From the NCBI RefSeq assembly GCF_008831285.2, contig NC_045151.1, forward strand, positions 4,337,544-4,401,543: a stretch of 64,000 nucleotides of DNA. Reading direction: 5' to 3'. Made by a program: the position numbers and the translations under genes. The stretch is from Nymphaea colorata. Its lineage: Eukaryota; Streptophyta; Magnoliopsida; Nymphaeales; Nymphaeaceae. Positions 1 through 64,000 of the stretch are shown in pieces (the first letter of the stretch is position 1; each line of letters begins with the position of its first letter). A model generated the notes under the pieces. It made no database searches and was not told where the DNA came from. It saw nothing but the letters and a program-made list of their open reading frames with translations.

Positions 1-1730
1 TTGCTTGGCCCAAAATCATTCGACTTCACCAAGGCCAATATTAAGGTGCAACACCCATGATCCTTGTCAGTTGGACTACACTTGGAAGACATACAACTCA
101 TTTTTGAAAACCTTTTTTTTTAATATGCATGTTAATGACTTATCTAATTTTCTTTCAAGCATAGAGAATTCTTTCTCTTTTCATTTAACTTTCATATTCA
201 CCATGCATTCATAAGATTACAATACCCCAACCACTCCTTTAGGAAACCTAACCAAAACATGATCGAGCCTTAATAATATGGTAATAGAGTTAGACTAAAA
301 CTTGAGATTAACTTGTGTTTCAAAAGATATCTACTAACTTTCTTTACTTTACAAATGGTCATTTCATTAAAGCATTTTTATAAGATTTTATCAAAACTCT
401 TCTTTCAAAAATTGACTTATTTTTTTTTACTTTAAATGATTATTACAAATCAAATGATTCATTAGTTAAGATTATTTCTTCTAAAATGTATCTCTTACCA
501 TTTTATCAAACAAAAATTATCAAACTTTCTTTTCCAAGCCTAATGACAATTTTCTTATTTTAAGGATTGACTCTTACATCTTCTTTTGCTTTATAAAATT
601 TTAAATTTCTAAAACACTTTAACATCTTTACCATCCACCACATTGAATTTAAGTTGAGGAAATGCACCAAGAATGAAGAATTCCACAGAAAAACTAAGCC
701 TCATACCAATGGCTGGTGGACCCCTTTTCTAGTTTGCAAAACAATTTCTCACTGGTGAACCAAAAGAAATTTTGGGATGCAAACAATATGGCTCTGTGGT
801 GGAAATTTCTTCTCATAAATGGAACACATGATATTGATTCTTAATTCTATATCATTATGGATATAAAACGCTTGACTTATATCATTATGCAATGTGATCT
901 ATAAACTAGTTGTACTTCTGATCTCCCCACTAGATTTATTCACCATCCGTGCATCTTGCTCTTGAAGTGGTCAACAGCTTGGATAAGGGCATATAGAACA
1001 ATTTTTTCTTCTCAAACTAGATGTTTCAAAAGCTTATGACAAAGTGAGATTGTCTTTCTGCACTTTGGGCTTTCTTATTTGGGATTTTGTGAGGATTGGG
1101 TGAGGAAAAATATGACTTTGTTTCTCCTGATTTCTTTGTTGTTGCCTTTAAGAAGTGAGGGAACACTTTTTGTGAGGTTGATGACAAGGGGACCCTCTCT
1201 CTCTTCTCAAATTAGATGTTCCAAAAGCTCATTTCTCATGAATATGGAAAATGTAGCGGTGTTTGGGTAACAGTAAGAAAGTGAAAATTTGGTAAGAGTA
1301 TTGAGGATAGGGGATTCTAGAACAACTAGTCAGCAAGATTATTTTATAAATTACAAAGTCACATGCAAGCTACAGTGGAGGAGTTCTTACCCACAAGCAA
1401 TAATTTCTCTCCAGAGTTATATTTTCTATGTCAGTCTAGTTTCTTATTAGTTCTTCTTCTCTTATTGATTGTGATGATGTTCTGACATGAGGTACTCATA
1501 ATTTCATTAACTTGAGATGAAATGGATATGAAATCAAAAACAGTAGACCGCGAGATCCAGGGGTGAAGCGAGCAATTTTTTTAGGAAGGGCTGAACAGTA
1601 TTTGCAAAAATTATACAAGGGCCAAACAATATTTTTCAAAATTTTACATAGGCCAATTTAAAATTTTTTAAAATTAAGTATCATTTCTTTTTCCAAAACA
1701 TGAGGGGGGAGGGGCCATGGCTCCTGTCAG
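1..1730 (+). mobile_element. Decayed LINE-like retroelement segment, copy A
   Basis: This stretch matches, in the same order and orientation, the longer segment at 15,436-17,765. Shared landmarks include the opening (CCAAGGCCAATATTAAGGTG), the 'gaaattttgggatgcaaac' block near 765, and the 3' block at 1507-1722 that runs into a G-rich string before CATGG. At 1014-1046 one frame reads KLDVSKAYDKV, the first conserved block of plant non-LTR (LINE) reverse transcriptases. The frame at 1079-1130 continues GFCEDWVRK, which corresponds to the block after it. Stops and frameshifts interrupt everything, so this is a dead copy. The 5' limit lies outside the window. Family assignment rests on the RT motif and on the better preserved second copy. 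Confidence 0.7.
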
Positions 1731-3200
1731 CTCCCCCACCTTCTGCTCCAGCCTAAATCCTTACAATAAGATTATTTGGCAATGTACTTACTATCATGGG
1801 TGTCCCTTTACATTGATGTATCACCAGGATTGGCTTCCTATTAATGGGCCATACTTGTGTTCATACATCCAGAAATTGGAATTTAAGGCGACAGCACAAA
1901 TATTCACTAATCTTGACTAAATTGTGATCAACATTCAATAATTCAATAGCAAAAAGCATAGTTATAAAAGCTCTCGGCTGTCTAGTTATCAATCAATATT
2001 TTTCACATGGGCTATGCTCACCTATTTTTGTAATTGAACAGAAAGAAGTAGATCAATGGCAAAAACATTCAAAAATTTTAACTTCCCATATTTATTCTTC
2101 ACCATGAAAGGCTTCAAAACCACTTGTCCAGTCGCTTTAGTGTTGCATCTAGAAAAGAAAGAAAAAAAGGAAAAAAAAAAGATTGGCCCACAAATTTTAA
2201 TAGATTTAATTTTAGGCAGTTGACATTTCCACGTTTACGAAATCCCAACCATGAAAATCCAATCTACATTAGTAAATTTTTCAAACAAACAAAGCCCCTT
2301 ATCATGCATATCTAACTTTAGTTTTCTTTTGATTTGGAAACATGGTGCCTACCAAGATAATATTTTCCACATATCACTTGCTTTTTCATTCATAATAATA
2401 TGGGGAAAATGGAAAAGTGAGTTGTGAACAAGGTTCGCGTCGAGAAAAAAGAAAAGAAGTGAGAGAAATGTTTGAAAATGGAAATAAATCGGCTTGTTGT
2501 TCACTCTACGAAAATGGAAAGAGAAGGAAGACGAAGGTAGTGCTCTACAGGCTGGCAAGGTCCATGATTGGTGTTAAATAAATCCGAAAAACTTCCCAAT
2601 CCACAAACTTCTACATCACCTACACTTCCTCTATCCCATCCAAGTTTCATGATTTGACCATTGACTAGATGTACAACTTGTTCGTGCCACGAGGGAATGC
2701 AATCGACCTTGCCAAACTTAAGACAGGCCATCCCAATTATGAAGAGACAAAGCTGATGATGTCCAGGACTCATACTAATCCAGTTGAGCTGTTTTATTTC
2801 AACAAACTCTGTTTGACAGAACTAAGAGCTCAGAATGGGATGTGAAAGGTCTCTCTAACCATAGCAACAGGGCATGAACAAGTGGCACGAGCCACACAAA
2901 GTTGGCTCAGACCAATTACGTACTCAGGGTTAGGTTTTGTTACTAGTCTTTTGACCTATTTCCTTTCAAGTGGGTTTTTTTTTATTTCATTTTGTAGAAG
3001 TTAGAGCAAAAGAATAGAGAAAAGCGTCACTTTGGATCTTTCTTGATAAGAGTGTAAAATTTATGATTTTGACTCCCTAAAGTCTATCGATAGTGGCCCC
3101 TCTTTTTTTTTTAAGACAGTCATTCATTTTTTTAAGAAATTATTTGTTTTAAAATTTTAATTGTGTCTCAGCATTATAATTTTTCTTGCTTTAAAACAAT
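1731..3200. other. Intergenic, no recognised gene
   Basis: AT-rich sequence. The ORF at 1717-1920 starts inside the G-rich tail of the LINE-like segment and shows no known motif. The minus-strand ORF at 2501-2773 is listed separately. I see no tRNA, no convincing exon and no long microsatellite here. Confidence 0.5.
2501..2773 (-). other. Unrecognised 90-codon open frame, possible exon or relic
   Basis: A minus-strand frame of 90 codons with fairly ordinary amino-acid composition; one stretch reads PSWHEQVVHLVNGQIMK. I do not recognise a family. No splice sites, start context or neighbouring exon support a gene, and the surrounding sequence is AT-rich and non-coding in appearance. It may be chance, or a remnant of a coding exon. 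Low confidence. Confidence 0.15.
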
Positions 3201-3612
3201 AAGATACATATAAAGATTTTACACGTCCAAGTGACATATGGATATGCTCCAGTGCTGAAATCTATAAAATTTTTAAAAGATTCTTGAAATTGATTGGTGG
3301 ATCAAATATTCTGTCGTTATAATTAAAAAGCAAGCTGCCAACTAGGACCTTATATGACGCACCACAAAGTATGCACACAAAGGTAACAATCTAATGAAAA
3401 TTTCTAAGATACATATAAATATTTTACACGTCCAGTGACATATGGATATGCTCCAGTGCTGAAATCTATAAAATTTTTAAAAGATTCTTGAAATCTGATT
3501 GGTGGATCAAATATTCTGTCGTTATAATTAAAAAACAAGCTGCCAACTAGGAACCTTATATGACGCACCACAAAGTATGCACACAAAGGTAACAATCTAA
3601 TGAAAACTTTCT
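3201..3612. repeat. Recent 205-bp direct tandem duplication
   Basis: Two near-identical copies lie head to tail: 3201-3405 and 3406 to about 3612. Both begin AAGATACATATAAA, contain GACATATGGATATGCTCCAG and ATGACGCACCACAAAG, and end AATCTAATGAAAA. They differ by only a handful of single-base changes and indels, so the duplication is young compared with the decayed repeats around it. No coding potential is evident; the 63-codon minus-strand frame inside copy 2 is not supported. Confidence 0.93.
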
Positions 3613-4481
3613 GCTGTATAATGAAAGGCCATGAGTTTTTTCATGGCCGCATTATAAAAGAAGGTGACGACTTTTACAGCATGAGCTGCTTGTTTTCTTT
3701 GACAAAATTTTACTTCTTGTGATATTAAGTGATAATTCCTGTAGCGTCTTTGTTTCTGTTCTGTTCGGCTAAAAGGAAAGACTTCAAAGTCCTTTTTTTT
3801 TAATTGTGAAACTATAGAACAAAGGGCATAAAGTTCTTTTTAACCCTTACGTAGAGGGTTGCTGAGAGATCTCAAAGATGAAGTTAGGAATTTTTTGTTG
3901 TAGGAACCAAACTATAGTATCTAAATTTTTACAGAACCAGAGATATAGTTTTCTTATTTTATTTTATACAGGATAAACTAAAATATTTAAAATTAATAAA
4001 TAACTTTTTTTATTTTTTTAAAATCCAAGAAGAAATACAGCCTCTACCAGGTCCCCCTGCCTCGAGACTCCCTCTCTCTGTAATTTTGTTGGTCAAAGCC
4101 TTTGGTCCCCATGACTGAGGGTTGCTCTTTGAGAATGAAAAGTGAAAAAAAACAGAAGAAAAATTTTATCGTATTTTTATAATTAAAATTTACAAAAAAA
4201 AATTGCCCCACCATTTTCAAGGTTGGACACATCTGATTATGGACCTGATTTTGAACTGTAGCTAGTAAAAAAGCATTGTGCCATTACTAATCAAATTCGT
4301 GTTCCTTTATGTTTTATGCCATATTCAGTCCCGAGTCAACTTTGTGTTACGGAGATGCAACCTGATTATGTCTATATTTGGGATCATATGCTTCTTGGAT
4401 CCAAATTCTTTTGAAAAGTAGAGCCTACATCTGAATCCCAAGTCCTCCCAGAATCCAAACCACTGGCATCCATAGTTACGC
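3613..4481. other. Intergenic, AT-rich
   Basis: AT-rich sequence with several A/T homopolymers (for example near 3798, 4150 and 4195). A 62-codon minus-strand frame at 4044-4232 is made mostly of low-complexity Phe/Lys codons and is not credible. Nothing else recognised. Confidence 0.5.
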
Positions 4482-4858
4482 ATAGGGATGCCTATATGTC
4501 TGCTTTAAATAGAAAATCTAATCGATCTATTACGAAGAATATGAAAAAGAAAAACATATCCTATTAAAAAGTAGGATTGAATTCAGCTTTAGTAATTGTG
4601 TTCCAATCACATTTTGGATATAAATAAACATCCGGTTGGATTTGGATATGGATTTGAATCAGATTTTTATTAAGAAAATATCCTATATCTAATGTTCTTA
4701 CATTTTGAAAATAGGTCAAATTCAGTTCAAAATTTGTATTCAGATATGAATATGAAAATTATATTCAAATAAATTCAGTTTGCGAAATAGGATTCCAGAT
4801 TTGGATTTAGATATGGCTAAAGGTAAATCCAAGTTGACTATGATCCATTGACATCCCT
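4482..4858. mobile_element. hAT-type MITE (non-autonomous), degenerate
   Basis: The left end reads TAGGGATGCC and the right end reads GACATCCCTA, giving imperfect terminal inverted repeats of the TAGGGATGTC type common in plant hAT elements. The interior is rich in 'ggatttggatatgg'-like words. It shares an internal block (AATATCCTATATCTAATG) in inverted orientation with the element at 12,127-12,515, so the two belong to one family. I could not find a clear target-site duplication for this copy. No transposase is present. Confidence 0.6.
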
Positions 4859-5240
4859 AATTGTGGTTGAAGGGGTAGCTTTGGCCTTCCTTCCTTTCTT
4901 TCTCCTTTGGCAGCTTTGACAAGTAGTGAGTTAATGGTTTCTTTTTGTGAAAAATGCCTGAAAGATAGTTGGGACTGCCACATGTTTTCATCATTTTTTT
5001 CTTTTTGCTCTTTTCCCTTACATACTTCTCTCGGCACAATGGTAGAAACACATCGCGGTTGGTGTGGGCTGGCTTCCGACACCGACCCATTAAAATTTTC
5101 ATTGAAGCAATGAATACTTTCTACATTTATACAGAGAATTATAACTTACACAAACAACACTTTTAGTGCATTTTTTTTTTGCTCAAAGAAAGTGTGTCAA
5201 ACGACTATAGCTTATGTAAGCAACATAATGTAAGATGTTA
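4859..5240. other. Intergenic with overlapping spurious ORFs
   Basis: Four short ORFs overlap on both strands between 4807 and 5166. None has a motif I know, and overlapping frames on both strands argue for chance openness in a pyrimidine-rich tract. No gene called. Confidence 0.4.
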
Positions 5241-6206
5241 CTTGTCATTGAAATTCTCTAACCATTATAGACATGCAATGTGCACTCGATTACGGCTCTC
5301 TATAAGCTAGCGAACCATGTTCATAATATTGTTGAAACGACAAGTTGCCACCACTTAAAGGTGAAGGGGTGCAATTACTCAAATACGTGTAAAAAATAAA
5401 CATGGTCTTTGATAAAAATGGTTTTAAGTGGCAAACACTAGATAATAAGTTCGATTGTAGTGCATATCAAAAACATGAAGAAACAATGCATTTGTTGAAA
5501 TGGAAATTTGCACCACTTAAAGGTGAAGGGGTGCAATTACTCAAAAACGTGTAAAAAGTAAACTGGTCTTTGATAAAAATGGTTTTAAGTGGCGAACATT
5601 AGCTAATAAGTGTTGGATAATGCATATAAAAAACGTGAAGAAGCATTCTATCTATATGCAAATAAAATAAAAGTACAAAATAATTATGGCTTAGGGAAGT
5701 GACATAGTTTAATGTATTCTATTTATGTGGAAAGAAAAAAGCATCAAACATTTATAGCTTACGCAAATACCATTATAGCACACAATATGCACTTGGATGC
5801 AGCTCTTTATACGCTAGCAAACCATGTTCATAATATTGTTGAAACAGCAAGTTGCACCACTTAAAGGTGAATGGGTGCAATTACTCAAATACTTGTAAAA
5901 AATAAACATGGTCTTTAATAAAAGTGGTTTTAAGTGGTGAACATTAGCTAATCAGTGTCGGATTAAAATGCATATCAAAAACTGAAGAAAGAATGCATTC
6001 TATCTATAAAATAAAAGTACCAAATAATTATGGCTTGGGCAAGTGTCATAGTTTAATGCTTTCTATTTATATACAAAGGAAAAACATTAAACATTTATAG
6101 CTTACTCAAACACCATATTTTAAGAGATTGAACCTAATTAAAATTCTCTAACAATTATAGACATGCAATGCACACTCGGATGCAGCTCCATATAAACTAG
6201 CAAACC
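5240..6206 (+). repeat. Degenerate tandem repeats upstream of the terpene synthase
   Basis: A core starting CACCACTTAAAGGTGAA and continuing through GGGTGCAATTACTCAAA and GGTTTTAAGTGG occurs three times, at about 5348, 5512 and 5853. Copies 1 and 3 also share upstream sequence (AACCATGTTCATAATATTGTTGAAAC), about 508 bp apart. A further partial copy of the outer unit (ATTATAGACATGCAATG through AACTAGCAAACC) ends at 6206, about 70 bp before the terpene synthase ATG. The core is palindrome-like at its edges (CCACTTAAAGGTG). No coding signal. The array therefore forms the immediate upstream region of the gene. Confidence 0.85.
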
Positions 6207-6276
6207 AATCATGAGAAAAGTCATCCAAGAGCCTGTGAAAGTATTCGGCATTCAACAACAAATACACACTGTTCTA

Positions 6277-8731
6277 ATGGCTGCTCATCTTGCCTCCCTT
6301 TCCACTCCTTTCGTTACTTCCCCCAAGCTTGCTCCTAATAGTAAGGCTGGGTTCAAGCCATGGAGCACCACCCTTGTGAGATGTGAGCCAAGGGCTGAGG
6401 GCTGTGGTAGGTTTGCTGCTCAAAGGAGGCCTTCCAGATACCAGCCAAGTACATGGAACTATGACTTCATCCAGTCCATTACCAGTGCAACATCAGTAAT
6501 TTTCCATACCTCTGATCTGACTATTATTTTGTTTATTTTGGTATTATGATGTGTTCCTAATTCAAAGACATGAAAATGAAAGCATATAGAAACATAAAGG
6601 ACCAGAGTTGAAGAATTGAGAAGAGAAGTCCAACAACTTATAACATCTACAACTGAGCAAGTGGCTCAGTTGGAGCTCATTGATTCACTCGAACATTTAG
6701 GTGTAGCCTATCACTTTGAGAGTGAGATCAGGCGATCACTAGATGCCATATCCAGGAGCACTAGAGGATTTGAAGACCTCTACTCTTCTTCACTTCGGTT
6801 CAGAATTCTGAGGCAACATGGCTATAATGTTTCTGCAGGTATACATATATATATACACATGTGTTAGTTCCAAAATATTGACTCAATAATTAGTTCTTAA
6901 TATAGACTATCTATCACAAATGTGTTAATTGACATAACCATTAAAGTTTCTTTTTGCATTTCATAGAGTGCTTTAGTAGATTTCGGGAACAGTCTGGCCG
7001 GAAGCATCACAACTAGCCTGTGAAGGAGAAACTGTGTTGGAAGAAGCTCCGGCCTTCTCTTCAGAGCATCTTAGAGCAAGGATAAGCCGCATGGACCAGA
7101 GGATGTCTCGACAGGTACAGCGTGCTCTGCAGGTTCCGCTCCACAGAAGGGTTCGCAGGGTGGAGGCCCGAGAGTATATTGACACATTCGAGAGAACGGA
7201 CCGTAGAAGCCAAGTGCTGCATGAGTTCGCTAGGCTGGACTTCAACATGGTGCAGACAATCCACCAAAGACACCTCAGGGAGTTATCTGGGTACAATTCA
7301 TTCTTGCACTTTTGCTTAAATAACTTGGTTAATAGTTGATAATAATGCAGCAACTAATGCCATTCTATGCATATATGTATACCTGTAATGAATATCATGT
7401 ATGTTACATTGTTGCTGGTCTGCATCATTGGGTCCACTAATAATCAACCATGAGTCGTTTGTTTTGGGTGTTTGTTGGTGGTGGAGGGACTTGGGCTTGG
7501 GCGAGCACATTAGCTTCGCCAGAGATAGCCTGGTGGAGAGCTACTTCATGGCGGTGGGGAAGATGCATGAGCCACAGTTCTCACAGTACAGGATGCAATT
7601 CGCCAGGGTCTCCTACTTGATGGCCACCGTTGAGGACATCTTCGGCGAGCATCAGTCTGTTCAGGAGCTCGAATGCTTTGTGCAAGTTGTTGAGAGGTAA
7701 AGGATGATTATGGTTGGTAAATTAGAGGTAGCAACTCTGTCTCTAGTTTCTGCTTCACATTGTTAGGAACCAATGTGGGTGCTGTATATTGTATATACGC
7801 AGGTGGGATCTTCAAGCGGCAGAGCAGCTGCCACAGTCACTGAGGGTCTTCTATGCGGCTGTCTACAACACAACCAACCAGATCAGCTACACTGTTCTTA
7901 GGAGGCATGGCCGTGATATAACTTCACACATGAGGAGAGCAGTACCACACTTTCTTTATCAAATCTTTCTTCTACTCTTCACATCATCACATTAGTATAT
8001 TAGCTTCACTTTCTAATTGACTTGCTCTCTTCTACTCTTGCGCAGTGGGTGAGTGTGTGCAGAGATGACTTGGTTGAGGCAAGGTGGCACCATGCCCAAC
8101 AGACACCAAGGCTAGAGGAACATTTGAGCAACATCCGGGCAGCCATGACCAGCCCTATTCTCCTCCCTGCCTACTTCTTCCTCTCCCAAAACATTGAGGA
8201 ACAATCCATCCAGCAGCTGCAGTCTGAGTCCAACATCATCAACTTGTCATCGATGATAGTTCGTCTCTCGGCTGACCTCCAGAGATCCAGGGTTAGTTTA
8301 TTGTATTTTGTGCTGGTTAACTAGTAATAACTTCTGAGTTGACAGTGTTCTTGTTCTGTTTTTCTGTTTTAATTGGCTGATGATCTTCTCTTTATATGTT
8401 GAACACTTGATCAAAGGTTGGATTCAGGAGAGTAAACCTGCCTAGATCGGTCCAGATTTATATGAACGAGGCAGGGGTAGCGGAGGAGCAAGCACGGCAG
8501 CACATAAGGAACTTGCTGAGGAATGCATGGAGGACGCTGAACAGGAAGCTGCTCTCTGCTCAGCAGCAGCAGCAACAGATCGCCTTCTCTCGTTCCTTCA
8601 TGAACGTGGCTCTCAACATTGCGAGGGTCTCCCAGTGCATGTATGATTATGAAGATGGCGTCAGTGCCTTGGAGCATGAGTCCATGGACCATATCTACTC
8701 TCTCATTGCCGAGCCCATCCAGACTGCCTAA
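6277..8731 (+). pseudogene. Terpene synthase (RRx8W type, probably plastidial), disrupted
   Basis: Class III plant terpene synthase layout. Exon 1 from 6277: MAAHLASL, a Ser/Thr/Ala-rich plastid-like leader, then RRPSRYQPSTW (RRx8W) at 6424-6456; its donor is unclear, with GT at 6474 the only one fitting the phase of exon 2. Exon 2 is 6600-6838, exon 3 6967-7290, exon 4 7478-7696 (219 nt), exon 5 7803-7941 (139 nt), exon 6 8046-8291 (246 nt), exon 7 8417-8731, ending EPIQTA and TAA. Exons 4-6 have the family's usual sizes and phases. Family hallmarks are clear: LPLHRR, LDFNMVQ, WWRDLGLGE, FARD, YMNE, ARVSQCMY. Defects: exon 3 is about 54 nt short with a frame change and an in-frame TAG after REQSGRKHHN; the exon 4 acceptor reads TG instead of AG; DDxxD is EDIFG (7632-7646); the NSE/DTE motif is ADLQRSRVG. 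Such enzymes normally cyclise prenyl diphosphates with Mg2+; this copy should not. I infer a pseudogene, although the late exons remain open. Confidence 0.9.
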
Positions 8732-8822
8732 GCAACTCACCAGTGTCGCTGTTTTCCCAATCTATCAACCATGTTGGTGCCCATTACCCGAATCCTACTT
8801 ACCATGCTATGTATCATTATGT

Positions 8823-8828
8823 AATAAA
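8823..8828 (+). promoter_or_regulatory. Candidate polyadenylation signal of the terpene synthase
   Basis: AATAAA lies 92 bp after the stop codon at 8729-8731, a normal place for a plant near-upstream element. It precedes a CT/GT microsatellite. Supported by motif and position only. Confidence 0.45.
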
Positions 8829-8857
8829 ATGGGTACATTAATAAATTAAATTCAGTA

Positions 8858-8870
8858 CTCTCTCTCTTTA

Positions 8871-8907
<37 letters not shown>
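8858..8907 (+). repeat. Compound (CT)n-(GT)n microsatellite
   Basis: Runs of CT with one TTTA interruption pass directly into a GT run. It lies just downstream of the terpene synthase. The open frames that cross it are low-complexity artefacts. Confidence 0.9.
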
Positions 8908-9121
8908 CACATGTATGCACACAGTCATAATTTCCTTTATATCCCTACACCTCATAAATCACTTCTTGTGGTCACCTCTAAAGATTTGGAACCATCCACC
9001 TTTAGTCAAGCCATTAAGCATCAATGTTGGTGTGACGCCATGGCTGCTTAATTTAAAGCACAAGAAGAGAATGAAACATGAGATTTGGTGCATACTCTAA
9101 AAAATGTAAAACCCATGCAGA

Positions 9122-9840
9122 ATGGTCCAAGGCTTTCTTACCTTGTTCCATGAAGTTAAAGGATCCTTCTCCCTTTTGCCGAGCTCAAGCCTTCAGCTGT
9201 CGTCCAGACCTTTGTCACCCTTGTTGCTGGAAAAGGGCTTGCGACCTGCAAACTTGAGGGCTGCCGGTAATAGTTCCAGCTTCCTCTGGAGGTTGACGAT
9301 ATCGCCTTTGGCTTCCAAAATAACAGAAAGAGCGCTTCTGCAAGTATGCCCATTACTAACGCCAACCTCCCCTGTTTCTGGGTAGACGGGAAGAGTAGAG
9401 GAAAAGAATCAGAAGTGAAGAAATTAGGCAAATTAAGGAAGAGATCAAACTTACAAAGTGAGCAAGTGCGCATGCACCCCTCTAATTAGGTCCACCGCTG
9501 CCGTGGTGGAGAGTACAAAAATACAACAAGACTCTCGCTTTCTTTTAACTCAGAAAATTAAATTTCTCAAGTTGCTGAGTTTATGAGAGGATTAATCTTT
9601 AAGGGTCCATTTGTTTGCCTCCAATCAGAAGCTCTACCGATTTTCGACTATGGTGAGCCCATAGGCTTCTATGCACACTGGCAAAGTCCCATATATTTTT
9701 TCTGCTAAACAAATCTGGGAAAAATGTATAAATCCCAATCTTGTACGCTTCCCTTTTCTCACGTTTGCAGATTTCTTTTTCTACGGTTTTCATCTATCCT
9801 ATTTTATTATGTAAAAAATTTGGATATGTGATCTTGTTTT
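9122..9840 (-). pseudogene. Relic of the 5' end and promoter of a CNL resistance gene
   Basis: The minus strand shares blocks in order with the 5' part of the CNL gene at 27.15-27.81 kb. Near 9360-9440 the plus strand reads CAACCTCCCCTGTTTCTGGGTAGA, then a GAAG-rich stretch, then GAAGAAATTAGGCAAA, matching 27,177-27,257. Near 9705-9835 words such as AAATCTGG, AAATCCCA, AGATTTCTT and ATTTTATTATGTAAAA recur as in 27,673-27,800, upstream of that gene. A minus-strand frame near 9220-9340 reads SVILEAKGDIVNLQRKLELL, plausible for the start of a coiled-coil domain, but it stops soon after. No NB-ARC follows; terpene synthase 3' sequence lies on the other side. I infer a truncated duplicate of the CNL 5' region. 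Confidence 0.55.
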
Positions 9841-11049
9841 TTTTTTCTTTTCTCAGAATCACAAAGCTTATTTAGATATGTGGCTTGGGCAATTTATGGG
9901 TTTTGCACCAATGACTGGATAATAAGACACAACTCTAACCTCCTGCCCAAAATTGCTGACCCAAGACGAGAACGGGAGAGAGGAATGGATATGTAAGTTA
10001 CTGGATGTTAAAAATATTTTCTTCCCATACAAACTAACTTATAACAGATCGTCTTAAAATTAAGTAATTCGGTATATATCCAATTGGATAGTAAATTCAA
10101 AATAAAACAAAGCTGAATTTATATATCCAAATCCAAATTTAAATATCTGAGTCCAATGCATAGTTAAAATCGGAGTTTGAATATACATCACATCCAAAGT
10201 TATTACAACTAAAAATGTTCTCAAAGTTCTAGATCTGGACCCGGTTCAAAGTAAGGGTGTTTTCATATACAACAACCATCTTTCATGTTTTTATGATGTA
10301 ATCTTCTCACCCACCGTTTTGCGTAAGGCGAAGTTTACAAACTCTCTCAGTGCCTTGTGTTGCCCTTTAGTTTATAAAGGAGCTAAGAGGGCGTTTGGCA
10401 ATAGAGACACTTAGTGAGTGTCCCATAAATCTACAGCAAAATTATAGAAGGTTCATTGGACACTAGAGCTATTGTTTCATAAACCTTTATGAATTTTCTG
10501 GGCAGATTCGTGGAACCTTCACAATCAATGCTACCCCTTAAAGGAACACATTGCTCACGTGCACTTATTCATTATTTATTAAAACATGAGAACGACATCT
10601 TTCAATTAATAAATTTGTTTACACAACAATTTAAGAGCAACAAGTATTTCCTAATCAATGTTCTAATAGTTTGAAAATTCTTAGAAGGTGCAATCACACC
10701 AAATTTTCTAAAATTCAATATTTATCATTTTTCAAACATTTCATGTTATCAACTGCCTGCCCCACTTCCAACTATATAGCAAACTTGGCCAAAAACCCAC
10801 CAAATGGGTGTCCCTTGCAAAAATACACCCCCCATCGCCACCGTCTCCACAAGGAGCGGAGAAATCCTGCATTTCTTTACCACTCACGCTGTCCAGTTCT
10901 TTCTCTTCACCATGTCCTGCAAGTTTATCTGAAGATCCCGGAGAACAAGATAAGGAGGTGAGGGAGAAGACGGCATTTTAGAAGTGCCGCAGCTGCTGTG
11001 GCCCAGACAAGCCATTCCAGGCGTGACTTTCTCTGGAGCGCGTTTTTGA
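9841..11049. other. Intergenic, AT-rich, scattered repeat words
   Basis: Between 10,070 and 10,230 the sequence is rich in 'atccaaat' words like those inside the hAT-type MITEs but without clear ends. At 10,388 it reads GAGGGCGTTTGGCAATAGAG, typical of the ends of plant MITEs, but I found no partner end. 10,800-11,040 is less AT-rich and may be 5' sequence of the Copia remnant. No gene recognised. Confidence 0.4.
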
Positions 11050-12090
11050 GTGGAGGCGATTCAGAGGTCGAGTAAGGTGGTGTTGGATTTGAGGACGTGC
11101 ATAGTATTTTTTATCCAATTTTCAGATTTTTTGGACAATCCTGTGAAGAGATACGGAATTTACAAGTGCCACAGGTTTCTAAAGGCACGATATATTAATG
11201 GGAAAATCAAAGCTCCAGCCACTACTGACCCCAACTATGATGAATGGGAAACACAGAACGACATGGTTTTGGCATGGCTGCTCAACTCCACAGAACCATC
11301 CATAGCAAATCTGTTTACATATCAAGATACCGCGCACGGAATATGGGAGGCACTAAAAGAACTTTATAGTGAGCAAAATAATCTTGCTCAAGTATACCAG
11401 ATACAATGCGAGATTGCCAATCTCACCCTCCATGACCAAGATGTGCAGCGGTACACTGGGAGACTCGGGAGTCTATATGATGAGTTCCTCCAATATCGAC
11501 CAGCGACCTCTGATCCAGTCATTTACAAACAGCATTTTGAAGAAGATCAAATCTTCAAGGTCCTCGTTGGTCTGAGTGAGGACTATGAAGCCATAAGGAC
11601 TCAAATCCTGAATATTATACCGCGGCCAAAATTCAATGCGGTTTGTCAAATGATTCAGAGAGAGGTGTCAAGGCAAAGGGTCATGAGCGTCCCTCCTAAA
11701 ATGGACTCCATAGAAGACAGCCAAGAAAGAATGGCGTGCCTTTCACAATCGGGCACTAATCAAGGCATACAAAGGTACCACTCAAACACACAGAAAAATC
11801 ACAGCAAACTTAAGTGTACTCAGCAGGAAATTGGGTCACACACGCGATCGCTGCTGGGAACTTGTGGGGCGACCAGGGAAGGAAAAGGGATCTTCTTCAA
11901 TCCCAGACAAAGCCGGCAACTGCTCATACCACCCCACATCTGGCTTATTTGCAGCTCTTTTTGGCCATTGATATGTGTAACAAAGAGTGTATCAGAACCT
12001 CTTTGTGATGCTAAGCTCCCCTGTTGCATTCCTTCCAATTGCAAATCTTATGCTAATTCATTTCGCAGGGGCTGCATGTTTGTCTTCTGA
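11050..12090 (+). mobile_element. Ty1/Copia retrotransposon gag remnant
   Basis: A long plus-strand frame carries the gag region of plant Copia elements: GKIKAPATTDPNYDEWETQN, then TAHGIWEALKELYS, YDEFLQYRP, QIFKVLVGLSEDYEAIRTQI, and the tail RPKFNAVCQMIQREVSRQ. Near 11,812 a degraded CCHC zinc knuckle begins (KCTQ); the typical WELVGRPG that follows it lies in another frame, so a frameshift splits the end. No protease, integrase or RT follows, because a hAT-type MITE starts at 12,127, and no flanking LTRs were seen. The frame begins with a GTG-type codon, so its listed start is not a true initiation site. A truncated, dead element. Confidence 0.85.
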
Positions 12091-12118
12091 TCTTTGAGTT
12101 GAGTTGGACAATTTATGT

Positions 12119-12523
12119 GGATATAGTTGGGATGTCAGCAGATCACATTCAAATCAGATATACTTTTAAATCTGTCCACTTTTTTGGATATTCATATTTG
12201 AAACAAAAAGAGATTTGTATCTGAATCCAAATTCAAAATCTGATTTCACAATTGACTTTTACATTCATATCTGAACTTGAATCCGAATTTTGAACCAAAT
12301 TTAGCCATTTTTTTAGAATTTAAGAGCATTAGATATAGGATATTTCTTTAAAAATAAATCCGAGATATTATGTATATCTGTATCCCATCATATGTCATTT
12401 CTTAAATGCAAATATGATCTGCCTTATTAAACAGATATTTTCTTTTTTCATATCTGATTTTTTTCGATAGAGTTTGGTCAGATATCTGATCCAAATCGGA
12501 TATGCTGACATCTCCAGATATAG
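12119..12523. mobile_element. hAT-type MITE with TIRs and 8-bp target duplication
   Basis: The element spans 12,127-12,515. Its left end is TTGGGATGTCAGCA and its right end, read as reverse complement, is GGAGATGTCAGCA; the inner TIR continues with CAGATAT matches on both sides. The flanks read GGATATAG (12,119-12,126) and AGATATAG (12,516-12,523), an 8-bp target-site duplication with one mismatch, as expected for the hAT superfamily. At 385 bp it has no transposase. The interior is made of 'atctgaatccaaattc' words and shares a block, inverted, with the element at 4,482-4,858. Confidence 0.8.
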
Positions 12524-12646
12524 GGTAATTAGCAGCTCAGGTTTCCTATGGAAGTTGGACTTGTATTAACAAAAAATTATATTTACAGCAGCCAAAAATG
12601 GGGATGCATAGCATGTAGACCATAGTGAAAACTTAGCTACTGTGTC

Positions 12647-12826
12647 CTAGTGGCAGAGCTACATTATTGCTAGTGTGGGCAGTTGCCCGCACCAACCCAA
12701 AAAAATTAAACTATTTACATACAAAAACTCCATTAATTTTCAGTTTTTCACATATCAGTGTCCCTTAAGATTTGAATCTTACATTTCAAGTGCCCCTCAA
12801 CCAGAAATTTTTGGCTCTACCAGTGG
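12647..12826. mobile_element. Candidate MITE with GTGGCAGAGC-type terminal inverted repeats
   Basis: The left end reads CCTAGTGGCAGAGCTAC and the right end, as reverse complement, reads CCACTGGTAGAGCCAAA. About 180 bp lie between. The phrases 'gtgtgggcagttgcccgcacc' split around 12,680 and 'aagtgcccctcaacc' near 12,788 resemble the common plant repeat that reads 'gtggcggagccag'. No clear target duplication was seen, so the class is open. Confidence 0.5.
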
Positions 12827-12831
12827 CCGCA

Positions 12832-13449
12832 ACCACAAAGACATGTAATGAAATTTTCGGCAATGAAGAGTGGACATGTGCCCCTTGGCTCATATGGGGG
12901 TTCCCATAGTTTTAACTTGTTAAATTCATAAAAGAAAATCAGAAAAATGGTCAAAAAGTTTCACGTTTCCCTTGCTTGGGAGAGCAGAATGAGTATTAGA
13001 AGTCAATTTTTACAATAAAGTCCCCATAAAGTCTAAGTCTGCTTTTGGTGCCTTGGGAAAGGTGCCCACATTATGGATCAATTTTCATATCGATGCATTC
13101 TTTTGCAGCACAGGGAGTTGATACAATGGGGATTCAAAACGGAAACTAGCAGTCTACCCATCCCCACCTGGCCAAGGCACCAACAACGGGGATGCATTTC
13201 CCCTTTGTTGAGCCTTTGTACTCTTGCGGAAGCTAGGATAAATGTCTTGCACTGTGATACTAAGAGTTGCACATGTAATACCTTTTTATTGTTTGGCATA
13301 TACAATGGACACAAAAATACTCTTGACTGAAGCTCAAATGCTTGTTCATGTTATCCCCAGTCTAACTCTACCTATTCAACAGGGCTTTCCATCGATATTT
13401 TCTGGTGATATTTCCAGTGTTTTCTTTACTATAACTTTTCATGCTAGAA
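12832..13449. other. Intergenic, no recognised gene
   Basis: ORFs on both strands overlap at 13,073-13,330 without known motifs. No RNA gene or element end was recognised. Confidence 0.4.
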
Positions 13450-13665
13450 TGTCCAACTCCTTGCGCGCTCTTTTGGTCAGACACCAATACTTGAATTGGA
13501 GCTTGTGAACCCTATAAACTAAAGCTCATTTCTCATGGATATGGAAAGCTGCCTTTTGGGGACGAGAAGAGGTTTGTTACTTAATCTAGCGGTGTTTGGG
13601 TAATGGTAAGATGGTGAAAATTTGGTATGAGTATTGGGGATAGGGGATTGTAGAATATGGAGGGG
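13450..13665 (+). mobile_element. LINE-like fragment, copy C
   Basis: This fragment matches 17,350-17,525 of copy B: GTCCAACTCC, then CACCAATACTTGAAT, GGAGCTTGTGAAC, GGATATGGAAA, and GAGAAGAGGTTTGTTACTTA followed by AGCGGTGTTTGGGT. Part of it also matches 1,230-1,320 of copy A. It corresponds to sequence downstream of the RT domain. No open frame survives. Confidence 0.7.
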
Positions 13666-13959
13666 AAGAAAAGCAAAGCAAGAACTGATGATAAAGATGA
13701 CGCTGCTGCCGAAAATTATAGTTGACTTGTAGACTTAGGCACTCCCCTCATAAAAATTAAGTTGAGTGAGTGGGTCCGTTTAATAAGCTCCACCACCACA
13801 TCAATGTCTTGCCAATGGTGGATGATAGATCCAACCGTTGTTTGGGGTAATCAGCATTTTTTGAACATTGTATGGTGAGTTTACAAAAAATAGCAAAGAG
13901 TGCTAGCTGCAAACACCTTGATTTTCCTTAATTTTGATCAATTTCTTATCTGATTATAT

Positions 13960-14830
13960 TGTCAACTCGATTTAGGACCCATTTAGATCTAATTTCAGAA
14001 GTTTAGACTCCAGCACAGCCCAAATCTAGACATATTTTGTAATTCAAATCCACATTCAGACATGGATTCAGTCCAAAAAATCATACAGAGACTGAAAACA
14101 AGACCCTAGACCCATATCTGGATCCAAATCCTAGCTGTAATTCCAAATCAGATCCCTAGACCCATCTTTGGATCCAAATGCCACCTCTAGATTGCAAAAG
14201 AGCCCTCCATCCATATCTAGATCCACCTAGTCTAGATTGAAGAGCCTTGGATTCATATTTGATCCAATCCAAGATCTGAAGAAAAAATGGATCCATTGAT
14301 CCATATCTAGACCCAAATTAAGATCCAGATACAAAATTGAGTCATAGATCTGAATCCAAATCTCAGCAGATCGAAAATTGTGCCAAATTCAGATCGAAAA
14401 CTAAGCATTACATCCAAAAATATACCTATATCCAAAAACCCGATCCAAGATCCAAAAATAGAGTAAAAATCCAGTTCACAATCCAGAACAAATATATATA
14501 TATATATATATATATCTCCAAATTCAATGCACAAAGCATAACCTAGATCCAACCCAAATTTTTTATCCAAATATGAAAAAACAAGCCCGAGAACCAACCT
14601 CCAGCATCATATATCAAGTTGGATCCCCGAGCACGCACACAAACTCCCCTCACCTTCTGTCTCAATTTCGCTTTATAAAATCTAAAACTGGACTGAAGAC
14701 ACAATCCACAATTTGGGCATTTGACATCAACCTGGACCCTTCCAGGTTCGGGAAAAATTGATTCAGATTCAAGCGGACCCAAAATTGTCAAAACCGGATC
14801 CAAATTCATTTTACAAAAAGGTCATTTTGC
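13960..14830. repeat. Degenerate GATCCA/ATCCA-rich tract
   Basis: More than twenty ATCCA words, often within GATCCAAAT or ATCTAGATCC, are spread over the interval at irregular spacing, with an (AT)n run at 14,491-14,516. Overlapping frames on both strands are translations of these words and are not genes. It resembles the interiors of the hAT-type MITEs in this window but is longer and lacks clear TIRs. Origin unknown. Confidence 0.65.
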
Positions 14831-15150
14831 CCTTAGAAAAATATGAAATTTTCACTTTTTCTCTTTTCTTTTTAATTTTAACCATGCGGCTGGGACTTGT
14901 GTGGGGCCTACTTAGGGTGGCAGGACCAAATACCCACCTCATTGACTCAATCAAATTCAAGCCAATGAGGAGGCATTTAACTCCCCCGGGCCAGATTCGA
15001 AAGTAACCAGCATGCTACTGGGAGAGAGCATTCGGTGTTTAGCAGAGTGCTCTCGCCAAGAGGCCGCTGCCATGCTCAGCACAGAAGAGCACTAGGAGGC
15101 CTAACTTGTTAATCCTAGTTTCCGTCCATGAAAGAGAATTTTGAACTCAA
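14831..15150. other. Intergenic, higher GC than its surroundings
   Basis: Non-repetitive in appearance, with phrases such as AGGTCATTTTGCCC that occur in plant LTR elements, but no LTR ends were found. No gene recognised. Confidence 0.3.
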
Positions 15151-15432
15151 AATCTCTCTTTTAATTTCTCTATTTCTCTCTCAGGTTTCTCTCTCTTCTA
15201 TTTCTCTCTCTCGTTTTAGCACTCTCTTTCTCTATCTCTTTCTAAAAATTTTCTTTTTCACTTTTTTTTATCTCTCTTCAGTTCTCTCTCTCCGTTTTTT
15301 AAAATCTCTTTCTCTCTTTTTCTTTCTTTTATTACTTCTCTTTTTATCACTTTTTTCTTTTTTTTTCTTTTATCTTTCTCTCTTCGATTTCTCTCTCTCT
15401 CTCTCCCTCTCTCTCTTTATATATATATATAG
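15150..15432 (+). repeat. CT-rich microsatellite tract with terminal (TA)n
   Basis: Pyrimidine-rich sequence built from CTCTCT, TTTCTC and T-runs, ending in a short TA run at 15,417-15,431. The 123-codon plus-strand frame across it is Leu/Ser/Phe low complexity and is an artefact. Confidence 0.9.
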
Positions 15433-15435
15433 TCT

Positions 15436-18285
15436 CATCTTGCATCGCCCAAAATCTGTCAACTTCACCAAGGCCAATATTAAGGTGCAGTACCCATGAT
15501 GGTTATCATACTACACTTGACTTGATAGCATACCCATTTTCGATTTTATATGTATGTTGTGGTATGAATGACTTATCTTATTTTCTTTTCACGCATAGAG
15601 AACTCTTTTTTTTTTCATTTAACATGCATATTCACTGTGCATTTATAGGATTCACGGATACCTACAGCCACTCCTTTAAAAAACCTAAGCAAAATAAGAT
15701 CGAGCCCTAATAATGTGGTAACTGAGTTAGGCTAAAACCTTGAGATTAATGTGTTCTGGAAGATTGCTACTAACTTCCTTTATGTTACAAATGATCATTC
15801 ATTAAAATTTTTTTATAAAATTTTATTAAAGCACTTTTTTCAAAAACTAACTTGATTTTTTATTCAAATGATTTTTCCAAATCAAACGATTCATTAGTTA
15901 AGATTATTTCTTCTAAAACATATCTCCTACTATTTTATAAAAAAAATTATAGAACTCTCTTTTGCAATGCCTCACAAACAGTTTTCTTATTTTAGGGATT
16001 GGCTCTTACATCATTTTTTGCTTTATAAAATTTAAAATTTCTAAAACAATATAAAATATTTATCATGCCCCACACTGCATTTAAGTGGAGAATAATGCTT
16101 AAATGAATGTGGAAATGCACCAAGAATGAACAACGCTCCAGAAAAAACTAAGCCTCATACTGATGGCCGGTAGACCCTTTTCCACTTTGCAGAACAAATT
16201 CCCATTGTTGAACCAAAAGAAATTTTGGGATGCAAACTATGCAGCACTAGGGGTGAGAAATTTCTTCATCACAAACAAGCTTGTAAGGTGGGTAAATGCA
16301 ACACATATGATATTGATTTTTAATTTCATGTCATTAAGGATATAAAAGTCCTGACCTACATCATTATGCAATTTGATCTATAAACTAGTTGCTAAGTTGA
16401 CGGCTGAGAGAATGAAGATTGTCTTAGCACAATTATTGGCTCAGAACAAGGGCATCTGATCTCTCCAATAGATTTATTCACCAACCATGCACCTTGCACT
16501 TGAAGCAGTCAACAGCTTGGATAAGGGCATATAGAACAATTTTTTCTCCTCAAATTAAATATTCCAAAAGTTTATGGCAAAGTGTGATGGTCTTTCCGGC
16601 ACTTTGGTATTTCTTTTTTGGGATCCTATGAAGATAGAATGAGGAAAATTATGACTTATGTTTCTACTGCTTCCTTAGTTGTCACCTTTAAAAAGGGAGG
16701 GAACCACTTTTTGTTGCTATGGAGGCCGATGACAAATGCACCCTCTCTCTCCACTTTTGTTTACAATGTGTTGTGGAAGTTTTATCTGAAAACCTCCAAT
16801 GGTGAGTTTTACAGGGCAGCAAGCCCCTAAAATGACTTTCTCAATTTACTTCTTACTTGGGGCGCTTCTTCTCTGCAAATGACATCCTTTTATTTTTTTG
16901 GGCTGTTGTGAAAATCCACTTCTTGTTTAAACACAGCTTTACCTGATTTCACTTCCAAACCAGGTTTGACTATAAATTCATTTAATTTTTGCATTCATTT
17001 TAATGTTTTTGACAACACAATGGTGCTTGCAAACTGATTTCATTGACAGTTGTCTAAACTTCCCCTTAATTATTTGGGTTCCATTATTTGTTGGTACTCT
17101 CACCCCTGACTTATGTGAGAAGCTTTGTAGAACGGTGGACCATCCACTTACTTATATGAGAAGCATGTTCTGCAGCAAGTGGTTGGTTATTGGGTGAGAG
17201 CATTTAGACTTCCACTTCTTGTACTGAACTTTGTAGAGAAGAAATTGTCATTTTATTTGGGGGGATTCTCATCATATTAGGAAACGTCACTTAATTAGTT
17301 GGAAGTCTGCTTGCTCCGATACAAGAAGGTGGTCTTGGCCTTCTTGACGTCACCAACTCCTTATGTACTATTTTGGTCACACCAATACTTGAATGGGAGC
17401 TTGTGAACATTGTAAAGTAATGCCTATTTTTCTTGGATATGGAAAAGCTGCCTTTTGGGGATGAGAAGAGGTTTGTTACTTAATTTAGCGGTGTTTGGGT
17501 TGCAGAAAAGGTGAAAATTTCTTGTGAGGAATGGGGTACTCATAATTTCATTAACTTGAGATGAAATGGACTTGAAATAAAAAACAGAAGACCCTAGATA
17601 CCAGGGTGAAGCCAGCAATTTTTTTGGTAAGGGTAGAATAGTATTTGCAAAAAATATACAAGTACTGAACAATATTTTTCAAAACTTTTACATAGCCCAA
17701 ATTAAAAAAAATTAAAAATATATGTATCATATTGTTCCCAAAATATGAGGGGGGGAGGGGTCATGTTTAGAAGTGCATAACTCTATTCAAGAAGTTATCT
17801 CATGGTGGTTCAAATGGTCTTTCAAATAAATGGGTTACAATACGCTATGTTTATGCTTACATGTACTCTTTTGGAACATAAGGAAACAAAGAAATTCTAT
17901 TATGCATCATGCCAATTTGATTCTGAGTGGTCTCGAATGGAGAGTCTGCAATGATTTAAAGGATATGATAGCCGATTTAAAGTGGGAACATCAACAGGTG
18001 ATCTTTCCTCCTTACTACATGGTTTTACGGTTGATCTGTATGTGGTGAAATGGTGTGCAGAAAATGGCTTTTTGTAAATGATGTATTTGCTGTCAACAAT
18101 CAATTGCAACGAGGCTGTAATCCTTTTGTACAGTGAGGTGGTTTTATGCCTATCTTCTTAATCATTAGTTGTAGTTTCTATCTTTGTATTTGAGGTTTAT
18201 GTCTCTCTTCTTTTTTGGTTTGTTCTAGCTCAGGTATCTTGTATTTTGTTATCTGTTATATTGTTAATAAAAATGTTTGGGATGC
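15436..18285 (+). mobile_element. Decayed LINE-like retrotransposon, copy B (longest)
   Basis: Several reverse-transcriptase blocks survive in order. Near 16,396: TAERMKIVLAQLLAQNKG, the block before the catalytic core. At 16,620-16,800: RMRKIMTYVSTASLVVTF, FLLLWRPM and FVYNVLWKF, which correspond to the 'CVSTxSFSV...' block onward. Near 17,070: IIWVPLFVGTLTP, the 'LGVPLFxGxL' block. Near 17,287: KRHLISWKSAC followed, in another frame, by GGLGLLDVTN. Near 17,870: FWNIRKQRNSIMHHAN, like the C-terminal 'IWxxRN' block. The 3' end at 18,262-18,275 is an AATAAAAATG tail. Many stops and frameshifts; dead. The segment up to 17,765 is also found at 1-1730. Confidence 0.8.
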
Positions 18286-18289
18286 CTAA

Positions 18290-18545
18290 ACTCGTAGCAA
18301 CGACGTTGCATCACCAAGTTGGGCTGCACATGCGTCGAGCCCAAGCTAGTCCCTCTTGAGCTCGACTTGATTATACAACATCAAGCTCGAGCTCAACTCC
18401 ATTAACTTGCTTAAATCATTTATGGCGTAACTTGTTTTTAAAAACTTGTTCACATCAACTCGTTTAATTCGTGTACGACACCAAAGAAAAACTTGTTACC
18501 TCGAGTTGAAAGGAAAATTGGTTTACTTGTGATAGAAACTGGGGT
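18290..18545. repeat. CTCGAGCTC-word repeat
   Basis: Words such as CAAGCTCGAGCTCAAC, GCGTCGAGCCCAAGC and TTGAGCTCGACTTG occur within about 200 bp. Plant MITEs with GAGCTCGAG-rich interiors look like this. No clear terminal inverted repeats or target duplication were found. Confidence 0.35.
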
Positions 18546-18689
18546 ATGATTGTCCTGTAGTGCCAAGATACTCTTTTTAGTGCTGTAAAATGAACAAACA
18601 ACTTAAAAATTTCCACTTAATCACAGAGTTGCACACCAATGAGAACGAATTCTATGGTAAAACCATGAAAACAAGGGGTTTCTCCCCCC

Positions 18690-19230
18690 CCCCTTTTCTC
18701 CCTCTCTCTCTTCACAAGGATAAATTGTCAATGCGACAAATTGAAGAGAACATGTGGTGCCATTTGTATCTTTCTAAAAGCAGTTCCATTCTCTCCCCAA
18801 CCTTTGGCGCATGGCCGGCGAAAGAATGATACCCCATCGGATCAGATTCAAACTGAATGTATGGCATTACCCTATTCTATATATCAGAAGTTCACATATT
18901 TAAATTTGATTTAAGATTTGAATGTTAATGAAAGAAAAGTTTGCGTGAATCAAATTTTTGAATTTATAGTCCAGATCTGATCCGATATCTAATTTTCATT
19001 TTGACATGAGCCAAGTCTGAATCCATCCTTTAATTATGCAATCAAATTCTGTCCATATTTTGACATATGAAGGACTGGCCATCTTTCAAATTGTTTGCAT
19101 ATTAAATATACAAGGATATTTCTCTGAAATTGAACCTAAACCCTTATCCAAATTGATTGAACATTTATTAAATTGAATTCAAATCCAGAATTGCGAGAGC
19201 GACATTTTATAAAACCAAATACAACCCATT
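18690..19230 (+). repeat. Dispersed repeat, copy 1 of a pair
   Basis: Matches 20,470-21,030 in order: TCTTTCTAAAAGCAGTTCCATTCT, then AGAAGTTCA, AAGATTTGAATG, GTCCAGATCTGATC, GATATCTA, ATCCATCCTTTAATTAT and CCATATTTTGACATATGA. The copies are much diverged. They hold ATCTGAATCC-type words like those of the hAT-type MITEs. No coding signal beyond short chance frames. Confidence 0.6.
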
Positions 19231-20469
19231 TTTTAAACAGATGTTAACTAAATTATTGTAAGTTCCAGAAATATTAAGGAAAATTAACTCTTTTGGAAAT
19301 TGGATTTTTATTAGCTCTTGTTTAATATAATTGGATGAAATGTCGGTTAGGCTTGTATCTTTACGTTGTCTGATGATTTTCTAAAAAAACATTCATGGGT
19401 AGTAAACATTTATGGTTGTGGAAACCATCTTGTGAGGGTTTAGTTTATATTTTTTTAAATACTGCTATTGCAAAAAACATACTTACATGGAATCAAATCA
19501 ATCAAGCTGGTCAATTCAGTAAAATTGGCTATTTTAACAATTCAATTGATTCAACTGTGAATAAGCAAAACACTATATAAAAGTTACCTTTTTTAAAATG
19601 ATAATACCAAAAACATATATTAACAATTAAATGTGAGTTCGCGACACTTAAGCTGAAAGGTATGAGGGGCCCTTGGGTCTTTTCTAGTTAGTGTGGTTAT
19701 TAACCTCCAGCTCAGCCAAAAATTTGGCTTAACAGCGATTTGGGTTGGATAGGTTAACTTTGATTCCAATAATTTTCCTTTAAAGGCATTGATCCAAAGA
19801 TATACATGAAAAAAGTTATGAACTTCCAATAGAATCGTGCCAGGGAGGAGGCCTCGAAGTGTACAAGAAGAACAGCAACAAAAATTTACGCACACTTTAA
19901 AGGGTGTTTCATATATGAACATTGTGTTCTTTGGAACCCAAACATTCCTGTTAGAATGAGATGTCAAAAACAGAAGAGAGTTCTTAAAAGAAAACTCCAA
20001 AAGGTGAAGAAGTCAAACAATTCTGATTCTTAATTGAATTCGGATTTGGTACAGTTTTGTAACTGGGTCCGATGGATACCAGATTCCAATGGATGTGAAA
20101 CCCCGTGACATGCAAAAGTAACGTTGGCAGATATGATCTGTCTCCATAGCAGAATGAGTGAGCTGCCTTACGGCATGATGGTGAGGGACTCTAGAGAAGG
20201 TAGACATGCATGCTCGGATTTCTTGCTGGTTTCACACAAATTTAAGTTTTAGTTTTGACGTGGAACAACTGATACTAACAAAGAGGCCACTGACTGGATA
20301 AAACTAGCTAAAGAAGCAAGAAGAAGAAGCAAGAAATACTTGGGTGGAATATTTGCCTCAAGTGCCCAGTGTCCTCGGCTACTGGGCAGATTGGAGCTCC
20401 TCTTACAAGACCCCCACAACTACTTTTCTTCCTTGATGTCGGACTATTTATCTGCAGATAGCATCTCCC
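19231..20469. other. Intergenic, no recognised gene
   Basis: The 126-codon minus-strand frame at 19,620-20,000 has no motif I know and is Phe/Cys/Leu-rich without splice support. Low-complexity GAAGAAG words lie near 20,310. Nothing else stands out. Confidence 0.4.
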
Positions 20470-21030
20470 TCCCCCTGTCTCTCTTCATAAACACAAATAA
20501 ACAATGCCACAAGTTGGAGAGAAGATGGGGATGTCTTTTATGTCTTTCTAAAAGCAATTCCATTCTATCCCCTACTTTGCGTGAGTGTTATCATATTCAA
20601 ACCAAATTTACAGTGTTATCATATTCGATTTATTAGAAGTTCAAATACTTAGATTCAAAATTAAGATTTGAATGCTAATGGAAGACAAGTTTATGTGATT
20701 GCAAATTTTAATTTTACAGTCTGGATCTAATCAGATATCTAGCTTTTACTTTAACATGATCGAAGCCGGAATCCAACCTTTAATTATACAATGGAATCCA
20801 GACCATATTTTGATATGTGAAAGCCGGATTTTGTTTGTCGCAAGGGCCAAATATATATATATATATATATATGAATTAAAGTTGAATTTTTGACATTTAC
20901 ATATAAATTTTAAAGTTTTTAAAATTTTTTACATTTGCATATAAATTCAAATCCAGTCTGATCTAGTGACATTTTTAAAATCCAAATACATCCAATTTCT
21001 TAATCGGATGTCAATTTTTTTTTCTTTTTT
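20470..21030 (+). repeat. Dispersed repeat, copy 2 of a pair
   Basis: Partner of 18,690-19,230. It carries an (AT)n run at 20,851-20,872 that copy 1 lacks. Shared blocks include TCTTTCTAAAAGCAATTCC, AACCTTTAATTATACAATGG and CCATATTTTGATATGTGA. Confidence 0.6.
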
Positions 21031-22906
21031 GTGTCCATGTCTAATGCAGTCAGATATTGGATCCATCAAGAACCTTAGGTCTACCCTTAACTAGAGATTA
21101 TTCATCCTCAAAAAAGAAATACCCTTCTTTAGTCTCGAAAAGATTCGTCATCCTTAAAGAATAGGTGCTTTGAGCTAATGAGAAAACAATAAAGATACGT
21201 TGCATGTGCCAGTAGTACAGTATAGCCAAGGCAAAAAATTGTACATCCCTTCTCCTCTAAATTAAAATGATAACCACTTGTAGCTTTTAAATGCGGTTAC
21301 CTTAAATACGTTTGGCCTTTCTAAAATTTCTATCAATGTGTACAAGTACTTTTATAAACAAACACTTCTTGACCTTTTTTCCTTTTCTTTTTACCCTAAT
21401 TTTAAAATTCGTTACTAAGGACATACATTTCCTTTTTTCTTATATAAAGAATTTCAACAACTCAGAGGAATACATAGGAAACTTTTCGAACACAAACTCA
21501 TTTGGACAAGGACATGTTGAAAAATATAATATATAACAAAACTATTTTCTCTCTCTTAAACAAATAAATAAATTAAACAAAGTTTAGGATGATTTAAGTC
21601 AACTGCAAGTGTTTATATGTTTTTTTAATAAAATGTTGTTGGTCAAGTTAATGATTATATATTACGTAAATGACATTAATTTCTTAAGTATTTCCGTGTG
21701 ACTTCGACTAATTTTATAGAAGCATTTTGAACAGTCTACCATAAATTAGATTAAAAAAATTTTGTGCGGAATAAAAAAACTTAACCTCCCATGAAAATGA
21801 CAATAATGTAATACGTCCGTACTGTTAAGGGTAATTTACTTATGTGGAATCCGTGAGTAACGGCAAAAGAGGGGGAGAGAAAAGCAGTTGGATGTGAAAG
21901 AACGCCCTCGTTGCCTTCCCATGTGTAGGTGCAAAAATTCACTTGGGGCCCATGAACAAACAGGTCGGATCCTAGTCGATTAGTTGGACCCGATATTATC
22001 TTACAAAATTTTATGTGGTCATAGGACATATGTGATTGTAGAAAAAGTGAGGAACATCTTAATTCTAAGACAAAAGTGAATGTTGAGCAAATCTTTTTTA
22101 TGTTAATTAATATTTTTGTTTTCAGGTTTTGTTTGATACCCTTAGATTTCATATTAAAAATTCCAAAAAAATAGTAGTTGGGATATGGATTGAAGAAATG
22201 ACATCCATTCGTATTTGGATTCAGATATACATTAAATATTTGATCGGATTCGGATTTGGATTTGAACATAAATATGAAAACTGTATTTGGATTGTAAAAG
22301 TCGGAAAATTTCACCTTCAACTAGAATTGGAATGAAACTTCCAATTCTAGTTTCCCTTTGATAGTCTGGAACTTTGATTTTAAAATTGAAAATTATGTGT
22401 TTGATAGAGCAAGAACTAAAATTCTGGAATTGGTGTATTAAAATCATCATAACATGTGCCAAGAGAGAAGAAAAACTTTTAAGATTCTCGACTCGTATTC
22501 TACCCATATGATAAAATCAAAATTCTGAAATTTTGATTCAAGAATGACCCAGCAGGTAGGGCCTGCTTCCTTATAAAACAAGCGATGCCAAAAAGCTTAA
22601 TGTGGACATGTTGGTGTGATTTCTTAGAACCTTAGACATTGCAAACGATTTAAAATGTTAATACTTCAATATATCCCCCTGAATTAAAAGGAAATTTTAA
22701 AATGCATGAGCTATAAATGATTGTGAAGGAATGTATAGAGTACTGGCTAGTGCATCTTCTCAAGAGTTAAGATTACAAGCCCCCTTACTTAGAGATTTTA
22801 ATATTTGCCAATATTAGCCTTAGGTGGAGGAGTCAGCTATACAATAGGAAGTGAGCATCTCTGCTAACAACCTTACAGGTTTTGGATATGGATCCATCAG
22901 ATTTGG

Positions 22907-22909
<3 letters not shown>
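21031..22909. other. Intergenic, AT-rich
   Basis: The 179-codon minus-strand frame at 21,781-22,320 is Phe/Asn/Lys/Ile-rich, crosses 'gatttggattt' repeat words at 22,180-22,290, and has no motif, so I do not call it. A short hairpin at 22,321 is listed separately. Confidence 0.45.
22321..22350. repeat. Perfect 12-bp inverted repeat with a 6-nt loop
   Basis: CTAGAATTGGAA, a 6-nt loop TGAAAC, then TTCCAATTCTAG: a perfect stem of 12 bp. It is not followed by a T-run. It could be the fused ends of a MITE whose interior was lost, since TTCCAATTCTAG-like words recur nearby (near 22,410 and 22,424). Confidence 0.85.

Positions 22910-22971
<62 letters not shown>
22910..22971. repeat. (AT)n microsatellite, about 31 units
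   Basis: An uninterrupted alternation of A and T of about 62 bp. No function inferred. Confidence 0.97.
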
Positions 22972-22972
<1 letters not shown>

Positions 22973-23099
22973 TAAGACTATCCATTCTATCATGATGTGA
23001 CAGTCAAGAAAAATAAAGGAAGAAAATATTATGTGGATGCATAAAAATTAAATGGTGGTTGGATCAGCTAAGAACTAATAGACCAAATGTGTGGTGGGT

Positions 23100-23870
23100 G
23101 AAAGAGATAATGGAAAACATGGCATAAAAATTTTGCAAGTCCTAAATCAAGCAAGGGAAGGAAAGAAGAGAGCCGACAAAAAGCAAAAAGGATTCACGTT
23201 TAACAAAAAAAGAGTTTCAATCTGTTACCAGTTTTTTACACACTAAAACATTTTAGTAATTGTAAACCTTTCTCCAAGATGGTCTCTTAGCTGCTAAACC
23301 ATTGAAGCTTCTAGAAGAAGGTGATCTGTTCCTGTTTATCCGTGAGAAATGTGGTTGCTACTGCATCATTTTGTTGAGGAGTAACACTATTTGCTGCGCC
23401 CACCAGAAGACTTGACATTGGGGAAGTAAAAAAGAACTGGCTTTCTCTGTTTCGGGAGGCATTTCCTGTGGCCTCCCAAGCTGATGTTCTCTGTGAAATC
23501 ACACCAACATGACCAAGTAATATTGACTTCTGTCATGTTTGCTGAAAGCAGTTGCAATATATTGATTTTTATATATTCACTCTACTTTTGCAGTTGGAAA
23601 ACAAGACATAAAAAATGTACAAGACCTAAATCAAACAAGGGAGAGAAAAAGAGCCGATGAAATGCAAAAGATTCATACTTGACCCAAAAAAAAAATAGTT
23701 ACAATCTGTCACCGATTTTAAATATTGAAACATATCGGATAATTGTTACCTTTCCTCCAAGATGGCATCTTACTCCTGCGGCAGATCAAGTGCAGGACAT
23801 ATGTAAATACTGAAGGCTTCAGCCTACGAAACAGAAAAGGTTCCGTAACATGATATAACAGCACCTCAAC
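23100..23870 (-). repeat. Partial tandem copies of the CNL 3' end and 3' flank
   Basis: Two blocks repeat about 484-492 bp apart: 23,141 (CCTAAATCAAGCAAGGGA) and 23,625 (CCTAAATCAAACAAGGGA), each followed by AGAGCCGA and, further on, CCTTTC(T)CCAAGATGG at 23,267 and 23,759. The same CCTTTCCCCAAGATGG occurs at 23,893 within the main gene. The minus-strand frame 23,311-23,502 holds NDAVATTFLTD, a copy of NDAVATTCPTD in the last LRR exon at about 24,000. These are duplicated C-terminal pieces, not separate genes. Confidence 0.75.
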
Positions 23871-23874
23871 CACT

Positions 23875-26800
23875 TTAGCCTAGGATGGATAACCTTTCCC
23901 CAAGATGGTCTCTGAGTTCCTGCGGCAGATGGAGTGCTGGACAAAAGTAAATTACCAACTTTTCAAGCTTTGAGAGGCAGGCGATCTGTTCGTTTGCATC
24001 CGTGGGACATGTTGTTGCTACTGCATCATTTTCATTTTGGTGGGTAGTAATGTCCACCAGAGACTTCAGTTTGTGGAAGTATTGAAGCTCTAGGTATCTC
24101 AGTTTTGGGAGGCATTGCCAGTGGCCTCCCAAGCTGATGTCCTCATAGAAATAGTTTAGGTGCAATGTCTCCAGTTGGGAGAGACCCCACAACCACTGAG
24201 GCACCCTTCCCAATTAGACCTCATCAACATTCGTGTCACTCAAAGACAGAGACTTGAGGGAGGGTAGAAATGTTGATACCTCCGATGGCAATGGTGATGG
24301 CAGTTGTACTGCTGAGTCTGGACCCAACCTTAACTCAATGAGGTTTGGCAGTTGCTCAAGGAATTTCCATCCCAATCTCGCACTTAGGCAACAACACACT
24401 GACAAACTTTGGAGCTGAGTCACTTGACCGTCATGCCCCGCCAGCTCAAATAGAGCATCAAGCAAGCCTTCTGTCTGCATCTTTGGACAATTCATAAAAT
24501 TTGCCTCTCTTAACCTTGGCATAGAAGTCAATGTTGTTTCCCCTAATCCATCTGCTGGCCACCCTTCCCAGTTGAGCAAACCTTCCACCATCAACTCCTC
24601 AAGTAAAGGAACATTAACAAGAGCCTTCAAGCTATTAGGTCGATGAGGTAATTGCTCTAGGCTGCAGCATTCCTCCACCTTCAACGACTTGAAAGCAGGC
24701 TTGTGATGAGGTAATTGCTCTAGGCTGCACCATTCCTCCACCTTCCACGACTCCAAGGCAGGCATGCTAGCTATTTCACATAGTGCTGGGCAATTGATGA
24801 CATTTAGTACTTTCAACCGGGGTAATGCTTATTAGTTTTTCTCAAAAATGGCATCTTTCTAGCTTTAGCGAATGTAGCTTGGTATACTCAGTATTCAAAT
24901 GCCAAGCTGGCATCTTTCCCTTATAATCACCTATCTCCAAGCACTCCAGCCCAAGTGGAGGTTCCAATGCCTCCAGCGCACCACTCTGTTCAGAAGCCCC
25001 ACCCTGTTTCTCATTACTCTGTTCAGAAGTACCACTCCTGTTCAGAAACACCTCCAGTAATTCCAAAGTAGAATTCCAAACTAATTATGCCATGCTTCTC
25101 CTTAAGAAATTGTGCATTTCTTGCACAATCAATTGCTTTTCTTGTCCCCTCCAACCCTTGTGTCCCCTTTGTCATCCGTAAATTGGTAAGCTTCCCAACT
25201 TCCGCTATAAATTTCAATTCTGATGTCCATTTCAGCCAAGAAACCTCAAGTTGCAGAGTTCGCCCATTTCTTGTGAACTCTTCAATTTTCTATAATTTAA
25301 ATCCAATGTTTGCAAGTTACAGAGTCGGCAGATTGTACTGGGCAACCGTCTCACTTTAGAATTGCTTTAGATCGAGATATTAATAAGTGAAAGATATTCA
25401 ATGGACTTTGGCAGCTCAACGAATTCGCATCCCCTCAATGACAACACCCTCAACCACTTGAAATTTGTCAAGTGTTCAATATAAACCTGCAAGTAAGAAT
25501 TGGAATAAGCCAACAATGTGCACACCTTATTTGCTGTTTCCAAGGTATTATGCTTGTGTGCCTCTGCATCGTGTACACCAAGTAATGACAGATGGCGGGT
25601 GTGCTCAGTAGTAGAGGCATGGCCATATTCCCTTCCACCTATATATAAGGCAAGGTCATGCAAAATGTGATGCAATTTGATGCTCTTCAAATCAATTTCT
25701 TCAATCAAACACTGCCTTATCCAATCTTCAATGTATTGGTTTGCTGTCGCTTCAACATCTATGCCTTCCTCAATCAATCCATGTGCCACCCATTGCATGG
25801 TCAATGTCTCCCTTTCAATCTCATAATCCTTTGGATAAATGCAGCAATACACAAAACAACTCTTCAAATAATATGGCAAGTTATCGTAGCTCAGCATGAG
25901 ACCAGGAAGAATATCGCCACCTATTTCAGTGGACGATGATGAGGCTGCAGGAGTCTTCCATTCCCATATCTTACTATCCACGAGGGACTTCCAGTCCTCC
26001 CTACTCATTTTCTTGGTGTGCATCATGGACCCCACCATCTTAATAACAAGTGGCAACCCACCACACTTCTTTACTATTCCATCTCCAACAAATTTGATCT
26101 TATGCATCACCGAATCTTCTTCTGTTTGGCCTTCTCTTAAACCTCCTTCACAAACAAGTACCAACTTTGGTGGAAACTAAATTCTTGTAATTCATGCATA
26201 TAAAAAGCACCCATCCCCTCCGACACATATTTCTTTCTACTGGTAATCAAAATTTGCTCCCGATGGCACTCGGCATCAATGTTCCCCCTATCTCTTCGTC
26301 CCACCATTTTACTTCCCCTACATCATAGGACCAACAATTTTTTTCCTTTGAGAGCTCGTTCAGTAATTGTGTGCATAAGTCAGTCAAGGAACAATCAGTG
26401 TTTTCTGCAGAACTCTTGCACACTTCCCTTAGTATCTGCCGCACCAAATCCTTATGGTTTGGCCTTTACGAAACACAAACCCACCACCTGTGTTCCATGA
26501 ACTTGTTCAACTTCATTAAATACCGTGTTTGCAAGAGTCATTTTACTGATCCCTCCTTTCCAACAATGGAGATAATAGAAGCACCACCCTTCACAGTCTT
26601 ACTACAAAAGTCATTTGACGAGCATTTCTACTAACACCTTTTTATCATTCCCCCTGCCTATGGCAGTTGTATACCTATGTGATGGGTTGCCTCTTTGGGG
26701 TTGACATGTTCACATTGAACAGGTCCTTACCACCCCTTTTGGGGTTGTTTTGAGCCTATCCACCATGTCCCAATCTTTCTTTATTTTATCAAGCCTTTGA

Positions 26801-27207
26801 TTGATTTTCTTGATTTTGTTACCAAGTTGGTAAGAAAAGAAACATCTTCGTAATAGGAAGAGAGTGCTGTGGTCAATGATCGCTTCCATACCTGATCCCT
26901 CTTGCTGGCCTCAATTTTGCTACAATATCCTTTGATGATGTCCTCGGCATCATAAACAACATCCTTGAGCTCAAGCTCTAGTTCTCTGTCGCACTCCTTC
27001 CTGAAAAAGGACTCGATCAGCATCTTGATGGCCTTTTGGAAGATTTTCAGGATCCTTGGAGCTTCTTCTTCAGATCGTCTTTGGCATTCAAGATGTAGTC
27101 TTACATCTCTTTCAACAAATGGTTGCAGTAGAAATGGCTGTTTGCACAAGAGCATCATTACCTCCCCCATCTCCTGCAACCCCACTCCCAGTTTCTTGGT
27201 AGATTGA
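23875..27207 (-). pseudogene. CC-NB-LRR (CNL) disease-resistance gene, disrupted
   Basis: Intracellular immune receptor of the CNL class. Reading on the minus strand: a coiled-coil region at 27,185-26,781 with VVYDAEDIIKGY, an EDVID-like motif; a P-loop near 26,568-26,538 where GKGGISKMTLA is recoverable only across a frameshift and GKT reads SKM; a kinase-2 region near 26,345-26,310 where LLVL and DVGEVKWW lie in different frames; RNBS-B near 26,255 (GSK then LITSRKK, shifted again); then an open stretch at 26,164-25,367 with CGGLPLVIKMVGS (GLPL), CFVYCCIYPKDYEI (RNBS-D), LHHILHDLALYI in place of MHD, and the first LRR. LRRs follow at 25,330-23,875 in broken frames. At least four breaks are seen. 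Most are single-base indels, so assembly error in places cannot be excluded, but the altered P-loop and MHD residues and the stop after ISI support a pseudogene. Confidence 0.88.
24642..24767 (-). repeat. Internal 63-bp (21-residue) duplication in the LRR region
   Basis: Two adjacent copies with a period of 63 bp (24,642 and 24,705) encode SWKVEEWCSLEQLPH and SLKVEECCSLEQLPH on the minus strand. The unit is a whole number of codons and about one LRR long, so it adds a repeat without breaking the frame. Local LRR gain of this kind is usual in resistance genes. Confidence 0.85.
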
Positions 27208-27810
27208 AGGGCAGAGGAAGAGAAGCAATTTTCAGAAGGATGTGAAGAAAATAGGCAAAAAACTGCACAAAATTCATTGAGCAGGTGGGTCGTTTGATCA
27301 CCACCACAACCACATTATCCTCTTGCGAGTGGTAGATTGCTGAAGTAATCAAGTAACGAAGAAATTCGGCCCTTGATGGCTCAAGAAATTCAGCCCTCAA
27401 TCTGTCAGTTGTTATACATTGGCAGTCCTTTCATGCTGTTTCGTCAATTCCTTACACTGTATTCTTTTTCTCTTCCAGACTAGCTCGTTCATATTGGCTT
27501 CTTTTCTCTCTCCAATTCATTATATTTTGTTCATTCACATTAACTTTATTCCCATCAATCGTGGCGTGATCTGTTATAATACTAAATAATGAGAAAAATA
27601 CTCATCGGCACATTTTTTATAGGTTTGTTAAAGAAAAAATTCAATTTCTTAATTTTACTTGCTCCTAAATAAATCTGGTAGAAAAATCCCAAAGCCAAGC
27701 CTTCAACATCCCCTAGAGTTCACCCTTTCGGACTTGTCAGATTTCTTGTTAATCTTTTATTTCAATTGATTTTATTATGTAAAATATTTTACATATATGA
27801 TCTGCAATCC
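27208..27810 (-). promoter_or_regulatory. 5' region of the CNL gene (leader, possible upstream exon, promoter)
   Basis: Upstream of the coiled-coil region. The minus-strand frame at 27,400-27,158 is open but overlaps the CC start in another frame and has no motif. The junction CAATCTACCAAG/AAACTGGGAG near 27,193 could be a splice acceptor. Blocks of this region recur at 9.34-9.84 kb. The sequence ends at an assembly gap, so the promoter may be incomplete. Confidence 0.4.
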
Positions 27811-27910
27811 NNNNNNNNNNNNNNNNNNNNNNNNNNNNNNNNNNNNNNNNNNNNNNNNNNNNNNNNNNNNNNNNNNNNNNNNNNNNNNNNNNNNNNNNNN
27901 NNNNNNNNNN
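27811..27910. other. Assembly gap of 100 N
   Basis: Exactly 100 N, the usual placeholder for a gap of unknown size. It separates the CNL flank from the satellite contig. Confidence 0.99.
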
Positions 27911-29529
27911 GCTTGTAAGAACATAAACGACATTTAAGTGATTTACTTGCTGAATTTTAGTTCATATAATGCGTTTCGCTTGTTATTGCATCTATAATGA
28001 ATGATTTAAATGGTTCAAAATAAAGTTTGTATGAAAAAAATGAAATTCAAGTCATTCGTTTGATCGCTTATCATTCCCCTAATGAGTTGAACTTGTAGTT
28101 AAGGATCTAATGAATTGAAGTCACATTCAATAAGTATGTGTGATCAAACGAATCACTTAAATCCACTCCTGTTATACGAACAACTGATTTCAATCGCTTA
28201 TATGCGAACTATAGATGTAACGACAAGTTGAATTATTTCGATTAAGTACGAGGATGAAACTAATGCATAGATCCATTTTTAACTATATGAACTTGTAATT
28301 TCAATCATTTAAATCGTTCTTTGTAGAAGTTATAAACGGTGAAACACATTATGTTAACTATAAGGATCAATTGAATGACTTAAATCACAAAGTAACATAA
28401 ATGTGTTAAACATGCATGTTGAATGGTTTAGTGGAATGAAATCACAAGCTTGTAAGAACATAAACGACATTTAAGTGATTTACTTGCTGAATTTAGTTCA
28501 TATAATGCGTTTCGCTTGTTATTGCATCTATAATGAATGATTTAAATGGTTCAAACTAAAAGTTTGTATGAAAAGAAATGAAATTCAAGTCATTCGTTTG
28601 ATCGCTTATCATTCCCCTAATGAGTTGAACTTGTAGTTAAGGATCTAATGAATTGAAGTCACATTCAATTAAGTATGTGTGATCAAACGAATCACTTAAA
28701 TCCCACTCCTGTTTATACGAACAACTGATTTCAATCGCTTATATCGCGTACTATAGATGTAACACAAGTTGAATTCTTTCGATTAAGTACGAGGGATGAA
28801 ACTATGCATAATCCATTTTTAACTATATGAACCTGTGATTTCAATCATTTAAATCGTTCTTTATAGAAGTAATAAAGGTAAAACACATTATGTTAACTAT
28901 AAGGATCAATTGAATGACTTGAATCACAAAGTAATGCATAAATGTGCTTAAACATGCATGTTGAATGATTTAGTGGAATGAAATCACAAGCTTGTAAGAA
29001 CATAAATGACATTTAAGTGATTTACTTGCTTATTTTAGTTAATATAATGTGTTTCGCTTGTTATTGCATCTATAATGAATGATTTAAATGGTTCAAACTA
29101 AAAGTTTGTATGAAAAGAAATGAAATTCAAGTCATTCGTTTGATCGCTTATCATTCCCCTAATGAGTTGAACTTGTAGTTAAGGATCTAATGAATTGAAG
29201 TCACATTCAATTAAGTATGTGTGATCAAACGAATCACTTAAATCCCACTCCTGTTTATACGAACAACTGATTTCAATCGCTTATATCGCGTACTATAGAT
29301 GTAACACAAGTTGAATTCTTTCGATTAAGTACGAGGGATGAAACTATGCATAGATCCATTTTTAACTATATGAACTTGTAATTTCAATCATTTAAATCGT
29401 TCTTTGTAGAAGTTATAAACGGTGAAACACATTATGTTAACTATAAGGATCAATTGAATGACTTAAATCACAAAGTAACACATAAATGTGTTTAAACATG
29501 CATGTTGAATGGTTTAGTGGAATGAAATC

Positions 29530-32500
29530 ACAAGCTTGTAAGAACATAAACGACATTTAAGTGATTTACTTGCTGAATTTTAGTTATATAATGCGTTTCG
29601 CTTGTTATTGCATCTATAATGAATGATTTAAATGGTTCAAATAAAAGTTTGTATGAAAAGAAATGAAATTCAAGTCATTCGTTTGATCGCTTATCATTCC
29701 CCTAATGAGTTGAACTTGTAGTTAAGGATCTAATGAATTGAAGTCACATTCAATTAAGTATGTGTGATCAAACGAATCACTTAAATCCCACTCCTGTTTA
29801 TACGAACAACTGATTTCAATCGCTTATATCGCGTACTATAGATGTAACGACAAGTTGAATTCTTTCGATTAAGTACCAGGGATGAAACTAGTGCATAGAT
29901 CTCATTTTTAACTATATGAACCTGTGATTTCAATTATTTAAATCGTTCTTTATAGAAGTAATAAATGGTAAAACACATTATGTTAACTATAAGGAATCAA
30001 TTGAATGACTTGAATCACAAAGTAATGCATAAATGTGCTTAAACATGCATGTTGAATGATTTAGTGGAATGAAATCACAAGCTTGTAAGAACATAAACGA
30101 CATTTAAGTGATTTACTTGCTGAATTTTAGTTAATATAATGCGTTTCGCTTGTTATTGCATCTATAATGAATGATTTAAATGGTTCAAACTAAAAGTTTG
30201 TATGAAAAGAAATGAAATTCAAGTCATTCGTTTGATCGCTTATCATTCCCCTAATGAGTTGAACTTGTAGTTAAGGATCTAATGAATTGAAGTCACATTC
30301 AATAAGTATGTGTGATCAAACGAATCACTTAAATCCACTCCTGTTTATACGAACAACTGATTTCAATCGCTTATATCGCGTACTATAGATGTAACCACAA
30401 GTTGAATTCTTTCGATTAAGTACGAGGGATGAAACTAATGCGTAGATCACATTTTTAACTATATGAACCTGTGATTTCAATCATTTAAATCGTTCTTTAA
30501 GAAGTAATAAACGGTAAAACACATTATGTTAACTATAAGGGATCAATTGAATGCTTAAACCACAAAGTAATGCATAAATGTGCTTAAAATGCATGTTGAA
30601 TGATTTACTTGAATGAAATCACAAGTTGTAAGAACATAAATGACATTTAAGTGATTTACTTGCTTATTTTAGTTAATATAATGTGTTTCGCTTTGATTGC
30701 ATCTATAATGAATGATTTAAATGGTTCAAACTAAAAGTTTGTATGAAAAGAAATGAAATTCAAGTCATTGTTTGATCGCTTATCATTCCCTAATGAGTTG
30801 AACTTGTAGTTAAGGATCTAATGAATTGAAGTCACATTCAATTAAGTATGTGTGATCAAACGAATCACTTAAATCCCACTCCTGTTTATACGAACAACTG
30901 ATTTCAATCGCTTATATCGCGTACTATAATGTAACCACAAGTTGAATTCTTTCGATTAAGTACGAGGGATGAAACTAGTGCATATATCCATTTTTAACTA
31001 TATGAACTTGTGATTTCAATCGTTTAAATCGTTCTTTATAGAAGTTATAACGGTGAAACACATTATGTTAACTATAAGGGATCAATTGAATGACTTGAAT
31101 CACATGTAATGCATAAATGTGCTTAAACATGCATGTTGAATGATTTAGTGGAATGAAATCAGAAGCTTGTAAGAACATAAATGACATTTAAGTGATTTAC
31201 TTGCTTATTTTAGTTAATATAATGTGTTTCGCTTGTTATTGCATCTATAATGAATGATTTAAACGGTTCAAACTAAAAGTTTGTATGAAAAGAAATGAAA
31301 TTCAAGTCATTCGTTTGATCGCTTATCATTCCCCTAATGAGTTGAACTTGTAGTTAAGGATTAATGAATTGAAGTCACATTCAATTAAGTATGTGTGATC
31401 AAACGAATCACTTAAATCCCACTCCTGTTTATACGAACAACTGATTCAATCGCTTATATGCGAACTATAGATGTAACGACAAGTTGAATTATTTCGATTA
31501 AGTACGAGGGATGAAACTAATGCATAGATCACATTTTTAACTATATGAACTTGTAATTTCAATCATTTAAATCGTTCTTTGTAGAAGTTATAAAGGTGAA
31601 ACACATTATGTTAACTATAAAGGATAATTGAATGACTTAAATCACAAAGTACACATAAATGTGTTTAAACATGCAGTTGAATGGTTTAGTGGAATGAAAT
31701 CACAAGCTTGTAAGAACATAAACGACATTTAAGTGATTTACTTGCTGAATTTTAGTTCATATAATGCGTTTCGCTTGTTATTGCATCTATAATGAATGAT
31801 TTAAATGGTTCAAATAAAAGTTTGTATGAAAAGAAATGAAATTCAAGTCATTCGTTTGATCGCTTATCATTCCCCTAATGAGTTGAACTTGTAGTTAAGG
31901 ATCTAATGAATTGAAGTCACATTCAATTAAGTATGTGTGATCAAACGAATCACTTAAATCCCACTCCTGTTTATACGAACAACTGATTTCAATCGCTTAT
32001 ATCGCGTACTATAGATGTAACGACAAGTTGAATTCTTTCGATTAAGTACCAGGGATGAAACTAGTGCATAGATCTCATTTTTAACTATATGAACCTGTGA
32101 TTTCAATTATTTAAATCGTTCTTTATAGAAGTAATAAATGGTAAAACACATTATGTTAACTATAAGGAATCAATTGAATGACTTGAATCACAAAGTAATG
32201 CATAAATGTGCTTAAACATGCATGTTGAATGATTTAGTGGAATGAAATCACAAGCTTGTAAGAACATAAACGACATTTAAGTGATTTACTTGCTGAATTT
32301 TAGTTAATTAATGCGTTTCGCTTGTTATTGCATCTATAATGAATGATTTAAATGGTTCAAACTAAAAGTTTGTATGAAAAGAAATGAAATTCAAGTCATT
32401 CGTTTGATCGCTTATCATTCCCCTAATGAGTTGAACTTGTAGTTAAGGATCTAATGAATTGAGTCACATTCAATTAAGTATGTGTGATCAAACGAATCAC

Positions 32501-34600
32501 TTAAATCCACTCCTGTTTATACGAACAACTGATTTCAATCGCTTATATCGCGTACTATAGATGTAACACAAGTTGAATTCTTTCGATTAAGTACGAGGGA
32601 TGAAACTAATGCGTAGAACACATTTTTAACTATATGAACCTGTGATTTCAATCATTTAAATCGTTCTTTATAGAAGTAATAAACGGTAAAACACATTATG
32701 TTAACTATAAGGGATCAATTGAATGCTTAAACCACAAAGTAATGCATAAATGTGCTTAAAATGCATGTTGAATGATTTACTTGAATGAAATCACAAGTTG
32801 TAAGAACATAAATGACATTTAAGTGATTTACTTGCTTATTTTAGTTAATATAATGTGTTTCGCTTGATTGCATCTATAATGAATGATTTAAATGGTTCAA
32901 ACTAAAAGTTTGTATGAAAAGAAATGAAATTCAAGTCATTGTTTGATCGCTTATCATTCCCCTAATGAGTTGAACTTGTAGTTAAGGATCTAATGAATTG
33001 AAGTCACATTCAATTAAGTATGTGTGATCAAACGAATCACTTAAATCCACTCCTGTTTATACGAACAACTGATTTCAATCGCTTATATCGCGTACTATAA
33101 TGTAACACAAGTTGAATTCTTTCGATTAAGTACGAGGATGAAACTATGCATAATCCATTTTTAACTATATGAACTTGTGATTTCAATCGTTTAAATCGTT
33201 CTTTATAGAAGTTATAACGGTGAAACACATTATGTTAACTATAAGGGATCAATTGAATGACTTGAATCACAGTAATGCATAAATGTGCTTAAACATGCAT
33301 GTTGAATGATTTAGTGGAATGAAATCAAAGCTTGTAAGAACATAAATGACATTTAAGTGATTTACTTGCTTATTTTAGTTAATATAATGTGTTTCGCTTG
33401 TTATTGCATCTATAATGAATGATTTAAACGGTTCAAACTAAAAGTTTGTATGAAAAGAAATGAAATTGAAGTCATTCGTTTGATCGCTTATCATTCCCTA
33501 ATGAGTTGAACTTGTAGTTAAGGATTAATGAATTGAAGTCACATTCAATTAAGTATGTGTGATCAAACGAATCACTTAAATCCCACTCCTGTTTATACGA
33601 ACAACTGATTCAATCGCTTATATAGCGAACTATAGATGTAACGACAAGTTGAATTATTTCGATTAAGTACGAGGGATGAAACTAATGCATAGATCACATT
33701 TTTAACTATATGAACTTGTAATTTCAATCATTTAAATCGTTCTTTGTAGAAGTTATAAATGGTGAAACACATTATGTTAACTATAAAGGATAATTGAATG
33801 ACTTAAATCACAAAGTAACACATAAATGTGTTTAAACATGCAGTTGAATGGTTTAGTGGAATGAAATCACAAGCTTGTAAGAACATAAACGACATTTAAG
33901 TGATTTACTTGCTGAATTTTAGTTCATATAATGCGTTTCGCTTGTTATTGCATCTATAATGAATGATTTAAATGGTTCAAATAAAAGTTTGTATGAAAAG
34001 AAATGAAATTCAAGTCATTCGTTTGATCGCTTATCATTCCCCTAATGAGTTGAACTTGTAGTTAAGGATCTAATGAATTGAAGTCACATTCAATTAAGTA
34101 TGTGTGATCAAACGAATCACTTAAATCCCACTCCTGTTTATACGAACAACTGATTTCAATCGCTTATATCGCGTACTATAGATGTAACGACAAGTTGAAT
34201 TCTTTCGATTAAGTACAGGGATGAAACTAGTGCATAATCTCATTTTTAACTATATGAACCTGTGATTTCAATTATTTAAATCGTTCTTTATAGAAGTAAT
34301 AAATGGTAAAACACATTATGTTAACTATAAGGAATCAATTGAATGACTTGAATCACAAAGTAATGCATAAATGTGCTTAAACATGCATGTTGAATGATTT
34401 AGTGGAATGAAATCACAAGCTTGTAAGAACATAAACGACATTTAAGTGATTTACTTGCTGAATTTTAGTTAATATAATGGTTTCGCTTGTTATTGCATCT
34501 ATAATGAATGATTTAAATGGTTCAAACTAAAAGTTTGTATGAAAAGAAATGAAATTCAAGTCATTCGTTTGATCGCTTATCATTCCCCTAATGAGTTGAA
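29530..34600. repeat. Tetrameric higher-order repeat within the satellite (about 2.17 kb)
   Basis: Anchors four units apart are 2165-2173 bp apart and share private variants. AGTACCAGGG occurs at 29,874, again at about 32,045, and as AGTACAGGG near 34,212. CAAGTCATTGTTTGAT (missing C) occurs at 30,761 and 32,932. Monomers with AACGGTTC plus GATTCAATCGC occur near 31,262/31,444 and 33,428/33,609. About two and a half copies are visible. Confidence 0.75.
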
Positions 34601-37600
34601 CTTGTAGTTAAGGATCTAATGAATTGAAGTCACATTCAATTAAGTATGTGTGATCAAACGAATCACTTAAATCCACTCCTGTTTATACGAACAACTGATT
34701 TCAATCGCTTATATCGCGTACTATAGATGTAACACAAGTTGAATTCTTTCGATTAAGTACGAGGGATGAAACTAATGCATAGATCCATTTTTAACTATAT
34801 GAACTGTGATTTCAATCATTTAAATCGTTCTTTAGAAGTAATAAACGGTAAACACATTATGTTAACTATAAGGATCAATTGAATGACTTAAATCACAAAG
34901 TAATGCATAAATGTGCTTAAACATGCATGTTGAATGATTTAGTGAATGAAATCACAAGTTGTAAGAACATAAATGACATTTAAGTGATTTACTTGCTGAT
35001 TTTAGTTAATATAATGGTTTCGCTTGTTATTGCATCTATAATGAATGATTTAAATGGTTCAAACTAAAAGTTTGTATGAAAAGAAATGAAATTCAAGTCA
35101 TTCGTTTGATCGCTTATCATTCCCCTAATGAGTTGAACTTGTAGTTAAGGATCTAATGAATTGAAGTCACATTCAATTAAGTATGTGTGATCAAACGAAT
35201 CACTTAAATCCCACTCCTGTTTATACGAACAACTGATTTCAATCGCTTATATCGCGTACTATAGATGTAACGACAAGTTGAATTCTTTCGATTAAGTACA
35301 GGGATGAAACTATGCATAGATCCATTTTTAACTATATGAACTGTGATTTCAATCATTTAAATCGTTCTTTATAGAAGTATAAATGGTAAACACATTATGT
35401 TAACTATAAGGATCAATTGAATGACTTAATCACAAAGTAATGCATAAATGTGCTTAAACATGCATGTTGAATGATTTAGTGGAATGAAATCACAAGCTTG
35501 TAAGAACATAAACGACATTTAAGTGATTACTTGCTGATTTAGTTAATATGGTTTCGCTTGTTATTGCATCTATAATGAATGATTTAAAGGTTCAAACTAA
35601 AAGTTTGTATGAAAAGAAATGAAATTCAAGTCATTCGTTTGATCGCTTATCATTCCCTAATGAGTTGAACTTGTAGTTAAGGATCTAATGAATTGAAGTC
35701 ACATTCAATTAAGTATGTGTGATCAAACGAATCACTTAAATCCACTCCTGTTTATACGAACAACTGATTTCAATCGCTTATATCGCGTACTATAGATGTA
35801 ACACAAGTTGAATTCTTTCGATTAAGTACGAGGGATGAAACTAATGCTAGATCACATTTTTAACTATATGAACCTGTGATTTCAATCATTTAAATCGTTC
35901 TTTAAGAAGTAATAAACGGTAAACACATTATGTTAACTATAAGGGATCAATTGAATGACTTAAACACAAAGTAATGCATAAATGTGCTTAAAATGCATGT
36001 TGAATGATTTAGTGAATGAAATCACAAGTTGTAAGAACATAAATGACATTTAAGTGATTTACTTGCTATTTTAGTTAATATAATGGTTTCGCTTGTTATT
36101 GCATCTATAATGAATGATTTAAATGGTTCAAACTAAAAGTTTGTATGAAAAGAAATGAAATTCAAGTCATTCGTTTGATCGCTTATCATTCCCCTAATGA
36201 GTTGAACTTGTAGTTAAGGATCTAATGAATTGAAGTCACATTCAATTAAGTATGTGTGATCAAACGAATCACTTAAATCCCACTCCTGTTTATACGAACA
36301 ACTGATTTCAATCGCTTATATCGCGTACTATAGATGTAACACAAGTTGAATTCTTTCGATTAAGTACGAGGGATGAAACTATGCATAGATCCATTTTTAA
36401 CTATATGAACTTGTGATTTCAATCATTTAAATCGTTCTTTATAGAAGTTATAAACGGTGAAACACATTATGTTAACTATAAGGGATCAATTGAATGACTT
36501 AATCACAAAGTAATGCATAAATGTGCTTAAACATGCATGTTGAATGATTTAGTGGAATGAAATCACAAGCTTGTAAGAACATAAACGACATTTAAGTGAT
36601 TTACTTGCTGAATTTTAGTTAATATAATGGTTTCGCTTGTTATTGCATCTATAATGAATGATTTAAATGGTTCAAACTAAAAGTTTGTATGAAAAGAAAT
36701 GAAATTCAAGTCATTCGTTTGATCGCTTATCATTCCCCTAATGAGTTGAACTTGTAGTTAAGGATCTAATGAATTGAAGTCACATTCAATTAAGTATGTG
36801 TGATCAAACGAATCACTTAAATCCCACTCCTGTTTATACGAACAACTGATTTCAATCGCTTATATCGCGAACTATAGATGTAACGACAAGTTGAATTTTT
36901 CGATTAAGTACGAGGGATGAAACTAATGCATAGATCACATTTTTAACTATATGAACTTGTAATTTCAATCATTTAAATCGTTCTTTGTAGAAGTTATAAA
37001 CGGTGAAACACATTATGTTAACTATAAGGATCAATTGAATGACTTAAATCACAAAGTAACACATAAATGTGTTTAAACATGCATGTTGAATGGTTTAGTG
37101 GAATGAAATCACAAGCTTGTAAGAACATAAACGACATTTAAGTGATTTACTTGCTGAATTTTAGTTATATAATGCGTTTCGCTTGTTATTGCATCTATAA
37201 TGAATGATTTAAATGGTTCAAACTAAAAGTTTGTATGAAAAGAAATGAAATTCAAGTCATTCGTTTGATCGCTTATCATTCCCCTAATGAGTTGAACTTG
37301 TAGTTAAGGATCTAATGAATTGAAGTCACATTCAATTAAGTATGTGTGATCAAACGAATCACTTAAATCCCACTCCTGTTTATACGAACAACTGATTTCA
37401 ATCGCTTATATCGCGTACTATAGATGTAACGACAAGTTGAATTCTTTCGATTAAGTACGAGGGATGAAACTATGCATAGATCCATTTTTAACTATATGAA
37501 CCTGTGATTTCAATCATTTAAATCGTTCTTTATAGAAGTATAAATGGTAAACACATTATGTTAACTATAAGGATCAATTGAATGACTTAATCACAAAGTA

Positions 37601-40600
37601 ATGCATAAATGTGCTTAAACATGCATGTTGAATGATTTAGTGGAATGAAATCACAAGCTTGTAAGAACATAAACGACATTTAAGTGATTTACTTGCTGAA
37701 TTTTAGTTAATATAATGCGTTTCGCTTGTTATTGCATCTATAATGAATGATTTAAATGGTTCAAACTAAAAGTTTGTATGAAAAGAAATGAAATTCAAGT
37801 CATTCGTTTGATCGCTTATCATTCCCCTAATGAGTTGAACTTGTAGTTAAGGATCTAATGAATTGAAGTCACATTCAATTAAGTATGTGTGATCAAACGA
37901 ATCACTTAAATCCCACTCCTGTTTATACGAACAACTGATTTCAATCGCTTATATCGCGTACTATAGATGTAACACAAGTTGAATTCTTTCGATTAAGTAC
38001 GAGGGATGAAACTATGCATAGATCCATTTTTAACTATATGAACTGTGATTTCAATCATTTAAATCGTTCTTTATAGAAGTATAAACGGTAAACACATTAT
38101 GTTAACTATAAGGGATCAATTGAATGACTTAATCACAAAGTAATGCATAAATGTGCTTAAACATGCATGTTGAATGATTTAGTGGAATGAAATCACAAGC
38201 TTGTAAGAACATAAACGACATTTAAGTGATTTACTTGCTTATTTTAGTTAATATAATGTGTTTCGCTTGTTATTGCATCTATAATGAATGATTTAAATGG
38301 TTCAAACTAAAAGTTTGTATGAAAAGAAATGAAATTCAAGTCATTCGTTTGATCGCTTATCATTCCCCTAATGAGTTGAACTTGTAGTTAAGGATCTAAT
38401 GAATTGAAGTCACATTCAATTAAGTATGTGTGATCAAACGAATCACTTAAATCCCACTCCTGTTTATACGAACAACTGATTTCAATCGCTTATATCGCGA
38501 ACTATAGATGTAACGACAAGTTGAATTATTTCGATTAAGTACGAGGGATGAAACTAATGCATAGATCCATTTTTAACTATATGAACTTGTATTTCAATCA
38601 TTTAAATCGTTCTTTGTAGAAGTTATAAACGGTGAAACACATTATGTTAACTATAAGGATCAATTGAATGACTTAAATCACAAAGTAACACATAAATGTG
38701 TTAAACATGCATGTTGAATGGTTTAGTGGAATGAAATCACAAGCTTGTAAGAACATAAACGACATTTAAGTGATTTACTTGCTGAATTTTAGTTATATAA
38801 TGCGTTTCGCTTGTTATTGCATCTATAATGAATGATTTAAATGGTTCAAACTAAAAGTTTGTATGAAAAGAAATGAAATTCAAGTCATTCGTTTGATCGC
38901 TTATCATTCCCCTAATGAGTTGAACTTGTAGTTAAGGATCTAATGAATTGAAGTCACATTCAATTAAGTATGTGTGATCAAACGAATCACTTAAATCCCA
39001 CTCCTGTTTATACGAACAACTGATTTCAATCGCTTATATCGCGTACTATAGATGTAACACAAGTTGAATTCTTTCGATTAAGTACGAGGGATGAAACTAA
39101 TGCATAGATCCATTTTTAACTATATGAACTGTGATTTCAATCATTTAAATCGTTCTTTATAGAAGTAATAAACGGTAAACACATTATGTAACTATAAGGA
39201 TCAATTGAATGACTTAAATCACAAAGTAATGCATAAATGTGCTTAAACATGCATGTTGAATGATTTAGTGAATGAAATCACAAGCTTGTAAGAACATAAA
39301 CGACATTTAAGTGATTTACTTGCTGAATTTTAGTTAATATAATGGTTTCGCTTGTTATTGCATCTATAATGAATGATTTAAATGGTTCAAACTAAAAGTT
39401 TGTATGAAAAGAAATGAAATTCAAGTCATTCGTTTGATCGCTTATCATTCCCCTAATGAGTTGAACTTGTAGTTAAGGATCTAATGAATTGAAGTCACAT
39501 TCAATTAAGTATGTGTGATCAAACGAATCACTTAAATCCCACTCCTGTTTATACGAACAACTGATTTCAATCGCTTATATCGCGAACTATAGATGTAACG
39601 ACAAGTTGAATTATTTCGATTAAGTACGAGGGATGAAACTAATGCATAGATCCATTTTTAACTATATGAACTTGTAATTTCAATCATTTAAATCGTTCTT
39701 TGTAGAAGTTATAAACGGTGAAACACATTATGTTAACTATAAGGATCAATTGAATGACTTAAATCACAAAGTAACACATAAATGTGTTTAAACATGCATG
39801 TTGAATGGTTTAGTGGAATGAAATCACAAGCTTGTAAGAACATAAACGACATTTAAGTGATTTACTTGCTGAATTTTAGTTAATATAATGGTTTCGCTTG
39901 TTATTGCATCTATAATGAATGATTTAAATGGTTCAAACTAAAAGTTTGTATGAAAAGAAATGAAATTCAAGTCATTCGTTTGATCGCTTATCATTCCCCT
40001 AATGAGTTGAACTTGTAGTTAAGGATCTAATGAATTGAAGTCACATTCAATTAAGTATGTGTGATCAAACGAATCACTTAAATCCCACTCCTGTTTATAC
40101 GAACAACTGATTTCAATCGCTTATATCGCGTACTATAGATGTAACGACAAGTTGAATTCTTTCGATTAAGTACGAGGGATGAAACTATGCATAGATCCAT
40201 TTTTAACTATATGAACTGTGATTTCAATCATTTAAATCGTTCTTTTAGAAGTTATAAACGGTGAAACACATTATGTTAACTATAAGGATCAATTGAATGA
40301 CTTAAATCACAAAGTAACATAAATGTGTTTAAACATGCATGTTGAATGATTTAGTGGAATGAAATCACAAGCTTGTAAGAACATAAACGACATTTAAGTG
40401 ATTTACTTGCTGAATTTTAGTTAATATAATGCGTTTCGCTTGTTATTGCATCTATAATGAATGATTTAAATGGTTCAAACTAAAAGTTTGTATGAAAAGA
40501 AATGAAATTCAAGTCATTCGTTTGATCGCTTATCATTCCCCTAATGAGTTGAACTTGTAGTTAAGGATCTAATGAATTGAAGTCACATTCAATTAAGTAT

Positions 40601-43600
40601 GTGTGATCAAACGAATCACTTAAATCCCACTCCTGTTTATACGAACAACTGATTTCAATCGCTTATATCGCGTACTATAGATGTAACGACAAGTTGAATT
40701 CTTTCGATTAAGTACGAGGGATGAAACTAATGCATAGATCCATTTTTAACTATATGAACTGTGATTTCAATCATTTAAATCGTTCTTTATAGAAGTATAA
40801 ACGGTAAACACATTATGTTAACTATAAGGATCAATTGAATGACTTAAATCACAAAGTAATGCATAAATGTGCTTAAACATGCATGTTGAATGATTTAGTG
40901 AATGAAATCACAAGCTTGTAAGAACATAAACGACATTTAAGTGATTTACTTGCTGAATTTTAGTTAATATAATGGTTTCGCTTGTTATTGCATCTATAAT
41001 GAATGATTTAAATGGTTCAAACTAAAAGTTTGTATGAAAAGAAATGAAATTCAAGTCATTCGTTTGATCGCTTATCATTCCCCTAATGAGTTGAACTTGT
41101 AGTTAAGGATCTAATGAATTGAAGTCACATTCAATTAAGTATGTGTGATCAAACGAATCACTTAAATCCCACTCCTGTTTATACGAACAACTGATTTCAA
41201 TCGCTTATATCGCGTACTATAGATGTAACGACAAGTTGAATTTTTCGATTAAGTACGAGGGATGAAACTAATGCATAGATCCATTTTTAACTATATGAAC
41301 TTGTAATTTCAATCATTTAAATCGTTCTTTGTAGAAGTTATAAACGGTAAACACATTATGTTAACTATAAGGATCAATTGAATGACTTAAATCACAAAGT
41401 AATCATAAATGTGTTAAACATGCATGTTGAATGATTTAGTGAATGAAATCACAAGCTTGTAAGAACATAAACGACATTTAAGTGATTTACTTGCTGAATT
41501 TTAGTTAATATAATGGTTTCGCTTGTTATTGCATCTATAATGAATGATTTAAATGGTTCAAACTAAAAGTTTGTATGAAAAGAAATGAAATTCAAGTCAT
41601 TCGTTTGATCGCTTATCATTCCCCTAATGAGTTGAACTTGTAGTTAAGGATCTAATGAATTGAAGTCACATTCAATTAAGTATGTGTGATCAAACGAATC
41701 ACTTAAATCCCACTCCTGTTTATACGAACAACTGATTTCAATCGCTTATATCGCGTACTATAGATGTAACACAAGTTGAATTTTTCGATTAAGTACGAGG
41801 GATGAAACTAATGCATAGATCACATTTTTAACTATATGAACCTGTGATTTCAATCATTTAAATCGTTCTTTATAGAAGTAATAAACGGTAAAACACATTA
41901 TGTTAACTATAAGGGATCAATTGAATGACTTAAACACAAAGTAATGCATAAATGTGCTTAAAATGCATGTTGAATGATTTATTGAATGAAATCACAAGTT
42001 GTAAGAACATAAACGACATTTAAGTGATTTACTTGCTGAATTTTAGTTAATATAATGGTTTCGCTTGTTATTGCATCTATAATGAATGATTTAAATGGTT
42101 CAAACTAAAAGTTTGTATGAAAAGAAATGAAATTCAAGTCATTCGTTTGATCGCTTATCATTCCCCTAATGAGTTGAACTTGTAGTTAAGGATCTAATGA
42201 ATTGAAGTCACATTCAATTAAGTATGTGTGATCAAACGAATCACTTAAATCCCACTCCTGTTTATACGAACAACTGATTTCAATCGCTTATATCGCGAAC
42301 TATAGATGTAACGACAAGTTGAATTATTTCGATTAAGTACGAGGGATGAAACTAATGCATAGATCCATTTTTAACTATATGAACTTGTATTTCAATCATT
42401 TAAATCGTTCTTTGTAGAAGTTATAAACGGTGAAACACATTATGTTAACTATAAGGATCAATTGAATGACTTAAATCACAAAGTAAACATAAATGTGTTA
42501 AACATGCATGTTGAATGATTTAGTGGAATGAAATCACAAGCTTGTAAGAACATAAACGACATTTAAGTGATTTACTTGCTGAATTTTAGTTAATATAATG
42601 GTTTCGCTTGTTATTGCATCTATAATGAATGATTTAAATGGTTCAAACTAAAAGTTTGTATGAAAAGAAATGAAATTCAAGTCATTCGTTTGATCGCTTA
42701 TCATTCCCCTAATGAGTTGAACTTGTAGTTAAGGATCTAATGAATTGAAGTCACATTCAATTAAGTATGTGTGATCAAACGAATCACTTAAATCCCACTC
42801 CTGTTTATACGAACAACTGATTTCAATCGCTTATATCGCGTACTATAGATGTAACGACAAGTTGAATTTTTCGATTAAGTACGAGGGATGAAACTAATGC
42901 ATAGATCCATTTTTAACTATATGAACTGTGATTTCAATCATTTAAATCGTTCTTTATAGAAGTATAAACGGTAAAACACATTATGTTAACTATAAGGATC
43001 AATTGAATGACTTAAATCACAAAGTAATGCATAAATGTGCTTAAACATGCATGTTGAATGATTTAGTGAATGAAATCACAAGTTGTAAGAACATAAACGA
43101 CATTTAAGTGATTTACTTGCTGAATTTTAGTTAATATAATGGTTTCGCTTGTTATTGCATCTATAATGAATGATTTAAATGGTTCAAACTAAAAGTTTGT
43201 ATGAAAAGAAATGAAATTCAAGTCATTCGTTTGATCGCTTATCATTCCCCTAATGAGTTGAACTTGTAGTTAAGGATCTAATGAATTGAAGTCACATTCA
43301 ATTAAGTATGTGTGATCAAACGAATCACTTAAATCCCACTCCTGTTTATACGAACAACTGATTTCAATCGCTTATATCGCGAACTATAGATGTAACGACA
43401 AGTTGAATTATTTCGATTAAGTACGAGGGATGAAACTAATGCATAGATCCATTTTTAACTATATGAACTTGTAATTTCAATCATTTAAATCGTTCTTTGT
43501 AGAAGTTATAAACGGTGAAACACATTATGTTAACTATAAGGGATCAATTGAATGACTTAAATCACAAAGTAACACATAAATGTGTTTAAACATGCATGTT

Positions 43601-46600
43601 GAATGGTTTAGTGGAATGAAATCACAAGCTTGTAAGAACATAAACGACATTTAAGTGATTTACTTGCTGAATTTTAGTTAATATAATGCGTTTCGCTTGT
43701 TATTGCATCTATAATGAATGATTTAAACGGTTCAAACTAAAAGTTTGTATGAAAAGAAATGAAATTCAAGTCATTCGTTTGATCGCTTATCATTCCCCTA
43801 ATGAGTTGAACTTGTAGTTAAGGATCTAATGAATTGAAGTCACATTCAATTAAGTATGTGTGATCAAACGAATCACTTAAATCCCACTCCTGTTTATACG
43901 AACAACTGATTTCAATCGCTTATATCGCGTACTATAGATGTAACACAAGTTGAATTCTTTCGATTAAGTACGAGGGATGAAACTAATGCATAGATCACAT
44001 TTTTAACTATATGAACCTGTGATTTCAATCATTTAAATCGTTCTTTATAGAAGTAATAAACGGTAAAACACATTATGTTAACTATAAGGATCAATTGAAT
44101 GACTTAAATCACAAAGTAATGCATAAATGTGCTTAAACATGCATGTTGAATGATTTAGTGAATGAAATCACAAGCTTGTAAGAACATAAACGACATTTAA
44201 GTGATTTACTTGCTGAATTTTAGTTAATATAATGGTTTCGCTTGTTATTGCATCTATAATGAATGATTTAAATGGTTCAAACTAAAAGTTTGTATGAAAA
44301 GAAATGAAATTCAAGTCATTCGTTTGATCGCTTATCATTCCCCTAATGAGTTGAACTTGTAGTTAAGGATCTAATGAATTGAAGTCACATTCAATTAAGT
44401 ATGTGTGATCAAACGAATCACTTAAATCCCACTCCTGTTTATACGAACAACTGATTTCAATCGCTTATATCGCGACTATAGATGTAACGACAAGTTGAAT
44501 TTTTCGATTAAGTACGAGGGATGAAACTAATGCATAGATCCATTTTTAACTATATGAACTTGTATTTCAATCATTTAAATCGTTCTTTGTAGAAGTTATA
44601 AACGGTAAACACATTATGTTAACTATAAGGATCAATTGAATGACTTAAATCACAAAGTAACCATAAATGTGTTAAACATGCATGTTGAATGTTTAGTGAA
44701 TGAAATCACAAGCTTGTAAGAACATAAACGACATTTAAGTGATTTACTTGCTGAATTTTAGTTAATATAATGGTTTCGCTTGTTATTGCATCTATAATGA
44801 ATGATTTAAATGGTTCAAACTAAAAGTTTGTATGAAAAGAAATGAAATTCAAGTCATTCGTTTGATCGCTTATCATTCCCCTAATGAGTTGAACTTGTAG
44901 TTAAGGATCTAATGAATTGAAGTCACATTCAATTAAGTATGTGTGATCAAACGAATCACTTAAATCCCACTCCTGTTTATACGAACAACTGATTTCAATC
45001 GCTTATATCGCGTACTATAGATGTAACGACAAGTTGAATTTTTCGATTAAGTACGAGGGATGAAACTAATGCATAGATCCATTTTTAACTATATGAACTG
45101 TGATTTCAATCATTTAAATCGTTCTTTTAGAAGTATAAACGGTAAACACATTATGTTAACTATAAGGATCAATTGAATGACTTAAATCACAAAGTAATGC
45201 ATAAATGTGTTAAACATGCATGTTGAATGATTTAGTGGAATGAAATCACAAGCTTGTAAGAACATAAACGACATTTAAGTGATTTACTTGCTGAATTTTA
45301 GTTAATATAATGGTTTCGCTTGTTATTGCATCTATAATGAATGATTTAAATGGTTCAAACTAAAAGTTTGTATGAAAAGAAATGAAATTCAAGTCATTCG
45401 TTTGATCGCTTATCATTCCCCTAATGAGTTGAACTTGTAGTTAAGGATCTAATGAATTGAAGTCACATTCAATTAAGTATGTGTGATCAAACGAATCACT
45501 TAAATCCCACTCCTGTTTATACGAACAACTGATTTCAATCGCTTATATCGCGTACTATAGATGTAACGACAAGTTGAATTCTTTCGATTAAGTACGAGGG
45601 ATGAAACTAATGCATAGATCCATTTTTAACTATATGAACTGTGATTTCAATCATTTAAATCGTTCTTTATAGAAGTAATAAACGGTAAACACATTATGTT
45701 AACTATAAGGATCAATTGAATGACTTAAATCACAAAGTAATGCATAAATGTGCTTAAACATGCATGTTGAATGATTTAGTGAATGAAATCACAAGCTTGT
45801 AAGAACATAAACGACATTTAAGTGATTTACTTGCTGAATTTTAGTTAATATAATGGTTTCGCTTGTTATTGCATCTATAATGAATGATTTAAATGGTTCA
45901 AACTAAAAGTTTGTATGAAAAGAAATGAAATTCAAGTCATTCGTTTGATCGCTTATCATTCCCCTAATGAGTTGAACTTGTAGTTAAGGATCTAATGAAT
46001 TGAAGTCACATTCAATTAAGTATGTGTGATCAAACGAATCACTTAAATCCCACTCCTGTTTATACGAACAACTGATTTCAATCGCTTATATCGCGAACTA
46101 TAGATGTAACGACAAGTTGAATTATTTCGATTAAGTACGAGGGATGAAACTAATGCATAGATCCATTTTTAACTATATGAACTTGTAATTTCAATCATTT
46201 AAATCGTTCTTTGTAGAAGTTATAAACGGTAAACACATTATGTTAACTATAAGGGATCAATTGAATGACTTAAATCACAAAGTAACATAAATGTGTTAAA
46301 CATGCATGTTGAATGATTTAGTGAATGAAATCACAAGCTTGTAAGAACATAAACGACATTTAAGTGATTTACTTGCTGAATTTTAGTTAATATAATGCGT
46401 TTCGCTTGTTATTGCATCTATAATGAATGATTTAAATGGTTCAAACTAAAAGTTTGTATGAAAAGAAATGAAATTCAAGTCATTCGTTTGATCGCTTATC
46501 ATTCCCCTAATGAGTTGAACTTGTAGTTAAGGATCTAATGAATTGAAGTCACATTCAATTAAGTATGTGTGATCAAACGAATCACTTAAATCCCACTCCT

Positions 46601-49600
46601 GTTTATACGAACAACTGATTTCAATCGCTTATATCGCGTACTATAGATGTAACACAAGTTGAATTCTTTCGATTAAGTACGAGGGATGAAACTAATGCAT
46701 AGATCACATTTTTAACTATATGAACCTGTGATTTCAATCATTTAAATCGTTCTTTATAGAAGTAATAAACGGTAAAACACATTATGTAACTATAAGGATC
46801 AATTGAATGACTTAAATCACAAAGTAATGCATAAATGTGCTTAAACATGCATGTTGAATGATTTAGTGAATGAAATCACAAGCTTGTAAGAACATAAACG
46901 ACATTTAAGTGATTTACTTGCTGAATTTTAGTTAATATAATGGTTTCGCTTGTTATTGCATCTATAATGAATGATTTAAATGGTTCAAACTAAAAGTTTG
47001 TATGAAAAGAAATGAAATTCAAGTCATTCGTTTGATCGCTTATCATTCCCCTAATGAGTTGAACTTGTAGTTAAGGATCTAATGAATTGAAGTCACATTC
47101 AATTAAGTATGTGTGATCAAACGAATCACTTAAATCCCACTCCTGTTTATACGAACAACTGATTTCAATCGCTTATATCGCGAACTATAGATGTAACGAC
47201 AAGTTGAATTTTTCGATTAAGTACGAGGGATGAAACTAATGCATAGATCCATTTTTAACTATATGAACTTGTAATTTCAATCATTTAAATCGTTCTTTGT
47301 AGAAGTTATAAACGGTGAAACACATTATGTTAACTATAAGGATCAATTGAATGACTTAAATCACAAAGTAACATAAATGTGTTTAAACATGCATGTTGAA
47401 TGTTTAGTGAATGAAATCACAAGCTTGTAAGAACATAAACGACATTTAAGTGATTTACTTGCTGAATTTTAGTTAATATAATGCGTTTCGCTTGTTATTG
47501 CATCTATAATGAATGATTTAAATGGTTCAAACTAAAAGTTTGTATGAAAAGAAATGAAATTCAAGTCATTCGTTTGATCGCTTATCATTCCCCTAATGAG
47601 TTGAACTTGTAGTTAAGGATCTAATGAATTGAAGTCACATTCAATTAAGTATGTGTGATCAAACGAATCACTTAAATCCCACTCCTGTTTATACGAACAA
47701 CTGATTTCAATCGCTTATATCGCGTACTATAGATGTAACGACAAGTTGAATTTTTCGATTAAGTACGAGGGATGAAACTAATGCATAGATCCATTTTTAA
47801 CTATATGAACCTGTGATTTCAATCATTTAAATCGTTCTTTATAGAAGTATAAACGGTAAAACACATTATGTTAACTATAAGGATCAATTGAATGACTTAA
47901 ACACAAAGTAATGCATAAATGTGCTTAAAATGCATGTTGAATGATTTACTGAATGAAATCACAAGTTGTAAGAACATAAACGACATTTAAGTGATTTACT
48001 TGCTGAATTTTAGTTAATATAATGGTTTCGCTTGTTATTGCATTATAATGAATGATTTAAATGGTTCAAACTAAAAGTTTGTATGAAAAGAAATGAAATT
48101 CAAGTCATTCGTTTGATCGCTTATCATTCCCCTAATGAGTTGAACTTGTAGTTAAGGATCTAATGAATTGAAGTCACATTCAATTAAGTATGGTGATCAA
48201 ACGAATCACTTAAATCCCACTCCTGTTTATACGAACAACTGATTTCAATCGCTTATATCGCGAACTATAGATGTAACGACAAGTTGAATTATTTCGATTA
48301 AGTACGAGGGATGAAACTAATGCATAGATCCATTTTTAACTATATGAACTTGTAATTTCAATCATTTAAATCGTTCTTTGTAGAAGTTATAAACGGTGAA
48401 ACACATTATGTTAACTATAAGGATCAATTGAATGACTTAAATCACAAAGTAACATAAATGTGTTAAACATGCATGTTGAATGGTTTAGTGGAATGAAATC
48501 ACAAGCTTGTAAGAACATAAACGACATTTAAGTGATTTACTTGCTGAATTTTAGTTAATATAATGCGTTTCGCTTGTTATTGCATCTATAATGAATGATT
48601 TAAATGGTTCAAACTAAAAGTTTGTATGAAAAGAAATGAAATTCAAGTCATTCGTTTGATCGCTTATCATTCCCCTAATGAGTTGAACTTGTAGTTAAGG
48701 ATCTAATGAATTGAAGTCACATTCAATTAAGTATGTGTGATCAAACGAATCACTTAAATCCCACTCCTGTTTATACGAACAACTGATTTCAATCGCTTAT
48801 ATCGCGTACTATAGATGTAACACAAGTTGAATTATTTCGATTAAGTACGAGGGATGAAACTAATGCTAGATCACATTTTTAACTATATGAACCTGTGATT
48901 TCAATCATTTAAATCGTTCTTTATAGAAGTAATAAACGGTAAAACACATTATGTAACTATAAGGATCAATTGAATGCTTAAACACAAAGTAATGCATAAA
49001 TGTGCTTAAAGATGCATGTTGAATGATTTATGAATGAAATCACAAGTTGTAAGAACATAAACGACATTTAAGTGATTTACTTGCTGATTTTAGTTAATAT
49101 AATGTGTTTCGCTTGTTATTGCATCTATAATGAATGATTTAAATGGTTAAACTAAAAGTTTGTATGAAAAGAAATGAAATTCAAGTCATTCGTTTGATCG
49201 CTTATCATTCCCCTAATGAGTTGAACTTGTAGTTAAGGATCTAATGAATTGAAGTCACATTCAATTAAGTATGGTGATCAAACGAATCACTTAAATCCCA
49301 CTCCTGTTTATACGAACAACTGATTTCAATCGCTTATATCGCGAACTATAGATGTAACGACAAGTTGAATTATTTCGATTAAGTACGAGGGATGAAACTA
49401 ATGCATAGATCCCATTTTTAACTATATGAACTTGTAATTTCAATCATTTAAATCGTTCTTTGTAGAAGTTATAAACGGTAAAACACATTATGTTAACTAT
49501 AAGGATCAATTGAATGACTTAAATCACAAAGTAATGCATAAATGTGCTTAAACATGCATGTTGAATGATTTAGTGAATGAAATCACAAGCTTGTAAGAAC

Positions 49601-51439
49601 ATAAACGACATTTAAGTGATTTACTTGCTGAATTTTAGTTAATATAATGGTTTCGCTTGTTATTGCATCTATAATGAATGATTTAAACGGTTCAAACTAA
49701 AAGTTTGTATGAAAAGAAATGAAATTCAAGTCATTCGTTTGATCGCTTATCATTCCCCTAATGAGTTGAACTTGTAGTTAAGGATCTAATGAATTGAAGT
49801 CACATTCAATTAAGTATGTGTGATCAAACGAATCACTTAAATCCCACTCCTGTTTATACGAACAACTGATTTCAATCGCTTATATCGCGTACTATAGATG
49901 TAACACAAGTTGAATTTTTCGATTAAGTACGAGGGATGAAACTAATGCATAGATCACATTTTTAACTATATGAACCTGTGATTTCAATCATTTAAATCGT
50001 TCTTTATAGAAGTAATAAACGGTAAAACACATTATGTAACTATAAGGATCAATTGAATGACTTAAATCACAAAGTAATGCATAAATGTGCTTAAGATGCA
50101 TGTTGAATGATTTACTTGAATGAAATCACAAGTTGTAAGAACATAAACGACATTTAAGTGATTTACTTGCTGATTTTAGTTAATATAATGTGTTTCGCTT
50201 GTATTGCTTTATAATGAATGATTTAAATGGTTCAAACTAAAAGTTTGTATGAAAAGAAATGAAATTCAAGTCATTCGTTTGATCGCTTATCATTCCCCTA
50301 ATGAGTTGAACTTGTAGTTAAGGATCTAATGAATTGAAGTCACATTCAATTAAGTATGGTGATCAAACGAATCACTTAAATCCCACTCCTGTTTATACGA
50401 ACAACTGATTTCAATCGCTTATATCGCGAACTATAGATGTAACGACAAGTTGAATTATTTCGATTAAGTACGAGGGATGAAACTAATGCATAGATCCCAT
50501 TTTTAACTATATGAACTTGTAATTTCAATCATTTAAATCGTTCTTTGTAGAAGTTATAAACGGTAAACACATTATGTAACTATAAGGGATCAATTGAATG
50601 ACTTAAATCACAAAGTAATGCATAAATGTGCTTAAACATGCATGTTGAATGATTTAGTGAATGAAATCACAAGCTTGTAAGAACATAAACGACATTTAAG
50701 TGATTTACTTGCTGAATTTTAGTTAATATAATGGTTTCGCTTGTTATTGCATCTATAATGAATGATTTAAACGGTTCAAACTAAAAGTTTGTATGAAAAG
50801 AAATGAAATTCAAGTCATTCGTTTGATCGCTTATCATTCCCCTAATGAGTTGAACTTGTAGTTAAGGATCTAATGAATTGAAGTCACATTCAATTAAGTA
50901 TGTGTGATCAAACGAATCACTTAAATCCCACTCCTGTTTATACGAACAACTGATTTCAATCGCTTATATCGCGTACTATAGATGTAATCACAAGTTGAAT
51001 TTTTCGATTAAGTACGAGGGATGAAACTAATGCGTAGATCACATTTTTAACTATATGAACCTGTGATTTCAATCATTTAAATCGTTCTTTATAGAAGTAA
51101 TAAACGGTAAAACACATTATGTCAACTATAAGGGATCAATTGAATGGTTAAACCACAAAGTAATGCATAAATGTGCTTAAAGATGCATGTTGAATGATTT
51201 ACTTGAATGAAATCACAAGTTTGTAAGAACATAAATGACATTTAAGTGATTTACTTGCTTTATTTTAGTTAATATAATGTGTTTCGCTTGTGATTGCTTT
51301 TATAATGAATGATTTAAATGGTTGAAACTAAAAGTTTGTATGAAAAGAAATGAAATTCAAGTCATTCGTTTGATCGCTTATCATTCCCCTAATGAGTTGA
51401 ACTTGTAGTTAAGGATCTAATGAATTGAAGTCACATTCA

Positions 51440-54400
51440 ATTAAGTATGCGTGATCAAACGAATCACTTAAATCCCACTCCTGTTTATACGAACAACTGA
51501 TTTCAATCGTTTATATCGCGAACTATAGATGTAACGACAAGTTGAATTATTTCGATTAAGTACGAGGGATGAAACTAATGCATAGATCCCATTTTTAACT
51601 ATATGAACTTGTAATTTCAATCATTTAAATCGTTCTTTGTAAAGTTATAAACGGTAAACACATTATGTTAACTATAAGGGATCAATTGAATGACTTAAAC
51701 ACAAAGTAATGCATAAATGTGTTAAAATGCATGTTGAATGATTTAGTGAATGAAATCACAAGCTTGTAAGAACATAAACGACATTTAAGTGATTTACTTG
51801 CTGATTTTAGTTAATATAATGTGTTTCGCTTGTATTGCATCTATAATGAATGATTTAAACGGTTCAAACTAAAAGTTTGTATGAAAAGAAATGAAATTCA
51901 AGTCATTCGTTTGATCGCTTATCATTCCCCTAATGAGTTGAACTTGTAGTTAAGGATCTAATGAATTGAAGTCACATTCAATTAAGTATGTGTGATCAAA
52001 CGAATCACTTAAATCCCACTCCTGTTTATACAACAACTGATTTCAATCGCTTATATCGCGTACTATAGATGTAATCACAAGTTGAATTATTTCGATTAAG
52101 TACGAGGGATGAAACTAATGCGTAGATCACATTTTTAACTATATGAACCTGTGATTTCAATCATTTAAATCGTTCTTTATAGAAGTAATAAACGGTAAAA
52201 CACATTATGTCAACTATAAGGGATCAATTGAATGGTTTAAACCACAAAGTAATGCATAAATGTGCTTAAGATGCATGTTGAATGATTTACTTGAATGAAA
52301 TCACAAGTTTGTAAGAACATAAATGACATTTAAGTGATTTACTTGCTTATTTTAGTTAATATAATGTGTTTCGCTTGTGATTGCTTTTATAATGAATGAT
52401 TTAAATGGTTGAAACTAAAAGTTTGTATGAAAAGAAATGAAATTCAAGTCATTCGTTTGATCGCTTATCATTCCCCTAATGAGTTGAACTTGTAGTTAAG
52501 GATCTAATGAATTGAAGTCACATTCAATTAAGTATGCGTGATCAAACGAATCACTTAAATCCCACTCCTGTTTATACGAACAACTGATTTCAATCGTTTA
52601 TATCGCGAACTATAGATGTAACGACAAGTTGAATTATTTCGATTGAGTACGAGGGATGAAACTAATGCATAGATCCCATTTTTAACTATATGAACTTGTA
52701 ATTTCAATCATTTAAATCGTTCTTTGTATAAGTTATAAACGGTAAAACACATTATGTAACTATAAGGATCAATTGAATGCTTAAACCACAAAGTAATGCA
52801 TAAATGTGCTTAAAGATGCATGTTGAATGATTTACTTGAATGAAATCACAAGTTTGTAAGAACATAAATGACATTTAAGTGATTTACTTGCTTATTTTAG
52901 TTAATATAATGTGTTTCGCTTGTGATTGCTTTATAATGAATGATTTAAACGGTTCAAACTAAAAGTTTGTATGAAAAGAAATGAAATTCAAGTCATTCGT
53001 TTGATCGCTTATCATTCCCCTAATGAGTTGAACTTGTAGTTAAGGATCTAATGAATTGAAGTCACATTCAATTAAGTATGTGTGATCAAACGAATCACTT
53101 AAATCCCACTCCTGTTTATACAACAACTGATTTCAATCGCTTATATCGCGTACTATAGATGTAATCACAAGTTGAATTATTTCGATTAAGTACGAGGGAT
53201 GAAACTAATGCGTAGATCACATTTTTAACTATATGAACCTGTGATTTCAATCATTTAAATTGTTCTTTATAGAAGTAATAAACGGTAAAACACATTATGT
53301 CAACTATAAGGGATCAATTGAATGGTTAAACCACAAAGTAATGCATAAATGTGCTTAAGATGCATGTTGAATGATTTACTTGAATGAAATCACAAGTTTG
53401 TAAGAACATAAATGACATTTAAGTGATTTACTTGCTTTATTTTAGTTAATATAATGTGTTTCGCTTGTGATTGCTTTTATAATGAATGATTTAAATGGTT
53501 GAAACTAAAAGTTTGTATGAAAAGAAATGAAATTCAAGTCATTCGTTTGATCGCTTATCATTCCCCTAATGAGTTGAACTTGTAGTTAAGGATCTAATGA
53601 ATTGAAGTCACATTCAATTAAGTATGCGTGATCAAACGAATCACTTAAATCCCACTCCTGTTTATACGAACAACTGATTTCAATCGTTTATATCGCGAAC
53701 TATAGATGTAACGACAAGTTGAATTATTTCGATTGAGTACGAGGGATGAAACTAATGCATAGATCCCATTTTTAACTATATGAACTTGTAATTTCAATCA
53801 TTTAAATCGTTCTTTGTATAAGTTATAAACGGTAAAACACATTATGTCAACTATAAGGGATCAATTGAATGGCTTAAACCACAAAGTAATGCATAAATGT
53901 GCTTAAAGATGCATGTTGAATGATTTACTTGAATGAAATCACAAGTTTGTAAGAACATAAATGACATTTAAGTGATTTACTTGCTTTATTTTAGTTAATA
54001 TAATGTGTTTCGCTTGTGATTGCTTTATAATGAATGATTTAAACGGTTCAAACTAAAAGTTTGTATGAAAAGAAATGAAATTCAAGTCATTCGTTTGATC
54101 GCTTATCATTCCCCTAATGAGTTGAACTTGTAGTTAAGGATCTAATGAATTGAAGTCACATTCAATTAAGTATGTGTGATCAAACGAATCACTTAAATCC
54201 CACTCCTGTTTATACAACAACTGATTTCAATCGCTTATATCGCGTACTATAGATGTAATCACAAGTTGAATTATTTCGATTAAGTACGAGGGATGAAACT
54301 AATGCGTAGATCACATTTTTAACTATATGAACCTGTGATTTCAATCATTTAAATTGTTCTTTATAGAAGTAATAAACGGTAAAACACATTATGTCAACTA

Positions 54401-57400
54401 TAAGGGATCAATTGAATGGTTTAAACCACAAAGTAATGCATAAATGTGCTTACAGATGCATGTTGAATGATTTACTTGAATGAAATCACAAGTTTGTAAG
54501 AACATAAATGACATTTAAGTGATTTACTTGCTTTATTTTAGTTAATATAATGTGTTTCGCTTGTGATTGCTTTTATAATGAATGATTTAAATGGTTGAAA
54601 CTAAAAGTTTGTATGAAAAGAAATGAAATTCAAGTCATTCGTTTGATCGCTTATCATTCCCCTAATGAGTTGAACTTGTAGTTAAGGATCTAATGAATTG
54701 AAGTCACATTCAATTAAGTATGCGTGATCAAACGAATCACTTAAATCCCACTCCTGTTTATACGAACAACTGATTTCAATCGTTTATATCGCGAACTATA
54801 GATGTAACGACAAGTTGAATTATTTCGATTGAGTACGAGGGATGAAACTAATGCATAGATCCCATTTTTAACTATATGAACTTGTAATTTCAATCATTTA
54901 AATCGTTCTTTGTATAAGTTATAAACGGTAAAACACATTATGTCAACTATAAGGGATCAATTGAATGGCTTAAACCACAAAGTAATGCATAAATGTGCTT
55001 AAAGATGCATGTTGAATGATTTACTTGAATGAAATCACAAGTTTGTAAGAACATAAATGACATTTAAGTGATTTACTTGCTTTATTTTAGTTAATATAAT
55101 GTGTTTCGCTTGTGATTGCTTTTATAATGAATGATTTAAACGGTTCAAACTAAAAGTTTGTATGAAAAGAAATGAAATTCAAGTCATTCGTTTGATCGCT
55201 TATCATTCCCCTAATGAGTTGAACTTGTAGTTAAGGATCTAATGAATTGAAGTCACATTCAATTAAGTATGTGTGATCAAACGAATCACTTAAATCCCAC
55301 TCCTGTTTATACAAACAACTGATTTCAATCGCTTATATCGCGTACTATAGATGTAATCACAAGTTGAATTATTTCGATTAAGTACGAGGGATGAAACTAA
55401 TGCGTAGATCACATTTTTAACTATATGAACCTGTGATTTCAATCATTTAAATTGTTCTTTATAGAAGTAATAAACGGTAAAACACATTATGTCAACTATA
55501 AGGGATCAATTGAATGGTTTAAACCACAAAGTAATGCATAAATGTGCTTACAGATGCATGTTGAATGATTTACTTGAATGAAATCACAAGTTTGTAAGAA
55601 CATAAATGACATTTAAGTGATTTACTTGCTTTATTTTAGTTAATATAATGTGTTTCGCTTGTGATTGCTTTTATAATGAATGATTTAAATGGTTGAAACT
55701 AAAAGTTTGTATGAAAAGAAATGAAATTCAAGTCATTCGTTTGATCGCTTATCATTCCCCTAATGAGTTGAACTTGTAGTTAAGGATCTAATGAATTGAA
55801 GTCACATTCAATTAAGTATGCGTGATCAAACGAATCACTTAAATCCCACTCCTGTTTATACGAACAACTGATTTCAATCGTTTATATCGCGAACTATAGA
55901 TGTAACGACAAGTTGAATTATTTCGATTGAGTACGAGGGATGAAACTAATGCATAGATCCCATTTTTAACTATATGAACTTGTAATTTCAATCATTTAAA
56001 TCGTTCTTTGTATAAGTTATAAACGGTAAAACACATTATGTCAACTATAAGGATCAATTGAATGGCTTAAACCACAAAGTAATGCATAAATGTGCTTAAA
56101 GATGCATGTTGAATGATTTACTTGAATGAAATCACAAGTTTGTAAGAACATAAATGACATTTAAGTGATTTACTTGCTTTATTTTAGTTAATATAATGTG
56201 TTTCGCTTGTGATTGCTTTTATAATGAATGATTTAAACGGTTCAAACTAAAAGTTTGTATGAAAAGAAATGAAATTCAAGTCATTCGTTTGATCGCTTAT
56301 CATTCCCCTAATGAGTTGAACTTGTAGTTAAGGATCTAATGAATTGAAGTCACATTCAATTAAGTATGTGTGATCAAACGAATCACTTAAATCCCACTCC
56401 TGTTTATACAACAACTGATTTCAATCGCTTATATCGCGTACTATAGATGTAATCACAAGTTGAATTATTTCGATTAAGTACGAGGGATGAAACTAATGCG
56501 TAGATCACATTTTTAACTATATGAACCTGTGATTTCAATCATTTAAATTGTTCTTTATAGAAGTAATAAACGGTAAAACACATTATGTCAACTATAAGGG
56601 ATCAATTGAATGGTTAAACCACAAAGTAATGCATAAATGTGCTTACAGATGCATGTTGAATGATTTACTTGAATGAAATCACAAGTTTGTAAGAACATAA
56701 ATGACATTTAAGTGATTTACTTGCTTATTTTAGTTAATATAATGTGTTTCGCTTGTGATTGCTTTTATAATGAATGATTTAAATGGTTGAAACTAAAAGT
56801 TTGTATGAAAAGAAATGAAATTCAAGTCATTCGTTTGATCGCTTATCATTCCCCTAATGAGTTGAACTTGTAGTTAAGGATCTAATGAATTGAAGTCACA
56901 TTCAATTAAGTATGCGTGATCAAACGAATCACTTAAATCCCACTCCTGTTTATACGAACAACTGATTTCAATCGTTTATATCGCGAACTATAGATGTAAC
57001 GACAAGTTGAATTATTTCGATTGAGTACGAGGGATGAAACTAATGCATAGATCCCATTTTTAACTATATGAACTTGTAATTTCAATCATTTAAATCGTTC
57101 TTTGTATAAGTTATAAACGGTAAAACACATTATGTCAACTATAAGGATCAATTGAATGGCTTAAACCACAAAGTAATGCATAAATGTGCTTAAAGATGCA
57201 TGTTGAATGATTTACTTGAATGAAATCACAAGTTTGTAAGAACATAAATGACATTTAAGTGATTTACTTGCTTATTTTAGTTAATATAATGTGTTTCGCT
57301 TGTGATTGCTTTTATAATGAATGATTTAAACGGTTCAAACTAAAAGTTTGTATGAAAAGAAATGAAATTCAAGTCATTCGTTTGATCGCTTATCATTCCC

Positions 57401-59600
57401 CTAATGAGTTGAACTTGTAGTTAAGGATCTAATGAATTGAAGTCACATTCAATTAAGTATGTGTGATCAAACGAATCACTTAAATCCCACTCCTGTTTAT
57501 ACGAACAACTGATTTCAATCGCTTATATCGCGTACTATAGATGTAATCACAAGTTGAATTTTTCGATTAAGTACGAGGATGAAACTAATGCGTAGATCAC
57601 ATTTTTAACTATATGAACCTGTGATTTCAATCATTTAAATCGTTCTTTATAGAAGTAATAAACGGTAAAACACATTATGTCAACTATAAGGGATCAATTG
57701 AATGGCTTAAACCACAAAGTAATGCATAAATGTGCTTAAGATGCATGTTGAATGATTTACTTGAATGAAATCACAAGTTTGTAAGAACATAAATGACATT
57801 TAAGTGATTTACTTGCTGATTTTAGTTAATATAATGTGTTTCGCTTGTATTGCATTTATAATGAATGATTTAAATGGTTGAAACTAAAAGTTTGTATGAA
57901 AAGAAATGAAATTCAAGTCATTCGTTTGATCGCTTATCATTCCCCTAATGAGTTGAACTTGTAGTTAAGGATCTAATGAATTGAAGTCACATTCAATTAA
58001 GTATGCGTGATCAAACGAATCACTTAAATCCCACTCCTGTTTATACGAACAACTGATTTCAATCGCTTATATCGCGAACTATAGATGTAACGACAAGTTG
58101 AATTATTTCGATTAAGTACGAGGGATGAAACTAATGCATAGATCCATTTTTAACTATATGAACTTGTAATTTCAATCATTTAAATCGTTCTTTGTAGAAG
58201 TTATAAACGGTGAAACACATTATGTTAACTATAAGGATCAATTGAATGACTTAAATCACAAAGTAACACATAAATGTGTTTAAACATGCATGTTGAATGG
58301 TTTAGTGGAATGAAATCACAAGCTTGTAAGAACATAAACGACATTTAAGTGATTTACTTGCTGAATTTTAGTTAATATAATGCGTTTCGCTTGTTATTGC
58401 ATCTATAATGAATGATTTAAATGGTTCAAACTAAAAGTTTGTATGAAAAGAAATGAAATTCAAGTCATTCGTTTGATCGCTTATCATTCCCCTAATGAGT
58501 TGAACTTGTAGTTAAGGATCTAATGAATTGAAGTCACATTCAATTAAGTATGTGTGATCAAACGAATCACTTAAATCCCACTCCTGTTTATACGAACAAC
58601 TGATTTCAATCGCTTATATCGCGTACTATAGATGTAACACAAGTTGAATTCTTTCGATTAAGTACGAGGATGAAACTAATGCGTAGATCACATTTTTAAC
58701 TATATGAACCTGTGATTTCAATCATTTAAATCGTTCTTTATAGAAGTAATAAACGGTAAAACACATTATGTAACTATAAGGATCAATTGAATGACTTAAA
58801 CCACAAAGTAATGCATAAATGTGCTTAAAGATGCATGTTGAATGATTTACTTGAATGAAATCACAAGTTTGTAAGAACATAAACGACATTTAAGTGATTT
58901 ACTTGCTGAATTTTAGTTAATATAATGTGTTTCGCTTGTGATTGCTTTATAATGAATGATTTAAATGGTTGAAACTAAAAGTTTGTATGAAAAGAAATGA
59001 AATTCAAGTCATTCGTTTGATCGCTTATCATTCCCCTAATGAGTTGAACTTGTAGTTAAGGATCTAATGAATTGAAGTCACATTCAATTAAGTATGCGTG
59101 ATCAAACGAATCACTTAAATCCCACTCCTGTTTATACGAACAACTGATTTCAATCGCTTATATCGCGAACTATAGATGTAACGACAAGTTGAATTATTTC
59201 GATTAAGTACGAGGGATGAAACTAATGCATAGATCCATTTTTAACTATATGAACTTGTAATTTCAATCATTTAAATCGTTCTTTGTAGAATTATAAACGG
59301 TGAAACACATTATGTTAACTATAAGGATCAATTGAATGACTTAAATCACAAAGTAACACATAAATGTGTTTAAACATGCATGTTGAATGGTTTAGTGGAA
59401 TGAAATCACAAGCTTGTAAGAACATAAACGACATTTAAGTGATTTACTTGCTGAATTTTAGTTATATAATGCGTTTCGCTTGTTATTGCATCTATAATGA
59501 ATGATTTAAATGGTTCAAACTAAAAGTTTGTATGAAAAGAAATGAAATTCAAGTCATTCGTTTGATCGCTTATCATTCCCCTAATGAGTTGAACTTGTAG
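51440..59600. repeat. Dimeric higher-order repeat within the satellite (about 1.09 kb)
   Basis: Two monomer types alternate. The type with AGTATGCGTGATC occurs at 51,444, 52,531, 53,621, 54,717, 55,815, 56,909, 58,000 and 59,091, that is every 1086-1098 bp. Between them lies the type with AGTATGTGTGATC. From about 51.4 to 57.4 kb the two also differ at TGTAATCACAAG versus TGTAACGACAAG, at GCGTAGATCAC versus GCATAGATCCC, and from about 52.6 kb at GATTAAGTACG versus GATTGAGTACG. Confidence 0.85.
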
Positions 59601-60092
59601 TTAAGGATCTAATGAATTGAAGTCACATTCAATTAAGTATGTGTGATCAAACGAATCACTTAAATCCACTCCTGTTTATACGAACAACTGATTTCAATCG
59701 CTTATATCGCGTACTATAGATGTAACGACAAGTTGAATTCTTTCGATTAAGTACGAGGATGAAACTAATGCATAGATCTCATTTTTAACTATATGAACCT
59801 GTGATTTCAATCATTTAAATCGTTCTTTATAGAAGTAATAAACGGTAAACACATTATGTCAACTATAAGGATCAATTGAATGGTTAAACCACAAAGTAAT
59901 GCATAAATGTGCTTACAGATGCATGTTGAATGATTTACTTGAATGAAATCACAAGTTTGTAAGAACATAAATGACATTTAAGTGATTTACTTGGCTTTAT
60001 TTTAGTTAATATACATGTGTTTCGCTTGTGATTGCTTTTATAATGAATGATTTAAATGGTTGAAACTAAAAGTTTGTATGAAAAGAAATGAA

Positions 60093-60192
60093 NNNNNNNN
60101 NNNNNNNNNNNNNNNNNNNNNNNNNNNNNNNNNNNNNNNNNNNNNNNNNNNNNNNNNNNNNNNNNNNNNNNNNNNNNNNNNNNNNNNNNNNN
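60093..60192. other. Assembly gap of 100 N
   Basis: Exactly 100 N. It separates the satellite contig from the right flank, so the satellite contig is joined to both sides only by scaffolding. The minus-strand frame that spans these Ns is an artefact. Confidence 0.99.
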
Positions 60193-62900
60193 ATTAATTT
60201 TAGGACGAAAGTGACTATAATAGACAATAAAAGAAAAAACTTCAGATCGTAAAAAGGGACTCATCGTTCATCTTTCAAAAGGGAGGAGCAAACACAAAAC
60301 TCCCCTTTCCCCTTTGTCTCCTTCACATGTAAATTTCCGCATACATATTTCCTTATCCAACTTATCTCTAGAAGAATCCAATCCCAGTGGACCCAGTCAC
60401 ACAATTGCTTATATTATCGTAGAAGTTGGGGAAGGCTCAAACTAATAACGAATCAACAAAATGAAATGCACGGGCACTTCATAAATGCAATGAAATAGTT
60501 TAGAATTTAACACACTACCTTGTCTATATACACAAAAGTATTCTTCTTGACTGTTATATATGTTGGCATATTTAATATCGGCTTACATATATAAGAGAGA
60601 GAGATTAAGTCAGGGCTTATACATGAGAGAGAGAGAGGGGAGAGAGAGGGAGGGAGCGAAGGGCTTGAATATCCTTGTGCATGTCCTTCATCATTTTCTG
60701 TACAGCCAATCGAGTTTCTCTTAGTCCAACATGAATCATTTGGTTGTCGTTATGAAATTTATGTTTTTCTTGTGAAGAACACATTCTAATTGATTTTTCT
60801 TGATGTTGATCTAGTTCGAGATGTGTGAAAGTTTGATTTAAATTGAAATTTCTTCTTGCCTCTTAGTTGTAGTTTAGTATAGTGCGGACGTGGTTTAGAG
60901 TAGTGCTCATGGTTCAGAATGCCATGCTTGTTTGAGTCCTAGTTAAGTAGTTGTAGTTTGATTGTTTAGAGTAGTGTTCAATTTATTGAGCTTGTGATTG
61001 TATTTAAATGCATGTATGTTAGTTGCACATGTCATGGCTATACCTAGTATATAAGGATGCATGTGTACACTGGAGTTGCATAGTCATCTATATTTGCTGC
61101 TACTCCTTCTACATTGGTATCTTCACTTTGTTTTGTTCTCACTTCAAGCCTCTTATTTATTGAAAGGCTAGCCCCTTTCTCTTTTGATGCCTAGGACACT
61201 TGAATTCGCTTTTTTGTGGAGGGGACTCTACCTGTCCTCATAATTATTAATGGTGCAATAGAACAAGGAGGCAATAGGATTATCTATAAAGATTTGATCC
61301 CTGATTCTGCATGCATGTATTTTCTCATTAAAATTGGTAGCCAATAGAAGGGATTGTGAAGAAAGGGATTAGGGGCATTTTTATCACTGCTTCCTATGCA
61401 TCAATGTATATTGCCATTTTTGAAGTGGAAAGTTCACCTACAAGCCAACATGAGCCATTAATCAGTATTTGTGTGACATGATGATGATATCATGCAGAAA
61501 CCATGCATCCATGCATGAATGGTGGTGAAGCAAAGGTGCGTAAGGTCTGCAAGACTTCGATTCTGTGATGATGTTGTCACCCTTTCATGTCTTGTTTCAA
61601 GCATGCACGTCGAAGAGAATTTTTTATTACATGTATTATTATTTTCTACAAGTAGTTGAACAATCAATAGGATTGACAATTCAACACCTTGTGTCAGCTT
61701 TATCAGCATCTTGGACTGTTAGCAAATCTGGACTCCAAGTGATTTGGCAATTTTGAAGATTGAGGTGCCTGATATTTAACTGCATTTGAGTACTATGTTG
61801 CAGACAGAAAACTATGGAAGGAGAGAACAAGCAGTGCATCACTCTGGTCATCCATCTGAAGTGATACATAGTCAACGAGCCTTCAAAGATGAAATATCGG
61901 TGGCTGCATTGGGCCGTGGAGTTTTATAATCCTCATTTGCAATTTCAAGTGTTTACATTTCAAATCAAGTGGAAAAAATTTTTTGACTTACTATTTTGTG
62001 CAAATCTTTGGTTTCTCTTTATGCTTGCTCATCCTTTTGATGGCCATTTATTCTTTAGTTCCTTAAATTGGTCAGCTTCCTTTTCCTCTATTTTAGTGAC
62101 TTCTTAAGCAAGTCCATACAATATTGCCCATTATAGTGAATATTGAAAAGCGTTTGATCCCAAGGGGTCACACATCACTCTTTGGAGTTAAGGTTGTAGT
62201 GCGACATCTTGGAATTCAGATGGTCTCATCCAAGTGTTTTCCCCATTCTCTGGCAAGATGACGCCAGCTCTGGCCGGCGGAATTGTCTTCATGATTTGGA
62301 CTGGCAATAGGGTTTGGGAAGATCAGGCGATCATCAAGTGCAGAAGCGCGATGCTCATGTGCTGCAAAAGTGCCACGACATGGTGAATGTGAGTCACATT
62401 TTTGTTCTTGATGTGCACTTGCTCAAACGATCTTTGCATGTTGCTGAATTGCCTTGTGGCCTTGGAGTTGGATGAGGATCGGCTATGCTTCTTAGGTGTG
62501 CGAGTGATTGTCTATGCACATTCTTTTGTTGTTAGATTTGGTTAGTTGCTGTTGTGTACTGAATATGATCTTATGTTGCTTTTCAGGATTAGTAGATTAT
62601 TTGGAGAACTTTAGATAGGGATTTCCATTTGAGTTTGTATAATTAAACTTGTTTAGGTATAAAGCTCAATTTGTGATGGCACATGTACTGGGTTCATATT
62701 TTTCGTTTTTCATTTTTTATTGCAGATAGTTGAATTTGGCATTCTTCATATATTTCTGCTATGTATTCTTGACATACTTTAAAAATCAAAGTTATTCCAC
62801 TGCTGTTTGCTGGACCTCTCAAGTATTGGTGCAAGAGAAGCAAAGTTGATGTGCTGGTTTCCAACTTAGCCACATGGAATGATGATGCTGTTTCTAGTTC
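60193..62900. other. Right flank, AT-rich, no recognised gene
   Basis: A GA-rich tract lies at 60,594-60,660. TTTAGAGTAGTG occurs twice (about 60,894 and 60,966). 62,220-62,500 is less AT-rich and contains short chance frames. The 61.4-61.9 kb ORFs overlap on both strands without motifs. No satellite monomer is visible to the right of the gap. Confidence 0.45.
60594..60660. repeat. GA-rich microsatellite tract
   Basis: GAGAGAGAGATT, then a spacer, then a longer run of GAGAGAG with GGG and GGAG interruptions. Low-complexity sequence. Confidence 0.85.
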
Positions 62901-62908
62901 TTTAGAGA

Positions 62909-63166
62909 GTGTTAGCTATTGGGTTGAGGCTTGCCATTTGTTCACTCATTGAGTGGTTACTGAAAATTTATTTGGCAACTAACCCCACAAGAACACCTGT
63001 GAAGTTATATGAGAGTACATTTGAAGATGTAAATTGCAAAGAGCTACCAGGTTTGTCTTTTTCTCTCATATGCAAATCAGTGGAAGAGTTAGAAAGTGGA
63101 GCCATAGGGCCACTGTCTTGTCATTTAGTAAAATATAAAACATCGTTTTATGTAAGATTTTCCTGA
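62909..63166 (+). other. Unrecognised 85-codon open frame
   Basis: A plus-strand frame with mixed amino-acid composition (for example PTRTPVKLYESTFEDVNCK). No family recognised. It could be an exon of a gene that also includes 63,455-63,781, but no splice pair could be established. Low confidence. Confidence 0.2.
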
Positions 63167-63454
63167 AATAGAAGATGTGGTTTCTTCTTTTGAGGAAAAA
63201 AATGCTATTTTATCTATTATGATCAAGGCAGTAATTGTTGTACTATAATATTCAATAGAAATGTTATTTTGCGCTATTCTATTTTCTAAAATCCATTAAT
63301 TCTAAAACTTCACACCTTTTTCATTACCTTATATTGTTTTCTTTATATTTATAAAGCTGTTCTAAAAAGTTTGAAAACATCATTCAGTTTATTTACCAGA
63401 ATTTTTTAAAATGTAGTTTTCAATGACAACGTTTATCCTTATGTCTTTCAGAAC

Positions 63455-63781
63455 ATGCACGAACAAGGTGTTCTTGCTTTCAAACTTCTGAAAATGGGAA
63501 TCAAACACTTTCTACATGCAATGAAGAACCATGGAGGACTAGACCTGTTAAATTTAATGGGGCCCTCTAGAAAGAAGCCAACCACCATGGCCGGCCCTTA
63601 CAAAGACAACTTCATGAGAAAAAATCATAGATTTGAAAGGGAGAAGGAGGGCTTAAAGCACGTGACGGAACCAAAGGAGCAGGCAAAGCCAAAAGAAGGA
63701 AAAGGTCTAGATTTCAGTCTTCTTCGTTGCCGACGAATATTTGTACTTGCTTGTCACCCACATCTCCTCTTCCCACCCTGA
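63455..63781 (+). other. Unrecognised 108-codon open frame, possible exon
   Basis: The frame follows a pyrimidine-rich stretch ending TCTTTCAG at 63,443-63,450, a good plant splice acceptor, with coding-like sequence after it (KMGIKHFLHAMKNHGGLDLL, then a Lys/Glu-rich stretch). The composition is higher in GC than the flanks. I do not recognise the product. It may be the last exon of an unknown gene or a transcribed relic. Confidence 0.3.
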
Positions 63782-64000
63782 TTTCTGGAAGCTGCACTTA
63801 AAGTCTCTTCTTTCAATACAGTAGAAACAGTTTGATTGTTTTTCCCCTTCTTCTTTAATTGGAAAAACATGTTGCTTGTCTAAACAAAAGCAAGAGTTGC
63901 TGCTCAATGTGAATATTCTTTTGATTAAATTCAATTTCCCCATGGGAGATGCTTTCTTTGGTTTTATGGCAACTTCAGAAGCATCAAACAGTTGGATGCA

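Follow-up and report, generated by a model that had tools for sequence, protein, structure and literature searches.

The window, a stretch of 64,000 nucleotides analysed as a whole, contains a satellite array that makes up one entire contig (27911-60092, forward strand), bounded on both sides by scaffold gaps, each a run of 100 N (27811-27910 at the left end, 60093-60192 at the right). The monomers, of approximately 545 bp, are arranged head-to-tail, and cutting at a conserved anchor yields 58 full copies of 533-549 bp, here numbered m01 to m58, plus partial or uncounted copies at the ends. A satellite-only contig lying between two gaps lends no independent support to copy number or order, and the caution on both counts advised by the preliminary description is reasonable. 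The left flank is plant-like: it includes a copia-type gag and fragments of a single disease-resistance gene, with NB-ARC and WH_DRP domains. An NB-ARC disease-resistance gene on the minus strand (23875-27185) is apparently split over several short reading frames, which may reflect introns, decay or sequence error, while a tandem duplication with a 205-bp unit and 97% matches is found further out in the same flank (3200-3612). Exact-pattern scans for satellite copies outside the window gave 0 matches in the viral_contigs and genome_contigs collections, nor did a search of plasmids for distant matches find any; all of these are non-plant collections and the results carry little weight.

The array is not uniform along its length. 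In the left part, identity between monomers peaks at lag 4 (0.91, compared to 0.66-0.68 at lags 1-3), indicating a tetramer; here m04-m11 (29676-34015) comprise a four-monomer unit present twice, the two being 99.1% alike, with some deletions at invariant columns. In the right part the peak is at lag 2 (0.92, compared to 0.51 at lag 1), indicating a dimer: two monomer types alternate through m43-m54 (50816-57374), unit m49-m50 is 99.8% like unit m51-m52, and m47-m54 (52994-57374) contain few deletions. The middle, m13-m42 (34562-50815), has lag 1 and lag 2 identities of 0.82 and 0.93, a weaker contrast than the 0.51 and 0.92 of the right, and its monomers combine alleles of left and right types. 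We read these as chimeras produced by blending; real exchange could also produce them. A tetrameric higher-order repeat gives way to a dimeric one within a single contig, with a blended zone between, and any real tetramer/dimer junction is masked by the artefact described below. Monomer types diverge by approximately 2-8%, as judged from nine monomers compared. The three monomers tested for internal structure (m11, 33473-34015; m50 and m51, 54636-55733) share a weak periodicity of approximately 114-115 bp, self-identity being 39-41% where the mean is 29%; a further one, of 28 bp (37%), is present in m50 and m51. The pattern suggests that the monomer arose long ago from subrepeats.

The 58 full monomers were aligned over 549 columns; omitted throughout were the incomplete copy with which the contig starts on the left and the final one (59555-60092), which no anchor follows. 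Columns 227 and 318 are length variants and were excluded from deletion counts. Since a few missing bases adjoin (e.g. columns 351-352), each was counted individually, and the missing base is the unit of count. A column was considered variable if a second base occurred in at least three monomers; there are 43 such columns, columns 318-323 having been removed from the list, and together with their slide-neighbours they amount to 79 of the 549. The alignment holds no insertion-like column, defined as one with a base present in three rows or fewer, although misaligned stretches could conceal one.

The missing bases are strikingly concentrated at variable columns. Of 276 in total, 185 lie strictly at such columns, where 19.8 would be expected, and the figure rises to 217, against 30.8 expected, once gaps are slid to equivalent placements. 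This confirms the initial observation that single bases are absent where monomer types differ. Three or more deletions fall in each of 30 columns, of which 21 are themselves variable; adding slide-neighbours brings the number to 25 (hypergeometric p approximately 1e-18 to 1e-19), and the five exceptions are columns 24, 112 and 204, in runs of C or G, and columns 129 and 515. With sliding, variable columns account for 27 of 68 missing bases in m01-m12, 159 of 171 in m13-m42, which almost coincides with the interval given in the preliminary description, and 31 of 37 in m43-m58, and in m16-m42 the per-monomer list sums to 133 of 134. The proposal that the effect is strongest in the middle is thus borne out for variable-site deletions, with 5.3 per monomer compared to 2.3 on the left and 1.9 on the right, but not for deletions of all kinds, with 5.70 per monomer in the middle, 5.67 on the left and 2.31 on the right.

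Those deletions that fall away from variable columns, 59 of the 276, behave differently. Homopolymers of at least three bases hold 24 of these 59, compared to 118 of the 549 columns, and run-length error accounts for only part of them. Deletions at invariant columns are found mostly in m01-m15 (27911-36167) and are nearly absent from m16-m42 (one of 134). They make up a second class of error, and its distribution may plausibly reflect low depth at the contig end together with a deep collapsed pile in the middle. Two balanced columns, 159 and 423, have one and no deletions respectively. Column 423 is nearly all C in the middle (28 of 30) and the alleles at column 159 track monomer class, so that the scarcity of deletions at both fits blending, albeit by after-the-fact reasoning.

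Since the deletion-rich region could itself distort the list of variable columns, a second list was drawn up from m01-m12 and m43-m58 alone. With sliding, 160 of the 171 middle deletions match these ends-only columns, where approximately 12% would be expected. Monomers were also divided by the base at column 247 into class T and a class with C, and cells were counted class by class without sliding, after removal of 25 columns in which rows were misaligned or alleles differed in length. In class T, middle monomers lack a base in 48 of 377 cells at variable columns compared to two of 6435 at invariant ones; in class C the figures are 69 of 442 and 52 of 8466. The observed loss rates at variable cells are accordingly 12.7% and 15.6%. 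At many columns the ends differ in base and the middle has one of those bases or nothing. For example, at column 407 in class C the left has four C and two deletions, the middle ten C and seven deletions, and the right eight T. The notion that each deletion represents a mixture of the two main classes proved too simple: 127 of the 171 middle deletions lie at columns that vary, in the ends, within the monomer's own class, the remainder comprising 33 at columns variable across classes only, one at a column variable only somewhere in the array and ten at columns with a single base everywhere.

The preliminary description illustrated the effect with eight deletion forms, assigned to 34400-51000. 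All eight exist in the array, with rather different distributions. Every copy lies inside that interval for AATGGTTTC (19 of 19), GAACTGTGA (nine of nine) and GAAGTATAA (seven of seven), as do ten of 11 for GAATTTTTCG and 21 of 25 for AGATCCAT. For TAACACAAG the figure is ten of 15, only a mild concentration because the middle contains 30 of the 58 monomers. The attribution fails for TTGTATTGC, with one of three copies inside, and wholly for ATACAACAAC, with none of four: this form occurs at 52028, 53118, 54212 and 56406, in m45, m47, m49 and m53, which belong to one class of the right dimer array, and it may reflect true loss of a base, a run-length error affecting A or blending of G with A. 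Since AGATCCAT is also present in the otherwise clean monomers m56 and m58, it may partly be a real allele. As to the intact alternatives, ATACAAACAAC has one copy, in the right part (m51, 55309), and TAACCACAAG two, both in the left part.

Comparison of monomers at the higher-order lag offers a further view of the deletions. On the left, at lag 4, 70 of 73 comparisons agree in the minor base, compared to 28 of 47 for deletions; on the right, at lag 2, the figures are 346 of 357 and ten of 37; and for m27-m42, again at lag 2, 64 of 81 and 54 of 146. In this last set the deletion concordance of 0.37 compares with 0.296 on within-class permutation, a value as high as the observed one being reached by 16 of 500 permutations. 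A recurrent deletion pattern at the higher-order lag is expected from inherited deletions and also from shared read piles, and some of the deletions may be inherited, ATACAACAAC being one candidate. Among 14 middle columns the mean correlation of deletions is 0.04, and the monomers are therefore not evenly blended along their length.

In falcon_sense, mismatches are written as indel pairs and half the coverage is subtracted. Noisy reads were simulated from real monomer types and three scoring rules compared: plurality; half-coverage with mismatches allowed; and a half-coverage path score in which a mismatch is a deletion plus an insertion. The main set had 100 reads, three pairs and two repeats each, with CLR-like or ONT-like error. 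In 50:50 mixtures the half-coverage rule with indel pairs lost, sliding included, 40 (CLR-like) and 31 (ONT-like) of 154 differing sites, or 32 and 23 strictly, together with five and 12 of 3126 identical sites; it created one insertion per set. Plurality with mismatches allowed lost, sliding included, six and eight of 154, and half-coverage with mismatches allowed nine and four. In unequal mixtures the indel-pair rule lost 21 and nine of 154 at 55:45 and 17 and 16 (13 and 13 strictly) at 60:40; the fall in loss with growing imbalance is noisy.

A smaller 50:50 simulation, with 40 reads and four pairs in four repeats each, had 64, 92, 72 and 116 differing sites. Of these the half-coverage rule with indel pairs lost 12, 12, 24 and 30, half-coverage with mismatches allowed three, three, one and seven, and plurality four, one, one and seven; in this set the templates m04, m06 and m11 may have deletions of their own, and indel sites are present in the output. 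Over both simulations at 50:50, plurality loses 1-6% of differing sites and half-coverage with indel pairs 13-33%, compared to the observed 13-16%. The observed values of 12.7% and 15.6% fall in the range of the strict values for the latter rule. A plain plurality or majority vote was accordingly rejected as a sufficient cause. The original suggestion of a consensus artefact from mixed paralogous reads is in this way supported in its substance, with the simple majority vote that it invoked being insufficient.

The sequence of events that we favour would be as follows. Monomer divergence of approximately 2-8% would be below the error of noisy long reads (5-15%), and reads of different copies would be piled on one template, either at read correction or at consensus. 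Bases common to the copies would be called correctly, while at sites differing between copies no base would obtain half of the pile. With a mismatch aligned as a deletion plus an insertion, the deletion state would win at the template position, the inserted alternative would fail the half-coverage penalty, and the base would be lost. Other tied sites would resolve to either allele, giving chimeric monomers. We infer that the reads were long and noisy, that they were piled up and which kind of program was at work; it is a matter of observation that the deletions target variable sites, that the middle blends alleles of the ends and that the scoring rule gives this signature in simulation at about the observed rate. 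It is highly probable that most of the deletions were produced by assembly rather than by the plant, and we are more confident still that some kind of blending artefact, arising by consensus in a collapsed satellite, is involved. That a half-coverage scoring rule of the falcon_sense kind was the specific cause we hold to be only somewhat better than an even chance.

The other readings must account for the same features. One-base deletions that are real, having originated in certain monomers before unequal exchange and gene conversion carried them through the array, would explain the recurrence at the higher-order period (28 of 47 left, 10 of 37 right and, for m27-m42 at lag 2, 54 of 146), as well as the return of ATACAACAAC in one class of the right dimer and of AGATCCAT in clean m56 and m58. 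They leave unexplained, however, the position of 25 of 30 recurrent columns at or beside variable columns and the absence of insertion columns, and the very same copies have substitutions in common much more often than deletions; we hold this origin to be very unlikely. Another reading with real deletions is that, when two monomer types pair during recombination, heteroduplex mismatches are excised and the gap closed without refilling, so that single bases would vanish at copy differences, mostly where unlike arrays meet, here tetramer and dimer; it is extremely improbable. The usual errors of noisy long reads, whether random or in run length, with no blending, are suggested by the 59 of 276 deletions away from variable columns, 24 of them in runs and mostly in m01-m15. 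Such errors would place 30.8 of 276 at variable columns rather than the 217 found, and just one of 134 lies elsewhere in m16-m42, so that they are refuted for the middle and hold for part of the left end; as an explanation of the whole their probability is negligible.

Blending might also have acted by another route, through ambiguity codes at mixed sites (characters other than A, C, G, T and N) that were later stripped, or through a polisher that removed bases. Either would likewise strike mixed sites only, without insertions, and the retention of N runs in the sequence is compatible with the stripping of codes. Both nevertheless demand an extra processing step and by themselves do not cover the 59 missing bases located off the variable columns, and we consider this route unlikely, if less so than real deletions. 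It counts against the favoured reading that accurate reads would also give the nearly deletion-free invariant sites of the middle. Mixed-copy consensus is the sole explanation found that predicts deletions at variable sites, nearly clean invariant sites in the middle, a lack of insertion columns and a middle that blends alleles of the two ends.

The general kind of artefact is already known. The excerpt of PMC10997618 consulted gives the error of noisy reads as 5-15% and notes that, once error is higher than divergence, pipelines of the correct-then-assemble type mix alleles or eliminate heterozygotes. The present case resembles the one in that excerpt in that reads of different copies support one template, with alleles eliminated or mixed in one corrected read; it differs in that diploid alleles are eliminated or mixed there, whereas here the copies are satellite monomers and the variable base is deleted. 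The KSC score of NextDenovo (PMC11046930) derives from Falconsense; it applies a depth penalty, counts '-' among its states and flags positions where the chosen allele holds 50% or less. The likeness to our proposed rule lies in a best-path consensus with a depth penalty in which deletion is one of five states (PMC11046930). Among the literature matches listed, seen as titles and the beginnings of abstracts, there was no direct description of the variable base being deleted at sites that are heterozygous or differ between repeat copies. The array is comparable to plant satellites with higher-order repeats, having likewise head-to-tail monomers, of approximately 545 bp, in units of four on the left and two on the right; for a plant satellite of such length, '545 bp' was absent from what could be seen of the literature matches listed.

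For quality control, missing bases at substitution-bearing columns, and hardly elsewhere, are a mark by which a blended satellite can be recognised from an assembly without its reads. The approximately 16 kb in question (34562-50815) should be kept out of phylogenetic work on the satellite, analysis of its higher-order repeats, the design of probes and the counting of copies, whereas m47-m54 (52994-57374) appear much more reliable. The biological interest of the missing bases themselves is very probably none.
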